A stretch of 64,000 nucleotides of DNA, from the NCBI GenBank assembly GCA_902793325.1, contig CADBCY010000003.1:1-64000 (forward strand), given 5' to 3'. Under the pieces are notes generated by a model. The model was not told the DNA's origin. It did not search any database and saw nothing but the letters and a program-made list of their open reading frames with translations. Within the stretch, counting starts at the first letter, position 1, and each line of letters starts with the position of its first letter. Below, piece after piece: positions 1 through 64,000 of this stretch. The DNA is from an uncultured Eubacteriales bacterium (GTDB lineage: Bacteria > Bacillota > Clostridia > Christensenellales > Aristaeellaceae). The translations under genes were made by a program, and so were the position numbers.

Positions 1-30
1 GAAAAAGAAGGAAAAGAGGCGTGGACACTG

Positions 31-501
31 ATGCAGGAAACCACAGCGCGAAAACTCAAACAAAAAACAGTGGCAGGTATCTTTATGCTTGCCGTAATGC
101 TTTTCCTGCTGACCGGCTGTGGGACAAGCAGCGTATTTGACGGCTCCAGAATATCCATTGCATCGGAGTTTCAAATGGAATATTCCGTTCTGGACCGGGA
201 GGAAACGGCGGAAGTGGAATTAAAGGCCGGGGATCAGCTCCGGGTTACACTGTCACAAACGAAGGGATGTGTGGATGTGATCGTGCTGCTGGAAGGAAAA
301 GAGCCGATTTACCAGGGAAACGGGCAGCAGAATGCCGATTTTATTCTGGAAATCACAGAAGCAGGGAACTATCACATTTCCGTTTCGGGTCATCAGGCGA
401 AGGGGCATGGCGGAACAACTGATTGTCTGCGGGAAATCCTATCGCATCCTCAGGATGCTAGGGCACGGCAAGGGCGGGTATTCCTACCTGGCGGAGGGTG
501 A
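31..501 (+). CDS. Small lipoprotein with suspect C-terminus
   Basis: A short Lys/Arg-rich N-terminus and a hydrophobic stretch run into the lipobox LLTGC (Cys about residue 30), so the product should be a membrane-anchored lipoprotein. The middle (about residues 45-122) looks like a small beta-rich extracellular domain ending in AGNYHISVSGHQAKG. After that the frame runs for about 34 residues of atypical sequence (HGGTTDCLREIL...), exactly where the kinase gene begins in another frame. This suggests a frameshift or deletion that joined the lipoprotein 3' end to the next gene, so the native C-terminus is probably lost. A purine-rich RBS (about 11-19) precedes the ATG. Function unknown. Confidence 0.6.
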   Translation: MQETTARKLKQKTVAGIFMLAVMLFLLTGCGTSSVFDGSRISIASEFQMEYSVLDREETAEVELKAGDQLRVTLSQTKGCVDVIVLLEGKEPIYQGNGQQNADFILEITEAGNYHISVSGHQAKGHGGTTDCLREILSHPQDARARQGRVFLPGGG

Positions 502-1360
502 CGGGCAGCAAGTAGTGGTGAAGCAAATCCACCATGAACCTTGCGATTATTATGCCTTCGGCAACAAAATCGAAGCGGAGCAGCGGGACTATGAACGCCT
601 GAAAGAAGCCAGCATCCGCATCCCGCAAATGCTGGCCATCGACATGGACGCCGAAAGCATCGTAAAGACGTACATCGAGGGTCCAACCATCTTTGAACTT
701 GTGCGGGATGGCACATCCGTCGCACCATACCTGCCGCAGGTACGGGAGATGGCCGCAAAGTCGAAGGCCGCCGGGCTGAACATCGACTGGTTTTCCACCA
801 ATTTCGTGGTGCAGGACGGGCTGATCTGGTATGTGGATTATGAGTGCAATGCGTACATGGATGAATGGAGCTTTGAAAACTGGGGCGTCCGGTACTGGAG
901 CCGGACGCCGGAATTTGAAGCATATCTGAAAGACCACGATCCCACAATCACGATCCGGGAAGAGCGGCTCACAGTGGAGGAATATATCGACTTCCTCAAG
1001 CGAACCGACCTGGGATCCCAGTACCCCAAAGAGCGGTTTGAGGAGAGAATCGCCCGCCTTGTAAATACGGTTTCCATCAGCCTGACGGCTCGCAATGCGC
1101 AGGGGAAGCTGGTGGGCGCGCTGTACGGATTGACAGATTACGCCTATTGGCTCTATATCACCGATCTGGGGGTGGATAGGGACTATACCCACCAAGGCAT
1201 CGGCAGGCGCCTGATGCAGACCGCGCATCAGCTGGCCGGGGGCGAGAAGTACATCGCGGTATATCTGATCGCCAATAAAAACGCCGTGCCCTTCTATGAA
1301 AAATGCGGTATGAAAAAGGCCGACGACGTAATGCAGTACAATCATGTCGAATGGACGTAG
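407..1360 (+). CDS. Kinase-like protein fused to GNAT acetyltransferase
   Basis: The N-terminal half is a protein-kinase/APH-like fold: a glycine-loop-like LGHGKGGYSYLAEG, a Lys in VVVKQI, a catalytic-loop-like LNIDWFSTNFVV and a metal-binding-like YVDYECN. The C-terminal half (from about residue 200) is a GNAT N-acetyltransferase with the acetyl-CoA loop VDRDYTHQGIGRRLM and the terminal NKNAVPFYEKCGM. The frame is open from 332, but the sequence resembling kinases starts at the ATG at 407, which follows AAGGGG closely. It overlaps the lipoprotein frame by 95 bases, which is unusual. The substrate is unknown; fusions of this type modify small molecules or proteins. The gene lies in the AT-richer first 2.5 kb. 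Confidence 0.75.
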   Translation: MAEQLIVCGKSYRILRMLGHGKGGYSYLAEGDGQQVVVKQIHHEPCDYYAFGNKIEAEQRDYERLKEASIRIPQMLAIDMDAESIVKTYIEGPTIFELVRDGTSVAPYLPQVREMAAKSKAAGLNIDWFSTNFVVQDGLIWYVDYECNAYMDEWSFENWGVRYWSRTPEFEAYLKDHDPTITIREERLTVEEYIDFLKRTDLGSQYPKERFEERIARLVNTVSISLTARNAQGKLVGALYGLTDYAYWLYITDLGVDRDYTHQGIGRRLMQTAHQLAGGEKYIAVYLIANKNAVPFYEKCGMKKADDVMQYNHVEWT

Positions 1361-1486
1361 TTCACGGTGACGTGATTGCTCAAGAAAAAGCTGTTAGAGA
1401 AAAACAGATATGTTACGGGAATAAATTGTCTAAAAAGCTCTACTTACAAGGAGAAAATGCTTTGAGATCTAAAAGTGACAGGCAAC

Positions 1487-1515
1487 TTGACATTTTAGCG
1501 AAATCATGATAAGAT
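1487..1515 (+). promoter_or_regulatory. Sigma-A-type promoter of the toxin-antitoxin operon
   Basis: TTGACA (1487-1492), a 17-bp spacer and TAAGAT (1510-1515), with TG just upstream of the -10. It lies 26 bases before the antitoxin start. The preceding 1361-1486 holds no convincing gene; a 68-codon frame there (from 1303) overlaps the GNAT gene and looks fortuitous. Confidence 0.7.
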
Positions 1516-1541
1516 TGCGCTAAAGCAAGGAGGCGATGCAA

Positions 1542-1829
1542 ATGTCTCAAATCCGACCTGTTTCCGATCTACGCAACAACTTCGCTGATATTTCCCGAAC
1601 GGTTCACGAGACCGGAGAGCATGTCATTCTCACGAAAAACGGCTACGGTGATATGGTTGTCGTGAGCTATGAGGAATACCAGCGCATCCAACATGAGTTG
1701 AGTGTGGTGGCGCAGCTGCGGGAAGCGGAGTGGGAGGCGCGTTCTACCAAGACGCGCTTCACGCACAGCGAAGTGATGGACAGTCTCCGCGATCGTGTCC
1801 GAAAGGCAGCGTTGAAAAACGATGTATGA
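1542..1829 (+). CDS. Phd/YefM-family antitoxin
   Basis: This is a 95-residue protein with the usual Phd/YefM start (MSQIRPVSDLRNNFADISR), a central ILTKNGYGDMVVVSYEEYQ and a charged C-terminal tail. Antitoxins of this family bind the operon promoter through the N-terminal fold and wrap the toxin with the tail. An ATG also occurs at 1536, but AAGGAGG at 1527-1533 is 2 bases from 1536 and 8 bases from 1542, so 1542 is preferred. The stop overlaps the toxin start by 8 bases, as is typical of antitoxin-first pairs. Confidence 0.9.
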   Translation: MSQIRPVSDLRNNFADISRTVHETGEHVILTKNGYGDMVVVSYEEYQRIQHELSVVAQLREAEWEARSTKTRFTHSEVMDSLRDRVRKAALKNDV

Positions 1830-2160
1830 GATAATCTATCTTCCGACAGCGCGCAAACAGCTCGAGGACATCGTCGATTATATCGCGGTTGAATTGGCGG
1901 CGCCGGACGCCGCACTCGATTTCATCGAAGAAGTCGGTAAAGCGACCAAGAGCCTTGCAGAGATGCCCTACCGCCATCCGATTTACCATACCAGTTTTGC
2001 GGTACTGGAGGAAGTGCGATGGATTTCTGTGAAGAACTACAATTTGTTTTATAAGGTTTTTGAGGAAGAAAAAACCGTGGAAATCCGTCGTGTGCTGCAC
2101 CAACTTCAGAACGTAGAAAACAGATTGAATCATTCCAAAGAATCGTATCGGGGAGGTTGA
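1822..2160 (+). CDS. RelE/ParE-superfamily toxin
   Basis: This is a 112-residue basic protein with the RelE/ParE pattern: MYEIIYLPTARKQLEDIVDYIA, then LAEMPYRHPIY, then the core VKNYNLFYKVFEEEKTVEIRRVLHQLQN. Such toxins are ribosome-dependent mRNA interferases (RelE) or gyrase poisons (ParE); the sequence alone does not decide between them. It starts inside the antitoxin gene with no RBS of its own, so translation is probably coupled. The product is complete, with no visible frameshift. Confidence 0.88.
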   Translation: MYEIIYLPTARKQLEDIVDYIAVELAAPDAALDFIEEVGKATKSLAEMPYRHPIYHTSFAVLEEVRWISVKNYNLFYKVFEEEKTVEIRRVLHQLQNVENRLNHSKESYRGG

Positions 2161-2488
2161 TTGGTACGATTGCTGTTATCAATGGTGATAACGATTTGAT
2201 AACAGCCGGTCAGTATAGTCCATAGATACTGGATAATACAAATCGTAGAGCGCATGGATGATCACAAAATCCAAACAAAAATGTAAGGTATCAACAATTG
2301 CTTGCTGAGTGGGAATAATCAAACCTGTTTCAGAACCTCGGGGCGTGCGGGGATTACGGGCCCTCGAATCTGCGCCACGGATTCCTTTTCGGAATCCGTG
2401 GCTTTGCGTCTGGCGAAAGGGAATTTGCGCAATGCCGTTTGGCTTGCGGATGGCCGCGCTTCGATGCGGGAACGCGCTTCACATAAAA
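2161..2488 (+). other. Gene-free spacer at the composition boundary
   Basis: About 330 bases without a convincing gene. Two overlapping frames of about 70 codons (2302-2511 and 2309-2539) have no RBS or recognisable product. The spacer marks the passage from the AT-richer left end to the GC-rich remainder and contains one perfect hairpin (2374-2402). No attachment-site repeat was found by eye. Confidence 0.5.
2374..2402 (+). terminator. Perfect 12-bp hairpin, possible terminator
   Basis: GCCACGGATTCC (2374-2385) and GGAATCCGTGGC (2391-2402) form a perfect stem with a TTTTC loop, followed by only TTT. It may end the toxin-antitoxin transcript about 215 bases after the toxin stop. The short U-tract makes this a weak terminator call. 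Confidence 0.45.
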
Positions 2489-2493
2489 TTGAC

Positions 2494-2521
2494 TTGCAAT
2501 ATTCTGCGTGAGGAATATAAT
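2494..2521 (+). promoter_or_regulatory. Promoter of the small HTH gene
   Basis: TTGCAA (2494-2499), a 16-bp spacer and TATAAT (2516-2521), 38 bases before the HTH start. A TTAG-N6-CTAA-like palindrome (2526-2539) begins 4 bases after the -10 box. Confidence 0.65.
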
Positions 2522-2525
2522 AGTG

Positions 2526-2539
2526 ATAGACATAACTAA
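2526..2539 (+). promoter_or_regulatory. Operator-like palindrome, site 1 (ATAG-N6-CTAA)
   Basis: ATAGACATAACTAA matches the TTAG-N6-CTAA pattern seen at 2779, 8847 and 12160 with one mismatch in the left arm. It covers the expected transcription start of the HTH gene, a position typical of a repressor operator. Confidence 0.5.
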
Positions 2540-2559
2540 CTTGCGAGGCGGGGCGGAAC

Positions 2560-2787
2560 ATGAAGGGGTATGTGTCGGTCAAGGACATCGCCGGAAAGTG
2601 GGGCGTGTCGGCGCGATGGGTGATCTGCTACATCCGGCAGGGGCGCATCCCGGGCGTCGAGCGGTTTGGCAAGTGCTGGGCGGTGCCGGAGGATGCCGCA
2701 AAGCCGGAGCGGCTGCGGACCGGGCCGAAGAAAGCCTCCGCGGGTTCAGAGGGCAGCGCCTTTTTTCATGCACATAAGTTAGGTTAA
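2560..2787 (+). CDS. Small helix-turn-helix protein (excisionase/MerR-like)
   Basis: This is a 75-residue protein whose first about 50 residues (MKGYVSVKDIAGKWGVSARW, then IRQGRIPGVERFGKCWAVPED) form the winged HTH typical of small MerR/excisionase-type DNA-binding proteins of Clostridia. The C-terminal tail is short and basic. A purine-rich GAGGCGGGG precedes the ATG. Proteins of this type are usually encoded near mobile or accessory genes; the target is unknown. It sits between two TTAG-N6-CTAA sites, so it is a candidate but unproven regulator of the following block. Confidence 0.7.
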   Translation: MKGYVSVKDIAGKWGVSARWVICYIRQGRIPGVERFGKCWAVPEDAAKPERLRTGPKKASAGSEGSAFFHAHKLG

Positions 2788-2792
2788 GCTAA
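2779..2792 (+). promoter_or_regulatory. Operator-like palindrome, site 2 (TTAG-N6-CTAA)
   Basis: TTAGGTTAAGCTAA is an exact TTAG-N6-CTAA match straddling the stop codon of the HTH gene and lying 44 bases before the first hydrolase start. I see no convincing -10/-35 pair here, so the operon may also be read from the HTH promoter. Confidence 0.5.
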
Positions 2793-2835
2793 TTATCGGA
2801 CGGGGACTTTGGCGGGCGAAGGGGAGGCCAACCGG

Positions 2836-3624
2836 ATGGATTTCAGGGAATTCGGGAACCGGAGCGGCAAGACGCTGCTGCTGCTCCCCGGCACGGCCTG
2901 CACGTGGCAGCTGAACTTCAAGCGCGTGGCGGACGACCTCGCGGAGAGGTATCGCATCATCGCCGTCAACTACGACGGCTTCGAGGGCGATCCGAGCATC
3001 GTCTTTACCGACATGCTGACGGTGACGGAGAAGATCGAGGACTATATCCTCCAAAACCACGGCGGGCGCGTGGACGGGGCCTACGGCTCGTCCCTCGGCG
3101 GGAGCTTCGTGGGGCTGTTGATCCAGCGGAGGCGCGTGCACATCGACCACGGCTTCATCGGCTCCTCCGACCTGGACCAGGGCGGCAGGGTGAAGGCGCG
3201 GCTCATCACGATGCTCGTCGGGCCGATGCTCTCCGGCGCGTGCCGGAGCGAGAGGAAGCGGGAGAAGCTCAAGGCGAAGCTGCAGAAGAAGGGCGCGATC
3301 GGCGACGGCGAGGACTCGCTGGCGTTCGCCAACGACTTCATCGACAGCATGAAAAACCTGAACCCCAGGACCATCGGCCGCGAGTTCTATTCGGACTACG
3401 TCACGCCGCTGGAGGACGACATTCACGTGGACGACACGACGGTGCACGTCGTCTACGCGCTGAAGATGGGCGGGAAGTACGGCGAGCGCTACCGGCGGCA
3501 CTTCCGCGACCCGGACACCCATGAATTCGACATGAAGCACGAGGTCTGGCTCTACGACGACCGGTGGCGGCAGCCAGTGCTGGATATGATCGACGACTGC
3601 ATGAACAGTGGGGAAGCGGAATGA
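2836..3624 (+). CDS. Alpha/beta hydrolase
   Basis: This is a 262-residue protein with an alpha/beta-hydrolase layout: strand-turn LLLLPGTACTWQLNF (oxyanion region), YRIIAVNYDGFEGD, and the nucleophile elbow GSSLGG (Ser in AYGSSLGGSF). A clear terminal His-containing motif is not obvious, so the triad is incomplete by eye. The frame opens with a TTG at 2809, but AGGGGAGG at about 2819-2826 points to the ATG at 2836. It heads a run of co-directional genes to 8741 with short gaps. Substrate unknown. It is a distant paralogue of the genes at 5653 and 7433, with the same size and the same pattern of a 'YDGF' segment and nucleophile elbow. Confidence 0.75.
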   Translation: MDFREFGNRSGKTLLLLPGTACTWQLNFKRVADDLAERYRIIAVNYDGFEGDPSIVFTDMLTVTEKIEDYILQNHGGRVDGAYGSSLGGSFVGLLIQRRRVHIDHGFIGSSDLDQGGRVKARLITMLVGPMLSGACRSERKREKLKAKLQKKGAIGDGEDSLAFANDFIDSMKNLNPRTIGREFYSDYVTPLEDDIHVDDTTVHVVYALKMGGKYGERYRRHFRDPDTHEFDMKHEVWLYDDRWRQPVLDMIDDCMNSGEAE

Positions 3625-3740
3625 AGGAGAAGAAGCAGGGCCCGCCGGGCTGCGCGGACGGGCCCGTGGAGGGCGACGATACCGGGGAACGGGCGGGGAT
3701 GGCTCCGTTGAAGGGAAGGGATGTACGGCATGAAAGCTGA
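3621..3740 (+). CDS. Possible 39-codon leader or spacer ORF
   Basis: An ATGA overlap links this frame to the end of the preceding hydrolase; it runs 39 codons into the next gene and stops at 3738-3740. The peptide (starting MKEKKQGPPGCADG) has no recognisable domain. It may serve only to couple translation across a 105-base gap, or may be chance. The spacer includes a GGGCCCG/CGGGCCC hairpin around 3638-3664. Confidence 0.25.
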   Translation: MKEKKQGPPGCADGPVEGDDTGERAGMAPLKGRDVRHES

Positions 3741-4491
3741 TTACAAGAACTGGATGCCCAAGGGCATGATCTGGTCGTTTCTGGGCGGGGCGGTGCTGTC
3801 CCTCGCCCTGTGCCTGCTTCTGCGAAATATCAAGTGGCTGGCGATCCTCCTCGCGGTGATCGCGGTTTTCTTCGGCGGACTGACCGTCTGGTCGATCCTG
3901 ATGTACCGCGCGTTCTCCTACAACGGCAGGCGCCGCATGTCCGCGCAGATCATCGAGGGCACGGCGGCGCGGGTGAAGCTGCCCGCGGGCGGGAAGTGCC
4001 TGGACGTGGGCTGCGGCAGCGGCGCGCTGGCCATCGCGGTGGCGAAGCGCAATCCGCAGGCGCAGATCGTCGGCATCGACCGCTGGGGCGCGGAGTACGC
4101 CTCCTTCAACCGGGCGCTGTGCGAGCGGAACGCGCAGGCCGAGGGCGTCGGCAATACCTCCTTCCGGCAGGGCGACGCCACGCACCTCGACTTCCCGGAC
4201 GGGAGCTTCGACGCCGTGGTCAGCAACTACGTTTACCACAACATCCCCGGCGACCGCCAGGCGTACCTGCTGGAGACGCTGCGGACGCTGAAGCAGGGCG
4301 GCACGTTCGCCCTGCACGACATCTTCTCGAAGGCGAGGTACGGCGACATGCAGGAATTTGTCCGGAAGCTGAAGGAAATGGGTTATCAGAAGGTCGAGCT
4401 GATCGACACCACGGACGGCGCATTCATGACGCCGTTTGAAGTGCGCTGGATGGCGCTGTCCGGCTCGGCGCTGCTGGTCGGGATCAAGTGA
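3730..4491 (+). CDS. Membrane-anchored class I SAM methyltransferase
   Basis: Two hydrophobic segments at the N-terminus (about residues 15-60) should anchor the protein. A Rossmann methyltransferase domain follows, with motif I LDVGCGSGALAIAVA, motif II-like IVGIDRW, DATHLDFPDGSFDAVVSNYV and the typical LKQGGTFALHDIF strand. The final part matches class I enzymes of the UbiE type. An ATG also occurs at 3721, but it abuts the AAGGGAAGGG purine run; the ATG at 3730 has usable spacing and is preferred. The acceptor substrate is unknown. A second, unrelated methyltransferase of the leucine carboxyl methyltransferase type lies at 11266. Confidence 0.82.
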   Translation: MKADYKNWMPKGMIWSFLGGAVLSLALCLLLRNIKWLAILLAVIAVFFGGLTVWSILMYRAFSYNGRRRMSAQIIEGTAARVKLPAGGKCLDVGCGSGALAIAVAKRNPQAQIVGIDRWGAEYASFNRALCERNAQAEGVGNTSFRQGDATHLDFPDGSFDAVVSNYVYHNIPGDRQAYLLETLRTLKQGGTFALHDIFSKARYGDMQEFVRKLKEMGYQKVELIDTTDGAFMTPFEVRWMALSGSALLVGIK

Positions 4492-4505
4492 GGGGGGGGT
4501 CGAAC

Positions 4506-5012
4506 ATGTCGGCATGGGTCATCGTGATCGAGGCGCTGGCGTTCGCGGCGCTGTTTACGGCCATCGTTCTCACGGCCGCGCGAGGCGACAGGAAGTACAG
4601 CCCGGCGGGCATACACAACTATCCGCCCGATATCCAGGCGGAATACTTCAAGACCCATGAGCGGGTGGAAGTGTCCTATAAGTCGAAGAATGTGCGGTGG
4701 ACCAAGGGCTTCGGCGTGCTGCTCTTCACGGGGATACTGGTCGTCTGCGCGCTGCTGGCCGGGGCCAGGACCTTCCGGCAGGGCTTTGGGCTGGCGTTCG
4801 GGCTGATGGTGTGGATCGGGCTCTACGACACCTGCTTCCTGGACTGGGTGCTGTTTGCCAACCTCAGGATGTTCCGGCTGGAGGGCACCGAGCACATGGA
4901 CGCGGCGTATCACCAGAAGTGGTTCCACGTGAAAGGGATGCTGTTCCCGGGGATCGTCTTTGCGCTGATTCCCGCCGCCCTGGTGGGCCTGCTGGTCTCG
5001 GCGATTCGATGA
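4506..5012 (+). CDS. Small polytopic membrane protein, paralogue of 8241
   Basis: 168 residues with an N-terminal helix, a polar loop of about 45 residues, and then three hydrophobic segments (LLFTGILVVCALLAGA; FGLMVWIGLYDTCFLDW; GMLFPGIVFALIPAALVGLLV). The middle motif GLYDTCFLDWVLFANLRMF resembles AFDIGFFDWFLLCNAGLNF in the protein at 8241, and both end with a WKT/WFH segment before the last helix, so the two are paralogues. A GTG at 4488 overlaps the upstream stop, but the G-rich RBS favours the ATG at 4506. No function recognised. Confidence 0.72.
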   Translation: MSAWVIVIEALAFAALFTAIVLTAARGDRKYSPAGIHNYPPDIQAEYFKTHERVEVSYKSKNVRWTKGFGVLLFTGILVVCALLAGARTFRQGFGLAFGLMVWIGLYDTCFLDWVLFANLRMFRLEGTEHMDAAYHQKWFHVKGMLFPGIVFALIPAALVGLLVSAIR

Positions 5013-5027
5013 AAGGAAGGGTAACAC

Positions 5028-5645
5028 ATGGCTGACAGAAAGACGGCGGCACAGATCATGAAGAAGAAGGGCGTTATCCGGGCGGAGCTTGAGCGGCGCA
5101 TGCCGAAAGAGCAGGCGGACGCGCTCTGGCGGGGAGCGACGGAGCGGCTGGCGTCCATCATGGCACGGTACGCGGATCTGCCCAAAGGGCTGTGCCTCCA
5201 TACGGACGCGCGCATCTTTCCGTCCGCGGCCATCTATCTGACGGCGAAGGAGCGCCTTGGCCGGGAGGCGGCCTTCGACATCGTCGAAGGCGCCGCCGTC
5301 GAGCTGACCGGCCGATATGCGAAGAAGCTGGCCGGGCTGATGCGCGTGCCGGGCATGCGCAGTCTGTTCATCCGCATCTGGAACCCCCTGACCCGAAATA
5401 TGTTCGGGCCGGACAACGGCTTTCAGAACAGGTTCTATCCGAGGGTGAAGGGCGAATACCGAATGGATATTCTCGCCTGCCCCTACTTCCGGTATTTCAC
5501 GGAGCTCGGCTGCCCGGAGCTGACCCGAGTCTTCTGCGAAAACGACGACCGGATGTACGGCAACCTGCCGGGCATCGCCTTTGAGCGGACGGGCACGCTC
5601 GGCAAGGGCGCGGAGCGGTGCGATTTCTGCATCAGGAAAGTGTAG
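5028..5645 (+). CDS. L-2-amino-thiazoline-4-carboxylate hydrolase-like protein
   Basis: This is a 205-residue protein with the C-terminal signature of the ATC-hydrolase family: MDILACPYFRYFTELGCPEL, VFCENDDRMYGN and a terminal CDFCIRKV. Named members hydrolyse L-2-amino-thiazoline-4-carboxylate in a cysteine-forming pathway, but the family is broad and most members are uncharacterised. The conserved Cys, Asp and His/Cys residues cluster in the last 70 residues and suggest a metal or thiol site. RBS GAAAGGAAGG. A paralogue is encoded on the other strand at 10670. The next gene starts 8 bases downstream. Confidence 0.75.
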   Translation: MADRKTAAQIMKKKGVIRAELERRMPKEQADALWRGATERLASIMARYADLPKGLCLHTDARIFPSAAIYLTAKERLGREAAFDIVEGAAVELTGRYAKKLAGLMRVPGMRSLFIRIWNPLTRNMFGPDNGFQNRFYPRVKGEYRMDILACPYFRYFTELGCPELTRVFCENDDRMYGNLPGIAFERTGTLGKGAERCDFCIRKV

Positions 5646-5652
5646 ATAAACC

Positions 5653-6459
5653 ATGAAAGTCTACGAGTTTGGGGCGGAGCATGACAGGACGTTCGTCATG
5701 TTCCAGTGCGCCGCGGAGCCGTGGTGGGTGTTCAGGGATTCCGCCGAGGCGATGGCGCGGGACTATCATGTGTACCTCGTGATCGCGGACGGGCACGACG
5801 AGCAGGGCACGACGTTCGTGTCCATCGAGAAGAACGTCTCCGACGCCGCGGCGTACCTGCGGGCGAAGGGCGTCCGACGCATCGACGGGCTGTACGGCGT
5901 GTCGATGGGCGGGGCGAGCGCCATGCGCTTTTTGGCCACCTACGCACCGGCGCTAGGCGCGACTGCTATTGAGGACATCCCGGTGGAGAAGGCCATCATC
6001 GACGCCGGGATCACGCCCTATCCCTATCCCAAATGGGTCTGCCGCCTGATCGCGCTGAAGGACTGGGTGACGGTCATGCTGGGCACGAAATGCTACGCGC
6101 TGATGAAGCTGTCCGTGCCGCCGGAGCGCTGGACGCCAAAGGGGCAGGACCCGGAGGAGCACTACCGGAAAATCTTCGAGTTTGAGAAGCATCACTTTTC
6201 CGCCCGGACGATCTACAACACCTTCTGGAGCACCAACAACTATTCGATGCCCGACCCGGTGCCGAAGGTCACCGCGAAGATGGAATACTGGTACGGCGAG
6301 GAGGAACGGAAGGCGCGGAAGAACGACCTGGCCTGGGCCCGCAGGGCCTTTCCGCAGATCGTTCCCCGGGAATTCAAGGGCCTTGCGCACGCGGAGCTGG
6401 TGCTGATGTTCCCGGAGCGGTTCCATGATGAGGTCATGCGATTTCTGCGGGAGGAATGA
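5653..6459 (+). CDS. Alpha/beta hydrolase
   Basis: This is a 268-residue alpha/beta hydrolase: MKVYEFGAEHDRTFVMFQC, central YHVYLVIADGHDEQG, nucleophile elbow YGVSMGGASAM, a helical cap (about residues 115-190) and the late His in FKGLAHAELVL, giving a plausible Ser/His pair with an acid in the YGEEE loop. It begins 8 bases after the ATC-hydrolase-like gene. It is closest in pattern to the hydrolases at 2836 and 7433. Substrate unknown; the clustering with methyltransferases suggests metabolism of one small compound. Confidence 0.78.
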   Translation: MKVYEFGAEHDRTFVMFQCAAEPWWVFRDSAEAMARDYHVYLVIADGHDEQGTTFVSIEKNVSDAAAYLRAKGVRRIDGLYGVSMGGASAMRFLATYAPALGATAIEDIPVEKAIIDAGITPYPYPKWVCRLIALKDWVTVMLGTKCYALMKLSVPPERWTPKGQDPEEHYRKIFEFEKHHFSARTIYNTFWSTNNYSMPDPVPKVTAKMEYWYGEEERKARKNDLAWARRAFPQIVPREFKGLAHAELVLMFPERFHDEVMRFLREE

Positions 6460-6506
6460 TTTCCCCGGCATGCGGCTGTGGGAACAGGAAGAAGGGGTGA
6501 GGCGGC

Positions 6507-7430
6507 ATGACGATCCGGTATGAGATCCTGAAGCGACTGGTCAGGGCCGCGAACATCAAGGGACAGTGGGCGGGCATGCGCACGGAGGCGCTGCTGGAGA
6601 GCCGGCGGCGACAGAACGCGAAGAACCGCATCCCCGATTTGAAGGACGACGCCTTTGAAATCAGCCGCGTCGAGGTGATGGGCTGCCCGGTTTTGAAGCT
6701 GATCCACCGGCAGAAGGCGGACCGGGCCAACCTCTTCCTGATCGGCGGCGGCATGATCTCGGCCCCGCGCCCCGGGGCGGTCAAAAAGGCGCTGCGCTTT
6801 GCGAAGGAGACGGGGCTGGACGTGTTCGTGCCGTACTATCCGCTCTGCACCGATTACCCGCTGACGAGGGCCTACGCGATGATCCACGAGACTTATAAGG
6901 TGATGCTCGGGGATTATGACGCGGCGCACATCTCCGTGCTGGGCACGTCGTCCGGCGGCAATCTGGCGCTTGGCATGGTGCCCTACATCAACGACGGCCA
7001 CGGCGATACGCCCATGCCCGGGTACATCATGGCGATCTCCCCCGGCACCTGCGTGGACACGGACGAGGAATGGCGGCGCATGCAGGCGCTGGACAAGCTG
7101 GACGTGGCGATCCCGGCGGAATACATGAGGACCGCCGTGGAGATCATGCGGCACGGCGACGACGGTGTGCCCGAATACATGATCTGGCTGCAAAAGGGCG
7201 ATTTCACGCATTGCCCGCCGGTGACGTTCATGTACGGCAGCGACGAGACGCTCTACGCCTGCGCGCCTTCGTTTGAGGCGGCCATGCAAAAGTATGGCGT
7301 CGATTACGAGATGATCGTCGGCGAGGGGATGTTCCACTGCTATCCCGTCTTCCCGGTCTGCAGGGAAGCGAAGGAGGGCTGGAAGCAGATGATCCGCCTG
7401 GCGAAGCGGGGCGCCGGTTTGAAGGGGTGA
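6507..7430 (+). CDS. HSL/Aes-type alpha/beta hydrolase
   Basis: 307 residues of the alpha/beta_hydrolase_3 (hormone-sensitive-lipase-like) type: oxyanion segment LFLIGGGMI in place of the canonical HGGG, then VFVPYYPLCTDYPL, nucleophile elbow GTSSGGNLAL, acid strand FMYGSDETLY and the His in EGMFHCYPVF. All three triad positions are therefore visible. GAAGAAGGGGTGAGG gives the RBS. The stop overlaps the reading region of the next gene (TGA at 7428-7430, next ATG at 7433), indicating one transcript. Probably a carboxylesterase; substrate unknown. Confidence 0.82.
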   Translation: MTIRYEILKRLVRAANIKGQWAGMRTEALLESRRRQNAKNRIPDLKDDAFEISRVEVMGCPVLKLIHRQKADRANLFLIGGGMISAPRPGAVKKALRFAKETGLDVFVPYYPLCTDYPLTRAYAMIHETYKVMLGDYDAAHISVLGTSSGGNLALGMVPYINDGHGDTPMPGYIMAISPGTCVDTDEEWRRMQALDKLDVAIPAEYMRTAVEIMRHGDDGVPEYMIWLQKGDFTHCPPVTFMYGSDETLYACAPSFEAAMQKYGVDYEMIVGEGMFHCYPVFPVCREAKEGWKQMIRLAKRGAGLKG

Positions 7431-7432
7431 CC

Positions 7433-8212
7433 ATGAAATACTTTGAGTTCGGCAGCGCGTCGGACCCGGTCGCCGTGATCCTTCACGGCGGCGGGGCATC
7501 CTACAGGGGCGCGGAGCCCGCCGCCCGGTTGCTGGGGGAGCGGTTTCACGTCGTGCTCGTCGCCTATGACGGCTTCAATCCCTCGGAACCCGATACGCAG
7601 TTCAAGTCGGTCATGGACGAAGCGCAAAGGCTCGGCGACTATATCGTCGAGCGCTGTCACGGGCAGATCGCGGTGCTGTACGCGCTCTCCTTCGGCTGCC
7701 GGGTCCTCATGGAAGTGTTGAAGGACGAGCGCTTGACGATCCAGGCGGCGATCGCCGACGGGATGTCCCTGCGGGACTATCCGAACATCCAAAGCAAGCT
7801 CGGCAAGGACATCTACTGCTTCTTCTTTACCGGCCTGTTCTACGCGATCATGGCGCATCCCGGCCCGCTTCGCAAGCGGTTCCTCGCCCGGGTGACCGGC
7901 AGGAAGCGCTCCGAGGTGGACAGGGTGCTGTACACGAAGGCCACATGGCAGAGCTGGAAGAACCAGGACTACTGGCTGATCGGGAAAAAGACGGACTATT
8001 CCCTGTTTGAAAGGACCCATATGTTTCTGTGGTATGGGATCAGGGGAAGCGTCGACAGGAGGCTTTCGGCCAATCTGGACAGGCTGAAAGCGACGGGAAC
8101 TCCCTTTGAACTCACGGTGTTTCCCGACCTCGGGCACGGCGGCCTTGCCGGGGAGTATCCCGCGCGGTTCGTGGAGGAGGTCGCGGCGGCGTATCAAAAG
8201 AGCCTGAACTGA
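7433..8212 (+). CDS. Alpha/beta hydrolase with altered nucleophile elbow
   Basis: This is a 259-residue hydrolase with HGGGASYRGAEPAARLL (oxyanion), VVLVAYDGFNPSEPDT, an elbow that reads YALSFGCRVL (Ala replaces the first Gly of GxSxG) and the late His in FPDLGHGGLAGEYP. The Ser and His are kept, so it may still be active. A GTG at 7427 overlaps the previous stop; the ATG at 7433 with GAAGGGG upstream is preferred. It shares the N-terminal layout and the YDGF segment with the hydrolase at 2836. Confidence 0.75.
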   Translation: MKYFEFGSASDPVAVILHGGGASYRGAEPAARLLGERFHVVLVAYDGFNPSEPDTQFKSVMDEAQRLGDYIVERCHGQIAVLYALSFGCRVLMEVLKDERLTIQAAIADGMSLRDYPNIQSKLGKDIYCFFFTGLFYAIMAHPGPLRKRFLARVTGRKRSEVDRVLYTKATWQSWKNQDYWLIGKKTDYSLFERTHMFLWYGIRGSVDRRLSANLDRLKATGTPFELTVFPDLGHGGLAGEYPARFVEEVAAAYQKSLN

Positions 8213-8240
8213 CGGTACCGCACAGTCGGAGGTGACCCTT

Positions 8241-8741
8241 ATGCTGCTCACAATACTGCTCTCGGGAATGATGATGGCCGGGCTGTTCCTGATGCTGCTC
8301 GGCGGCGTCGGCTTTATACAGGACAAGCGGTTCTTTTCCTCGGCGCCGAAGGAGACGTATAACGTCGTGCCCGACACAAAGCCCGAGCGCTTCCCCGGCC
8401 AGCATGCGGTCGGCTGGATCCTGATTGCGCTTTCCTTTGCGCTGATGGGCTGCGCGCTGGTGATCGGCGGGTGGGACGGCCTCCGAAACGGCTTCACATT
8501 CCGGCAGTTCTTTGGGCGATTCGTCATCATGCTGCTGGGGCTCAAGGCGTTCGATATCGGGTTCTTCGATTGGTTTTTGCTGTGCAACGCCGGGCTCAAC
8601 TTTTTCCCGCACTTCTATCCCGAGACAAAGGCGGTGCTGGGCCATTACCTGTTCGGCTACAACTGGAAGACGCATCTGACGCACATCGTTGCGGGGTTCC
8701 CGCTCTCGGCGCTGCTGGCGTGGATATGCACGCTGTTTTGA
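8241..8741 (+). CDS. Small polytopic membrane protein, paralogue of 4506
   Basis: 166 residues with about four hydrophobic segments. The central AFDIGFFDWFLLCNAGLNFF and the YNWKTHLTHIVAGFPLSALL end resemble the equivalent parts of the protein at 4506. GGAGG at 8228-8232 supports the ATG at 8241 rather than the GTG at 8232. Each paralogue follows an enzyme gene in the same operon, so the pair may be membrane components of the same pathway; no function is recognised. Confidence 0.7.
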   Translation: MLLTILLSGMMMAGLFLMLLGGVGFIQDKRFFSSAPKETYNVVPDTKPERFPGQHAVGWILIALSFALMGCALVIGGWDGLRNGFTFRQFFGRFVIMLLGLKAFDIGFFDWFLLCNAGLNFFPHFYPETKAVLGHYLFGYNWKTHLTHIVAGFPLSALLAWICTLF

Positions 8742-8807
8742 CGCGGGCGCATGCCTGATTTCCCTTGAAACCCCGTCGTTTCCCAATGTGAAATTCCTGA
8801 AAACCCA

Positions 8808-8836
8808 TTGACAGCGGCATGGAGTTAGTGTATTAT
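8808..8836 (+). promoter_or_regulatory. Strong promoter of the DUF3793-flavodoxin unit
   Basis: TTGACA (8808-8813), a 17-bp spacer and TATTAT (8831-8836), 42 bases before the DUF3793 start. A TTAG-N6-CTAA palindrome lies at 8847-8860. Confidence 0.8.
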
Positions 8837-8846
8837 AACTACAAGA

Positions 8847-8860
8847 TTAGATATAACTAA
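8847..8860 (+). promoter_or_regulatory. Operator-like palindrome, site 3 (TTAG-N6-CTAA)
   Basis: TTAGATATAACTAA, the most symmetrical copy of the motif, lies over the predicted transcription start. A second, looser TTAG...CTAC pair (8825-8842) surrounds the -10 box, so two regulator dimers could bind. Confidence 0.6.
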
Positions 8861-8878
8861 CACCGTGGAGGGAGCGCC

Positions 8879-9433
8879 ATGCTGGAACGCGCGATCATCG
8901 ACCACGCCTCGCCGACGCTGGCGCGGTTGAAGCTCGGGAACCTGTTCAATTATCCCGTGAGAGAGGGTTTTGACGCGGAATTTGCCGATCTTCAGGCGAT
9001 GCTGGCCGGGAAGGGCGTAGAGCTCTCCGTCCTGCGAAAAACGCCGGAGAAGGCGCTCGTCTACGTCTATCGGGCGGATGAATTGGCAACGGCGCTGCGA
9101 AATGACGGCGTCCGGCGCCTGCTTCAATCCTGCGGCTATGCGCGCTTCGACGTGGACGGCGCGCTTGCAATGCTGAAATCGCGCCTGAACGACGCCGACG
9201 CCTTCCCCCATGAGATCGGCGTGTTTCTCGGCTATCCGCTGGAGGACGTGCTGGGGTTCATCGAAAACGGCGGACGGAACTGCCTTGCCTGCGGCTGTTG
9301 GAAGGTGTATTCCAACGAGTGCGCGGCGCTCAAGGCGTTCAGGCGCTACGAAAAGTGCAAGTCAGTCTATCAGAGGCTGTTTGCGTCGGGCTGCCCGCTG
9401 TCGAGACTGACGGTGGCGGCAAGACCCGCATAA
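8879..9433 (+). CDS. DUF3793 family protein
   Basis: This is a 184-residue protein with the DUF3793 hallmarks: an N-terminal HASPTLARLKLGNLFNY, a middle VYVYRADELATAL, and the conserved core FPHEIGVFLGYPLEDVLGFI followed by NCLACGCWKVYSN. The Cys-rich end (CLACGC) suggests a redox or metal role. In Firmicutes this family is commonly next to a flavodoxin, as here (gap 26 bases). The biochemical role is unknown. GTGGAGGGAG gives the RBS. Confidence 0.85.
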   Translation: MLERAIIDHASPTLARLKLGNLFNYPVREGFDAEFADLQAMLAGKGVELSVLRKTPEKALVYVYRADELATALRNDGVRRLLQSCGYARFDVDGALAMLKSRLNDADAFPHEIGVFLGYPLEDVLGFIENGGRNCLACGCWKVYSNECAALKAFRRYEKCKSVYQRLFASGCPLSRLTVAARPA

Positions 9434-9459
9434 TCAATCATTTGAGGAGGATGATCAAA

Positions 9460-9867
9460 ATGAGTAAGGCTGCAGTGGTGTACTACAGCGGTTCCGGCAA
9501 CACGGAGGCCATGGCGGACGTGATCGTGAACGCCGTCAGCGCGGACAAGATCGAGTGCAGCGATTTCAGTGCGGCGAAGGTTGCCGACTACGATGCCATC
9601 GCGTTCGGCTGCCCGGCGATGGGCGACGAGGTGCTGGAGGAGACGGTTTTCCAGCCCATGTGGGACGACGTGAAGGGAAATCTCGCAGGCAAGAAGGTGG
9701 CGCTGTTCGGCTCCTACGGCTGGGGCGACGGCCAGTGGATGCGCGACTGGGAGGCGGACGCGAACGCCGAGGGCGTCGCGCTGGCCTGTGACAGCGTGAT
9801 CTGCAACGACGCGCCGGACGACGAGGCTTCCGCGGCGCTGGAAGCGCTGGCAAAGGCCATCGGTTGA
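9460..9867 (+). CDS. Flavodoxin
   Basis: This is a 135-residue short-chain flavodoxin: FMN phosphate loop YYSGSGNTEAM, second loop FGCPAMGDE, and VALFGSYGWGDGQWM, which lines the isoalloxazine site. It carries single electrons in place of ferredoxin. An ATG at 9451 directly abuts GAGGAGG (9444-9450), so the ATG at 9460, 9 bases away, is the likely start. Co-transcribed with DUF3793; the operator at 8847 would control both. Confidence 0.93.
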   Translation: MSKAAVVYYSGSGNTEAMADVIVNAVSADKIECSDFSAAKVADYDAIAFGCPAMGDEVLEETVFQPMWDDVKGNLAGKKVALFGSYGWGDGQWMRDWEADANAEGVALACDSVICNDAPDDEASAALEALAKAIG

Positions 9868-9910
9868 CGGCCATCGGCGAATCAAAACAAAAGTTGAAGG
9901 AGGTTTTTCC

Positions 9911-10615
9911 ATGAAGAGACTGACTTGTCTGTTGCTGGTACTGGTGATGATGATGGGCGCGATGGCGCTGGCGGAGGGCGACGCCGCGGCGGCGGCGCAG
10001 CTGCTGGAGGACGTGAAGGGCACGTATGTGGCGCTGTTCCCGGTGATCACCGCGCCGGAGTACGACCAGCTCTGGCTCGATCCCTGCGTTGCGGCCGTCG
10101 GCGAGGAAGCCGCGCCCGAGGTCGCGGAGATGCTCAAGTTCGCCTGCAGCGGCACGATCTACGGCCAGGAGGCCATCGACGCCTTCGGCGACGGCTCGAA
10201 CGGCGCGCAGTTCGACTGCGCGTTCATCAACGGCGTGGATACGATCACCTTCGACGGCGCGACGATCAGCGGCTCCTTCGAGGGCGAAGAGGTGTTCCGC
10301 CACGAATACGCCTATGTCGGCCCGCTGTCGCTGGGCGGCATGATGGACGGCACGCTCTACGAGACCGCCGACGCGGATGCGGGCGAGTTCCGGTACTTCT
10401 TCATGATGCCCGACACCCCCGCGACCACCTATCACCTGGAGTTCCGCTACGGCAGCGACGTGGACGCGCTGACCCGGTACAACGAGGGCCCCTACGCCTA
10501 CTGGCTGGCGGCGGGCTTCCCGACGGACGCGGACCAGGCGATGATCGAAAACGTCATCACGCTGTTCTGCGAGGAGAACCTCGCGGAAGCGGCGGAGGAA
10601 GAACCCGCGGCGTAA
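9911..10615 (+). CDS. Secreted ZinT-like protein
   Basis: A signal peptide (MKRLTCLLLVLVMMMGAMALA) is followed by a domain resembling ZinT/the C-terminal domain of AdcA: INGVDTITFDGATISGSFEG, then YHLEFRYGSD and NEGPYAYWLAAGF. ZinT binds zinc through His residues near its HFHIYMG motif; here that segment is YHLEFRYG with one His, and few other His are present. Metal binding may therefore be altered, or acidic residues may serve. AAGGAGG lies before the ATG. It is the last gene before a bidirectional terminator; it could be read with the flavodoxin (gap 43 bases). Confidence 0.65.
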   Translation: MKRLTCLLLVLVMMMGAMALAEGDAAAAAQLLEDVKGTYVALFPVITAPEYDQLWLDPCVAAVGEEAAPEVAEMLKFACSGTIYGQEAIDAFGDGSNGAQFDCAFINGVDTITFDGATISGSFEGEEVFRHEYAYVGPLSLGGMMDGTLYETADADAGEFRYFFMMPDTPATTYHLEFRYGSDVDALTRYNEGPYAYWLAAGFPTDADQAMIENVITLFCEENLAEAAEEEPAA

Positions 10616-10632
10616 TCGCCGATGCAAAAAAC

Positions 10633-10666
10633 GGGGAGCCTGCCGATGGGGCGGGCTCCCCTTGTC
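10633..10666. terminator. Terminator between convergent genes
   Basis: GGGGAGCC (10633-10640) and GGCTCCCC (10654-10661) form a stem, with A-rich DNA on the left and TTGTCGTGT on the right. It lies between the stop at 10615 (+) and the stop at 10670 (-), so it can serve both. Confidence 0.7.
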
Positions 10667-10669
10667 GTG

Positions 10670-11269
10670 TCATTTCTTCTGCGGGTCGTATGTCAGCCGG
10701 TAATCACAGTGCGCTGCGCCTTCCGAGACCGCCGTGGTGCGCTCGTAGCGGATGTGGCGGAAGCCCTTCATGTAGGCCTTGTCCATGCGGCAGATGCACA
10801 GCACGGCCTTCTCCGCGCCCAACTGCATAGCCAGCTCGTGATAGGGGCAGGAGAGGATGTCCACGCCGTACAGGTCCGGCGGCCTGGAGACGATCCTGCG
10901 CCGGTAGCCCTTCGCCTCGCCGCTCATCTTATCCATGATGCGATCGACCCGCTTCCACAGCAGGCGCGACACGCCCGGCAGCGACGTCAGGGCGTGGACG
11001 ATCCCCGCAAAGCGCCGGCCCATGCGGTCGCCGTAGGCGTTCAGCAGCGCCTCCGCATCCTCGCCGCCGGCGGCCAGCGCGCGATACAGCGCCACGGCGG
11101 GCAGCGCCATCGCGCCCTTGTGCTTTTTCAGGGAAGGGTCCGCGGCCAGCATGGACGCATATTCCCGTTCGGCCGCCGCCCAGACGGAAGCGGCCTTTTC
11201 CCCGCCCAAGCGCGTGCGGAGCTGCTTCCGGAAGCCCCTGTAAAACCAATGCCCGTTCAGTGGATTCAT
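10670..11269 (-). CDS. L-2-amino-thiazoline-4-carboxylate hydrolase-like protein (second copy)
   Basis: This is a 199-residue protein sharing the family layout with the product at 5028: an Arg-rich N-terminal helix region, a central ADPSLKKHKGAMALPAVALY, and the C-terminal signature VDILSCPYHELAMQLGAEKA, ICRMDKAYMKG and HCDYRLTY. The Cys-Pro-Tyr and the final Cys-Asp positions are kept. Its ATG overlaps the stop of the upstream methyltransferase by 4 bases (ATGA), so the two are translationally coupled. The substrate is not established for this subgroup. Confidence 0.72.
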   Translation of the reverse strand: MNPLNGHWFYRGFRKQLRTRLGGEKAASVWAAAEREYASMLAADPSLKKHKGAMALPAVALYRALAAGGEDAEALLNAYGDRMGRRFAGIVHALTSLPGVSRLLWKRVDRIMDKMSGEAKGYRRRIVSRPPDLYGVDILSCPYHELAMQLGAEKAVLCICRMDKAYMKGFRHIRYERTTAVSEGAAHCDYRLTYDPQKK

Positions 11270-12111
11270 GATCGCGCCTCCCCGAACCGTATTTTCACAA
11301 TGACCATCTTCACGAGGCTGTCGCAGAAACGGATCATCAGCCTGTGCAGGAGGTTCACGTCGCGGTAGATGTCCCGGTAGCCGCGCATGTAGCTCCTTGA
11401 GGTGACCTCCGCGAAATCCGCGCTCCAGCCCTCCAGCTCCGACGCGCGCTCCAGCGAGAAGAACGCCCCGACGTCCGTGATGCCCGCTTCCTTCAGCCAT
11501 GTCCGGGTCATCATCCTCGCGCCGCGGCGGTTGCAGGCGTCGAATGCGAGCACCGCGCCCGGGAACCGCCCCGCCATCCTGCAAAACAGCGCCTTGACGT
11601 CTTCGACCTTGAAGTAATAGAACACGCCCGTCGCGTAGAAGATCGCTCCGCCGCCGGCGTCGATCCGATCCATCCAACGTTCGTCGTTCAGGTCGAAGGC
11701 GAGGTTTGTCTCCCGCACGCCGGGCGGCAGGAGCGCGTTGCGAATCACTATGACGTCCGGCATGTCGATGTTGTAGCCCTTGCACACGCCGTTGTCGCAC
11801 TTGCGGAACGTGTCGTCCAGCCCGCAGCCGAGGTTGACGACGGCGGCGCGCGGATGCGCTTTCAGATAATCCCTGACCTCGCAGGCGATGTCGTATTGCC
11901 GCTGGGCGACCTCCAGTGCGCCGAACAGCCCTGCGCCGGACTCCATCTTCCTGCCCTTTTCCGAGAAATCATAGTCCAGCCCGTCGCAGATGCGCTCCGC
12001 CTCCGGGTCGCTGAACAGGTGCGGAAACTTCTCCGAACACACCTTGCGCCCGTACAGGGGAATGATGAGCGTCTCCTGCACGGTGTTCTTTTCAATATGG
12101 TATTTGGTCAT
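11266..12111 (-). CDS. Leucine carboxyl methyltransferase-family SAM methyltransferase
   Basis: This is a 281-residue class I O-methyltransferase of the LCM/PPM1 type: VVNLGCGLDDTFRKCD (SAM motif I with the family's GCGLDD), YNIDMPDVIVIRN, and FYATGVFYYFKVEDV. Bacterial members usually methylate carboxyl or polyketide-type substrates. It is the first gene of a minus-strand pair with the ATC-hydrolase-like protein, read from a promoter with a TTAG-N6-CTAA site at its start. This links it to the plus-strand block at 2.8-10.6 kb. Confidence 0.85.
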   Translation of the reverse strand: MTKYHIEKNTVQETLIIPLYGRKVCSEKFPHLFSDPEAERICDGLDYDFSEKGRKMESGAGLFGALEVAQRQYDIACEVRDYLKAHPRAAVVNLGCGLDDTFRKCDNGVCKGYNIDMPDVIVIRNALLPPGVRETNLAFDLNDERWMDRIDAGGGAIFYATGVFYYFKVEDVKALFCRMAGRFPGAVLAFDACNRRGARMMTRTWLKEAGITDVGAFFSLERASELEGWSADFAEVTSRSYMRGYRDIYRDVNLLHRLMIRFCDSLVKMVIVKIRFGEARS

Positions 12112-12159
12112 GGGCTTTCACAACCTTCCTTATACCGACCCATGGGTGGGGCTTTTAAA

Positions 12160-12204
12160 TTAGATTACACTAACAATTATAGCGCACAGGGGATCAAAGA
12201 TCAA
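12160..12204 (-). promoter_or_regulatory. Minus-strand promoter with TTAG-N6-CTAA site 4
   Basis: Read on the minus strand: TTGATC (12204-12199), a 17-bp spacer and TATAAT (12181-12176). The exact palindrome TTAG-N6-CTAA occupies 12160-12173, two bases after the -10, i.e. across the transcription start. The methyltransferase ATG follows 49 bases downstream. Confidence 0.75.
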
Positions 12205-12352
12205 GCGCAAAGAGAAAAAACGCCCGTTTTCCGGCATTCGGGCAAAGGGACGCTCGACAAAGCCCGTCAATGCAATGCGGCGGCGTTTTTCACATTTTTT
12301 TGCGCCCGGAGCCAAAAAACGGAGATTTTCCTGATGCGCATGCGCGGAAAAT

Positions 12353-12520
12353 GTGGTACAATGATTAGGCAACCGGCCCGCAGGGCGGTTGGCCGGGTCG
12401 CCGGGCCGCGGAGCGAGCACGGCGACAATCGTGGTATAATGATTAGGCAACCGGCCCGCAGGGCGGTTGGCCGGGTCGCCGGGCCGCAGAGCGAGCACGG
12501 CGACAATCGTGGTATAATGA
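12353..12520 (+). repeat. 78-bp tandem repeat carrying a -10 box and hairpin
   Basis: Two complete 78-base units (12353-12430 and 12431-12508) and the first 12 bases of a third (12509-12520). The two complete units differ at only two positions by eye. Each unit starts GTGGTAYAATGAT and then has an inverted repeat (CAACCGGCCC-GCA-GGGCGGTTG). The last two starts read TATAAT, a perfect -10; the first reads TACAAT. A related sequence with the same order (TATAATGATT, then GGGCAACCGGCCC) occurs at 30899-30940. Confidence 0.85.
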
Positions 12521-12533
12521 TAACATACCTAAC
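12513..12533 (+). promoter_or_regulatory. Possible promoter -10 with half operator
   Basis: TATAAT (12513-12518) from the third repeat start is followed directly by ACATACCTAAC, which matches the right half of the TTAG-N6-CTAA sites; the left TTAG arm is absent. No good -35 is present. It could serve the gene at 12647. Confidence 0.35.
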
Positions 12534-12646
12534 TATGGAGTTGCGCCGCGACTGCATGCGGATCGCCGGGTCGCGACCATGAGGAAGCGGCGGATCGCTC
12601 CTTTGACGCCATGCGGCCGGGAACCGGGATGGAGGGATCGGACGCC

Positions 12647-13117
12647 GTGAGGAAACTGCTCATCCTGCTGATCGGCCTCGCCGTGGCGGTGAGCGGCGCG
12701 CTGCCCGCGGCTTGCGCGGAGCCCGGCGGCGTCGAACGCTTCTTCGGCACGTGGGTCGGCGACGGCGTTCGCGTGGAGCTTCGGCGCGAGGCGGGGGAGC
12801 TTCTGTGCCGCGCGCTGTTCCAGGAGGGCGACGGCAGGCGCGAGACGTGGGAATACTGCGCCTGCGGGTACGACGCGGCGGAGGATGCCGTGGAATGCTT
12901 CGGGATCATCCGGACGTATGAGGAATACAGCCGGCTGTTCGAGGATTGGGTCGAGACGGACTGGGCGATGGACGACCTCTGTTTCGCCCGGCTGGAATGG
13001 TCGGCGGCCGATGCTGGCCCCGTATGGCACGCCGACGGGCTGGACGCGCCCGTGGCGCTGCGGCGCCCGGAGGACGCCGGACAGGACGCCGGACCCAACG
13101 CAACCATCGACGAATAA
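12647..13117 (+). CDS. Small secreted protein of unknown function
   Basis: Translation from the GTG at 12647 gives a clean signal peptide (MRKLLILLIGLAVAVSGAL, cleavage near AACA-EP). An earlier ATG at 12611 would add 12 polar residues before it, so 12647 is preferred; GGAGGG lies 11 bases upstream. The mature part (about 130 residues) begins GGVERFFGTWVGDGVRVELR, the pattern of a small lipocalin- or beta-barrel-like domain, with four Cys (in LLCRALF, YCACG and VECFG). Not recognised further. It ends 16 bases before the L,D-transpeptidase gene and is probably co-transcribed. Confidence 0.6.
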   Translation: MRKLLILLIGLAVAVSGALPAACAEPGGVERFFGTWVGDGVRVELRREAGELLCRALFQEGDGRRETWEYCACGYDAAEDAVECFGIIRTYEEYSRLFEDWVETDWAMDDLCFARLEWSAADAGPVWHADGLDAPVALRRPEDAGQDAGPNATIDE

Positions 13118-13133
13118 AAAGGAGGAAACCATC

Positions 13134-13874
13134 ATGCAAAAGACGCTTGCAATGCTTCTGGTACTCTCGCTGCTGCTCGGCGCGACCGGCTTCGCGCTGG
13201 CGGAGGCCGCCGACGGCCTCTTCGCCTCGAACCAGCCGGTGATCGACTCGCCCGAGTGGGTCGCCGCGCTTCCCGCCGCGCAGGACGAGGGCGTCACCCA
13301 GCTCTTCATCGTCGCGGGCATCGGCATGGACCGCACCACGGCGAGCATCTCGATGCACGAGCGCGCCGCCGACGGCAGCTGGAAGCAAATCCTCTCCACG
13401 CCCGGCTTCGTCGGCAAGAACGGCCTGTGCGCGGACGAGGACCACGTGGAGGGCTGCGCCCAGACGCCCATCGGCGTGTACCGCTTCAACCGGGCTTTCG
13501 GCATTGCCGCCGATCCCGGCTGCGCGATCCCCTACCTGCAGGTGGACGACAACATCTACTGGTCCGGCGATCCGGATCGGCAGTACAACCAGATGGTCGA
13601 CATCCGCGACGTGCCGGAGCTGAAGATGGACGACAGCGAGCACATCGTGTTCTATGAGTTCCAGTACCGCTACTGCCTGAACATCAGCTTCAACGAGGCG
13701 GGCACGCCCGGCCGCGGCTCCGCCATCTTCCTGCACTGCCTGGGCCCGACCAAGCCCTGGACCGGCGGCTGCGTCGCCATCCCGGAGAACATCATGAAGC
13801 TGGTCATGCAAAACGTGCGCGAGGACTGCGTCGTGGTGATCGACACGCTGGAGAACCTGGGCGGAAGCCTGTAA
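13134..13874 (+). CDS. Secreted L,D-transpeptidase (YkuD family)
   Basis: A signal peptide (MQKTLAMLLVLSLLLGATGF) precedes a YkuD-type catalytic domain. The family's substrate segment QTPIGVYRFNRAFG is present, and the active-site block reads IFLHCLGPTKPWTGGCVAIP, with the conserved His and the nucleophilic Cys of GGCVAIP. Such enzymes form 3-3 peptidoglycan cross-links or attach proteins to the wall outside the membrane. At 246 residues it is a normal single-domain length without a LysM domain. AAGGAGG lies before the ATG at 13134. Confidence 0.88.
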   Translation: MQKTLAMLLVLSLLLGATGFALAEAADGLFASNQPVIDSPEWVAALPAAQDEGVTQLFIVAGIGMDRTTASISMHERAADGSWKQILSTPGFVGKNGLCADEDHVEGCAQTPIGVYRFNRAFGIAADPGCAIPYLQVDDNIYWSGDPDRQYNQMVDIRDVPELKMDDSEHIVFYEFQYRYCLNISFNEAGTPGRGSAIFLHCLGPTKPWTGGCVAIPENIMKLVMQNVREDCVVVIDTLENLGGSL

Positions 13875-14018
13875 CGCCCGGCGCGGCCGACGGAGAACCC
13901 GGATACCGATTGCTTCGTCGGCCGCAAGGCCTTTCCCCGGGGAACGGCGCAGGACGGCAGGAACGCGTCGGCCCGCGCGCAGGGGCATTACACACTGGGC
14001 TCGCTGGAGGGTTCGCCT

Positions 14019-15146
14019 ATGGATTTACGGTCGATCTACGTCGCCAACGGCGTCGGCGTCTTTCTGCTGATCCTGCTGTGCTACGCCTCCCGCACCAAGA
14101 TCCTGCGGCACAACATGGAGGACAGGATCTATTCCAACATGGTGCTGGGCGTGATGCTGGGCTGCGTCATGGAGGCGCTCTCCTATGCCCTCGACGGCCG
14201 GGTGTTCCCGGGGGCGAGGACCCTGAATTACATCGCCAACACCTACCTGTTCACGGTGAACCTGGTGCTGCCCTTCATACTGCTCGTGTACGTGGACCTC
14301 GGGCTGTACGGCGATACCGGCCGCGTGTGGAAGCACTACAAGCCGCAGATCGCCGTCGGCGCGGTGATGCTCGCCGTCACGCTGGCGAACCTCTTCGTGC
14401 CGATCTGCTTTACCATCACCGAAGACAACGTGTACGAGCGCCTGCCGCTGGGCAACGTCTACTACCTGGTGATCCTGTACTACTGCGTGACCAGCCTGGT
14501 GCTGACGAAGCGCTACGAGCGGGAGAACGGGGCGCGGGCGTTCTTCAACGTCGACATGTTCCTGGTGCCGATCCTGATCGGCGCGGGGCTTCAGTTCATG
14601 TTCTACGGCCTCTCGCTGGCGTGGCTGTCCGCGGCGATCGGCCTCGTCGGCATGTTCATGATGCAGCAGAACGAGATGGCCTACGTGGATTCCCTCGTGG
14701 ACACCTACAACCGCCAGTTCATGAACCACATCCTGTCGGCGTGGATCAGCCGCGGGATCCGCTTTTCCGGCGTCATGCTGGACGTGGACCGGTTCAAGGA
14801 CATCAACGACCGGTTCGGCCACTCGGAGGGCGACGAGGCGCTGAAGACCGTGGCGGACATCCTGAAGAAGGCGCGCAGGAACCGGGAGTGGGTGTTCCGC
14901 TTCGCCGGCGATGAGTTCATCGTGCTGGTGCGGACGGACGATCCCGGTGCGCTGGAGGCCTACATGGGCGAGGTCAACCGCGCGCTGGAGGAGCGCAACC
15001 GCGGGGCGAGCGACTACGCCATCCGCCTGTCCTACGGCATCGGCTCCATCGGGGACGGGGACATCGACACCTTCATGAAGGCGATGGACGGGAAGATGTA
15101 CGAGATGAAGGCCGGGCACCACCGGGCCGCGCAGGCGAGCGCCTGA
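14019..15146 (+). CDS. Membrane diguanylate cyclase (GGDEF)
   Basis: 375 residues. About seven hydrophobic segments fill residues 1-225. A GGDEF domain (about 230-370) follows, with DSLVDTYNRQFMNHIL, the metal and substrate motif VMLDVDRFKDINDRFGHSEGD, and the signature FRFAGDEFIVL. The first Gly of GGDEF is Ala; AGDEF variants are known to be active, so c-di-GMP synthesis is likely. No clear inhibitory RxxD site. The multi-helix N-terminus should be the sensor. It stands alone, about 150 bases after the L,D-transpeptidase stop. Confidence 0.87.
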   Translation: MDLRSIYVANGVGVFLLILLCYASRTKILRHNMEDRIYSNMVLGVMLGCVMEALSYALDGRVFPGARTLNYIANTYLFTVNLVLPFILLVYVDLGLYGDTGRVWKHYKPQIAVGAVMLAVTLANLFVPICFTITEDNVYERLPLGNVYYLVILYYCVTSLVLTKRYERENGARAFFNVDMFLVPILIGAGLQFMFYGLSLAWLSAAIGLVGMFMMQQNEMAYVDSLVDTYNRQFMNHILSAWISRGIRFSGVMLDVDRFKDINDRFGHSEGDEALKTVADILKKARRNREWVFRFAGDEFIVLVRTDDPGALEAYMGEVNRALEERNRGASDYAIRLSYGIGSIGDGDIDTFMKAMDGKMYEMKAGHHRAAQASA

Positions 15147-15183
15147 CCGCGCCGCGCGGGGCCAGAATTAACAGAAAACAATG

Positions 15184-15212
15184 TTGACATTCCGCGCGCG
15201 TGTGCATATAAT
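15184..15212 (+). promoter_or_regulatory. Consensus promoter of the T-box operon
   Basis: TTGACA (15184-15189), a 17-bp spacer and TATAAT (15207-15212). Transcription should start near 15219, giving a leader of about 355 bases before dctP. Confidence 0.9.
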
Positions 15213-15218
15213 ACAGCC

Positions 15219-15504
15219 AAGATAACAAGCTAAAGTGTAGAAGGGAACGAGTAGCCCGCATGGGCGTCCAGAGAGCTGCCGGGCGGTGCAAGGCAGCCGC
15301 CCCGTGCGCGTGAAAATCCTCCCGGAGCTGTCCGCTGAAGGCCGCGCGGCTGTGTAAGCGGAACCGGGCGACGTCCGTTATCAGCGTCGCACATTCGCGG
15401 GTTCCCCGCCGATGCGGAAGAGTGGCCGGCCCCGCGCCGGCAATGAGAGTGGTACCGCAGGAGTTTCGCTTCTGTCTCTTTCGGGGAGACGGAGGCGTTT
15501 TTTT
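15219..15504 (+). ncRNA. T-box leader (probable Ile or Leu specifier)
   Basis: T-box features in order: GAACGAGTA near the base of stem I (15246-15254), AGAGAG in the upper stem, the distal GTGCAAGG loop, and the specifier-loop stretch GTGAAAATCCTCCC (15310-15323). Then come the T-box bulge GAGTGGTACCGC (15447-15458) and a terminator CGCTTCTGTCTC/GAGACGGAGGCG with seven T (15467-15504). The loop most naturally presents ATC (Ile, 15316-15318); a shift to CTC (Leu) is the alternative. Uncharged tRNA would favour the antiterminator and turn on the TRAP-ilvD operon. Confidence 0.88.
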
Positions 15505-15574
15505 ATCCTCGCGGCCCGTGGATTCAACCGCCCGCTGCGGCGTTGAATAATACGATCTCAAGGAGGAGATTCAA

Positions 15575-16555
15575 ATGAAAAACCTGGCCAAACTGTTCGC
15601 CCTGACGCTGGTCCTGGCGCTTTGCCTGAGCGCCGCAGCCGGCGCGGAAACCACCCTGCAATTCGGCACCACCGTCAACGAGCAGGATTCCTTCCAGGTG
15701 GCGGCGGAGAAGTTCGCCGAGCTGGTGAACGAGCGCACCGGCGGCGAATACGTCATCGAGATCTACCCCAACGGCACCCTGGGCGGCGAGGCCGACATGC
15801 TGGAGAGCATGAGCATGGGCATGCTGGACATGGGCATCATCACCGCCGGCCCGTTCGTCAATTATTCCGAGATGATGGGCGTGCTGGACATGCCCTTCCT
15901 GTTCGCCAACGGCCAGGAGGCCTATAAGATCCTGGACGGCGAGATCGGCCGCGAGCTGCTGGACACGCTGGAGGACGCGGGCCTGAAGGGCCTGGCCTAC
16001 GCCGAGCGCGGCTTCCGCAACATCACCAACTCCGTCAAGCCCGTCACCTGCGCCGCGGACGTCGAGGGCCTGAAGCTGCGCGTGATGGAGAACGAGGTCT
16101 ACACCAAGACCTTCCAGACGCTGAAGGTGAACGCCGTGCCGATGAACTGGCAGGACACCCTGACCGCGCTGCAGCAGGGCACCGTCGAGGGCCAGGAGAA
16201 CCCGATCAACGTCATCTGGAGCTATAAGATGTGGGAGTACAACCAGAAGTACTGCGTGCTGGACCGCCACAGCTACTCCACCGCCATCATCACCATGAGC
16301 CTGGACCTGTTCAACAGCCTGGACGCCGAAACCCAGCAGATCTTCCTCGACGCCGCGCAGGAGGCCGCCGAGTATGAGCGCGCCTGGGTCGCCGAGCAGG
16401 AGGCCGGACAGCTGCAGGAGATCAAGGACAACGGCATCGAGGTCGTCGAGAACCCCGACGTGGATTCCTTCCGCGAGGCCGTGCAGCCCGTGTACGAGGC
16501 CTATCCCCAGTACGCGGATTATATCGCCCGCATCCAGGCCGAGCTGGCCGAATAA
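15575..16555 (+). CDS. dctP: TRAP transporter substrate-binding protein DctP
   Basis: This is a 326-residue periplasmic-type (here extracellular) binding protein. It has a signal peptide (MKNLAKLFALTLVLALCLSA, cleavage near AGA-ET), then FQVAAEKFAELVNERTGGEY, IYPNGTLGGEADMLESM, and the conserved GLKLRVMEN whose Arg binds the ligand carboxylate in DctP proteins. A second family block is MNWQDTLTALQQGTVEGQENP. No lipobox Cys is seen. It is first in the operon with the two permease subunits and ilvD. The T-box and ilvD suggest a branched-chain 2-oxo- or hydroxy-acid as substrate (inference). Confidence 0.92.
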   Translation: MKNLAKLFALTLVLALCLSAAAGAETTLQFGTTVNEQDSFQVAAEKFAELVNERTGGEYVIEIYPNGTLGGEADMLESMSMGMLDMGIITAGPFVNYSEMMGVLDMPFLFANGQEAYKILDGEIGRELLDTLEDAGLKGLAYAERGFRNITNSVKPVTCAADVEGLKLRVMENEVYTKTFQTLKVNAVPMNWQDTLTALQQGTVEGQENPINVIWSYKMWEYNQKYCVLDRHSYSTAIITMSLDLFNSLDAETQQIFLDAAQEAAEYERAWVAEQEAGQLQEIKDNGIEVVENPDVDSFREAVQPVYEAYPQYADYIARIQAELAE

Positions 16556-16563
16556 GGGCGCCT

Positions 16564-16586
16564 GGAGCCGGACGACCTCCGGCTCC
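16564..16586 (+). other. Intercistronic hairpin after dctP
   Basis: GGAGCCGGA/TCCGGCTCC with a 5-base loop and no T-tract. Such hairpins after binding-protein genes often stabilise the upstream message and lower expression of the permease genes. The 150-base gap holds no gene. Confidence 0.5.
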
Positions 16587-16728
16587 ACACGTGGCCCCGA
16601 GCGGGAACCCGCCCGCGAGGGGCCGGCTGCGCGCTTTGGGGCGGCGCGGACGCGCGTTGGCGCCGCCCCGGGGACGCGATCCGTTTGCCGCGCATGCGGC
16701 CTGAATGAATGATGTGGAGCTGATACCA

Positions 16729-17226
16729 ATGAGTGCGATGAAGAAAATCGGCGACGCGCTGGACAGGGTCTGCGGCGTGCTGATCGTGCTGATGGTCGGC
16801 GCGATGGTGCTCATCACCACGGCGCAGATCATCTGGCGCGTGGGCAGCGGCGTGATTCCCGGCATGCGCCCGCTGTCCTGGTCGGAGGAGGTCACGCGCT
16901 TCCTGCTGATCTGGGCGACCTTCCTGGGCGCGACGTGCGTTTACCGCCGGGGCGGCAACATCGCCATCACGGCGGTGCAGGGCCTGTTCCCCGAATCGGC
17001 GCGCAAGGTGCTGCGGGTGGCCGTGCACGTCGTGTGCTTCTGCCTGTTCGCGGTGCTGCTGTACTACGGCGTGACGTATTGCAACAAGCAGGTGCGCACC
17101 GCCGCGGCGCTGCCCATCAAGATGAAGTACATCTACATGTGCCTGCCCATCGGCCTCGGCATCTGCATGTACCACGCGCTGGTGATGGCGCTGGAGGAGA
17201 TCACCGGGAAGGGGGCGAAGCACTGA
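16729..17226 (+). CDS. dctQ: TRAP transporter small permease DctQ
   Basis: 165 residues with four hydrophobic segments and the family blocks RPLSWSEEVTRFLLIWATFLGA and PIKMKYIYMCLPIGL. It forms the TRAP membrane complex with DctM. Two ATGs are possible (16705, 16729); GTGGAGC at about 16711-16717 lies within the longer version and suits the ATG at 16729. The stop TGA shares a base with the dctM start. Confidence 0.9.
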   Translation: MSAMKKIGDALDRVCGVLIVLMVGAMVLITTAQIIWRVGSGVIPGMRPLSWSEEVTRFLLIWATFLGATCVYRRGGNIAITAVQGLFPESARKVLRVAVHVVCFCLFAVLLYYGVTYCNKQVRTAAALPIKMKYIYMCLPIGLGICMYHALVMALEEITGKGAKH

Positions 17227-18491
17227 TGGGCCCGATACTGTTCGGCGTGTTCATACTGCTGCTGGTCATCGGCGTGCCGGTGGCGTTCGCCATCGCCACG
17301 GCCGCCGGCGTGACGGTGTTCGTGGGCCTCGGCCCGGCGAAAATGCTGATTCTGATCCAGCGCATGTTCGAAGCCTGCAACTCCTTCTCGCTGATCGCGG
17401 TGCCGTTCTTCATCCTGGCGGGCGACCTGCTGTCGAAGGGCAAGATCTCAAAGCTGCTGGTGGAGTTCTGCGAATCGCTGCTGGGCGTGATCCGCGGCGG
17501 CCTGTCGGTGGTTTCGGTGCTGGCGGGCATGTTCTTCGCGGCCATCTCCGGCTCCGGCGCGGCCACCACCGCCGCCGTGGGCGGCACGCTGGTGCCCGAG
17601 CTCAAGCGCCGCGGCTACCCCGAGGATTCCGCCGCCGCGCTGATCGCCGCCGCGGGCACGATCGGCGTGGTCATCCCTCCGTCGGTGCCCATGGTGCTCT
17701 ACGCGGTCATCGCGGAGGAGAGCGTCAACCGGCTGTTCAAGGCGGGCTTCATCCCCGGCATACTGATGGGCGCGGCGCTGATCGCCATTGCGCTGGTGCA
17801 GGCGTATCGCAAGCACTACCCCAAGGGCACGGGCTTCAGCCTGAAGAACGTGGGCCGTTCCTTCGTGAAGGCCATCCCCGGGATCCTGATGCCCCTCATC
17901 ATACTGGGCGGTATCTTCTCCGGCTACTTCACGCCCTCCGAGGCCGCGGCGGTGGCGGTGGTGTACGCGGTGCTGGTCTCTGCGTTCGTGTACCGCGATC
18001 TGACGTGGAAGGGCCTGTTTGAGATCATGAAGGGCTCGGCCCGCACCAGCGCCGTCATCATGATCATCATCGCCTGCTCCGGCCCCTTCGGCTGGGCGCT
18101 GGCGAACTGGAAGATCCCCGAGGCCATCGCCACGGCGGTGCTGTCGATCTCCCAGAACAAGTACGTCATCATGCTGCTGATCTCGGTCATCATACTGATC
18201 GCGGGCGTGTTCATGGAGACCAGCTCGGCCATCATCATCCTCACGCCGGTGTTCCTGCCGCTGGTGCGGGCGCTGGGCGTGTCTACGCTGCACTTCGGCA
18301 TACTGTTCGTGGTGGGCATCGCCATCGGCATGATTACCCCGCCGGTGGCCATCAACCTGTTCGTCGCCACGGGCATCACCGGGCTGCCCATCGAGCGCAT
18401 CTCCAAATCCGTGGTGCCCTACCTGATCGGCCTGGTGATCGTGTTCCTGATGATCGTGTTCGTGCCGCTGATGGCGCCCGGACTGCTGTAA
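17226..18491 (+). CDS. dctM: TRAP transporter large permease DctM
   Basis: 421 residues, about 12 hydrophobic segments. The family sequence is clear: VPFFILAGDLLSKGKI, FFAAISGSGAATTAAVGG, LIAAAGTIGVVIPPSVPM, GYFTPSEAAAVAVVYA and the late GMITPPVAINLFVATGI. It is the ion-coupled transport subunit. It starts on the last base of the dctQ stop codon (TGATG), so translation is coupled. Confidence 0.95.
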   Translation: MGPILFGVFILLLVIGVPVAFAIATAAGVTVFVGLGPAKMLILIQRMFEACNSFSLIAVPFFILAGDLLSKGKISKLLVEFCESLLGVIRGGLSVVSVLAGMFFAAISGSGAATTAAVGGTLVPELKRRGYPEDSAAALIAAAGTIGVVIPPSVPMVLYAVIAEESVNRLFKAGFIPGILMGAALIAIALVQAYRKHYPKGTGFSLKNVGRSFVKAIPGILMPLIILGGIFSGYFTPSEAAAVAVVYAVLVSAFVYRDLTWKGLFEIMKGSARTSAVIMIIIACSGPFGWALANWKIPEAIATAVLSISQNKYVIMLLISVIILIAGVFMETSSAIIILTPVFLPLVRALGVSTLHFGILFVVGIAIGMITPPVAINLFVATGITGLPIERISKSVVPYLIGLVIVFLMIVFVPLMAPGLL

Positions 18492-18518
18492 CGCGGAAAA
18501 ACCGAGGAGGAAGAGAAG

Positions 18519-20180
18519 ATGAATTCCGATTTTATCAAGCAGGGCGTGGAGCGCGCCCCGAACCGCAGCCTGCTGTACGCGCTGGGCTTGACCGACGAGG
18601 AGCTGAACCGCCCGCTGATCGGCGTGGTTTCATCCTACAATGAGATCGTGCCCGGCCATATGAACCTGGACAAGATCGCCGACGCCGTGAAGGCGGGCGT
18701 GCGCGCCGCGGGCGGCACGCCGGTGATGTTCCCGGCCATCGCCGTGTGCGACGGCATCGCCATGGGCCACGTGGGCATGAAGTACTCGCTGGTGACGCGC
18801 GACCTGATCGCCGACTCCACCGAGGCCATGGCCATCGCGCACCAGCTCGACGGCCTGGTGATGATCCCCAACTGCGACAAGAACGTGCCGGGCCTTCTGA
18901 TGGCGGCGGCGCGGCTGAACCTGCCGACGATCTTCTGCTCCGGCGGGCCGATGCTGGCGGGCCACCTGAAGGACGGCCGGCGCACCTGCCTGTCCCACAT
19001 GTTCGAGGCGGTGGGCGCCTACCACGCCGGGAAGCTGGACGAGGCGGGCGTGAAGGACTATGAGGAGAACAACTGCCCCTCCTGCGGCTCCTGCTCCGGC
19101 ATGTACACGGCGAATTCGATGAACTGCCTGACCGAGGCCATCGGCATGGCGCTGCCCGGCAACGGCACCGTGCCCGCGCCCTACTCCGCGCGGCTGCGGC
19201 TGGCGAAGAAGGCGGGCATGCAGGTGATGGCGCTGGTGCAGCGGAACATCCGCCCGCGCGACATCATGACCCCCGCCGCCTTCCACAACGCCGAGACCGT
19301 GGACATGGCGCTGGGCTGCTCGACCAACACCATGCTGCACCTGCCCGCCATCGCGCACGAGGCGGGCGTGGAGATCGACCTGGACGCGGCCAACCGCATC
19401 TCCGCCCACACGCCGAACCTGTGCCACCTGGCGCCGGCGGGCGATACCTTCATGGAGGACCTGGACCTGGCGGGCGGCGTCAGCGCCGTGATGAAGGAGC
19501 TGACGAAGAAGGGCCTGCTGGACACCTCCGTGATGACCTGCACCGGCAGGACCATGGCCGAGAACCTGGAGGGCGTCGAGAACCTGAACCCCGAGGTCAT
19601 CCGGCCCATCGAAAACCCCTATTCCAGCAACGGCGGCATCGCGGTGCTCAAGGGCAACCTGGCGCAGGACGGCTGCGTGGTGAAGCAGAGCGCCGTCGCC
19701 CCGGAGATGATGGCGCACGAGGGCCCCGCGCGGGTGTTCGACTCCGAGGAGGCGGCCATCGAGGCCATCTTCGGCCAGCGGATCCGCCCCGGCGACGTGG
19801 TGGTGATCCGCTACGAAGGCCCCAAGGGCGGCCCCGGCATGCGGGAGATGCTGAACCCGACCAGCGCCATCGTGGGCATGGGCCTGGGCGAGAGCGTGGC
19901 GCTGATCACCGACGGGCGCTTCTCCGGCGCGACCCGCGGCGCGGCCATCGGCCACGTCAGCCCCGAGGCCGCCGCGGGCGGCAACATCGCGCTGGTGGAG
20001 GAGGGCGACCGCATCGCCATCGACATCCCCAACTGCACGATCGAGCTGAAGGTGTCCGACGCTGAGCTCGCCGAGCGCCGCGCGAAGTGGGTCTGCCCGG
20101 AGCCGAAGGTCAAGACCGGCTACCTGGCCCGCTACGCCAAGCTGGTCTCCAGCGCGGACAAGGGCGCGATACTGCAATAG
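18519..20180 (+). CDS. ilvD: Dihydroxy-acid dehydratase IlvD
   Basis: 553 residues, full length. It converts 2,3-dihydroxy-isovalerate and -methylvalerate to the 2-oxo acids of the Val/Leu/Ile pathway. Fe-S and Mg ligands are visible in [33 protein letters not shown] and [19 protein letters not shown]; the late [20 protein letters not shown] is also typical. The match to IlvD is closer than to Edd or sugar-acid dehydratases. It is the last gene of the T-box/TRAP operon and ends in a strong terminator. A T-box reading Ile or Leu agrees with this assignment. Confidence 0.93.
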
Positions 20181-20198
20181 ATCGGCAATAAAAAAACC

Positions 20199-20232
20199 GA
20201 CAGGAGGGAGTGGTATTCTCCCTCCTGTCTTT
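20199..20232. terminator. Strong bidirectional terminator
   Basis: GACAGGAGGGAG (20199-20210) and CTCCCTCCTGTC (20218-20229) form a perfect 12-bp stem, with an A-tract on the left (20189-20196) and TTT on the right. It ends ilvD and the convergent small membrane gene. Confidence 0.85.
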
Positions 20233-20253
20233 GCGTTCCGCCGGATGTGGCGG

Positions 20254-20559
20254 TCAGAGCAGCTTGACGTCCCCGATGATCGGCAGCGGTTCGCTGCTCT
20301 CCTTCACGGCGCGCACGATGCCCATGATCGAAAGCACCAGCGCGGCCACGCTGAGGGCGGAGCCGGCGGTTCTGATGACGCCGTGGAAGCGCATCATCAG
20401 GCCCGAGACCGTCTTCGCGATGGCCAGCACGAGGCCCTGGTTCAGGTGGTGGCGGGAGAGCTGGTCGTCCCTGTTCCGAATCAGGAATGCGACGATCCAG
20501 AAGATCCAGCTCAGGTAGCCGAGCACGGCGGCGACTTTGTCTTTCTTTTCAGTATACAT
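20254..20559 (-). CDS. Small membrane protein (DUF4870-like)
   Basis: 101 residues: MYTEKKDKVAAVLGYLSWIFWIVAFLI, then a polar RNRDDQLSRHHLNQGLVLAI and two more hydrophobic segments. This is the layout of the DUF4870/Tic20-like small membrane family (helix, SEFARFHA-like polar turn, helices). A longer frame begins at 20607, but AAGGGGG on the minus strand suits the ATG at 20559. A minus-strand TATAAT (20643-20638) with a weak TTGTGC upstream may be the promoter. Function unknown. Confidence 0.7.
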   Translation of the reverse strand: MYTEKKDKVAAVLGYLSWIFWIVAFLIRNRDDQLSRHHLNQGLVLAIAKTVSGLMMRFHGVIRTAGSALSVAALVLSIMGIVRAVKESSEPLPIIGDVKLL

Positions 20560-20726
20560 GTTGTGAACCCCCTTCCGGCGCGGCTTTGTGTGCTCCGGGC
20601 ATGCCATTTCCCGGTGCCGCCCCTGTTGACGAATCCCATTATAGCACGGGCGGATGAAAGCACAAGGAAAAAAGGATTAGAAAGCGATGAGAATACCGAC
20701 CGGCCGCGCCGGGGGCGTCCTGCCCT

Positions 20727-22355
20727 TTACGTCCGTTCCCGCGCTTGCTTGCGCACCTGCTTGTCCGCGTACATGCTCTCGTCGGCCCGGCGCACGGTGT
20801 CGATCACGTACTGGTCGCCCTGCGGGTCGAAATCCGCGACGCCCATCGAGATGTGTACCTGCTCCCACCGGTTCCCGGTCGCCGCGCAGGCCGCCGCGCA
20901 CGCCTCGCGGAACTGCCGGATGAGCGCCGCCCTGTTCCGATAGTCGTCGTTCTGCAGGATCACGGCGAACTCGTCGCCGCTGATCCGGAACACGGGGCTG
21001 TGCTGGAACACGCGGCAGATCAGGCGGCAGGCGGTCTTCAGGTAGGCGTCGCCCTTCTCGTGGCCGTACTGGTCGTTGACGGACTTGAGGTCGTCGCAGT
21101 CGAACACGCCGACGGCGAACGCGAGCTGCGCCTTGTCCTTGTCCATCTGCGCCTGCAGCACCTCGATGGCGGCGGCGAAGGCGCCCTTGTTCTTCACGGA
21201 GGTCAGCGCGTCGATGTACACGCGCTTGTTCAGGTCGTTGATGTGGTCCTTCATGTGGTCCGCCAGGCGCTTGAAGGTGGTCGTGAGCCGGCCGACCTCG
21301 TCGTCCCCGCTGTACTCCAGCGCAAAATCGTAATTGCCCTTGTTCAGCCGCTCCGCCGCTTCCGTCAGCTCGTGGAGGGGCTTTGTGATGTGCCCGGTGT
21401 AGTACAGCGTAAAGACGCTCATGACTACCAGCACGACGGCCGATACGCTGAGGATCTCCAGGATCAGCCGCTGCCAGTCGCCGTCGGTCTCGGACGCCGG
21501 CACGCTCACGATCAGGCGCATGCCGTTGCTCAGCGGCAGCCACGCGGCCCGCTTCCACACGCCCTCGAAGGTATAGCGCACGAAGGTGCTGTCGCTGAGG
21601 ATGCCCTCGGGGACCTCGGGCATGGTCTCCGGGGTCAGTTGGGTGACGTCGATGCGCGGGTGGTAGAAGATCTCGCCCTCCGCGTCGCTCAGGAACGCAT
21701 AGCCGTTGTTGTAGAGGCGGAGGCTCTCCACCTGCTCGGCCATGGTGGTGTAGTCGATCTCGATGCCCACCACGCCGACGAACTGATCCTTCCAGTAGAT
21801 CGGCACGTTGTAGGAGATGACGCGCATGTCCAGGTTGTCGGTGATGTAGGGCGGGAGCCAGATCGACCGGCCCGTGTACTTGGGGACGGTGAACCAGACC
21901 AGCTTCGAGGTGTCCCTGGTGTCGTAGCGCGTGATGTCCGTCACCGCGTGCGGCACGAAGCCGTCCCCGTCGAGGTTGGTGTACCAGAAGCCCTTCACGC
22001 TGTCGGAGATGGCGGGGTCGATGCGGTAGTAGTAGGTCAGCACGCCGTTGGTCTTGTACACCATCTCCTCGAAGTACCGGCCGACGCGGTCGATGTGCTT
22101 TTCCAACTGCGCGGGCTCGACGCCCTTCAAATCGCTCTCCACGAACGAGGAGACCTTCTCGACCGACTTCTGCACGCTGTTGAAGTAGTAGTCCAGGTTG
22201 CGCTCGCCGGTCTCGCACAGCAGCAGGAGCAACTGATCGGACTCGAGGCGCGCGCTGTTCCGGATGAACAGCGCGCTGAGCAGCGTGACGATGGTCAGCG
22301 CGATAACGATTACACATACGGTCAGAAATGTGATTCTTGTTCGCAGCGAGTGCAT
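20727..22355 (-). CDS. dCACHE-HAMP-GGDEF diguanylate cyclase
   Basis: 542 residues. One N-terminal helix (about 8-30) and a second at about 300-325 flank an extracellular dCACHE-type sensor (DYYFNSVQKSVEKVSS; VISYNVPIYWKDQFVGVVGIEID; LYNNGYAFLSDAEGEIFYHP). A HAMP linker follows (HITKPLHELTEAAERLNKGN, then GDDEVGRLTTTFKRL). The GGDEF domain (about 380-535) has VFDCDDLKSVNDQYGHEKGD and the signature FRISGDEFAVIL; SGDEF is a tolerated variant. It should make c-di-GMP in response to a small extracellular ligand. It lies 67 bases downstream of the double-SBP GGDEF-EAL gene on the same strand and may share its transcript. Confidence 0.9.
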   Translation of the reverse strand: MHSLRTRITFLTVCVIVIALTIVTLLSALFIRNSARLESDQLLLLLCETGERNLDYYFNSVQKSVEKVSSFVESDLKGVEPAQLEKHIDRVGRYFEEMVYKTNGVLTYYYRIDPAISDSVKGFWYTNLDGDGFVPHAVTDITRYDTRDTSKLVWFTVPKYTGRSIWLPPYITDNLDMRVISYNVPIYWKDQFVGVVGIEIDYTTMAEQVESLRLYNNGYAFLSDAEGEIFYHPRIDVTQLTPETMPEVPEGILSDSTFVRYTFEGVWKRAAWLPLSNGMRLIVSVPASETDGDWQRLILEILSVSAVVLVVMSVFTLYYTGHITKPLHELTEAAERLNKGNYDFALEYSGDDEVGRLTTTFKRLADHMKDHINDLNKRVYIDALTSVKNKGAFAAAIEVLQAQMDKDKAQLAFAVGVFDCDDLKSVNDQYGHEKGDAYLKTACRLICRVFQHSPVFRISGDEFAVILQNDDYRNRAALIRQFREACAAACAATGNRWEQVHISMGVADFDPQGDQYVIDTVRRADESMYADKQVRKQARERT

Positions 22356-22422
22356 AATCGATCACCTTTCACAGAGTCTTTCGCTTCTTCACGCGCGGCG
22401 GGGGACGCCGCGCCCGCGGGGG

Positions 22423-25347
22423 TTATCCGGCGGGCGACATGTTCCGGACGAACGTCGATTCAAAATCCGAGGGCGCGAGCGGGCGGGAGAAGTAGTAGCC
22501 CTGCACCAGCGCGCAGCCGAGGCTCTTCAACAGCTTCATCTGCTCCTCCGTCTCCACGCCTTCGGCGATGACGGGGATCTTCAGGTTGTCGGCGATGCCG
22601 AGTATGAGCGCCACCAGCTGGATGTCCTTCTCGTCGTGCTCGATGTTCCGGATGAACGCCCGGTCCATCTTCAGCACGTCGATGGGCATGGCGGAGAGCA
22701 TGTTCAGCGAGGAATAGCCGGTGCCGAAGTCGTCCATCTCCACCTCGTAGCCCTTCCGGCGCAGCGCCTCCACGACGTGGATCACCTGGTCCGCGTTTTC
22801 GGTATAGGCGGACTCGGTGACCTCCAGCTTGAGCGCCTTGTGGTCCAGCCGGTTCTCCAGCAGGATCCCGTCGAGCGTGCTCTCCAGCTGCGGGTCGAAC
22901 ACGTCCACGCGCGACAGGTTGACCGAGACGGGGATCGTCACGCCGTACTGCTCGCGCCACCGCACGATCTGCGCGGCCGCCTCGTTCCAGACGTACTTGT
23001 CCACGATGCCGATCTTGCCGTTGCGCTCGAACAGGGGGATGAAGTCGTCCGGGGAGATCATGCCGAATTCATGGTGTCGCCAGCGGATCAGCGCCTCGGC
23101 GCTCACGAGCTTCGGCGGCTCGGACTGGATGTCGTACTTGGGCTGGTAGTAGACCTCGAACTCGCGCTGGTCCACCGCGGTGCGCAGGTCGTTCAGCAGG
23201 CGCTGCTCGAAGATTTCGCGCTCGCGCACCTTCTCGTCGAACACGATCAGGTGCCGCTTGTAGTGCCCGCGCGCCATGCTGCACGCCGTGCGCGCCCGGT
23301 CGAACAGTTGCACGGGCTCCAGCTTCGCCTGCCAGGGCATCACGCCCATGCGCAGCCGGATGCTCGCGTTTTGCGACAGGCTGTCGAGGCTGTGCTGCAG
23401 CCGGTCGTAGAGCGGCTGGTACTCCTCCTGGTGGCGGCAGTAGATGTCGAAGCGATCCGCCTCGAACCGCCCGGCGATGCCCCCGGCATTGATCGCGACC
23501 TCGCGGATCTCGTTGCCGAGCGTGCGCAGCACCTGGTCGCCGAATTCCCGCCCGTTGAGCGCGTTCACGGAGTGGAACTGATCGATGTTCAGCATGACGG
23601 CGTCCATCGGGATCTCCGGGTGCTCGCGGTACATGCGGTCCGCGTACTGGAAGAAGAAGCTGCGGTTGTACAGCCCGGTCATCTCGTCGCTCTCCGTCGC
23701 GGAGATCAGGCGGCGGGCCTTTCGCTCCGCGCGCATGCTCTTGAACAGCAGCGCCAGGATCAGCAGCACCAGCGCGACGATCACGGCCGTCACGATCCCC
23801 AGGTTGTCCACGATGAAATCGGCGAAGGTCAGCCGCGCGTCCTCGGTGATGTAGTAGGACAGCGCCGTGTTGACGGCGGAGCTCGGAACCAGGCCGACGA
23901 CCTGCGACAGTATGGGGTACAGCGCCGTATTTCCGCCGTCGATCGCGAAGCAGTAATCCGTCTCCAGCCCGGTCGAGACGGTCGTCAGGTGGTACTTTTC
24001 GCAGAGCCGGGAGATGTTGTTGTAGCGGTAGTTGCTGATCAGCACGCAGTCGGCCACGCCGTCCGCGACGGCCTTCAGGCAGTCGCCCGTGTTCGGGTAG
24101 TAGATCCTCCGCCAGTCGGGGAAGTTTTCAAACAGGAAGGCGTCGTAGTTCGTGTTGCCTTCGTTCACGGCCACGATCACGTGCTCCCTGCGGGTGAGTA
24201 TCCGCTGGTCCGTCAGGCGCACGACGGCGTAGACGTCGGTGCCCATCAGCGGCGGCGTCATGATGACGCCCAGCCGCTCGCCGTCGTAGCCGCCGAGGTT
24301 GGCCGGGAACACGCAGTCCACCGCCCCGCTCTTCAGCGCGTCCATGGCGGCGGACGCGGTGGGATAGGCGATCGCCTCGAAGTCGATGTGCGCGTTGGCG
24401 GTGCAGTCGGACGCATAGGCCAGGTAATCCTTCAGCGCGCCGGTCAGCGCGCCCGTCGCCTTGTCCGAGGCGCAGAACGCGAGGTAGTCGTCCTGATAGC
24501 CGACGCGGATCGCGCCGTGGGCGGCGAGCCATTCCACTTCGTCCGCCGTGAGGAACACGTTCGCGCCGGTTCGCTTGATGTACTTCTCGTACATCCGCTG
24601 GTTGTAGTAGCGGTTTTCATCCTGGATCCGGTCCATCGCGTAGTTCAGGTCGCTCAGCAAATCGGGCCGGTCCCTGCTGACCGCGAAGAAGAAATCGGAC
24701 GACCCGATCTTGCACAGCGACACCGCGCGGTCCGGGTCGGTAAAGGAGTCCACGGTGACGTAGGCGTCCAGCTCGCCGTCGTTCAGCATTTGCAGCGATT
24801 CGTCCTCGGAGCACGAGAGCTCCACGAGCTGCGCCTGAACCCCGTGCAGCGCCGCCCAGTCCCGGTAAAAGCCCGCCTGGATGCTGCTCCGGTTCACGCC
24901 GACCCGCTTGCCGTTCAGCGTGCTGTAATCCGTCGGCACGATCTCGCGGTTGCCGGGGGCGATGAAGAGATAGTATTCCTCGGTGCCCATGGGGAGCGAC
25001 GGGAAGAGCATGCGCGACGCGCGCTCGGGCGTGTAGGAGACGTCGCTCATCAGGTCGATCTCGCCCGCCTCCAGCATCTGCATGAGCTCCGGCCAGCTCC
25101 CGGTCACGTATTCGTACTTCCAGCCGGAATACGCGGCCAGCTTGACCTGGTACTCATAGGCGTAGCCGGACCGCCGCCCGGAGGCGCTCGTGGTGTTGTA
25201 GGGGGATTCGTACCAGCCGACGCGCACGGTCTTTTTGGCGCCCTGCGCGTGCGCGGCAAACGCAGACAGCAGCGCCGCGATCATGACCAGGCACAGCGCG
25301 AGCCGTCGGATCCGCCGCGCGAGTGCGATCGCACTCTGATTGTCCAT
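22423..25347 (-). CDS. Double solute-binding-domain GGDEF-EAL protein
   Basis: 974 residues. After a signal anchor come two bacterial extracellular solute-binding family 3 domains (about 40-265: KTVRVGWYESPYN...; about 275-500: GAIRVGYQDDYLAF...), as in BvgS sensors, and a TM helix (about 516-536). A degenerate GGDEF domain has EADRF (about 628-632) in the signature place, so no cyclase activity is expected. The EAL domain (about 730-965) has the intact SAEALIRW, EVTESAYTEN, EMDDFGTGYSSLNML and AEGVETEEQMKLLKS motifs, indicating an active c-di-GMP phosphodiesterase. A sensor for amino-acid-like ligands is inferred. Close paralogue at 46233. Confidence 0.92.
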   Translation of the reverse strand: MDNQSAIALARRIRRLALCLVMIAALLSAFAAHAQGAKKTVRVGWYESPYNTTSASGRRSGYAYEYQVKLAAYSGWKYEYVTGSWPELMQMLEAGEIDLMSDVSYTPERASRMLFPSLPMGTEEYYLFIAPGNREIVPTDYSTLNGKRVGVNRSSIQAGFYRDWAALHGVQAQLVELSCSEDESLQMLNDGELDAYVTVDSFTDPDRAVSLCKIGSSDFFFAVSRDRPDLLSDLNYAMDRIQDENRYYNQRMYEKYIKRTGANVFLTADEVEWLAAHGAIRVGYQDDYLAFCASDKATGALTGALKDYLAYASDCTANAHIDFEAIAYPTASAAMDALKSGAVDCVFPANLGGYDGERLGVIMTPPLMGTDVYAVVRLTDQRILTRREHVIVAVNEGNTNYDAFLFENFPDWRRIYYPNTGDCLKAVADGVADCVLISNYRYNNISRLCEKYHLTTVSTGLETDYCFAIDGGNTALYPILSQVVGLVPSSAVNTALSYYITEDARLTFADFIVDNLGIVTAVIVALVLLILALLFKSMRAERKARRLISATESDEMTGLYNRSFFFQYADRMYREHPEIPMDAVMLNIDQFHSVNALNGREFGDQVLRTLGNEIREVAINAGGIAGRFEADRFDIYCRHQEEYQPLYDRLQHSLDSLSQNASIRLRMGVMPWQAKLEPVQLFDRARTACSMARGHYKRHLIVFDEKVREREIFEQRLLNDLRTAVDQREFEVYYQPKYDIQSEPPKLVSAEALIRWRHHEFGMISPDDFIPLFERNGKIGIVDKYVWNEAAAQIVRWREQYGVTIPVSVNLSRVDVFDPQLESTLDGILLENRLDHKALKLEVTESAYTENADQVIHVVEALRRKGYEVEMDDFGTGYSSLNMLSAMPIDVLKMDRAFIRNIEHDEKDIQLVALILGIADNLKIPVIAEGVETEEQMKLLKSLGCALVQGYYFSRPLAPSDFESTFVRNMSPAG

Positions 25348-25439
25348 GTTGACCTCCGAGTCTGAACCGGGAATCTTCGCGCCGTGGGCGCTCCCGCGGG
25401 CCTTGTCGCGGAAGCTTCCCCGTCGCGGATGTTATTTAT

Positions 25440-25468
25440 ATCATAACACAAATCACGCAATTTCGCAA
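25440..25468 (-). promoter_or_regulatory. Promoter of the double-SBP EAL gene
   Basis: On the minus strand TTGCGA (25468-25463), a 17-bp spacer and TATGAT (25445-25440), about 93 bases before the start codon. Confidence 0.65.
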
Positions 25469-25553
25469 CACGCGGAAGGCGAACAATTCCCGCAAGACCG
25501 GCATTTTGCGCGGGCCGCGGGGCGGGCATCCGCCGGCGGGCCGGCGCGGGGGC

Positions 25554-25582
25554 TTGACGCGGCGCCGCGCTTGCAATAGAAT
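25554..25582 (+). promoter_or_regulatory. Promoter of the SH3-repeat gene
   Basis: TTGACG (25554-25559), a 17-bp spacer and TAGAAT (25577-25582), about 38 bases before the ATG. It is divergent from the promoter at 25440-25468. Confidence 0.7.
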
Positions 25583-25619
25583 AAAGATGCGAACCGAAAC
25601 GACTGACGAGGAGGAAACG

Positions 25620-26318
25620 ATGCGTATGAAGAGAAAGACCGCGCTGCTGCTGGCCGTGATCCTCGCGCTATGCGCGCTGTGTGCCGCCGCCCTGGCCCGG
25701 GGAGAGTACCTGGGGACCATGTTCGTGGTGAACTGCGACGACTGGGTGTCGCTGCGCTCGGCGCCGGACTCCGGCTCCGCCCGCCTGGCCAAGGTGCCGC
25801 TGGGGGCGGCGGTGGAAGCCTATTACTACAACGGCCTGTACAACGAGTGCCGCTACAACGGCACCTGGGGCTACATACTCTCCCAGTACCTGAGCAGCGA
25901 CTACGGGCACGTCTCCTACATGGGCACCATGTACGTCGCCAACTGCCAGAACTGGGTGACGCTGCGCAGGTATCCGAGCACCGACGCGCCGGAGGTCACG
26001 AGGGTGCCGCTGGGTGCGAGCGTGGAGGCGTACTACTACAACGGGGAGTTCGCCTACTGCCTCTACGACAACCTGGAGGGCTACATCCTGCGGCAATACC
26101 TGTCCGACGAGCCGGTGCGTGTCTCCTACATGGGCACGAGGATCATCGCGAACTGCGACAGCTGGGTGACGCTGCGCAGCGGCCCGAGCACCGGCGCAGG
26201 CACGGTGACCCGCATTCCGCGCGGCGCGAGCGTGGAGGCATACTACTACAACGGGGAATTCGCCTACTGCGAGTACAACGGCCTGAATGGGTTCATCCTG
26301 CTGAAGTACCTGCGTTAG
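25620..26318 (+). CDS. Secreted protein of three bacterial SH3 repeats
   Basis: 232 residues: a signal peptide (MRMKRKTALLLAVILALCAL) and three SH3_3-type repeats of about 65-70 residues. The repeats begin at GEYLGTMFVVNCDDWVSLR, VSYMGTMYVANCQNWVTLR and VSYMGTRIIANCDSWVTLR. Each has a Cys in the same place and a VEAYYYNG turn. SH3b repeats usually bind peptidoglycan; no catalytic domain is present, so it is a wall-associated or adaptor protein. A longer frame opens at 25506, but GAGGAGG fits the ATG at 25620. Confidence 0.87.
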   Translation: MRMKRKTALLLAVILALCALCAAALARGEYLGTMFVVNCDDWVSLRSAPDSGSARLAKVPLGAAVEAYYYNGLYNECRYNGTWGYILSQYLSSDYGHVSYMGTMYVANCQNWVTLRRYPSTDAPEVTRVPLGASVEAYYYNGEFAYCLYDNLEGYILRQYLSDEPVRVSYMGTRIIANCDSWVTLRSGPSTGAGTVTRIPRGASVEAYYYNGEFAYCEYNGLNGFILLKYLR

Positions 26319-26337
26319 GCCGCGGTTTTGCGCAGCG

Positions 26338-26395
26338 AAGCGGGGCTGTCGCCAACGACCGCGCCATGCGGCGTTGGGACAGCCCCGCTTTGTCT
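26338..26395. terminator. Long terminator hairpin between convergent genes
   Basis: AAGCGGGGCTGTC (26338-26350) pairs with GACAGCCCCGCTT (26378-26390), with inner pairing GCCAACG/CGTTGG; TGTCTTT follows. It separates the SH3 gene from the convergent transporter/c-di-GMP gene. Confidence 0.8.
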
Positions 26396-26415
26396 TTGCC
26401 CGTCCGGGCGCGGCG

Positions 26416-29400
26416 TCACTCCGGCCGGATGCCGATGACGACGTGGTGGTCGTCGTTTTCGCGGACGCGCAGGACCTGCAGGCGGCAGGATTCCGCGCGC
26501 CCGTCCTGCTGCCGGCGGTAGGTGAGGTCGACCGCGCCGCCGGGGGACCGGTCGGCGAGCCGCTCCTTCGAGACGGCCTCCCGGACCCTCGCCGCGTCCT
26601 CCGCCGGGACGCCCTCCAGCAGTTTGGCGGGGCCTTCCCGGAAGAAGTCGGTGCCGCCGGGGCGGATTTCAAGCGCGCCCCGCGCGCCGGTGTGAAATTC
26701 CAGGTAGCGGCCGGTGACGGTGTCGACGTAGAACACGCGCTCGAAGTCGCCGGGCAGGGCCTTGGAGAGGCTCGTGCCGGTCCTGTGCGCCTCGTGCGCG
26801 ATTGGGATATCCCGCTCGCCGCGCTCCTCCAGGAAGCGCTCGAACTCCTGCGCGGGCACCGGGACGGAGAAGTAGTAGCCCTGCACGTAGTCGCAGCCCA
26901 GCGCCTTCAGCAGCAAAAGCTGTTCCCCGGTCTCCACGCCCTCGGCCACCACGGGCACGCCGAGGTAGTCGGCGATGTCGATGATCAGCTCGATCATGCG
27001 CACGTCGCGGGTCTCCCCGAAGGCGCTGCGCACGAAGGATATGTCCAGCTTCAGCGCGTCGATGGGGAGCTGGCGCAGCATGCCCAGCGACGAATAGCCG
27101 GTGCCGAAGTCGTCCATCTCGATGCGGAAGCCCATGCCCATGCCGCGCAGCTCCCGGGCGGTGGACAGCACCAGCTCGGATTCGCCCGTGTAGGCGGACT
27201 CCGTGATCTCCAGCATGATGTCCTCGACGCCGAGCCGGTATTCCGACAGGATCTCGGCGAAGATGCCCTTCAGATCGGGGTTCAGCATGTCGACGCGGGA
27301 CACGTTCACCGACACCGGCACGGCAAAGCCGAACCTGTCCTTCCACGCGCGAATCTGCGCGGCGGTCTCGCGCCACACGAACTGGTCCAGCTCCAGGATC
27401 AGGCCGCTGTCCTCCAGCAGCGGGATGAACTGGGCGGGGCTGATCATGCCCAGCTCGGGATGGTCCCAGCGCACGAGCGCCTCGGCGCTGGCCAGCACCG
27501 GCGCTTCGGGCCGTATGTCATACTTGGGCTGGAAGTAGACCTTGAAGCGGCCGTTTTTGACGGAGGTCCGGAAATCCTCCAGCAGCCGGTCGCGGTACAG
27601 CGCCGCCTTGTGCATCTCGTCGTTGTAGATGCCGATGGCCCGGGCGTTCCCGCCCTTGACGGCGTCGGCGGCCATCTTGGCCCGGTCGAAGCGCCGCTCG
27701 ATGTCCAGCTCCTTGTCCACCTGCTGGTAGACGCCCATGCGCAGCCGCACGCGGTTGGCGACGACCTCGTCCTCGGCCAGGTCCCCGGAGAGCTGCTCCA
27801 TCAGCAGCGAGTGGTCTTCCCGGTAGGGGCAGTACAGCAGGAACGTGTCCGCCCCCCGGCGGCAGCCCACGCCGCCGACCTTGCGGACCGCCTTGCGGAT
27901 GCGCTCGCCGACCTTGCGGAGGATCTCGTCCGCGTAGACCTTGCCGTAGCGCTCGTTGAGCATGTGGAACTGGTTGATGTCCACCACCACGCAGTCCATG
28001 GCCATGTCCGGGTAGTGCGTGTCGTACATGCCCACAAAGCGCAGGAAGTAGTCGATGTTGTACAGCTTCGTCAGGCTGTCGCGCTCGGTGGACTTGATCG
28101 TCTCGCGGATCTCCGAGAGCTCCACGCAGCGGTCCACGCGGGCCTTGACGATCTCCCAGGCGGGATAGGGCTTGGGGATGAAGTCCACGGCCCCGATCTT
28201 CAGACATTCGAGCTCCGCCTGCTGGTCGGCGGTCAGCACGATGATGGGGATGTGCCTCAGGGCGGCGTCCTCCTTGATGGCCCGGAGCACCTCCATGCCG
28301 TTCATGCGCGGCATTTGCAGATCCAGCAGCATCAGCGCCAGCTCGGACTGGTGCTGGTCGGCCAGCTGCATCGCCTCGATGCCGTCGGCGGCGTAGAGGA
28401 TCTCATAATCTGCCTCCAGCGCGTTGCCGAGCATCAGGCGGTTGACCTCCTCGTCCTCCACCACCATGATCTTCTTCTGCACGTTCAGTATGGAGGCCTG
28501 GTCGACGGGCTTTTCCTCCTCCTCGGGCGCTTCGTCGCGCGTGATGGAGCCCAGCCCCTTCAATAGCTGCTTTTCCTCGTACATCAGCGCGTCGGCGCGC
28601 TCGAACACGTGATGGAAGCTGGCGTCCTCGCCCGGCGTGAAATCCGAGAGGCCGCCGGACACCACCACGTCGCCGGTGGAGATGTGGGACACCGACCGGT
28701 CGTGCAGCACCTTCATCAGCTCCCTGCGGACGGCGTAATCCCGGTCCGTCAGTATGACCACGAACTCGTCGCCGCCGGTGCGATAGACCGGGCTGTGCTG
28801 GAAGATGTCGCAGATCATTTCCGACGCCTTGCAGATGTACTCGTCGCCGGCCTTGTGGCCGAGGGTGTCGTTGATCTTCTTGAGGCCGTTCACGTCGCAC
28901 ACCGCGATGGCGAAATCCCGGCCGTTGCCGCCCGATATGCCGGCGTTGATCTCGCGCTCCTTCGTCAGGTAGGCGTGCTTGCTCTTCACGCCGGTCATCG
29001 GGTCGATGTTCGCGGCCAGCTCGCTCTCCTTGGCGCGCTTGCTCAGGTAGGCGTGGTTGGAGAACATCATGCCCACGGCGATGGCGAACATGATGATGGC
29101 CATCAAAAGCGTATTGGTGTTCTCGCGGTCCAGCCAGTTGGCCTGCCCCTCGATGTAGGCCTCGTCCGCCATGCGCGAGGCGTCGCCGATCTCGGCGTAG
29201 TAGGCCTTGATGTTGCCGAGCATTCGGTCGTTGGATAGGATCATGGACTGCCTCATCCAGATCAGGCTGATCAGCAGCACCAGCGACAGCAGCGCGATCC
29301 ACACCACGATCGACCCGCCGAAGCGCTTCTCCCTGTCGTGGCGAAGGATGGTCCGGAAGAACAGGAAGCCCAATATGCTCCAGACCACGAACAGGAAGTA

Positions 29401-30723
29401 CGTCTCGCGCTCCATGGAGCCGGTGGAGATCAGGTTCGGCAGCAGCATGTACAGCCCGAAGCCGACCATCAGCCACAGGCCGACGTGCCCCGTCCACTTT
29501 TCGATGCCGTCGCGGCGCTGCTTCGCCGTCTTGAGGGCCGCGGCGGAGACGAAGCCGTACACCAGCGTCGCGCCGATGGTGGTCACGTCCACGATCCAGC
29601 CGATGGCCGTGCGGCCCACGAAGGGAACGAGCACCGACACCGCGGCGATGAGCTTCATGGCGTTGGCCGGCACGCCCTTGTCGTTCAGCTCGGAGATCTT
29701 CTTGGGCAGTATGCCGTCCAGGCTCTGGGCGTACAGCAGGCGGCTCAGGCAGGTGATATTGCCGATGAGGCTGGTCAGGATCAGCGCCATCAGCGAGGCC
29801 ATCAGCACCCAGACGCCCGCGTCGCCCATGTAGTGGTGCGCGGCGTAGAAGCCGGGCAGCGCCTCGAGGCCGGAGAGGTTGCCGCGGTCGCGGATGTACT
29901 CCAGCCAGGAGCCGTAGCGCTCCGGATAGGCCGTGACCGACAGGAGCGTCACGAATATGTACAGAAGCGCCGTGGCGACGGTCGCCGCCACGAGCACACG
30001 GAATATCTTGGAGCGCGAAAAGCTGAACTCCTCCGCGCGGTGGGAGATGCTCTCAAAGCCGATGAACGCCCACGGGGTGATGACCGCGATCTTGACGATC
30101 TGGGAGATCGCCCCGGAATCGGGCAGGTAATGGGGCTGCATGGTGATCTTGAGTCCCAGCATCGAAACGGCGAACACCGCCGCGATGCCGGCGAAGAACA
30201 CGCACACCAGCGCCTCCATCAGCTTCACCGTCAGCTTGTGGCTGCGCGTGCACAGCAGCACCGTCAGCACGATGGCCGCGATGGTCACCACCGTCTCGCC
30301 GAAATACACGTCGTAGCCGAAGATGGTGTACATCTTCCCGATCTGCAATACGCCGCCCAGGAAGTAGCGCGTGAACAGCGGGATCGACGTGGCGTTGGCC
30401 CAGAGCACGGACAGGTACGTCAGCGTCAGGAACCAGCCGGTCAGGAAGCCGTGGTCGTAGCCGAACACCTCCCGGCTGTAGGTGTACGCGCCGCCCGCGT
30501 CGGGGTAAATCTGCATCATGTAGGCGTAGTTGCGGGCGATGAGCAGCATAATCAGCGTGCCCAGCGCGATGCCCAGCACGCTGCCCCAGGGACCGGCCTG
30601 GCCCAGGTAGCTGTTGGCGGTGACCACCAGCGAGCCCCAGCCCACCGCCGTGCCCAGCGCGAACGCCCAGGCGCCGAAGGGCGACAGCCGCGCGTCCGGC
30701 CTCGCCAGCTTACTCGTATTCAT
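26416..30723 (-). CDS. APC-type permease fused to GGDEF-REC-GGDEF-EAL
   Basis: 1435 residues in one frame. Residues 1-490 are an amino acid-polyamine-organocation permease, about 12 helices, with GTAVGWGSLVVTANSYLGQA, DAGGAYTYSREVFG and AFIGFESISHRAEEF. A short outer loop and one helix (about 539-557) lead to an intact GGDEF domain (TGGDEFVVIL, about 650) and then a response-regulator receiver (VVEDEEVNR, phospho-Asp in LLDLQMPRMNG about 802, Lys in IPKPYP). A second, degenerate GGDEF follows (RRGADTFLL, about 957), then an EAL domain with SAEALVRW, EITESAYTGE and EMDDFGTGYSSLGML, and a 130-residue tail. Both synthesis and breakdown of c-di-GMP look possible. GAGGGG sets the ATG at 30723. Confidence 0.92.
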   Translation of the reverse strand: MNTSKLARPDARLSPFGAWAFALGTAVGWGSLVVTANSYLGQAGPWGSVLGIALGTLIMLLIARNYAYMMQIYPDAGGAYTYSREVFGYDHGFLTGWFLTLTYLSVLWANATSIPLFTRYFLGGVLQIGKMYTIFGYDVYFGETVVTIAAIVLTVLLCTRSHKLTVKLMEALVCVFFAGIAAVFAVSMLGLKITMQPHYLPDSGAISQIVKIAVITPWAFIGFESISHRAEEFSFSRSKIFRVLVAATVATALLYIFVTLLSVTAYPERYGSWLEYIRDRGNLSGLEALPGFYAAHHYMGDAGVWVLMASLMALILTSLIGNITCLSRLLYAQSLDGILPKKISELNDKGVPANAMKLIAAVSVLVPFVGRTAIGWIVDVTTIGATLVYGFVSAAALKTAKQRRDGIEKWTGHVGLWLMVGFGLYMLLPNLISTGSMERETYFLFVVWSILGFLFFRTILRHDREKRFGGSIVVWIALLSLVLLISLIWMRQSMILSNDRMLGNIKAYYAEIGDASRMADEAYIEGQANWLDRENTNTLLMAIIMFAIAVGMMFSNHAYLSKRAKESELAANIDPMTGVKSKHAYLTKEREINAGISGGNGRDFAIAVCDVNGLKKINDTLGHKAGDEYICKASEMICDIFQHSPVYRTGGDEFVVILTDRDYAVRRELMKVLHDRSVSHISTGDVVVSGGLSDFTPGEDASFHHVFERADALMYEEKQLLKGLGSITRDEAPEEEEKPVDQASILNVQKKIMVVEDEEVNRLMLGNALEADYEILYAADGIEAMQLADQHQSELALMLLDLQMPRMNGMEVLRAIKEDAALRHIPIIVLTADQQAELECLKIGAVDFIPKPYPAWEIVKARVDRCVELSEIRETIKSTERDSLTKLYNIDYFLRFVGMYDTHYPDMAMDCVVVDINQFHMLNERYGKVYADEILRKVGERIRKAVRKVGGVGCRRGADTFLLYCPYREDHSLLMEQLSGDLAEDEVVANRVRLRMGVYQQVDKELDIERRFDRAKMAADAVKGGNARAIGIYNDEMHKAALYRDRLLEDFRTSVKNGRFKVYFQPKYDIRPEAPVLASAEALVRWDHPELGMISPAQFIPLLEDSGLILELDQFVWRETAAQIRAWKDRFGFAVPVSVNVSRVDMLNPDLKGIFAEILSEYRLGVEDIMLEITESAYTGESELVLSTARELRGMGMGFRIEMDDFGTGYSSLGMLRQLPIDALKLDISFVRSAFGETRDVRMIELIIDIADYLGVPVVAEGVETGEQLLLLKALGCDYVQGYYFSVPVPAQEFERFLEERGERDIPIAHEAHRTGTSLSKALPGDFERVFYVDTVTGRYLEFHTGARGALEIRPGGTDFFREGPAKLLEGVPAEDAARVREAVSKERLADRSPGGAVDLTYRRQQDGRAESCRLQVLRVRENDDHHVVIGIRPE

Positions 30724-30782
30724 TCCGTGAACCCCTCGTTTCGGAGCGTGAGGCGCCAAGCGAGCCCCTCGAAATTCAGCTT

Positions 30783-30812
30783 ATTATAACATATCCGGCG
30801 ACGGTTTGTCCA
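30783..30812 (-). promoter_or_regulatory. Promoter of the permease/c-di-GMP fusion gene
   Basis: On the minus strand TGGACA (30812-30807), an 18-bp spacer and TATAAT (30788-30783), about 60 bases before the start codon. Confidence 0.65.
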
Positions 30813-30874
30813 TAGGTTTATAGGGCTGTCCCGGAATTTGTGCCCGGGCGCCTTCTATCATATGCCGCGCCAAA

Positions 30875-30904
30875 TTGACAACGCTTCCGCCCGGGTGCTA
30901 TAAT
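30875..30904 (+). promoter_or_regulatory. Strong plus-strand promoter without a plus-strand gene
   Basis: TTGACA (30875-30880), an 18-bp spacer and TATAAT (30899-30904). The nearest gene downstream (30975-31271) is on the minus strand. The -10 belongs to a sequence related to the 78-bp repeat at 12.35 kb. Confidence 0.7.
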
Positions 30905-30990
30905 GATTGGGCAACCGGCCCGGAGGGGCGGTCGCCCAATGCCCTGCGGCTGCCCGCGCGCCGTCGCGCGGGATTCAGATTCGGTTTTTC
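30905..30990 (+). ncRNA. Possible short structured RNA, repeat-related
   Basis: From the promoter above the transcript would form GGGCAACCGGCCC/GGGGCGGTCGCCC (30908-30938) and then CCCGCGCGC/GCGCGCGGG-like pairing (about 30952-30972), with a T-rich GGTTTTT at 30982-30988. This gives a compact RNA of about 80 bases ending inside the 3' end of the DUF4298 gene. Alternatively it is only an interspersed repeat. No expression evidence is available. Confidence 0.35.
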
Positions 30991-31271
30991 AGGATGTCGG
31001 TCGCGAGCTCCAGCATGTGGAACGCGGCGTCCCGCACGGCGGTGATCTCGTCGTAGACGAGGTCCTCGGAGAGCACCCCGGCCTTCGTGCCTTCGGGCAG
31101 CTCCGCCGCCCGGTCCGCATACCATGCCTCGCTGCCGTAATACCGGAACAGGGCGATCATGCGCTCCCGAAGGGCGTCCATGTCGTCCAGCCGCGCGTTC
31201 AGCGCCGCCGTCGCCTCGCGGCACTCGTCCAGCGCGGCCTCCATTGCAATGATCCTTTCGATGTGCGTCAT
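30975..31271 (-). CDS. DUF4298 family protein
   Basis: 98 residues matching the DUF4298 pattern: an N-terminal helix MTHIERIIAMEAALDECREA, a middle FRYYGSEAWYADRAAELPEG and VLSEDLVYDEITAVRDAAFHMLELA. Predicted cytoplasmic and largely helical; role unknown. GGAAGGGGG precedes the ATG on the minus strand. It is a single gene facing away from the MATE transporter. Confidence 0.85.
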   Translation of the reverse strand: MTHIERIIAMEAALDECREATAALNARLDDMDALRERMIALFRYYGSEAWYADRAAELPEGTKAGVLSEDLVYDEITAVRDAAFHMLELATDILKNRI

Positions 31272-31405
31272 CCCCCTTCCGGGCGCGTGCGCCCGCCCCC
31301 ATTATAATGCGGGATGCGCCCGGCGGTCAACTCCAATCTGCGCGCCGCGAAAGACACGGCCGGCCGGCGGATGCGCCCGGGACCGGTCGGGAAGGAGGAA
31401 TCCCC

Positions 31406-32761
31406 ATGGCCAACGATACGATGATCCGCGATCTGACGCGGGGGCCCGTCGTGTCGCAGCTCTTCCGCTTCGCCATGCCCCTGTTCATCTCCAACGCCCT
31501 GCAGGCCGTGTACAACCTCGTGGACATGGTCGTCGTGGGCAATTACATCGGCAAGGCGGGCATGTCCGCCGTGTCCATCGGCGGCGACATCCTCCACCTG
31601 CTGACCTTCGTCGCGATGGGTTTCTCCTCCGCCGGGCAGGTCATCATCGCCCGCGCGGTCGGGGCCAACCGGCTGGACGACGTGAAAAAGACGATCGGCA
31701 CCATGTTCAGCTTCCTGCTGGGGGCGTCCGTATGCATCGCGCTGGGGTGCTTTGTGATCCGCCGCCAGGTGCTGCACTGGCTGAACACGCCGGACGCGGC
31801 CTGGGCGTACACGATGGACTACATGGTCACCTGCGTGTGCGGCCTGGTGTTCATCTACGGCTACAACATCGTCAGCGCCATCCTCCGCGGCATGGGGGAC
31901 AGCCGGCGGCCGTTCGCGTTCATCGCCGTCGCGGCCGTGCTGAACACCGCGCTGGACGTGCTGTTCGTCAAGTACTGCGGGCTGGAGGTGTTCGGCGCGG
32001 CGCTCGCCACCGTGATCGGGCAGGGCGTGAGCTTCATCGCCTCGATCATCTACCTCTACCGCCATCGCGACAGCTTCGGCTTCGACTTCCGGCCCGCCAG
32101 CTTCCGCATCGACCCGCAGGCGTTCCGGCGGCTCCTGGCGCTCGGGATCCCCATGGCGATCCAGTCCGCCGCCGTCAGCTTCTCCAAGATCATACTGATG
32201 GCCTGGATCAACCTGTTCGACGTGACGTATTCGGCGCTGGCGGGCATTTACAACAAGGTCAACATCATGGTCAACGTCATCGCCATGTCCTTCACCACCG
32301 CCGGCAGCACCATGGTCGGCCAGAACCTCGGCGCGCGAAAGCACGGCCGCGTCAATCGGACGCTGGCGACGGTGCTGGCAGTCGGCATGGCGATCGCCGC
32401 CGCGCTGCACGTCGTCATGGCGGTTTGCCCGGACGCCGTGTACGGCATCTTCACGCCCGACGCGGGGCTGCTCGCCGTCGCCGCCGTGCTCACGGTGCCG
32501 ATCATACTGAACTTCTACGGCGCGGCCACCCGCAGCGCGGCGTTTTCCCTCATCAACGGCTCGGGGCGGTCCGGCCTGAACCTGGCGGTCGCCATCATCG
32601 ACGGCGTGATCACGCGCATCGGCTTGGCCGCGCTGCTGGGCTTCGCGCTCCGGATGGACTGCTTCGGCTTCTGGATGGGCGACGCGCTGGCGGGCTTCAT
32701 GCCCCTGCTGATCGGCGGCGCGTTCTACCTCTCCGGAAAGTGGAGGGAGGGCGCGGCCTGA
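31406..32761 (+). CDS. MATE family efflux transporter
   Basis: 451 residues, 12 hydrophobic segments, with the MATE repeats visible (FRFAMPLFISNALQAVYNLVDMVVVGNYIG; ILRGMGDSRRPFAFIAVAAVLN; LGIPMAIQSAAVSFSKI; MSFTTAGSTMVGQNLGA). It is a cation-coupled multidrug or metabolite exporter of the DinF/NorM type. AAGGAGG at 31392-31398 sets the ATG at 31406, although the frame is open from 31307. It converges on the MATE-HATPase gene, and the two stops are 25 bases apart. Confidence 0.92.
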   Translation: MANDTMIRDLTRGPVVSQLFRFAMPLFISNALQAVYNLVDMVVVGNYIGKAGMSAVSIGGDILHLLTFVAMGFSSAGQVIIARAVGANRLDDVKKTIGTMFSFLLGASVCIALGCFVIRRQVLHWLNTPDAAWAYTMDYMVTCVCGLVFIYGYNIVSAILRGMGDSRRPFAFIAVAAVLNTALDVLFVKYCGLEVFGAALATVIGQGVSFIASIIYLYRHRDSFGFDFRPASFRIDPQAFRRLLALGIPMAIQSAAVSFSKIILMAWINLFDVTYSALAGIYNKVNIMVNVIAMSFTTAGSTMVGQNLGARKHGRVNRTLATVLAVGMAIAAALHVVMAVCPDAVYGIFTPDAGLLAVAAVLTVPIILNFYGAATRSAAFSLINGSGRSGLNLAVAIIDGVITRIGLAALLGFALRMDCFGFWMGDALAGFMPLLIGGAFYLSGKWREGAA

Positions 32762-32785
32762 GCCGGGCGGGGAAGCCGGCGCGCG

Positions 32786-34534
32786 TCATGCATCCCGCGC
32801 GGGCCGGTACGCGCAGGTTACGACCGTGGTGTTGAAGCCGACGATCTGGTGGTATTCGACGTTCGAGGCCAGCGCCCGTATGAGCGGGAGCCCGGTGACC
32901 ATCCCGCCGTCCGTCATGTACTCGGTGGGGTTGAAGATCCGGCCGCTGTCGCGCACCTTCAGCACCACGCTGTCGTCCAGTATGCGGAAGAACAGGTCGA
33001 TCTGGTCGGCGGGCTTCAGCCCGGAGTACCGCGCGATGTTCACGCAGAGCTCCTCCGCGGAGACGCCCACCGCGCCCGCCAGCCCGGGCGGCAGGCCGTT
33101 GGCCCGGCAGAAATCCAGCAGCGCCTGGGACGCCTCCGTGGCCTCGCGCTCCGTGCAGCCGATGCTGGCCTCCCAGGTCCGGCTGATCTCCGACGGGCGC
33201 AGCATCAGGAAGCTGTCGCAGCCCTCCCGCTTCGCCCTGCGCCGCATGCGGCACGCGACGAAGGCCATGGACAGCGCCGCGGAGATGGCGAAAGCGGACG
33301 CCATCGGGAGGATGCCGACCCGGGACAATAAATAGAAAATCGGAATCATGAACACCGCCCCCTGGAGCACCGACAGCTCCGTGGCGGTGTTTTCGTGTCC
33401 CGTGGACTGGTAGAAGCAGCGCAGCACGTACAGCGGCGCGACCAGCGGAACGGCGAGGCAGTACACGCGCAGCCACGGGACCAGGATCGACAGCATCTGC
33501 GCGTCGTTCACGCCGTAGATGCCGGCGAACGCCGCGGGGAACAGCTCCAGCCCCGCGAAGATGACCGCGCAGAGTCCCAGCACCAGTGCCAGCGCCGATT
33601 TCAGCACGTGCAGCATGCCGTTGCGGTCCCGCTCGCCGTACAGCGCGCCCACGACGCTGGCCATCGAGGTCGCCGCGCCCTCCGCCGCCATCGTCGCGTA
33701 GAGCATGCCGGCGTTGCATACGGAGATGATCTGCCCGCCCGCGCTGCCCAGCATGCGCAGCATGGTGGCGTTGACGGTGTAGTTCCTGAGCATGTCGCAG
33801 GCGTCGATCAGCGATATGGGCAGGCCCACCCGCAGCACCTCGACCAGGCGGCCGAGGTCGCCGGCCCCGGGCCGCACGAAGCGCAGCGAGCGCGACCGGC
33901 TGCGCAGCCAGGGGATCAGCAGGCCCGCGGCCAGGGCGTAGCCCGTCACCGTCGCCCACCCCGCGCCGCGGATCCCCCAGCCGAACACGCGAATGTACAG
34001 TATGTCGCACAGCAGGTTGATGACGTTCGCCACGATCGGGATCGACGCCGCCAGCCTGTGGCGGCTCTCCAGCCGCATGAAGGACGCCGAGCCGTTGCTC
34101 AGCACGGTGAACGGCGCCAGCGCCCACAGCGGCCGCAGGTAAGCCTCCACGCTCGCGCCCAGCGCGCCCGGCCCGGCCAGGAACCCGGCCAGCGCCGGCG
34201 CGGTCAGCATGCCCGCCGCCGCGAGCAGCGCGGAGAACAGCACGCCGCCGCCCAGGGCCAGCGTGAACACGCGGTTGCATTCCTCGAACCTGCGCGCGCC
34301 CATCCGCTGCGACACCAGCGTGCCGCCGCCCGAGATGAACAGGCAGAACGCGATGTTCTTCACGTACACCACCGGTATGGTCAGGTTTACCGCGGTGAAC
34401 GCCTCCGGGCCGATCAGCTTGCCGACCAGTATGCCGTCCACGATGGTCGCCACGTAGATGGACAGCGTGAACGCCATCGTGGAACAGAGGTATTCCAAGT
34501 ATTTTTTGCGCACCAGCACGCCGTTTCGCTTCAT
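32786..34534 (-). CDS. MATE-type transporter fused to HATPase domain
   Basis: 582 residues. Residues 1-about 430 are a MATE-type transporter (YVATIVDGILVGKLIGPEAF; FCLFISGGGTLVSQRMGAR; RLESRHRLAASIPIVANVIN). The C-terminal about 140 residues are an HATPase_c_2/anti-sigma-like ATP-binding domain: SAEELCVNIARYSG (N-box-like), VVLKVRDSGRIFNP (G1-like DxG) and MTDGGMVTGLPLIRALA (G2-like). This domain usually occurs in RsbW/SpoIIAB-type kinases; no His-kinase phosphoacceptor domain is present. GGGGAGGGA precedes the ATG. It begins 15 bases after the NRPS stop on the same strand, so it probably exports or senses the NRPS product. Confidence 0.9.
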   Translation of the reverse strand: MKRNGVLVRKKYLEYLCSTMAFTLSIYVATIVDGILVGKLIGPEAFTAVNLTIPVVYVKNIAFCLFISGGGTLVSQRMGARRFEECNRVFTLALGGGVLFSALLAAAGMLTAPALAGFLAGPGALGASVEAYLRPLWALAPFTVLSNGSASFMRLESRHRLAASIPIVANVINLLCDILYIRVFGWGIRGAGWATVTGYALAAGLLIPWLRSRSRSLRFVRPGAGDLGRLVEVLRVGLPISLIDACDMLRNYTVNATMLRMLGSAGGQIISVCNAGMLYATMAAEGAATSMASVVGALYGERDRNGMLHVLKSALALVLGLCAVIFAGLELFPAAFAGIYGVNDAQMLSILVPWLRVYCLAVPLVAPLYVLRCFYQSTGHENTATELSVLQGAVFMIPIFYLLSRVGILPMASAFAISAALSMAFVACRMRRRAKREGCDSFLMLRPSEISRTWEASIGCTEREATEASQALLDFCRANGLPPGLAGAVGVSAEELCVNIARYSGLKPADQIDLFFRILDDSVVLKVRDSGRIFNPTEYMTDGGMVTGLPLIRALASNVEYHQIVGFNTTVVTCAYRPARDA

Positions 34535-34549
34535 AACCGTCCCTCCCCG

Positions 34550-37500
34550 TCAGACGTCAAAGAACCCGAAGCCCGCCATGGCCCGGATGGCCCGCTCGAT
34601 GTACTCCGGCGTGATGACGGGCCACGAGAAGCCGAGGCGGTAGAGCGCCTTGACGGTATAGGCGTTGCTGACGTCCACGTAGCGGTGGACCTCGCCGCCG
34701 TTGGTCTGGTAGGATACCAGGCTGGAGACCTCCAGGCTGTGCGCCGGGTCCGTCAGCATTTCGTTGAGCCGCTGCCGGAACCGCCCGGCGGTGACCACGT
34801 TGAGCCGCATGCCGCAGTTGTCGAGCGCCTCGAGGATGTTGGCCATGTGCACCACGTGGCAGTTGTCCGCGTGGAACACCGTGTACCGATCCTGCGTGCC
34901 GGCGAGCAGCACCAGCGCCCGGGCGACGGAATCGACGGGGGAGAACTCCACCGGCGTATCCATGTCCTCCACCGGGAAGCAGCCCAGCGCCACGTAGGCC
35001 CGCAGCCGGTTCATGAAGCCGTTGGTGGTGAAGTTGATCTGGAACTCGCCGTCGCTGCGCCGGCTCATCAGGTTGCCCACGCGCATGATCTTGGCGCGCA
35101 GGCCGCGCTCCGTGATCGCGGAGAGGATCTCCCGCTCCGCCTGGAGCTTGGACCGGGTGTACTTCGTGCCCAGCGTCTGGCCGATGTCGAGGTCGCACTC
35201 GGTAAACCGCCGCCCCTCCGGCACGCTGCCGTCGACGGACTGCCCGGCCACGCTCTCGGTGGACACCTGCACGAGGCGCGCGCCCTTTTGGAGCGCGAGC
35301 TCGATCAGGTTCCGCGCGCCCTGCAGGTTGACGCGCTCGATGATGTCGTCCTGGGCGAAGTGCTTGACCACCGCCGCGCAGTTAAAGACGGTGTCGACGG
35401 GGAAACCGTCCAGCGCCTGCGCGAGGTCGTCGTCGGTGACGTCAGCCATGACGATGCGGATGCGCGCCTCGAACGCCGCGTCGAAGGTATCGTCGAAGTA
35501 GTACGCCAGCAGCGCCTTCAGCCGCTGCTCCGCCGACAGGCGCCGCTTCGGCCGCACCAGGCAGACGATGCGCTCCGCGCGATCCTGCCGCAGCAGCTCC
35601 CGCAGCACGTGGATCCCCAGGAAGCCCGTCGCGCCCGTCAGCAGCACGTTGCCGAGCGGCGCGGACGCGATGCCCTCCAGATGCGCCGCGGTATTGCAGG
35701 CCAGGGCCCCGCAGCCCGGCGGCGCGGCCTGCGGCTGCGGCGCGGGCGCCTGCTCCGGCGGGGCCTCGCGCTCCGGCGGGCGGCGGACGAAGGCGGCCAG
35801 CGCCCGCGGCGTGGTGTGGTCGAACACGTTCCGGTAGACCAGATCCCAGCCGCGGCCGACGGCGAAGGCCACCACCATCATGGCCGACAGCGACGTGCCG
35901 CCGATCTCGAAGAAGTCGTCCGTGGCGCCGACGCGCGGGCGCTTCAGGATCTCGGCGAAGCAATCGCAGAACGCCCGCTCCACGTCGTCGGCCGGGGGCT
36001 CGAAGGCGCTCGCGGCGCGCTCGAAGCCCACGTCGGGCAGGCGCTTGCCGTCGATCTTTCCGTTGGCGGTCAGGGGCATTTCGTCGAGCTGCGTCAGCAC
36101 GTCCGGGATCATGTAGGCCGCCAGGCGCTCCCGCATGAAGCCGGCGAGCGCGTCGGCGGACACCCGTTCCCGCGCGGTGTAGAAGCCCGCGAGGTAGTCC
36201 TCGGAGCCGTTGTTGCGGACGACGACCTTTGCCAGCTGGATCCCCGGCATGGCCAGCATGACGCTTTCGATCCCGTCCAGCTCCACCCGCAGGCCCCGCA
36301 GCTTCACCTGGTTGTCCCTGCGGCCGCGGAAATCGATCTCGCCGTCCGGCAGCAGCCGCGCCAGGTCGCCGCTCCGGTAGGCGGGGCGATCCCACAGGCG
36401 GAAGAAGCACTTCGCGGTCAGCTCGTCCCGGTTCCGGTAGCCGCGCCCCACGCCCTCGCCGAGAATCACCATCTCGCCCAGCGCGCCCAGCGGCAGCACG
36501 TGGCCGCCTGCGTCCGTCATGACCACCTTCACGTTGCCGTTGGGCAGGCCGATGGTCACGCGCTCGCCGCCCGTCATCACCGCCATGGTGCAACTGATGG
36601 TGGCCTCGGTCGGGCCGTAGCCGTTCATGATGTACACGTCCCGGTTCCACGCGCGGATCTTGTCGTACAGCGCCGCCGGGAATGCCTCCGCGCCGACGTC
36701 GATGGCGGCGAGCCGCTCGATCGCCGGGCGCATCGCGGGCACCTCCAGCAGGTTCGACAGCAGCGACGGCGTGCAGGTGAGCAGGTCCACGCCGTTGTCC
36801 AGGCACAGCGCCCGCAGGGCCCGGTAGTCGCGGCGCTCGTCGTCGTTGGCCATGACGACGGTCAGGCCGTGGGCCAACGGGATGAATTCCTCCATGACGG
36901 ACACGTCGAACGATACGGAGGCCAGCGCCAGCGACACCCGGCCGCGCCGGATATAGCCCAGGATCTCCCGGTTCCTGGGGTTGTCGTCCACGAAATTCAC
37001 CAGGTTGCGCTGCGTCAGCAGCACACCCTTGGGCCGGCCCGTGGAGCCGGAGGTGTAGATGGAATAGGCCAGCGCGTCGAAGGGCACGTCGAGGTTCAGG
37101 TCGTCGGCGGACAGCGAGGGATCGGTTGCGTCCTCGACGAAGCAGACCTCCAGCCCGGGCCGCTCGAACAGCGCGCCGCGGGCGGCGAAGAGGTCCCGGG
37201 AGGTGACGATCTGCGCGCAGCCGGCGTCCTCCAGGATGAAGGAGATGCGGTCGTCCGGGTATTCCGGGTCGATGGGCAGGAACGCGCCGCCCGCCTTCAG
37301 TATGCCCTGCCGCGCCACGTAGACTTCCACGCCGCGGTTCAGCAGCACCGCGCAGAGCCTTTCCACGTCCAGGCCGCGGCGGCGCAGCAGCCGCCCCAGC
37401 CGGTTGGCCCGGGCGTTCAATTCGGCGTAGGTCAGCCTTTCGCCGTTGGCGACGGCGGCCACGCGGTCGGGCCACTTCGCCGCGCTGTCCTGGAGCAGGC

Positions 37501-40500
37501 GGTAGGCGGGGCGCTCGGCCACGGGCCAGTCGGTGTCGTGCAGCGCCCTCAGCGCGGCCTCCGTGGCGTCGGACGCCGGGCGCACCGCGCCCAGCACCTC
37601 CTTCGTCAGGAATTCCGCGGCCACCTGCGCCATGCAGTCCATGAACGAGCGCACGAAGGCCGCGCCGTAGACCTCCGGCCGGTGCTCGCACGCGAAGGCG
37701 ATGCGGCCGCCCTCGACCGAAACGTCCACGGACAGCGCGGACTTGGCGGTGTCCGACGCCGGGCGGATGACCTCCGCGGGCGCGCCGCAGAAGATCGGCG
37801 CGATCTCCATATCGTCCTGCCAGGCCACCATCAGCTCCGCGCTGACGCCGTAGGCGCGGGCGATTTCCGCGAAGCCGAACGAATCGCTGTTCATGGAGCC
37901 GTCCAACTGGTCCCGCACCGCGGCCAGGTAATCCGCCACCCGCGTCTCGGGCGTCCACCGGCAGCGCACCGGCAGCGTCCGGACGAGCATGGTCACGGTG
38001 TTGAACGCGCGGCTGTCGCTGCGCCCGTCGTAGATGGTGGTGAACACGGCCTCGTCCGAGGCGGTGAACGCGCCCAGCGCGTAGCCGAACACGGCGTTGA
38101 AGAACGCGTTGCCGGTGACCCTGTGCGCCGCGCAGAAGTCGCGCACCGCGGCGGCGTCCAGCCCGGTCAACAGGCGCAGGGGGCCCGCGCCGCCCTCGCC
38201 GGGCAGCGGGAGCAGCTCGGTCATCCGGGCGTCAGAGAGCAGGGCGTCGTACCAGGCCTGCGCCTCGGCGTAGCGCGGCCCGCCGCGCCGTTCCGATTCC
38301 TCCAGCGCCGCCTCGTAGCCCGTGAAGCGCTCCGGCTCGGGGGCTTCGCCCGCGTAGGCGGCCTCGATGTCCCGCTGCAGCAGGGCGCGGGAACGGCCGT
38401 CCGCGGCGATGTGGTGCATGTCGAGGTAGAAGTAGTTCCCTCCGGGCGTACAGTGGATCTCCGCCCGGTACAGCGCGTCGTGCAGCAGGTCGTAGGGCCG
38501 CGCAAGGCGCTCCGGCGCGATGGGGGCGTCGCTGCGGATCAGCTCGACCTGCGCCGGGGCGGCGTCGTCCCGCAGGGCGAAGATCTGCCCGTCCCGCTCC
38601 CGGAGCCGCGCCTTCATGTAGGGGTGCGCGTCGACGGCGGCGGCGACGGCCGCGCGCAGGCGCCCGAGGTCGATGCCGTCGTCCAGCTTCCACAGCACGG
38701 GGATATTGTAGATGGTGGTGCCGGGGTGGTTCAGGCACTCCACGTAGATGCCGTACTGGGCCTGCGTCAGCGGGTACTCCTCCCGGACCTCGTAGGCCCT
38801 GCCCGCCTCCGCGCGCTCCAGCCACGCCGCCAGCGCCTCGACGGTATCGTGGGCGCGCAGCGCGGCCAGCGTCACGTCCCGCCCGAAGGTTTCGCTGATC
38901 CTGAGCATCAGCGCCACCAGCGTCAGCGAGGTCAGGCCGATGTCCGCGAAGGCGGTGCGGATGCCGAAGGCGCGCGAGCCGACGATCGCCGCCACGATAT
39001 CGAACACGCTTTGCTGCGCGTCCGTCTCCGGCGGCGTCGCGTCGTCGTCCGTCGCCTGCAGCTCCGGCACGGGCAGGGCCTTCAGGTCGGTCTTGCCGTT
39101 GGCGGTGACCGGGATGGCGTCCAGGCGCGTGATGGCCGCGGGCACCATGTAGCGGGGCAGGCGGGCCGCCAGCGCCGCCTTCAGCGCCGATTCGTCCAAT
39201 GCCGCGTCGCCGGTCCAGTACGCGCAGAGCTGCTCCTGCCCGCCGATCACCTTGATCGCCGCCACCGCGCGCTTCACGCCCGGCTGCGCGGCCAGCGCCG
39301 ATTCGATCTCGCCCAGCTCGATGCGCAGGCCGCGCAGCTTCACCTGGCCGTCCATGCGCCCGAGGATCAGCACGTTGCCGTCTGCGTCCCATTTCGCGTA
39401 GTCGCCCGAGCGGTAGAAGCGCCCGCCCCGGAAGTCCACGAACCGCTCCGCGGTCTGCGCCTCCAGGTTGCGATAGCCCTTCGCCACACCGGGGCCGCCG
39501 ATGTACAGCTCCCCGGTGACGCCCCGGGGGACCAGCTCGCCGTTCGCGTCCACGATGTACTCCCGCACGTTCAGCAGCGGCCGACCGACGGAGATGTGGT
39601 CTGCGCGCTCCAGCCGCGCCATGTTGCTGGAGATGGTGCACTCGGTGGGGCCATAGGTATTGATGATACGGGGAATGCCCAATGCCCTCAGGCGCTCGAG
39701 CAGCGCCGCGGGATAGCCCTCGCCGCCCGCCATGACCAGTTTAAGCCCTGCCAGCGCCTGCTCGAAGGGCGGGTATTCGAGGTATTGCAGGTAGCGCGAC
39801 GGGGTAGCGTTCATAGCGTCCACGCCGTTTTCCCGGATCAGCGCGGCGAGGGACCGGGGATCGTTCATGGCGTTCTCTGCGGCGAATACCACGACTCCGC
39901 CGTTGACCAGCATCCCCAGCGTATCCTTCAGGGACAGATCGAAGGACACCGTGGTCACCGCCAACATGCTGTGAATCTCCCGCGCCACCGTATCGTAGAG
40001 TATATTGGCCGGATGAACCCGGCAGAAATTGCAGATCCCCCTGTGCCGCAGCATCACGCCCTTGGGCGTGCCGGTGGAGCCGGAGGTGTAGATCATGTAG
40101 GCCAGGTCGTCCCCGGTCAGCGGTACGCCGGGGTTTTCGGTCCTCTTGCCCGCGAGCAGCGCTTCGATGTTCACCGCTGCCCCGGGGTGGTCGGCCATGT
40201 GCGCGTCGGTCGCGATGATGCACGCCGCCCCGGAATCGCCGAGGATGTGCCGGATGCGCTCGGCGGGATACTCCGGGTCGCAGGGGATGAACGCCGCACC
40301 CGCCTTCAACGCGCCGAACAGCGCCGAGAAGTAGAAGCTGCGGCGCGGCAGCAGTAGCGCGACGCGGTCGCCCGGCCGTATGCCCCTGTCGATCAGGCTC
40401 CAGGCCACGCGGTTCGCGTCGGCGTTCAATTCCGCATAGGTCAGCGTCCTGTCGCAGGCAACCAGCGCCGTCTGGTCCGGCTTCTGCGCCGCGACCCGCT

Positions 40501-41845
40501 CAAACACCCCGTGCAGCAGGGTTTCCGGGATTTCCGCCGTCGCGGCGACGGACAGCGCCTCCAGCTCCCTGGCCTGCCTTTCGGGCAGCGCGCCCACGTC
40601 GCCCACGGTGGCGCCGGGCGACGCGCACATGGCCCCGAGCGTCGCGTCGAGCTGCTCCAGGAAGTTGTCGATCAGCGCGTCGTCGTACAGCCGGGACGAG
40701 TATTGCAGCGTGAACGCCGTCTCCGCCCCGCGGCGGCGAATGGTGACGCTCATGTCCCGCTTCATGCGCTGCAGCGGCACGCGCGGCTCGACGGAGATCG
40801 CGCCGTCCGTCGCGACCGGGGGCATGTACAGGTAATTCACGCTCACGTCGAAGATCGGGTTGCGCGAGGCGTCGTGCGCCGGGGCGAACGTCCGGACCAC
40901 CTCGGCGAAGGGCAGCCAGTCGCCGTGCGTGGCGGCGCGGATGGCCGAGGCGACCTCGCGCAGGTAGTCCGCCAGCGGCTTGCGCGCCGCGGGCTTCACC
41001 CGCACCGGGGCCGTGTTGACGAACATGCCGATCACGTCGCGGCTGCGCTCGTCCCGCGTGTTGGTGGGCACGCCCAGCACCACGTCCTCGCTGCCGCAAT
41101 ACCGGCTCAGCGCGATCGACACGGCGGCGAACAGGAACTGGAAGGTGGTGCATCCCGCGGCCTTCGCCGCGCGCCCGACGGACTCGATGCGCCCGGCGTC
41201 GATCGCCAGCGCCTTGCAGCGGTCCGTCGCCGGCATCGCCTGCGGCCGCGGCCCCCGGGTGGGCATTTCGGGGACGGGCACGCCGTCCGCGAACATCGCC
41301 CGATAGAGGGCGAGTCCCCGCTCCAGCCGGGCGGAGTGATCGTCGAGCGCCAGGTCGGACAGGTCCGTCGCCGCAATTCCGGGCGCCTCGCCCTTCAGCC
41401 GCGCCAGCAGCTCCCCGGTCAGCGCGGCGAGGCTGCCCCCGTCGATGGCGATGTGGTGGATGGCCAGGTCCACCAGCACGCCGCCCGTTTTGAGCGCGTA
41501 GCCCGTCGGGCGAAGCGGCACGCCGGCGCGCAGGTCGAAGGGGGCGTCCCCGGAAAGGGCGATGTCCTCGGCCGCCTGCCGGTCATCGGCCTCGCGCCAG
41601 AGGATGTCCGGCGCCTCCTCCGTCATGATCCGCACGGGCACGCCGTCGACGTTGTCGTAGCGGGAATGAAACGCCTCGTGTGCGGCGAACACGTCCCGCA
41701 GCGCCGCGTCCACGGCTTCGCGCGTCGCGCCCTGAATGCAGTAAAGCAGATGAGTGTTGTACTCGGTGGAAGCCGGGTCGTTCATCTGCTCCAGGTACAT
41801 GCCGCACTCGCAGGCCGTCAATGGGAAGCACTTGTCGCGCATCAT
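34550..41845 (-). CDS. Two-module NRPS with terminal reductase (C-A-T-C-A-T-R)
   Basis: 2431 residues. C1 about 5-430 (HHIAIDGG at 130); A1 about 440-930 (YTSGSTGTPKG at 586, NTYGPTEC); T1 with Ser about 973 (DIGLTSL); C2 about 1020-1430 (MHHIAADG at 1143); A2 about 1440-1940 (YTSGSTGRPKG at 1597, NGYGPTEA); T2 with Ser about 1985 (IGGTSLS); terminal NAD(P)H thioester reductase from about 2065 (LLTGATGFLG; YTRSK catalytic Tyr/Lys). The product should be an N-acylated or capped dipeptide released as an aldehyde, since the first module starts with a C domain. By eye the A1 pocket reads D-L-K-N-M-G-T-I-S and A2 D-V-M-T-D-G-G-I-S; I do not assign substrates. No phosphopantetheinyl transferase gene is in the window. 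Confidence 0.94.
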   Translation of the reverse strand: MMRDKCFPLTACECGMYLEQMNDPASTEYNTHLLYCIQGATREAVDAALRDVFAAHEAFHSRYDNVDGVPVRIMTEEAPDILWREADDRQAAEDIALSGDAPFDLRAGVPLRPTGYALKTGGVLVDLAIHHIAIDGGSLAALTGELLARLKGEAPGIAATDLSDLALDDHSARLERGLALYRAMFADGVPVPEMPTRGPRPQAMPATDRCKALAIDAGRIESVGRAAKAAGCTTFQFLFAAVSIALSRYCGSEDVVLGVPTNTRDERSRDVIGMFVNTAPVRVKPAARKPLADYLREVASAIRAATHGDWLPFAEVVRTFAPAHDASRNPIFDVSVNYLYMPPVATDGAISVEPRVPLQRMKRDMSVTIRRRGAETAFTLQYSSRLYDDALIDNFLEQLDATLGAMCASPGATVGDVGALPERQARELEALSVAATAEIPETLLHGVFERVAAQKPDQTALVACDRTLTYAELNADANRVAWSLIDRGIRPGDRVALLLPRRSFYFSALFGALKAGAAFIPCDPEYPAERIRHILGDSGAACIIATDAHMADHPGAAVNIEALLAGKRTENPGVPLTGDDLAYMIYTSGSTGTPKGVMLRHRGICNFCRVHPANILYDTVAREIHSMLAVTTVSFDLSLKDTLGMLVNGGVVVFAAENAMNDPRSLAALIRENGVDAMNATPSRYLQYLEYPPFEQALAGLKLVMAGGEGYPAALLERLRALGIPRIINTYGPTECTISSNMARLERADHISVGRPLLNVREYIVDANGELVPRGVTGELYIGGPGVAKGYRNLEAQTAERFVDFRGGRFYRSGDYAKWDADGNVLILGRMDGQVKLRGLRIELGEIESALAAQPGVKRAVAAIKVIGGQEQLCAYWTGDAALDESALKAALAARLPRYMVPAAITRLDAIPVTANGKTDLKALPVPELQATDDDATPPETDAQQSVFDIVAAIVGSRAFGIRTAFADIGLTSLTLVALMLRISETFGRDVTLAALRAHDTVEALAAWLERAEAGRAYEVREEYPLTQAQYGIYVECLNHPGTTIYNIPVLWKLDDGIDLGRLRAAVAAAVDAHPYMKARLRERDGQIFALRDDAAPAQVELIRSDAPIAPERLARPYDLLHDALYRAEIHCTPGGNYFYLDMHHIAADGRSRALLQRDIEAAYAGEAPEPERFTGYEAALEESERRGGPRYAEAQAWYDALLSDARMTELLPLPGEGGAGPLRLLTGLDAAAVRDFCAAHRVTGNAFFNAVFGYALGAFTASDEAVFTTIYDGRSDSRAFNTVTMLVRTLPVRCRWTPETRVADYLAAVRDQLDGSMNSDSFGFAEIARAYGVSAELMVAWQDDMEIAPIFCGAPAEVIRPASDTAKSALSVDVSVEGGRIAFACEHRPEVYGAAFVRSFMDCMAQVAAEFLTKEVLGAVRPASDATEAALRALHDTDWPVAERPAYRLLQDSAAKWPDRVAAVANGERLTYAELNARANRLGRLLRRRGLDVERLCAVLLNRGVEVYVARQGILKAGGAFLPIDPEYPDDRISFILEDAGCAQIVTSRDLFAARGALFERPGLEVCFVEDATDPSLSADDLNLDVPFDALAYSIYTSGSTGRPKGVLLTQRNLVNFVDDNPRNREILGYIRRGRVSLALASVSFDVSVMEEFIPLAHGLTVVMANDDERRDYRALRALCLDNGVDLLTCTPSLLSNLLEVPAMRPAIERLAAIDVGAEAFPAALYDKIRAWNRDVYIMNGYGPTEATISCTMAVMTGGERVTIGLPNGNVKVVMTDAGGHVLPLGALGEMVILGEGVGRGYRNRDELTAKCFFRLWDRPAYRSGDLARLLPDGEIDFRGRRDNQVKLRGLRVELDGIESVMLAMPGIQLAKVVVRNNGSEDYLAGFYTARERVSADALAGFMRERLAAYMIPDVLTQLDEMPLTANGKIDGKRLPDVGFERAASAFEPPADDVERAFCDCFAEILKRPRVGATDDFFEIGGTSLSAMMVVAFAVGRGWDLVYRNVFDHTTPRALAAFVRRPPEREAPPEQAPAPQPQAAPPGCGALACNTAAHLEGIASAPLGNVLLTGATGFLGIHVLRELLRQDRAERIVCLVRPKRRLSAEQRLKALLAYYFDDTFDAAFEARIRIVMADVTDDDLAQALDGFPVDTVFNCAAVVKHFAQDDIIERVNLQGARNLIELALQKGARLVQVSTESVAGQSVDGSVPEGRRFTECDLDIGQTLGTKYTRSKLQAEREILSAITERGLRAKIMRVGNLMSRRSDGEFQINFTTNGFMNRLRAYVALGCFPVEDMDTPVEFSPVDSVARALVLLAGTQDRYTVFHADNCHVVHMANILEALDNCGMRLNVVTAGRFRQRLNEMLTDPAHSLEVSSLVSYQTNGGEVHRYVDVSNAYTVKALYRLGFSWPVITPEYIERAIRAMAGFGFFDV

Positions 41846-41935
41846 GGGTTTACCTCACTTTCCGGGTCCACAGGCGTGTCGTTCGGTTTCAGCGACGCCG
41901 CGCGCCGCGGCGGGCGCTCCGGGGCGTATGCCGAT

Positions 41936-41983
41936 AAAAAGGGCGGGCGCCTGCGACGGAATGATCGATCGTCGGTGCCCGCC
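41936..41983 (-). terminator. Terminator after the small lipoprotein-like gene
   Basis: On the minus strand a GGCGGGC...GCCCGCC stem (41983-41977 with 41948-41942, inner pairing CGACG/CGTCG) is followed by CTTTTTAT. It ends the gene at 42019 and isolates the NRPS operon. The 90 bases between it and the NRPS start show no clear promoter. Confidence 0.75.
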
Positions 41984-42018
41984 GATGATGGTGATGCGAT
42001 GATGGCGTCCGCGTTGGG

Positions 42019-42525
42019 TCAGCGGGCGAGGGCCAGGGTGTCGATGATGGCCTGCGCCTCGGCCTCGGCGGTCTCGCCGTCCAGCCAGAACGTGATCTCC
42101 ACGTAGTCCCCGCCGTCCTCCAGCACGTAGGTCAGCGTGGTGTAGTCCGTGCCCTCGTAGTTCTCCACCGCGCGGTACCAGGCCGCCGCGATGCCGTTGA
42201 TCTCGCCGTCCGTCACGATCTCCGTGGCGTTGTGTTCCGCCGCTTCCAGCGCGGCGCACTCGGCGAGCGCTTCGGGGTAGCCTTCCTTGCTGAACTGGTA
42301 CACGTCGAAGTCCAGCAGCGTGTCAGGGCTGTACATGTAGGCCACCATGTCGTCCTTCACATCCTCATCGGTGCGCCCGCCTTCGGTGTAGCTCTCGAGG
42401 ATCTCGATGGTGTAGCCGGAGGTGCCCAGCTGATAGGTCTTGGTCGCCGCCTCGGCCACGGCGCAGCCGACGCATGCCGCGAGCAGCGCGGCGCACAGGA
42501 TCAGCACCATGATTTTACGGTTCAT
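42019..42525 (-). CDS. Small secreted protein, probably membrane-anchored
   Basis: 168 residues. The N-terminus MNRKIMVLILCAALLAACVGC has two possible lipobox cysteines (LLAAC, ACVGC), so a lipoprotein is likely. The mature part is an acidic, roughly 145-residue domain with YQLGTSGYTIEILESYTEGG, YSPDTLLDFDVYQFSKEGY and a final TLTYVLEDGGDYVEITFWLDG. This layout resembles PsbP/DcrB-like stress-induced secreted domains, but I cannot assign a function. The start at 42525 is chosen for the signal peptide; the frame is open to 42651. Confidence 0.62.
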   Translation of the reverse strand: MNRKIMVLILCAALLAACVGCAVAEAATKTYQLGTSGYTIEILESYTEGGRTDEDVKDDMVAYMYSPDTLLDFDVYQFSKEGYPEALAECAALEAAEHNATEIVTDGEINGIAAAWYRAVENYEGTDYTTLTYVLEDGGDYVEITFWLDGETAEAEAQAIIDTLALAR

Positions 42526-42539
42526 GATTCCAGGCTCTT

Positions 42540-42710
42540 TCAGTCGTCCTTGCCGTTCTGCTTGCCCATGACGTTGAAGATCGTCATGATGATGCCGCCG
42601 ACGAACACCGCCAGCCAGCTCTTGCTCCAGTCGTTCGTCACGGTGCTCCATACGATCATCACGCCGACCGAGACGATGGGGATGATGACGTTCAGTTTCT
42701 TCAGGTCCAT
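42540..42710 (-). CDS. 56-residue membrane protein
   Basis: Reading on the minus strand from the ATG at 42710 gives 56 codons and a TGA at 42542-42540: MDLKKLNVIIPIVSVGVMIVW, a short polar SNDWSKS-like turn (actual sequence TNDWSKSW), then LAVFVGGIIMTIFNVMG and a charged tail KQNGKDD. Two helices are predicted. AGAGGGGA lies 8 bases before the ATG, which is strong for such a short frame. It lies 14 bases before the start of the secreted protein at 42525, so it is probably co-transcribed with it. Confidence 0.7.
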   Translation of the reverse strand: MDLKKLNVIIPIVSVGVMIVWSTVTNDWSKSWLAVFVGGIIMTIFNVMGKQNGKDD

Positions 42711-42762
42711 ACGCGCATTCCCCTCTTTGGATCGGTGTCAGGAAACCTTCGAGACGGAGAGC

Positions 42763-42787
42763 CCCGCGGCGGCTGGGCCGCCGCGGG
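42763..42787. other. Perfect 11-bp hairpin without T-tract
   Basis: CCCGCGGCGGC-TGG-GCCGCCGCGGG, between the stop of the Met-rich secreted protein (42816) and the 56-residue ORF. It could be a processing or attenuation element. Confidence 0.5.
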
Positions 42788-42815
42788 ATTCCCGCAGGTC
42801 ACGGTATGACGTCGG

Positions 42816-44093
42816 TCAGCCGGCCATCGCCGCGCCGCCCGAGAGCAGGCCCGCGACCTCGGGCACCTGCTCGGAGAGCGCGCCCATCAGCGTGCCCAGG
42901 CCGTTGCCCATGATGTCGCCGAACAGGCCCTGCGCCGCCTCGCTGTTCATATCCTGCATCAGCTCCTCGGCGGCCAGCACGGTCTTGCCTTCGGCGTCCA
43001 TGCTCAGCGTGCGCTCGCCGCCCTCGGCGCTCTCCACGGTGACGGACACCAGCGGGGCGTCGGCGTTCAGGAAGTAGATGTCCATGGCGAACTGGTTCTC
43101 CGCGAAGCTCATGACCATCCCCATGTACATGCCGCTCATCTCGAAGGACATGGTCACGGTGCCGTCTTCCATGGCGAAGACGCAGGCCATCTCCTCGCCG
43201 TCCACGGTCATGGTGAAGTTCATCTTCATGTTCTCGCCGTTCATGGTCATGTCGAAGAACATGGTGCCCTCTTCAAGCTCCGGGGAAGCCGTCATGTAGA
43301 AGTCCTCGCTGCCGTCGCTGTGGGCGTAGAAGTCAACGGTCATCTCCGCGGGAATGTGCGCGATCCACTCTTCGAAGCCGGCCTTGAAGTCCGCCTCGAA
43401 GGTCTCCTCGTTGAATTCCTCGCCGGTGCTCTGGGACATGCCCTGCACGTAGCCCTTGATCATCCCCACCGCCGCCGGGTCGGCCATGATCTGGTCCATC
43501 ATGTCCTTCGCGGCGGCCTTGATGGCGTCCACGTCGATCGTCACGGGCACGTAGGTGTCATAGACGACGCCGTCGAACTCGTATTCGCCGGTCACGGCCT
43601 CGCCGGGCTGGCCCGCGGAGGTGACCACTTCCATGAAGGGCTCGTAGTACTTGGCAAACATCTCCTGGAAGGCGGTCGCGTCGAAGCCGCCCTCGCCGGA
43701 GCCGCCGGCGGGCATGTTCGCCGCGAACTGCTCCATCATCTGGGTGATCGTCTCCTGGGAGATGGTCACGAGGTAGTTCGGGAACAGCGTGCTGGCGACG
43801 TTGATGCCCGCGTCGTCCGCCGCGAAGCCCAGGCTGAGGGCGTCCGTGCCGTTCAGGTCGAGATCGATCTGCGCGCCGTCGTCGACGGTGATCACCTTCA
43901 CGCCCAGCGCGTTCACCAGCGCCGCGACGGGATCGACCATCGCCAACTGGTCGTCCTCCATGCCAAAGCCGGACAGGACGCCCTTGGCGACCTCGGGATC
44001 GATGCTCACCTTGGTGTACACGGTGTCCGCGAGCGCGGACAGGCAGCTCAGCGCCATCAGCAGCGCCAGGATCAGGGCAAACAGTTTCTTCAT
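42816..44093 (-). CDS. Secreted methionine-rich acidic protein of unknown function
   Basis: 425 residues with a signal peptide (MKKLFALILALLMALSCLSA, cleavage near ALA-DT). The mature protein is acidic with almost no Cys. A stretch at about 290-345 (ELEEGTMFFDMTMNGENM through MYMGMVMSFAENQFAM) carries roughly one Met in four residues, alternating as in amphipathic strands. No recognised domain; the repeated pattern of short strands suggests a large beta-rich fold like that of lipoprotein-localisation or sporulation YhcN/LolA-type proteins, but this is a guess. Good RBS AAAGGAGA before the ATG. Confidence 0.72.
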   Translation of the reverse strand: MKKLFALILALLMALSCLSALADTVYTKVSIDPEVAKGVLSGFGMEDDQLAMVDPVAALVNALGVKVITVDDGAQIDLDLNGTDALSLGFAADDAGINVASTLFPNYLVTISQETITQMMEQFAANMPAGGSGEGGFDATAFQEMFAKYYEPFMEVVTSAGQPGEAVTGEYEFDGVVYDTYVPVTIDVDAIKAAAKDMMDQIMADPAAVGMIKGYVQGMSQSTGEEFNEETFEADFKAGFEEWIAHIPAEMTVDFYAHSDGSEDFYMTASPELEEGTMFFDMTMNGENMKMNFTMTVDGEEMACVFAMEDGTVTMSFEMSGMYMGMVMSFAENQFAMDIYFLNADAPLVSVTVESAEGGERTLSMDAEGKTVLAAEELMQDMNSEAAQGLFGDIMGNGLGTLMGALSEQVPEVAGLLSGGAAMAG

Positions 44094-44172
44094 GGGGTTT
44101 ATCTCCTTTCAAACAGGTGCGTGATTGGGTCCCGCGGTGCGGGGGGAGAGGGGAAGGGGTTCCGTCGCGGCG

Positions 44173-44850
44173 TCAGTTCTTCTTGGGCAGCAGGCTGGCG
44201 ATGAACGCGGCGAAGCCCGTAATCGGCATCGTCTGGATGACCACGCGGCCGGGGCCGGTGAGCAGCGTGTTGAACAGGCCCTCGCCGCCGAACAGCGCGT
44301 TCTTCACGCCCTTGACCTTCTGGATCTCCATTTTCACGGTGGCGTCCATCATCGCCACGTATCCCGTGTCCACCAGCATCTGCTGGCCGCGCTCCAGGTT
44401 GTACTCGATGGTCGAGCCGTCGATCTCGACGAACGCCATGCCGTCGCCCGACAGCTTCTGCATGACGAAGCCCTCGCCGCCGAACAGGCCGGTGGTGAAC
44501 TTCTGCTGGAACGCGACGCTCATCTCGACCCCCTCCGTCGACGCCAGGAACGAGCCCTTCTGGCAGATCACCGGCGTCGAGCGCGTGATCTCCACCGCCC
44601 GGATGTCGCCGGGGAACTTCGACGCGAAGGCGATCATGCCCGCGCCGCGCCGCGCGGTATAGCGGTTCTGGAACATGCTCTCCCCGGAGAACATCCGGCC
44701 GAACATCTTTCCCGCGCCGCCGCCGGACGTTTCCATCTCCAGGTTCGGGCTCATCCAGCTCATCGCGCCGGATTCACACAGCACGGATTCACCCTCGTTC
44801 AGGTGGCAGATGACGACCGGCATCGGTTCGCCCTTGATTTGGTACTTCAT
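44173..44850 (-). CDS. AIM24 / TIGR00266 family protein
   Basis: 225 residues: MKYQIKGEPMPVVICHLNEGESVLCESGAMSWM is the typical opening, followed by a Gly-rich SGGGAGKMFGRMFSGESMF, the RYTARRGAGMIAFASKFPGDI block and a C-terminal GGEGLFNTLLTGPGRVVIQTMP. The family is a double-stranded beta-helix protein of uncertain role, often membrane-associated. A GTG at 44859 is in frame, but AGAGG is spaced better for the ATG at 44850. A minus-strand TATGAT near 44940-44935 is a plausible promoter. Confidence 0.9.
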   Translation of the reverse strand: MKYQIKGEPMPVVICHLNEGESVLCESGAMSWMSPNLEMETSGGGAGKMFGRMFSGESMFQNRYTARRGAGMIAFASKFPGDIRAVEITRSTPVICQKGSFLASTEGVEMSVAFQQKFTTGLFGGEGFVMQKLSGDGMAFVEIDGSTIEYNLERGQQMLVDTGYVAMMDATVKMEIQKVKGVKNALFGGEGLFNTLLTGPGRVVIQTMPITGFAAFIASLLPKKN

Positions 44851-44984
44851 GTCATTCACCTCTCGTCATGTCGTTCAAGGTCGCCCGACCGCGTCCGTCG
44901 CGCGCCTCCTCTGATTGCGGGTTCAAATCCGCTATCATACTAAATTTAACACAATTTCAAAAGAAAATCAAGTGTTTTTGTTTA

Positions 44985-45014
44985 AACGGTTGATTTTGGT
45001 GTCTAAACGGTCAA
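44985..45014 (+). promoter_or_regulatory. LytTR-type operator (two direct repeats)
   Basis: AACGGTTGA (44985-44993) and AACGGTCAA (45006-45014) are direct repeats 21 bases apart (12-base gap), i.e. two helical turns. This matches the known arrangement of LytTR-domain sites. They lie 41 bases upstream of the -35 box of the LytTR gene, suited to activation of its own operon. Confidence 0.7.
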
Positions 45015-45054
45015 AGCCGGCGGGATTTATCCCCAAAAACAGGCGCCGGGGCAT

Positions 45055-45083
45055 TTGCAACGCAGGCCGGGATATGATATAAT
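45055..45083 (+). promoter_or_regulatory. Promoter of the LytTR-DUF3021 operon
   Basis: TTGCAA (45055-45060), a 17-bp spacer and TATAAT (45078-45083), 54 bases before the LytTR start. The surrounding 44851-45137 is AT-rich and has no gene. Confidence 0.8.
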
Positions 45084-45137
45084 AATACTGGGTTTCCACG
45101 GGCGCGGTGCGCCCATACCGGAGCGAAAGGGAACGTT

Positions 45138-45602
45138 ATGAGAGGCACGATCGACATCGACATACAGCTCGACGAGGCCTGCAGCGATCCGAAGATCATC
45201 ATTCGGACGCGACGCAAGACGCAGGAGATCGAGAATATCGTCAGCGCGATTGAGAACTGCATGGAGAACGGCTACCCCATGGTGCCGGCCTACGACGGCG
45301 ACATCATGGTGCTGCTGAGCCAGCGGGAGATCTATCGCGCGTTCGTCGAGAAGCGGAAGCTGCTCGTCCAGGCGGAGCGGGGCGTGTTCGTCGTGCGCAA
45401 GACGCTGGCGGAGATGGAATCGATCCTGAGCGGCAACCGTTTCCTGAGGATCAGCCGCAGCGAAATCATCAACCTGTACAAGGTCTCCAACTTTGATTTC
45501 AGCCTGTCGGGCACCATCCACGTACACTTTGACGACGGCAGCAGCACCTGGGCGGCGCGACGCTACGTGCGGGCCATCCAGGAAATCCTGGGCCTGTTAT
45601 AG
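45138..45602 (+). CDS. LytTR-domain transcriptional regulator
   Basis: 154 residues, no receiver domain. The N-terminal about 50 residues form a small alpha/beta part (TIDIDIQLDEACSDPKIIIR), and residues 50-154 are a LytTR DNA-binding domain (DGDIMVLLSQREIYRAFVE; FVVRKTLAEMESIL; NRFLRISRSEIINLYKVSNF; WAARRYVRAIQEILG). It is paired with a DUF3021 membrane protein (12-base gap), the arrangement of LytTR regulatory systems in which the membrane partner restrains the regulator. The direct repeats at 44985-45014 are its likely site. Confidence 0.92.
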   Translation: MRGTIDIDIQLDEACSDPKIIIRTRRKTQEIENIVSAIENCMENGYPMVPAYDGDIMVLLSQREIYRAFVEKRKLLVQAERGVFVVRKTLAEMESILSGNRFLRISRSEIINLYKVSNFDFSLSGTIHVHFDDGSSTWAARRYVRAIQEILGLL

Positions 45603-45614
45603 GGGGGCGAATCC

Positions 45615-46058
45615 ATGAGCGAGTTTTGGAAGAAAACCCTGTTCTGGGGCGCCGTCGGTTTTGTGCTTGGGATGCTGGTGAGCCTGGGCTTCCTGCTTCC
45701 CATGGGCATTGCGCAATACTACGCGCGGCACGGAAGCGGGCGCCTGGCGTTGCAGCTTCTGGCGGGCGGCGCGCTCGGCGCGATCAACATGGGCAGTACG
45801 TCGATCTATTCGCTGGAGCGCTGGAGCCTGCTGCGCTGCACGCTGACCCACTTCTGCATCGCCATGACGACGTATTTCACGGTGGGCTTCTCGATGGGCT
45901 GGATTCGCCTGGGCGACGCCTTCACCCTGTGGTTGTCGGCCATCATGGTGGTCGTGTACTTCATCATCTGGCTGATCATGTACCTGCAGGGCAAGCGGGA
46001 CATCCGAAAGATCAACGAGGCGCTGAAGCGCTGGAAGGACGAGCAGGGCATCGAGTGA
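45615..46058 (+). CDS. DUF3021 membrane protein, LytTR partner
   Basis: 147 residues with four hydrophobic segments: LFWGAVGFVLGMLVSLGFLLP, LLAGGALGAINMGSTSIYS, THFCIAMTTYFTVGFSMGW and LWLSAIMVVVYFIIWLIMYL, ending in a charged cytoplasmic helix. This is the DUF3021 pattern. In known LytTR systems such membrane proteins inhibit the regulator encoded upstream. The stop lies before a hairpin at 46121-46155. Confidence 0.9.
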   Translation: MSEFWKKTLFWGAVGFVLGMLVSLGFLLPMGIAQYYARHGSGRLALQLLAGGALGAINMGSTSIYSLERWSLLRCTLTHFCIAMTTYFTVGFSMGWIRLGDAFTLWLSAIMVVVYFIIWLIMYLQGKRDIRKINEALKRWKDEQGIE

Positions 46059-46120
46059 CGCCGGGCTGAAAGCGCTGCCTGCGTTTGTCAGCGTGCCGAC
46101 AATATACCGACAATATGCCG

Positions 46121-46155
46121 AGGGGGATGCGCGCCGTACAGGCACGCATCCCCCT
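46121..46155. terminator. Hairpin between convergent genes
   Basis: AGGGGGATGCG (46121-46131) and CGCATCCCCCT (46145-46155) form an 11-bp stem without a marked T-tract. Upstream at 46096-46118 the short sequence CCGACAATAT occurs twice in tandem. Confidence 0.5.
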
Positions 46156-46232
46156 CAGAATGTTTACTGGGGCCGCAACCGCGGAGATTCCCCGAAAGAC
46201 CGCTGGCGCGGAAGGAATCTCCGCTTGCCGCG

Positions 46233-49133
46233 TCACACTTTGCCGTCGAGGATCTTCCGCTCGAATTCCTTCGCCGGCAGCGCGGGCGAGAAGTAGTAGC
46301 CCTGCACCAGGTGGCAGCCCGCGTTCCGCAGCAGCGTCAGCTGCTTTTCCGTCTCCACGCCCTCGGCCACCACGGGCACCTTCAGGTATCTCGCAATGTC
46401 CACGATCAGCTCCACGAGGCGGAAGTCCTTCTCGTTGCGCTCGATGTGCTGGATGAAGGCGATGTCCATTTTCAGCACGTCGATCGGCATGGAGGAGAGC
46501 ATGTTCAGCGACGAATAGCCGGAGCCGAAGTCGTCCATCTCGATCTGATAGCCCTTTCCGCGCAGCTCCCCGATGACCCGGATCAGGTGGTCGGCGTTCT
46601 CGGTGTAGGCGGACTCGGTCACCTCCAGCTTGAGGTCGGCGCGGTCCAGCGCGTATTGGGCCACCAGGCCGTCCAGCGTCTCGATCAGCGTCGGGTCGAA
46701 CACGTCCACGCGGGAGAGGTTCACCGACACCGGCAGCACCACGCCGCGCCTGTCGCGCCAGGCGGCGATCTGGCGGGCGGCCTCCGCCCAGACGTAGTTG
46801 TCCAGCGCGCTGATCTGGCCGCTCCGCTCGAACAGCGGGATGAAGTCGGTCGGGGAGATGATGCCCAGCTCCGGGTGCCGCCAGCGCACCAGCGCCTCGG
46901 CGCTGTTCAGCTTCGGCGGATCGCACTGGATGTCGAACTTGGGCTGGTAGTACACCTCCAGCTCGCCGTGCTCCAGCGCGCGGCCGAGGTCGTTCAGGAG
47001 GCGCTGGTTGAGCGCGTCGTGGCGGCGCAGCTCCTCGTCGTACACCACGAGGCGGGACTTGTAGTCCCCGCGCGCCATGCTGCACGCCGACCACGCCCGG
47101 TCGAACATGTCCTCCGGCGGCATGCCCGGCTGCCAGGGCATGACGCCCATGCGCAGCCGGATGTCCGCGCTCTGGAACTCCGTGTTGACCAGGGACTGGA
47201 AGCGGTCGAGCAGCCTGACGTAGCTCTCCTGCTTGACGCAGTAGATGTTGAAGAAGTCGCCCTCCATGCGGGCGGCGATGCCATGCGTTTCGCGGAGGAA
47301 GTCCTCGATCCCGCCGCCCAGTCTGCGGAGCACCTCGTCGCCGAAGGCGCGCCCGTTCAGCGTGTTCAGCGCGTGGAAGTGCTCGATGTTCATGACGATG
47401 GCGTCCATGGGCTCGTCGGGATGCCCGCGGTGGATCTGGTTGGCGTACACCATGAAGAAGCTCCGGTTGTACAGCTGCGTCAGGTTGTCGCGCTCCGCCT
47501 CGGAGATGATCTGCCGGCCCTTGCTCGCCTTGGTCTCCGCCCGCAGGCTCCACAGCAGCAGCAGCAGGATCACGGAGATGATGATGGCGATGGTGGCCAC
47601 CACGTAACCCAGGTTGTCGCGAAGGTAGTCCCTGAAGGTGACCCTGTCGGCGCTGAAGGAGTAGTTGGTCAGCGACGAGTTGACCGCCGCTTCCGGCATG
47701 AGGCGGCTGATCTTGTTGAGGATCGAATACAGGCAGTCGTCCTCGCGCCGCACGGCGAAGGACAGGTCCATGCTCTCGCCGGTGGCGAGCGTGGAGAGCT
47801 TGTACTTCTCGCACAGGTCGCTCATGCGGTTGAGGCGGTAATTGCTCACCAGCACGCAGTCCGCATCGCCGGAGGCGACCGCCCGGGTGGCGGACAGGCT
47901 GTCCTCAAAGTACACCGGCTGCCAGTTGGGGAAGTAATCCATCAGGAAGGTCTCGGCGTTGGGGTTGCTCCGGTTGACGGCGACGACGAGCTCCCGGTCG
48001 GGGGAGATGCCCTGCTGATCGGCGGTCCGGACCGCCGCGTACATCTCCGTATTCACGAAGGGGTCCGTGACGATGACGCCCAGCTTCTCGCCGTCGTAGG
48101 CGCTGAGCGTTACCGGGAACAGGCAGTCGATCTCGCCGTCGCCGAGGGCCTTCAGGGCGGCCTCGGTGGTATCGAAGGCGCGGGTCTCGAAGCTGAGCTC
48201 CGCGTTCTTCTCGCTCGTCTCCGCAAACGCCAGGATGTCCGACAGCGCGCCGGTGAGGGACTGCGTCGCCCCGTCCAGGCCGCAGAAGGGGAGGTAGTCG
48301 TCCCGGTAGCCCACGCGGATCACGCCGTGGCCGGAGAGCCAGTTCTTTTCGTCCGGGGTGAGGAAGCTGTTGACCGCGACCGCCTTGTTGAACTTCTCCG
48401 TCATCTGCTGGTTGAAGTCCCGGTTGTCCTCCAGGATGCGGTTCATGGCGACGTCCAGGTCCTGCTTCAGGTCCGGGCGGTTTTTGTTGATGCCGAAGTA
48501 GGAATCCGCCGCGCCGACCTTGCACACGGGCACCACGTCGGCCTTTCGGCCGTAGGTGTCCAGGGTCACCAGCACGTCGATCTCGCCGCGCGCCAGCATT
48601 TCCAGCAGCTCGGGCGTCTTCTCCGTCAGCTCCACGACCTCCGGGTGCACGTCGTGGTTCTTCGCCCAGTCGATGAACATCTGCTCCTGGACGGTGTTCT
48701 TGTTGACGCCGACCCGCTTGCCGTTGAAGGTGGAGAAATCATCGGGGCTGATTTCGGTGTTGTCGGGCGAGATGAAGGCGTGGTAGTCCTCCGAGCCCAT
48801 GGCTTCGGCGGAATACAGGATCTTCTGCGCGCGCTCCTCGGTGTAGGATACGTCGCTGAGCAGGTCGATCTCCCCGGCCACCAGCTTCTCGAACAGCTCC
48901 GACCAGCTCCCCTCCACGTACTCGTAGGTCCAGCCGGTGAAGGTGGCGACGCGCTGCTGGTACTCGTAGCCGTATCCCGAGCGCCTTCCGAACGCATCCG
49001 TCCGGTGGAAGGCCGATTCGTACCATCCGACGCGAACGGTCTTCTTCTCCCGCGTCGACGCCTGCGCGGCGAGCGATACTGCGAGCGCCGACACCAGCAG
49101 AAGACACAGCAGAATCGTCATCAGCTTTTTCAT
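46233..49133 (-). CDS. Double solute-binding-domain GGDEF-EAL protein (second copy)
   Basis: 966 residues with the same order as the protein at 22423: signal peptide (MKKLMTILLCLLLVSALAV), two family-3 solute-binding domains (KTVRVGWYESAFHRTDAFGR; GVIRVGYRDDYLPFC), a TM helix, a degenerate GGDEF (ARMEGDFFNIY) and an intact EAL domain (SAEALVRW, EVTESAYTEN, EMDDFGSGYSSLNML). Probably an active c-di-GMP phosphodiesterase controlled by an extracellular ligand. The binding pockets differ from the other copy in many residues, so the ligands may differ. The ATG at 49133 has GGAGGC upstream and is preferred to the one at 49181. Confidence 0.92.
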   Translation of the reverse strand: MKKLMTILLCLLLVSALAVSLAAQASTREKKTVRVGWYESAFHRTDAFGRRSGYGYEYQQRVATFTGWTYEYVEGSWSELFEKLVAGEIDLLSDVSYTEERAQKILYSAEAMGSEDYHAFISPDNTEISPDDFSTFNGKRVGVNKNTVQEQMFIDWAKNHDVHPEVVELTEKTPELLEMLARGEIDVLVTLDTYGRKADVVPVCKVGAADSYFGINKNRPDLKQDLDVAMNRILEDNRDFNQQMTEKFNKAVAVNSFLTPDEKNWLSGHGVIRVGYRDDYLPFCGLDGATQSLTGALSDILAFAETSEKNAELSFETRAFDTTEAALKALGDGEIDCLFPVTLSAYDGEKLGVIVTDPFVNTEMYAAVRTADQQGISPDRELVVAVNRSNPNAETFLMDYFPNWQPVYFEDSLSATRAVASGDADCVLVSNYRLNRMSDLCEKYKLSTLATGESMDLSFAVRREDDCLYSILNKISRLMPEAAVNSSLTNYSFSADRVTFRDYLRDNLGYVVATIAIIISVILLLLLWSLRAETKASKGRQIISEAERDNLTQLYNRSFFMVYANQIHRGHPDEPMDAIVMNIEHFHALNTLNGRAFGDEVLRRLGGGIEDFLRETHGIAARMEGDFFNIYCVKQESYVRLLDRFQSLVNTEFQSADIRLRMGVMPWQPGMPPEDMFDRAWSACSMARGDYKSRLVVYDEELRRHDALNQRLLNDLGRALEHGELEVYYQPKFDIQCDPPKLNSAEALVRWRHPELGIISPTDFIPLFERSGQISALDNYVWAEAARQIAAWRDRRGVVLPVSVNLSRVDVFDPTLIETLDGLVAQYALDRADLKLEVTESAYTENADHLIRVIGELRGKGYQIEMDDFGSGYSSLNMLSSMPIDVLKMDIAFIQHIERNEKDFRLVELIVDIARYLKVPVVAEGVETEKQLTLLRNAGCHLVQGYYFSPALPAKEFERKILDGKV

Positions 49134-49320
49134 GGGGAGCCTCCTCGGAAGCGACTGCTTCGCGTAACAAGGAAATAACACAGCATATTATACCAGATAC
49201 ATGCAATTTTGTCTACCAAAATTAATTCGATGGGCCAATATTGTTAAGGATGCGTTCCCTGCGGCGACGACGCGCGGCCCGGAAACCGCCCGCACGGGCG
49301 CGCGTGCCGGCGGCAAGGGC

Positions 49321-49348
49321 TTGCATTTTTCGCCGTTTTCGCTATAAT
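49321..49348 (+). promoter_or_regulatory. Promoter of the cobalamin-riboswitch operon
   Basis: TTGCAT (49321-49326), a 16-bp spacer and TATAAT (49343-49348), just before the riboswitch. Confidence 0.75.
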
Positions 49349-49364
49349 TGAGAATGAAAACTGA

Positions 49365-49560
49365 ACAGGCCGACGCAAGAGGAAGACGGGTGAGAATCCC
49401 GCACAAGGGCGTTGCTGTATTTGCGGAGCGAAGCTTCATGGTCGCATCGCGACCGGTCACTGGACGGGAAACCCTGCGCACGGGCGGCGCGGGGCGCGTC
49501 CGGGAAGGCGAGGCGGAGCGTCGAGGCATAAGTCAGAAAACAATTTGCGGCGGTCGTGCC
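49365..49560 (+). ncRNA. Cobalamin riboswitch
   Basis: The core GGGTGAGAATCCCGCACAAG and GGCGTTGCTGTAT (49388-49420) match the conserved riboswitch core (GGTG-AA-TCC-CAC, then GC-ACTGT), and AAGTCAGAAAAC (about 49530-49541) matches the B12 box. The element lies between a promoter and a BtuFCD-like ABC operon, so corrinoid binding should lower transporter expression. A clear terminator was not identified; control may act on the RBS near 49610-49616. Confidence 0.85.
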
Positions 49561-49622
49561 GGCGACGGCACAGTTTTCCATTACAGTCGCCGCGCTTTCC
49601 GGCGAAGAAGGAGTGGTATCCC

Positions 49623-50591
49623 ATGAAGAAACTCGTATCCCTGTTGCTCGTCTGCCTGCTCGCCCTGTCGATGGCCGCCATGGCCGAAACGCAGTACCCC
49701 GTCGCCTGGTCCCAGAACCTCGACGGCAACGACTACGACTTCTCCGTCGACGCCGCGCCCGCGAAGGCCGTGTCGATGTCCCAGGCCACCACGGAAATGA
49801 TGCTGGCCCTGGGCCTGGCCGACAGGATGGCCGGCACCGCGTTCCTGGAGGAGGAAATCTACGAGCCCCTCGCCGAGGCCTACGCCAGCGTGCCCGTGCT
49901 GGCCGAGAAGTGGCCCTCCTACGAGGTGTTCATGGAGGCCGCGCCGGACTTCACCACCGGCTGGGCGGTGCCCTTCACCCAGCGCGCCATTCCCGCCGCG
50001 GACATCGTGGCCCAGAACGTGCCGATCTTCGTGCCGGAATCCATGCTGCGCACCGACGCCACGCTGGACACGCTGTTCGACGACCTGCTGATGTACGGCA
50101 GGATCTTCGACGCGCAGGACGCCGCCGAGGCCTACGTCGCCGCCGAGAAGGAGAAGCTGGCCGCCGTGCAGGCGAAGCTGGAGGGCCTGCCGGAGGTGAC
50201 CTGCTTCATCTATGACTCCACCGACGAGGACGACCAGATCTACACCGCCTTCGAGGGCTACACCACCAACCTGCTCAAGCTCATCGGCGCGAACAACATC
50301 CTCTCCGGCAAGGGCGTGGACAAGACCTGGGACTACGCCGGCTGGGAGACCGTGCTGGCCGAGAACCCGCAGTACATCATCATCTGCGACTACTCCACCT
50401 CCATCCGCAACACCGACGACTTCGACGCCAAGGTGGAGAACCTCAAGTCCAACCCCGCGCTTCAGGACCTGGACGCCGTGAAGAACGGCAACTTCGTGCG
50501 CGTGCGGCTGTCCGAGATCTGCCCCGGCGTGCGCAGCGTGGACGCGCTGGTGCGGCTGGCCGAGGAGATCCACGGCGTGGAAATTGAATAA
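49623..50591 (+). CDS. ABC transporter substrate-binding protein (BtuF/FecB-like)
   Basis: 322 residues: a signal peptide (MKKLVSLLLVCLLALSMAAMA) and a class III helical-backbone binding domain (KAVSMSQATTEMMLALGLADRM; APDFTTGWAVPF; NNILSGKGVDKTWDYAGWETVLAENPQYIII; VRLSEICPGVRSVDAL). No lipobox Cys is present, so attachment differs from the usual gram-positive lipoprotein. The cobalamin riboswitch upstream suggests a corrinoid ligand rather than a siderophore. GAAGGAG lies before the ATG at 49623. Confidence 0.87.
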   Translation: MKKLVSLLLVCLLALSMAAMAETQYPVAWSQNLDGNDYDFSVDAAPAKAVSMSQATTEMMLALGLADRMAGTAFLEEEIYEPLAEAYASVPVLAEKWPSYEVFMEAAPDFTTGWAVPFTQRAIPAADIVAQNVPIFVPESMLRTDATLDTLFDDLLMYGRIFDAQDAAEAYVAAEKEKLAAVQAKLEGLPEVTCFIYDSTDEDDQIYTAFEGYTTNLLKLIGANNILSGKGVDKTWDYAGWETVLAENPQYIIICDYSTSIRNTDDFDAKVENLKSNPALQDLDAVKNGNFVRVRLSEICPGVRSVDALVRLAEEIHGVEIE

Positions 50592-50643
50592 CCGACGGAA
50601 GTGATTTACGGCCTGCGGGGTCTCTCCCGCGGGCCGCTTTGCA

Positions 50644-51675
50644 ATGCCTATGCTGAGAAGATACTATCGTGGCCTGATTTGCCTGGGGCTGCTGGTCCTG
50701 CTGTGCGCCACGGCGTTCGGCTCGCTGTTCCGGGGCGCGGCGTCGCTGTCGCGCGGCGACGTGCTGGACGCGCTGCGGGCGCTGATTTCCGGGGTCGAAG
50801 CCGCGAACCGCAACCTCTACAACCTGGTCGTGCAGGTCAGGCTGCCCCGGGTGTGCCTGTGCGTGCTGGCCGGGGCGGTGCTGAGCATCGTGGGCATACT
50901 GATGCAGACCCTCACCGGCAACCCGCTGGCGGAGCCCTACGTGCTGGGCGTGTCCTCGGGGGCCAGCGCGGGCGCGGCGGGCGCCATCGTGTTCCGGTGG
51001 TTCGCCTTCCTGCCCGCCGGGCGGGTGGTGTTCTCGGCCTTCGTGGGCAGCTTCGTCGCCATCGCGCTGGTGGTGGCGCTGCAGGGGAAGAGCACCAGCC
51101 CCGTGCGGCTCGTGCTGACGGGCATGGGCGTGTCGGCCTTCTTCCAGGCGGCCACGACGCTCATCATCTATTCCTCGAACAACGAGGCCCAGGCGCGTTC
51201 GGCGCAGTACTGGCTGACGGGCTCGTTCTCCGGCAGCAACTGGTCGGACGTGCGGGTGACGCTGGCCGCGCTGGTGGTGCTGCTGGTCGCCTGCCGCCTG
51301 CTGGAGAAGGAGCTGGACCTCATGCTGCTGGGGCAGGACGCCGCGGCGCAGTCGGGCATGAACGTGCGGGCGATGCAGCTTGCGCTGATCCTGCTGTCGG
51401 CGCTGGCGGTGTCGGTGGTGGTGTCGGTGTCCGGCCTGGTGGGCTTCGTGGGGCTCATCATACCGCACATCATGCGCCGGGCGGTGGATACCGCCCATCG
51501 CCGGCTGGTGATCTCCTCGGCGCTGGCGGGCGGGTGCTTTCTGAACCTGGCGGATACCGTCGCGCGCACGGCCTTCGCGCCCCAGGAAATGCCCATCGGC
51601 GTGATGACCGCGTTCATCGGCGCGCCGGTGTTCATACTGATGATCCGGAGGATCTATCATGAGAATCGAGGTTGA
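50644..51675 (+). CDS. ABC transporter permease (BtuC/FecCD family)
   Basis: 343 residues with about nine to ten hydrophobic segments and the family motifs VRLPRVCLCVLAGAVLSIVGILMQTLTGNPLAEPYVLGVSSG (in parts), LTGMGVSAFFQA, VSVSGLVGFVGLIIPHIMR and APQEMPIGVMTAFIGAPVF. The GLVGFVGLIIPH loop contacts the ATPase. Two in-frame ATGs (50644 and 50650) are possible, and no strong RBS is seen. It overlaps the ATPase start by 17 bases. Confidence 0.93.
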   Translation: MPMLRRYYRGLICLGLLVLLCATAFGSLFRGAASLSRGDVLDALRALISGVEAANRNLYNLVVQVRLPRVCLCVLAGAVLSIVGILMQTLTGNPLAEPYVLGVSSGASAGAAGAIVFRWFAFLPAGRVVFSAFVGSFVAIALVVALQGKSTSPVRLVLTGMGVSAFFQAATTLIIYSSNNEAQARSAQYWLTGSFSGSNWSDVRVTLAALVVLLVACRLLEKELDLMLLGQDAAAQSGMNVRAMQLALILLSALAVSVVVSVSGLVGFVGLIIPHIMRRAVDTAHRRLVISSALAGGCFLNLADTVARTAFAPQEMPIGVMTAFIGAPVFILMIRRIYHENRG

Positions 51676-52408
51676 CGCGCTGTCCTTCTCCGCGGGGAGG
51701 AAGCGCATACTGAACGGCGTCAGCGCCCGGTTCGGGGACCGCGGGATCCACGGCATCATCGGGCCCAACGGCAGCGGCAAGACAACGCTGCTCCGGCACC
51801 TGTACCGGCAGTACCCCGCGAACGGACACATCCGCGTCGACGGCGCGCCCATCGAACAGATCCCCCGGCGGCAGTATGCGCGCCGGGTCGCCGTGATGAT
51901 GCAGCTGCAGAGCTTCGCGGAGTCCGAGCTGCGGGTGGCGGAGGTGGTGCGGACCGGCCGCTACCCCTACAAGAAGATCATGCTGCCCTACGACCGCGAG
52001 GACGAGGCGCTGCTCGACCGGGCGCTCCGCGAGACCGCCATGGACGCGCTGCGGGACCGGCGCGTGTGCACCCTCAGCGGCGGCGAGCTGCAGCGGGTGA
52101 TGTTCGCCCGGTGCCTGGTCCAGCAGCCGGAGGTGATCCTGCTGGACGAGCCGACGAACCACCTGGATATCCAGTACCGCGTGGAGCTGATGAAGCGCCT
52201 GCGCCGGTTCGACGGCATGGCGATCCTGACGCTGCACGATTTGAACCTGGCCGCGCGCTACTGCGACGACATCCTGCTGATGAAGGACGGCGCGATCCTC
52301 GCCGCGGGGACGCCGGGCGAGATCCTCACGCCCGCGCGCATCGAGCGCGCGTTCGGCATCCGCGTCGATGTCTTTGAGGCGGAGGGAAGGATCTGCGTCG
52401 GCGTGTGA
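51659..52408 (+). CDS. ABC transporter ATP-binding protein (BtuD/FepC-like)
   Basis: 249 residues with a complete nucleotide-binding domain: Walker A GPNGSGKTTLL, Q-loop VAVMMQLQSF, signature LSGGELQRVMFAR, Walker B VILLDEPTNHLD and switch His LTLHDLN. It pairs with the permease and binding protein in the B12-riboswitch operon. The start lies inside the permease gene. Confidence 0.95.
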   Translation: MRIEVDALSFSAGRKRILNGVSARFGDRGIHGIIGPNGSGKTTLLRHLYRQYPANGHIRVDGAPIEQIPRRQYARRVAVMMQLQSFAESELRVAEVVRTGRYPYKKIMLPYDREDEALLDRALRETAMDALRDRRVCTLSGGELQRVMFARCLVQQPEVILLDEPTNHLDIQYRVELMKRLRRFDGMAILTLHDLNLAARYCDDILLMKDGAILAAGTPGEILTPARIERAFGIRVDVFEAEGRICVGV

Positions 52409-52469
52409 CGCGGGGCCGAAGCGGCGGCAGACATACGCGATCCCGGGCGCTCCCGATGTAAAATATACG

Positions 52470-52498
52470 TTGCAAAAGGGGGCGTCTTTTGTTATAAT
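52470..52498 (+). promoter_or_regulatory. Promoter of the purine-catabolic operon
   Basis: TTGCAA (52470-52475), a 17-bp spacer and TATAAT (52493-52498). Transcription should start near 52505 and run through guaD and probably the whole block to beyond 64 kb. Confidence 0.85.
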
Positions 52499-52504
52499 GC
52501 TTAT

Positions 52505-52680
52505 AGGCTTTCAGGGTGCGGCGCGCGGCGTCGAAGGGCGGGGAACGCTTCGTTCCCGGCGGCTTCGAGGGCCCGGACGGCCGCGCCTGTCTTGCGAAAG
52601 GCTTCCCTGCCCGCGCCGGCAGAGGGGCCTCTCGTTTCCGGCGGTTTGACGCCTGCCGGAGGGCAGCGGCGGCGAAAGGA
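52505..52680 (+). promoter_or_regulatory. Structured 5' leader of guaD
   Basis: About 180 untranslated bases. TCGAAG (52531-52536)/CTTCGA (52563-52568) encloses GGGAACG-CTT-CGTTCCC (52541-52557), and CCGGCGG...CC-T-GCCGG (52638-52659) sits 14 bases before the RBS AAAGGA. No known purine, Moco or preQ1 riboswitch core was recognised. Its position suggests regulation of guaD by a ligand or protein. Confidence 0.45.
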
Positions 52681-52688
52681 ACGGCATA

Positions 52689-53987
52689 TTGGACAGGAAC
52701 TTTGCAATCAGGGGAATCATCTGCTACACGCCCGGGGCGGACGGGCTGGTCGTCCGCGAGAACGCTTACGCCGTGTGCGAGGAAGGCGTCTGCCGGGGCG
52801 TGTTTGACGCGCTTCCGGAGCGCTTCGGGGCGCTGGAGGTCGTCGACTGCACCGACAGGCTGGTGCTGCCCGGGCTGGTGGACCTGCACATCCATGCGCC
52901 TCAGTACGCCTACTGCGGCACGGGGATGGACTACGAGCTGATGGAATGGCTGGACAGGGTCGCCTTCCCCGAGGAGATGCGGTACGCGGACGCGGACTAC
53001 GCCGCGAGGGCCTACGGGCTCTTTGCGCGGAGCCTGAAGCAAAGCGCCACCACGCGTGCGGTCGTGTTCGGCACCCTTCACGTTCAGGCCACGCTCCTGC
53101 TGATGGACTGCATGGAGCAGAGCGGGCTGGTCAGCTATGTGGGCAAGGTGAACATGGACCGGGACGCGCCGCCGGAGCTGACGGAGGAGAGCGCCGAGCG
53201 CTCCGCGGCGGACACCCGGCGGTTCATCCTGGAGAGCGCGCGGCGCAACTACCGCAGGACGAAGCCCATCCTCACGCCCCGGTTCGTGCCCAGTTGCACC
53301 GACGCGCTGATGGCGGCGCTGGGCGGGATCCGCCGGGAGTACGGCCTGCCGGTACAGTCGCACCTCTCGGAGAACCCCGACGAGGTGGCGCTGGTCGGGC
53401 GGCTGCAGCCGGAGGCGGCGTTCTACGGCGACGCCTACGACCGCTTCGGGCTGTTCGGCGACGCCGGCGGGTCCGCGCCCGGCTTGAACACCGTCATGGC
53501 GCACTGCGTCTACTCGACGCCGGAGGAGGTTCAGCGGCTCCTGGACAACGGCGTGTGGGTGGCCCACTGCCCGTCCTCCAACATGAACCTCGGCTCCGGC
53601 ATCGCGCCGGTGCGCAGGTACCTGGAGCGCGGGCTTCGCGTCGGCCTCGGCTCGGACGTGGCCGGCGGGACCACGGAATCCATGTTCCGCGCGGTGACGG
53701 ACGCCATACAGGTGTCGAAGCTGTACTGGCGGTACATCGACCGGGAGGCGAAGCCGCTGACGTTCCCGGAGAGCCTCTACCTGGCCACCAAGGGCGGCGG
53801 GGCGTTCTTCGGGAAGGTGGGGAGCTTCGAGGACGGCTATGCCTTCGACGCCGTGGTGCTGGACGATTCCGTCGAGCCGCAGGCGCGCAGGCTGCCGGCC
53901 GCGAGCAGGCTCGAGCGGGCCTTCTACCGGGAGCTCGACAAAAACGGCATCGCGATGAAGTTCGCGGACGGCGAACGGATCCTGTGA
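52689..53987 (+). CDS. guaD: Guanine deaminase
   Basis: 432 residues of the amidohydrolase superfamily: metal ligands in GLVDLHIHAPQYA, QSHLSEN and MAHCVYS, then VAHCPSSNMNLGSG and GLGSDVAGGT. The HAPQYA and SNMNLGSG blocks are those of guanine deaminase, which converts guanine to xanthine, the substrate of the following dehydrogenase. The likely start is TTG at 52689, with AAAGGA 9 bases upstream; an ATG at 52929 would delete the first metal motif. It is first in the purine operon; xdh follows after 100 bases. Confidence 0.93.
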   Translation: MDRNFAIRGIICYTPGADGLVVRENAYAVCEEGVCRGVFDALPERFGALEVVDCTDRLVLPGLVDLHIHAPQYAYCGTGMDYELMEWLDRVAFPEEMRYADADYAARAYGLFARSLKQSATTRAVVFGTLHVQATLLLMDCMEQSGLVSYVGKVNMDRDAPPELTEESAERSAADTRRFILESARRNYRRTKPILTPRFVPSCTDALMAALGGIRREYGLPVQSHLSENPDEVALVGRLQPEAAFYGDAYDRFGLFGDAGGSAPGLNTVMAHCVYSTPEEVQRLLDNGVWVAHCPSSNMNLGSGIAPVRRYLERGLRVGLGSDVAGGTTESMFRAVTDAIQVSKLYWRYIDREAKPLTFPESLYLATKGGGAFFGKVGSFEDGYAFDAVVLDDSVEPQARRLPAASRLERAFYRELDKNGIAMKFADGERIL

Positions 53988-54087
53988 CAGACCCGCCGCG
54001 CAACGGCCGACCCCGGGGGAGGCCGTTGCGCGGGGCGCCGGACGCCCGCGGGGGACCGGCGACGACAGAGAAAGGGAGGGACGGCCC

Positions 54088-56403
54088 GTGTATGCGGGAC
54101 AGAGCGTAAAGCGCGTGGACGCCTTTGACAAGGCGACCGGGCGCGCCAGGTATACGGACGACCTGTGCGACAGGAGGGCCTACGTCGCCCGGGTGCTGCA
54201 TTCCACCATCGCCAACGGCAGGGTCGTTTCCATCGATACGTCGGAGGCCGGGAAGCTGCCCGGCGTGGTCAAGATACTGACCTGCTTCGACCTGAAGGAA
54301 AAGCACTACTTCCCCACGGCGGGGCATCCGTGGTCCACGGACCCGTCCCACCAGGACGTGGCCGACCGGCTGGTGCTGACGGACCGGGTGCGCTTCTGGG
54401 GGGACGACATCGCGGCGGTGGTGGCGGAGGACGAGGTCGCCGCCGCGCAGGCGCTGCGGCTGATCCGCGTGGAGTACGAGGAGTATCCGTTCGTGCTGGA
54501 CGTGCAGAAGGCCATGGAGGACGGCGCGCCGCAGTTGCACGAGGAATTCCCGAACAACATCCTGAAGCACACGCAAATTCGCATCGGCGACTATCAGAGG
54601 GCCATCCTGGAGCCCGGCCTCACGAAGGTGGAGGGCTGGTACGAAACGCCGGTGGTGCAGCACTGCCACATCGAGAACTTCATCTGCACCGCCGAGGTGG
54701 AGGGGAAGCGGATCAAGGTGGTCAGCTCCACCCAGATCCCCCACATCGTGCGGCGCATCGTCGGGCAGGCGCTGGGCGTGGAGTGGGGCAGGGTGCGGGT
54801 GATCAAACCCTACATCGGCGGCGGCTTCGGCAACAAGCAGGACATACTGTACGAGCCGCTGTGCGCCTGGCTGAGCCTGCAGGTGGGCGGCCACCTGGTG
54901 AAGCTGGACGTGCCCCGGGAGGAGACCTTCATCTGCAACCGCACGCGCCATTCGATCCGCAACCACATCGTCTCCTGGGTCCGCCCGGACGGCACCTACG
55001 CGGCACGGAAGCTGGAGAGCTTCTCGGACCAGGGCGCGTATGCGTCCCACGGGCACTCGATCTGCGCCAAGGGCGCCGGCGCCTTCCCGCAGCTCTACCC
55101 CTGCGACAACGTGGAGGTGGACGCCTACACCGTGTTCACCAACAAGCCGGTGGCGGGCGCCATGCGCGGCTACGGCATCCCGCAGGCCATGTGGGCCGTG
55201 GAGTCCCACACCGAGGACGTGTGCGCCGCCATCGGCGCGGACCCGCTGGCGTTCCGCCGGAAAAACCTGATGCCGGTGGGCTACGTGGACGGCTTCTCGA
55301 AGAACGAGATGTACTTCGATTCCTTCAACCAGTGCCTCGACAAGGCCATGGCCGCCATCGACTACGAGCGCAAGTACAGGGCGTATCAGAACCAGACCGG
55401 GGACGTGCGCCGGGGCATCGGCGTCGCCGTTTTCTGGTACAACACCGCGGTGTGGCCGATCTCGCTGGAGTCCTCCTCCTGCCGCATGGTGCTCAACCAG
55501 GACGGCTCCTTCCAGCTCCAGCTGGGCGAGACGGAGATCGGCCAGGGCGCGGACACGGCCTTTGCCCAGATGGCGGCCGACGTGGTGGGCGTGCCCCTGG
55601 AGAAGGTGCACGTGATCTCCTGCCAGGATACGGACGTCACGCCCTTCGGCACCAGCGCCTACGCCTCGCGGCAGACCTACGTGGCGGGCTTCTCCATCCG
55701 CCAGACCGGCCTTATGCTGAAGGAGCGGATCCTGAACTACGCGCACGAGCTGACCCGCATGCCGGCGTTCAACCTGGACATCGTCGACGGGAACATCGTG
55801 CGCGTCACGGACGGGCGGGTGCTGATGAGCCTGGGCGAGCTCGCGGAGGAGGCGCTCTACAGCCTGACGGACAGCCGCCACATCACGGCGGAGAGTACCT
55901 ACCAGATCAAGTCCAACGCCTATTCCTTCGGGTGCACCATCGCCGAGGTGGAGGTGGACATCCCGATGTGCAAGGTGAAGCTGCTGAACATCGTGAACTG
56001 CCACGACGCGGGCCGGCTGATCAACCCCGCCCTGGCGGAGGCGCAGGTGCACGGCGGCATGAGCATGGGCATCGGCTTCGGCATGTCGGAGAAGCTGATG
56101 TTCGACGAAAAGACCGGCCGCCCGCTCAACAACAACCTGCTGGACTACAAGCTGCCCACCATGCTGGACCATCCGCGGCTCATGGCGGAATTCGTGGAAA
56201 ACTACGAGCCCACCAGCGCCTTCGGCACGAAGAGCCTGGGCGAGCCGCCCGCCTGCTCGGCGGCGCCGGCGATCCGCAACGCGATCTACCACGCCACCGG
56301 CGTGGCGGTGAACAACGCGCCGGCGAATCCCCACAACCTGTTCCGCGCCTTCACCGAGGCCGGGCTTATTCACGACGAAAGTCAGGGTGATCGCAATGTA
56401 TGA
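54088..56403 (+). CDS. xdhA: Xanthine dehydrogenase-family molybdenum subunit
   Basis: 771 residues, full length for a separate Mo subunit. Visible are the GGGFGNKQD and AMRGYGIPQAMWAVES pterin-contact blocks, GETEIGQGADTAFAQM, and the catalytic Glu region FGTKSLGEPPACSAAPAI. It hydroxylates purines such as xanthine or hypoxanthine with water as the oxygen source. The start is GTG at 54088 with GGGAGGG 8 bases upstream. Its neighbours ssnA and ygfK mark it as a member of the selenium-dependent molybdenum hydroxylase group (inference from context). It overlaps the FAD subunit by 8 bases. Confidence 0.93.
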   Translation: MYAGQSVKRVDAFDKATGRARYTDDLCDRRAYVARVLHSTIANGRVVSIDTSEAGKLPGVVKILTCFDLKEKHYFPTAGHPWSTDPSHQDVADRLVLTDRVRFWGDDIAAVVAEDEVAAAQALRLIRVEYEEYPFVLDVQKAMEDGAPQLHEEFPNNILKHTQIRIGDYQRAILEPGLTKVEGWYETPVVQHCHIENFICTAEVEGKRIKVVSSTQIPHIVRRIVGQALGVEWGRVRVIKPYIGGGFGNKQDILYEPLCAWLSLQVGGHLVKLDVPREETFICNRTRHSIRNHIVSWVRPDGTYAARKLESFSDQGAYASHGHSICAKGAGAFPQLYPCDNVEVDAYTVFTNKPVAGAMRGYGIPQAMWAVESHTEDVCAAIGADPLAFRRKNLMPVGYVDGFSKNEMYFDSFNQCLDKAMAAIDYERKYRAYQNQTGDVRRGIGVAVFWYNTAVWPISLESSSCRMVLNQDGSFQLQLGETEIGQGADTAFAQMAADVVGVPLEKVHVISCQDTDVTPFGTSAYASRQTYVAGFSIRQTGLMLKERILNYAHELTRMPAFNLDIVDGNIVRVTDGRVLMSLGELAEEALYSLTDSRHITAESTYQIKSNAYSFGCTIAEVEVDIPMCKVKLLNIVNCHDAGRLINPALAEAQVHGGMSMGIGFGMSEKLMFDEKTGRPLNNNLLDYKLPTMLDHPRLMAEFVENYEPTSAFGTKSLGEPPACSAAPAIRNAIYHATGVAVNNAPANPHNLFRAFTEAGLIHDESQGDRNV

Positions 56404-57283
56404 CATCAAGGCGCTGTACGAGGCCCGGAGCGTGGCGGACGCCATCCGCCTGCTGCAGGAGCACCCCCGGGCGCAGATCATCGCCGGCGGCAGCGACGTG
56501 CTGGTGCAGATCCGCGAGGGCCGGCGGGCCGGGGTCGAGCTGGTGAGCATCTTCGGCATCGACGCGATGCGGGGCGTGGGCTACGACGACGAGGGCGGCA
56601 TCCGCATCGGCTCGCTGACGTCCTTCTCCCACATCGCAGCGTCCCCCGTCATCAAGGATAAGATCCCGGTGCTGGGCGAGGCGGTGAGCCTGGTGGGCGG
56701 GCCGCAGATCCGCAACATCGGCACCATCGGCGGCAACACCTGCAACGGCGTGACCAGCGCCGATTCCGCGTCCACGCTGCTGGCCTGGGACGCCGTCGTG
56801 GAGCTGACCGGCCCGGAGGGCGTCCGCCGGCTGCCCATCAGGGACTTCTATATCAAGGCCGGCGTCGTCGACCTGAAGCCCGCGGAGCTGCAGACCGCCA
56901 TCATCATACCGAAGGTATCCTACGAGGGCTACTTCGGCCACTACATCAAGTACGCCATGCGCGAGGCCATGGACATCGCCAACCTGGGCTGTTCGGTGAA
57001 CGTCGCGCTGACGGACGACAAAAAGGCGATCCGGGACGCGCGCATCGCCTACGGCGTGGCCGGGCCGGTGCCCATGCGCGCGCCGTCGGCGGAGGCCGCG
57101 GCGAAGGGCCGGGCCGTGTGCCGGGAGACCGTCGACGCCTTCGCGCGGGCGGTGCTTTGCGACATCCATCCCCGGGACAGCTGGCGCGCGGCCAAGGCGT
57201 TCCGCGAGCACATCGCGGTGGAGATGGCCCGGCGCGCGCTGACGGAATCCATCCGCCTGGCGGGAGGTGTGATCGATGAGTAA
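56396..57283 (+). CDS. xdhB: Xanthine dehydrogenase-family FAD subunit
   Basis: 295 residues: the FAD-binding PCMH-type fold with IIAGGSDVLVQIREGRR near the start and GGPQIRNIGTIGGNTCNGVTSAD in the middle, the usual flavin-contact blocks, followed by a CO-dehydrogenase-type C-terminal domain. It passes electrons from the Fe-S subunit to the acceptor. The ATG at 56396 is preferred over the GTG at 56387, and it overlaps the Mo subunit by 8 bases. The next gene also overlaps by 8 bases, so the three subunits are translated together. Confidence 0.94.
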   Translation: MYDIKALYEARSVADAIRLLQEHPRAQIIAGGSDVLVQIREGRRAGVELVSIFGIDAMRGVGYDDEGGIRIGSLTSFSHIAASPVIKDKIPVLGEAVSLVGGPQIRNIGTIGGNTCNGVTSADSASTLLAWDAVVELTGPEGVRRLPIRDFYIKAGVVDLKPAELQTAIIIPKVSYEGYFGHYIKYAMREAMDIANLGCSVNVALTDDKKAIRDARIAYGVAGPVPMRAPSAEAAAKGRAVCRETVDAFARAVLCDIHPRDSWRAAKAFREHIAVEMARRALTESIRLAGGVIDE

Positions 57284-57773
57284 ACAGTACAAGCTGATTC
57301 ACTGTACCATCAACGGCAAGCCGCGGGAGGTCATGGTGGACGTGCGCGCCTCGCTGACGGACCTGCTGCGCAATGACTTCCGCCTGACCAGCGTGAAGAA
57401 GGGCTGCGAGGTCGGCGAGTGCGGCGCCTGCAACGTGCTGATCGACGGCGAGTGCTTCAATTCCTGCATCTACCTGGCCGTCTGGGCGGACGGGAAGGAC
57501 ATCCTGACGCTCGAGGGCCTGGAGGGGCCCAACGGCGAGATCTCCGACATCCAGCAGGCGTTCATCGACGAGGCGGCGGTGCAGTGCGGCTTCTGCACGC
57601 CCGGGGCCATCATGAGCGCGGTGGAGATCCTGAACGAGGGCCGCGAGCTGTCCGACGAGGAAATCCGCATCCGCATGTCCGGCCATCTCTGCCGCTGCAC
57701 CGGGTACGAGAACATCTTCCGCGCGGTGAAGAAGACCATGCTGAAGCGACTAGAGGCGAAAAAGGCCCAATGA
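57276..57773 (+). CDS. xdhC: Xanthine dehydrogenase-family [2Fe-2S] subunit
   Basis: 165 residues with both 2Fe-2S motifs: the plant-type KKGCEVGECGACNVLIDG...CFNSC and the all-alpha CGFCTPGAIM...CRCTGYENI. It links the Mo and FAD subunits. GGGAGGTG lies before the ATG. The symbol follows the E. coli xdhABC naming (small Fe-S subunit) and not the XdhC maturation factor of other bacteria. Confidence 0.94.
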   Translation: MSKQYKLIHCTINGKPREVMVDVRASLTDLLRNDFRLTSVKKGCEVGECGACNVLIDGECFNSCIYLAVWADGKDILTLEGLEGPNGEISDIQQAFIDEAAVQCGFCTPGAIMSAVEILNEGRELSDEEIRIRMSGHLCRCTGYENIFRAVKKTMLKRLEAKKAQ

Positions 57774-57782
57774 GGTGACGGT

Positions 57783-59123
57783 ATGTTGCTGATCGGAAAC
57801 GGCAGGGTGCTGACCCGCGACCCGGATCACCCCTATTGGCCGGACGGCGCGGTGGCCGTCGAGGGCGAGGTCATCGCCGAGGTCGGCGAGCGCGGGGCGC
57901 TTCGCGCGAAGTACCCGGACGCCGAATGGATCGACGCCCGCGGCGGCATCGTCATGCCGGGGCTCATCAACGCCCACACCCACATCTATTCGGGCCTGGC
58001 CCGGGGGCTGGCCATCGAGGGGAACAATCCCACCAACTTCCTGGAGATCCTGGAGGGCACGTGGTGGAACATCGACCGGCACCTGACGCTGCCCATGACC
58101 CGCGCCAGCGCCTACGCCACCCTGCTGGAGTGCATCCGGGACGGCGTGACCACGATCTTCGACCACCACGCCTCGTTCTGTGAGATCCCCGGCTCGCTGT
58201 TCGCCATCCGGGACGCGGCGAAGGAGCTGGGCGTGCGCGCCTGCCTGTGCTACGAGGTGTCGGAGCGGGACGGCGCGGAGAAGTGCGACGAGGCCATCCG
58301 CGAGAACGCCGAGTTCGCCCGCTGGGCCGTGCGGGAGGACGACGACATGATCCGCGCCATGTTCGGCGGGCACGCGCTGTTCACCCTCTCCGACAGGACC
58401 TTTGAAAAGATGGTCAGGGCCAACGACGGCATGACCGGCTTCCACATCCACGTGGCGGAGGGCATGAACGACGTCTACGACAGCCTGCGCAACTACGGCT
58501 GCCGCCCGGTGAACCGGCTGCTGTACAACGGCATCCTCGGCGAGAGGACGCTGCTGGGCCACTGTATCCACGTTAGCCCCGCCGAAATGGACATCCTGCG
58601 CGAGACGGGGACCATGTGCGTCAACAACCCCGAATCCAACATGGGCAACGCCGTGGGCTGCGCGCCGGCGCTGCAAATGCTGCAAAGGGGCGTCACCGTG
58701 GGCCTCGGCACCGACGCCTACACCCACGACATGCTGGAGAGCCTGAAGGTGTTCCTCCTGATCCAGCGGCACAACGCCGCGCTGCCCAACGTGGGCTGGG
58801 GCGAGGCGATGACCATGCTGTTCGAGAACAACGCGAAGATCGCCGCGAGGTACTTCAAAAAGCCGCTGGGGGTGTTGAAGCCCGGCGCCGCGGCGGACGT
58901 GATCGTCATGGATTACCCGACCTTCACGCCCCTGTCCGGCGAGAACGCGGACGGCCACATCCTCTTCGGCATGATGGGCCGGAGCTGCCGCACCACGATC
59001 GTCAACGGGCGGGTGCTCTATCGGGACCGGCAATTCGTAGACATCGACGAGGCGCGCCTCAACGCCTGGACGCTGGAGCAGAGCAGGAAGCTCTGGGGCG
59101 AGCTGAACCACAGGGCCTACTAG
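57783..59123 (+). CDS. ssnA: SsnA-type aminohydrolase
   Basis: 446 residues of the amidohydrolase superfamily: PGLINAHTHIYSGLARGLAI, TIFDHHAS, GFHIHVAEGMND, LLGHCIHVSPAEM and GLGTDAYTHDM, which supply the metal and catalytic residues. These blocks match SsnA, a member of the conserved anaerobic purine-degradation cluster; it is proposed to open or deaminate a purine-derived ring, and its exact reaction is not settled. It begins 9 bases after xdhC. Confidence 0.93.
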   Translation: MLLIGNGRVLTRDPDHPYWPDGAVAVEGEVIAEVGERGALRAKYPDAEWIDARGGIVMPGLINAHTHIYSGLARGLAIEGNNPTNFLEILEGTWWNIDRHLTLPMTRASAYATLLECIRDGVTTIFDHHASFCEIPGSLFAIRDAAKELGVRACLCYEVSERDGAEKCDEAIRENAEFARWAVREDDDMIRAMFGGHALFTLSDRTFEKMVRANDGMTGFHIHVAEGMNDVYDSLRNYGCRPVNRLLYNGILGERTLLGHCIHVSPAEMDILRETGTMCVNNPESNMGNAVGCAPALQMLQRGVTVGLGTDAYTHDMLESLKVFLLIQRHNAALPNVGWGEAMTMLFENNAKIAARYFKKPLGVLKPGAAADVIVMDYPTFTPLSGENADGHILFGMMGRSCRTTIVNGRVLYRDRQFVDIDEARLNAWTLEQSRKLWGELNHRAY

Positions 59124-59202
59124 AAGGATACATCCGGTTTCCGCGGGCCGCGCGCCGTCGCCCGGTAGGGCGGGGCGATCCCGCGGAGAGAAAGGAGCGA
59201 CC

Positions 59203-60882
59203 ATGAGCGACAGAATGCACCCCATTCCCTTCGAGGCGCTGCTGGACTGGGTGCTCGGGGAGCTGCGCGCGGAGGGCAGCGTCTTTGGTATAAAGAAGTT
59301 CTACCGCGCGCCCGAGGGCGCGGGACAGCCCTGGATGGGGCGGCGCCCGGAGACCGCCGTCGGCCCCGCCGCCGGGCCGCACACGCAGCTCGCGCAGAAC
59401 ATCGTCGCGGGCTATCTCTGCGGCGCGAGGGTGTTCGAGCTGAAGACGGTGCAGATCCTCGACGGCGAGGACCTGACGGTATCGAAGCCCTGCATACTGG
59501 CCGAGGACGAGGGCTACAACTGCGAGTGGTCCACGGAGCTGACCGTGCCGCAGGCCCGGGACGAGTACGTCAAGGCCTGGTTCCTGCTGCACGTGCTGGC
59601 GAAGGAGCTGGGCCTGGGCCGGGCGGACGGATTCGCGTTCAACATGAGCGTGGGCTACGACCTGGCGGGCATCCAGAGCCCGAAGGTCGACGGCTTCCTG
59701 GAGGACATGAAAAACGCCGCCCGCACGGAGCAGTTCCGGGAATGCGCGGAGGTCCTGCGCCGCCGCCTGGGCGATTTCACCCGCTTCGGCCCGGAGGACC
59801 TGGCGGCGATCTCCCCCAACATCTGCAACAGCGTGACCATCTCCACCATGCACGGCTGTCCCCCGTCCGAGACGGAGGGGATCGCCCTGTACCTGCTGGA
59901 GCAGAAGCGGCTGAACCTGCTGCTCAAGTGCAACCCCACGCTGGTGGGCTACGACGACGCGCGGCGCATCCTGGACGCGCTGGGCTTTACCTACCTCCGG
60001 TTCGAGCGGGAGTCCTTCGACCACGACCTGCAATACGCCGACGCCATACCGATGCTGCGCCGGATCCGGGGGCGCGCGGCGGAGCTGGGGCTGTACTTCG
60101 GCGTCAAGCTGACCAACACCTTCCACGTGAAGGCCGACCGCGGCGAGCTGCCCGACGAGAACATCTACATGAGCGGGCGGCCGCTGCTGCCGCTGAGCCT
60201 GCGGGTGGCGGCGCGGATCGGCCGGGATTTCGGCGGCGCGCTGCCCATGTCCTACTGCGGCGGCGCGGACGCGAAGAACATCGCGGCGCTGCGCGGGGCG
60301 GGGCTGTTCCCCGTCACGGTCTGCACGGAGCTTCTGAAGCCCGGCGGCTACGGCAAGCTGACCGCCATGGCGGCGGCGCTGGAGGGGCTGGAGACCGCCG
60401 GCACGGCCCCGGACGCCGACGCGCTGGACGCGCTGTCGAAATCGCTCTGCGGCCCCGCCCGGGACGATCCCGCCGTGCGCCGCGCGCCGCGCCCTGAAGC
60501 GCCGGACGTCCGGGCCGACTGCCGCGTCGTGTGCGGCGTCTGCGCGTCGGTGTGCTCGAACCGGGCGAACGCGGTCATCACGGTTGAAGGCAGGAAGCGG
60601 ATGCTGCACCTCGACGGCCTGTGCAACGAGTGCGGCAACTGCGCGTCCTTCTGCGCGGAGAAGCGCGCGCCGTACCTGGAGAAGCTGACGGTGTTTACGA
60701 GCGCGGAGGCGCTGAACGACAGCCGCAACGCCGGCTTCGCCCCCCTGCCCGGCGGGCGCTTCCTGCTGCGCTGGGACGGCGCGGTGCGCGAGGCGGGCCC
60801 GGAGGACGCCGACGTGCCCGTGGAGGTGCGCGCCGCGATGGTCGCCGTGCGGGACCGGTACCCGTGGCTGCTGTACGACTGA
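59203..60882 (+). CDS. ygfK: Short YgfK-like Fe-S oxidoreductase subunit
   Basis: 559 residues. The N-terminal part (about 1-415) is the dihydropyrimidine-dehydrogenase-like TIM-barrel of YgfK: PIPFEALLDWVLGE, VGPAAGPHTQLAQNIVAGYL, FELKTVQILDG, TISTMHGCPPSETEGI, GVKLTNTFHV and MSGRPLLPLSLRVAA. The C-terminal part (about 440-559) is a two-cluster ferredoxin domain, CRVVCGVCASVC and CNECGNCASFC. The E. coli protein is about 1030 residues long and carries a GltD-like NAD(P)H/FAD domain between these parts; that domain is absent here. A separate reductase is therefore probably needed. AAAGGAG precedes the ATG. Confidence 0.88.
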   Translation: MSDRMHPIPFEALLDWVLGELRAEGSVFGIKKFYRAPEGAGQPWMGRRPETAVGPAAGPHTQLAQNIVAGYLCGARVFELKTVQILDGEDLTVSKPCILAEDEGYNCEWSTELTVPQARDEYVKAWFLLHVLAKELGLGRADGFAFNMSVGYDLAGIQSPKVDGFLEDMKNAARTEQFRECAEVLRRRLGDFTRFGPEDLAAISPNICNSVTISTMHGCPPSETEGIALYLLEQKRLNLLLKCNPTLVGYDDARRILDALGFTYLRFERESFDHDLQYADAIPMLRRIRGRAAELGLYFGVKLTNTFHVKADRGELPDENIYMSGRPLLPLSLRVAARIGRDFGGALPMSYCGGADAKNIAALRGAGLFPVTVCTELLKPGGYGKLTAMAAALEGLETAGTAPDADALDALSKSLCGPARDDPAVRRAPRPEAPDVRADCRVVCGVCASVCSNRANAVITVEGRKRMLHLDGLCNECGNCASFCAEKRAPYLEKLTVFTSAEALNDSRNAGFAPLPGGRFLLRWDGAVREAGPEDADVPVEVRAAMVAVRDRYPWLLYD

Positions 60883-60904
60883 GATTGGCAAGGAGGAGAC
60901 GATC

Positions 60905-61969
60905 ATGGCTGCTAGGCGAAAATCGGGCGGGAACCGCTCCTTTGTCGGAGAGCTGATCTTCTGGATCGTGCTGCTGGGGGCGGACCTGGCGCTGTTTTAC
61001 ATGACCCACCGGTCCTTCGGAAGGCCCTGGAACTACAGGGACACCATGCCGATCATGCTGCCGGTGTTCGTTTTCGTGCCGCTCGCCGCCGTCGTGCTGC
61101 GCTACTTTCCCCGGAAGAAGTCGACCCGGGCGATCGGGTGCGCGGTCTGCGTCCCCGTGGCGATCCTGATCGGCATGGCGGCGCTGCACGCCCTGTACGG
61201 CGAGGGCGCGCCGCTGGACCGGTTCCTGTACGGGGAGCCGTATCCGGGCGCGACCGTCGGGGAGTTGGAAAGCGTGACGCTGAGCGAATACGCGGACGGC
61301 GCCCTGCTGGGCGAGCCGCTGACGGTGGGGGAAGACTACGCGCGCGGCAACGACGACTTCCGCCGCTGCAAGCGGGAGGTGCCCGTGCCGGACACCTACA
61401 TGCTGCTGACCTTTACCGGCGCGAACGGGGAGACGCAGGACGTTCGGATGTTCGACGACGGGAAGTACGACTACATCTCCGCCGAGGGCCTGGGCCAGTT
61501 CCGGCGCAAGCTGGACCGGAATACCATGACCAACCGCAAAAGGTTCCGGGATGTCTACAAGGACGGCACCTTCTACCGGGCCTTCAACGACCATATGGCG
61601 GATAAAAGCTTCGCCCTGGCGAAGGGCTACGACGGCGCGGACAAGGCCGTATGGCTGGAGGATTCGGAGGACGCCACCGTCTGGTGGACGCGGTTCATCC
61701 CGGAGGGCTTCGAGCCGGAGCGCGTGGAGGACGTGCGCTTCGTATTCCTGTGCGAGGTCGCGTCCAAGACCTACCAGGGCTACTGGTACGTTCAGGGCAC
61801 GGGGCAGAAGCTGGGCGATTCCTACGACATCACCTATAAGATGACCGCGTATGACCTCGTGGAAGGGGATACGAGGGTGCTCGTGGAGAACACCGGCGAC
61901 ATCTTCGACGCGAGGGAGCTCGTGGAGAACTACCTGGAGGAAAAGACCGGCCGGAAGGCGAGCGAATAA
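60905..61969 (+). CDS. Unknown membrane protein inside the purine operon
   Basis: 354 residues. Three hydrophobic segments lie in the first 100 residues ([56 protein letters not shown]), followed by a soluble domain of about 250 residues ([57 protein letters not shown]). No known domain was recognised. It is 22 bases after ygfK and 11 bases before dpaL, with GGAGG, so it is co-transcribed with pathway genes. It is not a standard member of the ygeX-ygfK cluster. Confidence 0.7.
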
Positions 61970-61980
61970 AGGAGGCTGTC

Positions 61981-63198
61981 ATGGAACGAATCAAATGGAT
62001 CCTCAACGAAATGCCGAAGAGCGACGACCGGAACCTGCCGATCATGTCCGAGGCCAATGTATCCCAGGCCCGGGCCTTCCACAGGAGCTTCCCGCAGTAT
62101 GCCGTCACGCCGCTGGCGAAGCTGGACGGCATGGCCGGGCGGCTGGGGCTGGGCGGCCTGTTCGTCAAGGACGAGAGCTACCGCTTCGGGCTGAACGCCT
62201 TCAAGGTGCTGGGCGGCTCGTTTGCCATGGCGCGCTACATCGCGGGCGAGACGGGCCGGGCGATCGGGGAGACGACCTACGACTACCTGACCGGCGATCA
62301 GCTCCGCAGCGATTTCGGCCAGGCCACCTTCTTCACCGCCACCGACGGCAACCACGGCCGCGGCGTGGCGTGGGCGGCCCGGCAGCTCGGCCAGAAGGCC
62401 GTGGTCTACATGCCCAAGGGCAGCGTGAAGATCCGCTTCGACAACATCGCCAGGGAGGGCGCGAAGGTCAGCATCGAGGAATTCAACTACGACGACTGCG
62501 TGCGGCTCGCCGCGGCGGAGGCCGCCAAGACCGAGCACGGCGTGGTGATGCAGGACACCGCCTGGGAGGGCTACGAGCGCATCCCGTCCTGGATCATGCA
62601 GGGCTACGGCACCATGGCCCAGGAGGCGGTGGAGCAGTTGCGCGCGCTCGAGGTCAACCGCCCGACGCACGTGTTCGTGCAGGCCGGGGTGGGCTGCATG
62701 GCCTCGGCGGTGGTGGGGTTCTTCGCGAACCTGTTCCCGACGGACCCGCCGAAGTTTGTGGTCATCGAGGCGGAATCGGCGGCGTGCCTGTACAAGGGCG
62801 CCTGCCGGAAGGACGGCAGCCCCGCCGTCGTGGGCGGCGACATGCCCACCATCATGGCCGGCCTGGCCTGCGGCGAGCCGAACACCATCGGCTGGGATAT
62901 CCTGCGCAACCACGCCGACGCCTTCCTGGCCTGCCCGGACTGGGTCAGCGCCCGGGGCATGCGGATGCTGGCCGCGCCGCTGAAGGGCGACCCCGCGGTC
63001 GTGAGCGGCGAGTCGGGCGCCGTGGGCATGGGCGTCGTCGAGGCGCTGATGCTGGACCCCGCCTGCGCGGAGCTGAAGGCGGCGCTGGGGCTCGATGGGA
63101 ACAGCAACGTGCTGCTGTTCTCCACGGAGGGCGATACCGACCCCGAGAACTATCGAAACATCGTGTGGGGCGGAGCGTACCCCACGGTGGAGGATTGA
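61981..63198 (+). CDS. dpaL: Diaminopropionate ammonia-lyase (YgeX)
   Basis: 405 residues, the usual length. A fold-type II PLP enzyme that cleaves 2,3-diaminopropionate to pyruvate and two ammonia. Seen are [19 protein letters not shown] (PLP Lys in NAFKVLGG), [32 protein letters not shown] (PLP phosphate/pyridine contacts) and [15 protein letters not shown]. In the anaerobic purine pathway diaminopropionate is a late intermediate. GGAGG lies 7 bases before the ATG. Confidence 0.95.
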
Positions 63199-63212
63199 GA
63201 GGAGCGTTCATC

Positions 63213-64000
63213 ATGACACTGGATTGTTCTGCGATCAGGGCGGCGGCCGAGGGCTACCGGGCGGACATGGTCCGCTTTCTGCGGGAAATGATCTCCCACC
63301 CCAGCGAGAGCTGCGAGGAGAAGGAGGTCGTGGCGTGCATAAAGGCTGAGATGGAAAAGCTCGGCTACGACAGGGTGGAGGTGGACGGCCTCGGCAACGT
63401 CATCGGCTGGATGGGCGAGGGCGAGAAGATCATCGCCATCGACGCCCACGTCGATACCGTCGGCATCGGCAACCGCGACAACTGGACCGCCGACCCCTAC
63501 GAGGGCTACGAGACGGACGAGATCATCTACGGCCGCGGCGGCTCCGACCAGGAGGGCGGCATGGCCAGCGCGGTCTACGGCGTGCGCATCATGAAGGACC
63601 TGGGGCTGATCCCCGAGGGGTATAAAATCATGGTCGTGGGCTCCGTGCAGGAGGAGGACTGCGACGGCATGTGCTGGCAGTACATCGTCAACAAGGACGG
63701 CATCCGCCCCGAGTTCGTCATCTCCACCGAGCCCACCGACGGCGGCATCTACCGCGGCCAGCGCGGGCGCATGGAGATCCGCGTGGACGTGCGGGGCGTC
63801 TCCTGCCACGGCAGCGCGCCCGAGCGCGGCGACAACGCCATCTACAAGATGGCCGACATCCTCCGGGACATCCGCGCGCTCAACAACAACGGCTGCGACG
63901 ATTCCACCGCCATCCGCGGCCTGGTCAGGATGCTGGACCCGAAGTACAACCCGGAGCACTGGGAGGACGCCCGCTTCCTGGGCCGCGGCACCTGCACGGT
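63213..64000 (+). CDS. ygeY: YgeY-type M20 hydrolase, cut by window end
   Basis: About 262 residues are visible and the frame is open at the right edge. M20/ArgE/DapE-type metal motifs: [16 protein letters not shown] (His and Asp), [17 protein letters not shown] and [11 protein letters not shown] (catalytic Glu pair), then [14 protein letters not shown] of the lid domain. YgeY accompanies YgeX and YgeW in purine degradation and is thought to hydrolyse an acyl or carbamoyl-type diaminopropionate precursor. GAGAGGAG lies before the ATG. It begins 14 bases after dpaL. A ygeW carbamoyltransferase would be expected beyond the edge. Confidence 0.92.

What the first reader, a model, noticed from the sequence alone, without database searches (positions are those of the whole stretch)
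34550..41845. Reductase-terminated dipeptide NRPS of the gut type
Seen: C-A-T-C-A-T-R in a single 2431-residue frame with intact catalytic motifs in all domains. Known: gut Clostridia carry NRPS genes with terminal reductases whose products are dipeptide aldehydes, which can inhibit host proteases or cyclise to pyrazinones. Here an extra N-terminal C domain precedes the first A domain, which points to an N-acylated (lipidated) or otherwise capped aldehyde instead of a free-amine dipeptide that could cyclise. Inference: a new protease-inhibitor-like compound.
Basis: partly seen in the sequence, partly recalled or inferred. Interest (0 to 1): 0.85.

Follow-up and report, generated by a model that had tools for sequence, protein, structure and literature searches.

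The report
Gut peptide-aldehyde synthetase, known family
This is an apparently intact gene for an enzyme that very probably makes a small, perhaps fat-capped, peptide aldehyde of a kind gut microbes are already known to make as protease inhibitors; its first joining domain and its neighbouring exporter have unusual ancestries that are worth a test.

Summary
In detail: one minus-strand frame, 34550-41845, 2431 aa, C-A-T-C-A-T-R, with the core motifs I checked present. The architecture is common: of the 80 best relatives from a scan seeded with its T-R end, 36 are C-A-T-C-A-T-R in one frame, from Bacteroidota, Bacillota, Mycoplasmatota and methanogens. N-acylated dipeptide aldehydes from gut NRPS clusters are in print (N-octanoyl-Met-Phe-H, ruminopeptin), so a capped aldehyde is not a new class.

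The argument from C1 needs correcting. C1 does not group with the RzmA-type and EntF starter C domains; moving the three N-terminal members of its clade there is rejected. Its clade is mostly internal C domains, and all six with a readable upstream A domain follow a loading A without Asp235, probably loading a non-amino acid; these six are only two lineages. C1 thus looks like an acyl-joining domain whose loader is absent here.

The next gene is a MATE exporter with an RsbW/SpoIIAB-like tail. In relatives, STAS and SpoIIE switch genes often lie nearby, as reported for one methanogen. New member of a known kind.

The parts
34550..41845 (-). C-A-T-C-A-T-R nonribosomal peptide synthetase, 2431 aa
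40568..41845 (-). C1: N-terminal condensation domain; groups with internal, probably acyl-joining C domains; HHIAIDG intact
   Evidence: AlphaFold model pLDDT 82.7, best Foldseek hit TycC PCP-C 2jgp
39041..40531 (-). A1: adenylation domain, code DLKNMGTIS
38804..39043 (-). T1: carrier domain, GLTSL
37556..38797 (-). C2: internal condensation domain of the main gut clade; HHIAADG
36005..37522 (-). A2: adenylation domain, code DVMTDGGIS
35771..36007 (-). T2: carrier domain, GGTSL
34553..35707 (-). R: terminal thioester reductase, TGATGFLG and YTRSK
32786..34534 (-). MATE exporter fused to a C-terminal HATPase_c_2 domain, 582 aa; 15 bases lie between it and the synthetase's stop codon
32789..33214 (-). 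RsbW/SpoIIAB-like ATPase tail of the exporter
   Evidence: Pfam HATPase_c_2; AlphaFold pLDDT 84.4; Foldseek best hits in RsbV/RsbW and SpoIIAB entries

Best explanation
A two-module assembly line of the known gut reductase-terminated family. Module 1 (A1-T1) and module 2 (A2-T2) each load an alpha-amino acid (inferred: both keep Asp235), C2 joins them, and R releases the thioester reductively as a dipeptide aldehyde (inferred from family knowledge). C1 most likely caps the first amino acid with an acyl group: where the upstream partner can be read in its clade, this domain follows a loading A-T pair whose A domain lacks the amine-binding Asp. Here that pair is missing from the gene and no intact one was found in the assembly, so C1 would have to take acyl-CoA or acyl-ACP (the least certain step). 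The neighbouring MATE protein exports the product (inferred from adjacency). Its RsbW-like tail may couple export to a partner-switch regulator encoded elsewhere in the genome (speculative).
For: Domain order and motifs. R relatives 6vtj and AusA R. 36 of 80 named relatives share the exact order. C1 in a 10-row clade, support 100/100. Of the 8 internal C domains in the clade, 6 have a readable upstream A and all 6 lack Asp235, against 12 of 93 other internal C domains with a readable upstream A. The A domain right after the clade C has code DMKNMGTVS in 7 of the 9 non-window members whose downstream A is in the same frame; window A1 is DLKNMGTIS. HHxxxDG is kept in 10 of 10 aligned members. 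MATE gene 15 bases downstream; MATE within 300 bp on the same strand in 42 of 80 relatives. Published N-acyl dipeptide aldehydes from gut clusters.
Against: The six loader examples are two close lineages, not six independent events, and 2 of the 9 downstream A domains (L088, L090) have another code. No loader in the window gene; the own-genome PP-binding search (13 of 13 candidates scored) found only the two T domains here, one in a truncated remnant, one carrier between plsX-like and RNase III genes, and one in an 87-aa frame. No Sfp-size PPTase found: one PF01648 match, in a 151-aa frame, AcpS-like in size. C1's best solved relatives are elongation-type C domains (type recalled). Neither A code matches one that I recall, so the residues are unassigned. 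Nothing shows that the gene is expressed.
Confidence: 0.55

Rival explanations
1. C1 is idle. Its loading module was lost, the enzyme starts at A1, and it makes a free-amine dipeptide aldehyde that cyclises to a (dihydro)pyrazinone.
For: No loader in the gene, and none found intact in the assembly. A paper assigns pyrazinones to C-A-T-C-A-T-R enzymes (PMC10979478, passages read). L039 also begins at this type of C domain, with no A or T match in its 1 kb upstream.
Against: HHIAIDG and the other invariant residues of the clade are kept in C1, whereas an idle domain would be expected to decay.
Confidence: 0.22
2. C1 receives an aminoacyl or peptidyl unit in trans from a separate NRPS subunit, so the product is at least a tripeptide aldehyde.
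For: C1 is of internal type by sequence (best PDB match TycC, 140.6 bits, against 39.9 for 7c1k, which I recall as the RzmA starter domain). In the same-genus genome G008 the closest C1 homologue lies on a contig with a separate A-T frame whose code has Asp235 (DAECCGTVD), with a PPTase frame between them.
Against: No intact A-T or other NRPS gene found in the own assembly, 95.06% complete. In the clade, the readable upstream A domains lack Asp235.
Confidence: 0.12
3. The gene is intact but silent or dead in this strain because no suitable PPTase primes its carrier domains.
For: One PF01648 match in the own genome, of AcpS size; 24 of 80 relatives carry a PPTase-like gene near the NRPS.
Against: The 2431-aa frame has no stop; three other NRPS-bearing genomes of the genus (G003, G004, G021) also show a single match; about 5% of the assembly may be missing.
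Confidence: 0.1

Closest known systems
Gut NRPS clusters of Guo et al. 2017 (paper not held; seen through PMC8518294, PMC12327764, PMC10979478)
   Same: NRPS clusters of gut bacteria whose dipeptide aldehydes inhibit cathepsins; one Clostridium cluster (BGC0001686) gave N-octanoyl-Met-Phe-H on expression in E. coli
   Different: No sequence of those clusters was compared here; their C1 types, A codes and exporters are unknown to me
Ruminopeptin pathway, Ruminococcus bromii (Schneider and Balskus 2018; only citing papers seen)
   Same: N-acylated dipeptide aldehyde from a gut NRPS; described as N-acylated Leu-Glu aldehyde
AusA, aureusimine/phevalin synthetase
   Same: Homologous reductase (4f6l, 185 bits); A-T-C-A-T-R core (architecture recalled)
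   Different: The window enzyme has an extra N-terminal C; 1120 bits against a family cut-off of 2500
Methanobrevibacter ruminantium mru_0068 (PMC2812497, passage read)
   Same: Two modules each with C, A and T, and a MatE gene beside it
   Different: The paper also lists two serine phosphatases and an anti-sigma factor antagonist beside it, which the window lacks; its text calls the last domain a thioesterase, its Figure S8 legend a thioester reductase
L099 and L100/L103/L109, uncultured Ruminococcus/Clostridia records
   Same: A code DLKNMGTIS (L099) or DMKNMGTVS; MATE-HATPase fusion next door, 34-41% identical to the window's MATE part
   Different: L100/L103/L109 are A-T-C-A-T-R with the Asp235-less loader in the same protein; L099 is cut by its contig end

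Membership tests
Gut reductase-terminated NRPS family | C-A-T-C-A-T-R (or A-T-C-A-T-R) with terminal R homologous to the family | tested here: met
   T2-R best segments 38-47% identical to the 80 kept relatives
Gut reductase-terminated NRPS family | MATE exporter next to the NRPS (common, not universal) | tested here: met
   42 of 80 relatives within 300 bp, same strand
Gut reductase-terminated NRPS family | Sequence kinship to a cluster with a characterised product (Guo 2017, rup) | not tested
Gut reductase-terminated NRPS family | Product is a peptide aldehyde | not testable with these tools
   needs chemistry
Starter C domain of RzmA/EntF type | C1 groups with the starter C domains | tested here: not met
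   careful tree of 49 of 163 C domains; AU test rejects moving the three N-terminal members (p 1.9e-48), borderline for the whole clade (p 0.0469)
N-acylating C domain (function) | Accepts a non-amino-acid acyl donor | tested here: inconclusive
   6 of 6 readable upstream A domains in the clade lack Asp235, but two lineages only, and no donor found here
AusA (NF047350) | Curated score cut-off 2500 bits | tested here: not met
   1120.3 bits
Partner-switch (RsbW-type) kinase in the MATE tail | RsbW/SpoIIAB fold with conserved ATP-site residues | tested here: met
   Foldseek ranks 1-18 are all entries of RsbV/RsbW, SpoIIAB or other anti-sigma factor complexes; E53-E54 and R87-D88-x-G90 invariant in 8 sequences, but the N-box Asn present in the window is not kept in L088 and L090
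Partner-switch (RsbW-type) kinase in the MATE tail | STAS and SpoIIE partners in the cluster | tested here: not met
   no match in the window flanks; SpoIIE (PF07228) 3 and STAS (PF01740) 2 matches elsewhere in the genome
Partner-switch (RsbW-type) kinase in the MATE tail | Kinase activity on a STAS protein | not testable with these tools
   needs biochemistry

The most novel reading that the evidence does not exclude
Across bacteria and methanogens of the gut, reductase-terminated NRPSs form a cassette with an anti-sigma partner switch (STAS, SpoIIE-HATPase) and an exporter whose own tail is an RsbW-like kinase, so that export of a protease-inhibiting aldehyde feeds back on its production. 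The window holds a reduced form: NRPS plus exporter-kinase, with an acyl-joining C1 that has lost its loader and draws on acyl-CoA or acyl-ACP.
Probability: 0.2. Interest if true: 0.6.

Novelty: new member of a known kind. Interest (0 to 1): 0.36.

Why it matters
It adds a member with substrate codes that I could not assign to a family whose products inhibit host cathepsins, and suggests that an N-terminal C domain in this family should not simply be read as a starter: in the tree such domains have three ancestries (RzmA/EntF-like, main gut clade, and this acyl-loader clade). The recurrent STAS/SpoIIE/MATE-kinase neighbours give a testable idea of how such compounds are switched and exported, in bacteria and archaea alike.

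Tried and rejected
Starter-C reading of C1: rejected as a placement, kept as a possible function. Substrate assignment: codes taken by alignment to EntF; neither matches a textbook code that I recall, so none is claimed. Loader in trans: own-genome searches for C domains (4 of 4 candidates scored), PP-binding (13 of 13) and the whole protein (only 5 of 13 first-look candidates scored) gave no intact candidate. The C9 protein is truncated. Of three other A-type matches, the C23 and C4 proteins are AMP-binding with no PP-binding match; the C5 one was not resolved. MATE-HATPase as an NRPS-only gene: rejected; matches running past residue 565 of 582 occur in 17 of 27 same-genus genomes, and twice more in the own genome at places without a C-domain match. 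Viral collection: one hit, L111, not followed. Papers: 10 of 10 searches used; one search found none.

Caveats on counts: C-domain rows under 85% model coverage were dropped, leaving 163; the 92- and 49-row trees are my selections from these, and the sets were named after trees had been seen. Neighbour profiles were seeded from the window and from some of the same loci, which therefore count by construction. The 17 control stretches were chosen by me from contigs of known length in relatives of the window's order, not matched for phylum, and were scored with a fixed database size.

A BLAST search with the window's MATE had listed no C9 frame; Pfam does find MatE there, in one frame above its cut-off and in the other below it. 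One search was a filing attempt with badly formed fields.

Full report
OBSERVATION. The window holds one minus-strand frame, 34550-41845, ATG start, 2431 aa without a stop. Pfam finds Condensation, AMP-binding and PP-binding twice each and one NAD_binding_4 reductase, and profiles built here give C-A-T-C-A-T-R. HHxxxD, carrier Ser, TGATGFLG and YxxxK motifs are present. The roles given to the motifs are general knowledge of NRPS enzymes. The long + strand frame across it has no Pfam match.

REDUCTASE AND FAMILY. The T2-R end matches 6vtj (255 bits, over T and R) and the AusA reductase 4f6l (185 bits) best among solved structures. NCBIfam's aureusimine synthetase model scores 1120 bits, under its cut-off of 2500: related, not a member. 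All 80 carry an R-containing frame; 36 are exactly C-A-T-C-A-T-R in one frame, 9 A-T-C-A-T-R, 8 A-T-C-A-T-C-A-T-R, 27 others, several cut by contig ends (domains counted as found, whole or partial). By record title the 80 are Bacteroidota 37, Bacillota 33, Methanobacteriota 6, Actinomycetota 2, Mycoplasmatota 1, unplaced 1; 18 titles (RGIG series) name a digestive-tract site, and 29 belong to the RUG/RUI series, which I recall as rumen genomes. Among 60 relatives of the window's own genome, similar long NRPS frames occur in several, for example G031, G050, G055 and G056.

WHAT IS IN PRINT. PMC8518294 (passages read) says that N-octanoyl-Met-Phe-H comes from expressing a Clostridium NRPS cluster, BGC0001686, in E. 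[quoted passage not shown] PMC12327764 (passages read) describes the discovery of ruminopeptin. PMC10979478 (passages read) gives C-A-T-C-A-T-R as the pyrazinone architecture. Of the two primary papers, Guo 2017 is not held, and Schneider and Balskus 2018 was seen only as cited. A capped gut dipeptide aldehyde is therefore a known class.

C1. By sequence the best solved relative of C1 is the TycC C domain (140.6 bits); the first C domain of the CDA synthetase scores 51 bits and 7c1k, which I recall as the RzmA starter C, 39.9 bits. The Mycetohabitans NRPS L114 begins with a close relative of 7c1h (756 bits) and served with E. coli EntF as starter reference; that both are starters is recalled. 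In a careful tree of 49 C domains, C1 sits in a 10-row clade (100/100) with L019, L039, L038, L100, L102, L103, L109, L088 and L090. The two references sit in another set (9 rows, 100/98), and the N-terminal C domains of the seven other gut enzymes of this kind that I included sit in a third, with the internal C domains of the family (same picture with 92 rows; with 163 rows I looked at the nearest neighbours, and at the clade, only). Forcing window, L019 and L039 into the starter set is rejected (p 1.9e-48), into the gut N-terminal set too (p 5.0e-56); forcing the whole clade beside the starter set is only borderline rejected (p 0.0469). The sets were named after the first trees were seen, which weakens these p values.

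THE LOADER CLUE. In that clade (11 rows), eight C domains are internal. Six of the eight have a readable upstream A domain, and all six lack Asp235 (VAQF... in L100, L102, L103, L109; VALF/IALF in L088, L090); L038 and L104 could not be read there, being cut by contig ends. Among other internal C domains with a readable upstream A, 12 of 93 follow such an A. The six form two lineages, so the Fisher value (1.7e-5) overstates the case. Asp235 binds the amino group of amino-acid substrates (recalled), so these loaders probably activate other carboxylic acids, and the clade's C domains would acylate the next amino acid. The downstream code is DMKNMGTVS in seven of the clade rows and DLKNMGTIS in the window; L088 and L090 have DAMFSGL.. 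instead. In the window and in L039 the C domain starts the protein and no loader is attached. In the same-genus L019 the homologous C frame follows a PPTase frame and a separate A-T frame with Asp235, and its neighbouring NRPS frames are broken. I conclude that capping by an acyl group is the better guess for the window enzyme, with the donor unknown. AlphaFold gives a fairly confident C fold (pLDDT 82.7, 10 sequences) with TycC and teixobactin C domains first in Foldseek; I do not use the fold to separate the types.

DONOR, PRIMING. The own genome (95.06% complete) has PP-binding matches at five places: two in the window gene, one in the truncated C9 protein, one between a plsX-like and an RNase III gene (primary ACP by position) and one in an 87-aa frame. 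It has one PF01648 PPTase match, AcpS-like in size. I gave 22 of the 28 genus genomes (G000-G027) to the PPTase search: 22 of 22 have at least one match and three have two; in G008 and G018 the second lies on a contig with NRPS modules.

SUBSTRATES. Codes: A1 DLKNMGTIS, A2 DVMTDGGIS (positions fixed by EntF, whose letters read DVWHFSLVD, the code I recall for serine). A1's code recurs in L099; A2's in L108 and three times in L080. No assignment is claimed.

EXPORTER AND SWITCH GENES. Fifteen bases after the NRPS stop comes a 582-aa MATE protein with a C-terminal HATPase_c_2 domain. The tail models well (pLDDT 84.4, 8 sequences) and matches RsbV/RsbW and SpoIIAB entries. In the 80 relatives, MATE lies within 300 bp on the same strand in 42, anywhere in the held flank in 48, fused to HATPase in 25; SpoIIE and/or STAS in 55; PPTase-like in 24. 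Among the 36 with at least 2.5 kb upstream and 5 kb downstream: MATE 20, SpoIIE or STAS 31, and neither in 4. In 17 control stretches of 20 kb: MATE in 2, the other profiles in 0. Pfam scans of 20 neighbours confirm the labels for those that match. For M. ruminantium such neighbours were published in 2010; a search for three matching terms found only that paper in the held library, which does not show that nobody else has reported it. The window cluster has only the MATE fusion. The fusion is not tied to NRPS genes: near-full-length matches occur in 17 of 27 same-genus genomes, and at two more places in the own genome.

VERDICT. A real, apparently intact member of a known and widespread gut family. 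The odd ancestry of C1 and the exporter-switch neighbours are the parts worth following.

Noticed in passing
L027 (own genome, contig C9) 6438-9329: Truncated A(V235)-T-C frame directly next to two MatE-like frames: looks like the decayed remnant of a second MATE/NRPS cluster. Described only.
   Followed up: partly
window 26416-30759 (-): One 1447-aa frame carrying amino-acid permease, GGDEF, response-regulator and EAL matches: a permease fused to c-di-GMP and receiver domains.
   Followed up: no
window 46233-49181 (-) and 22423-25347 (-): Two proteins with SBP_bac_3 plus GGDEF and EAL domains.
   Followed up: no
L021, L022, L023, L029 versus L057, L072, L077, L083, L097: A domains with the unusual code IVRG[IV]GSIA occur both in the window's own genus and in methanogen/archaeal records, and the N-terminal C domains of L023, L057 and L083 group together: possible transfer.
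   Followed up: no
L071, L078, L080: Three-module R-terminated enzymes whose A codes are all of the D[VF]M[ST]DG[GS] type, as if making near-homotripeptide aldehydes.
   Followed up: no
L111 (IMG/VR contig): A C-A-T-R NRPS frame on a contig listed as viral.
   Followed up: no
window 31307-32761 (+): A second MATE gene without a HATPase match, on the opposite strand next to the first.
   Followed up: no
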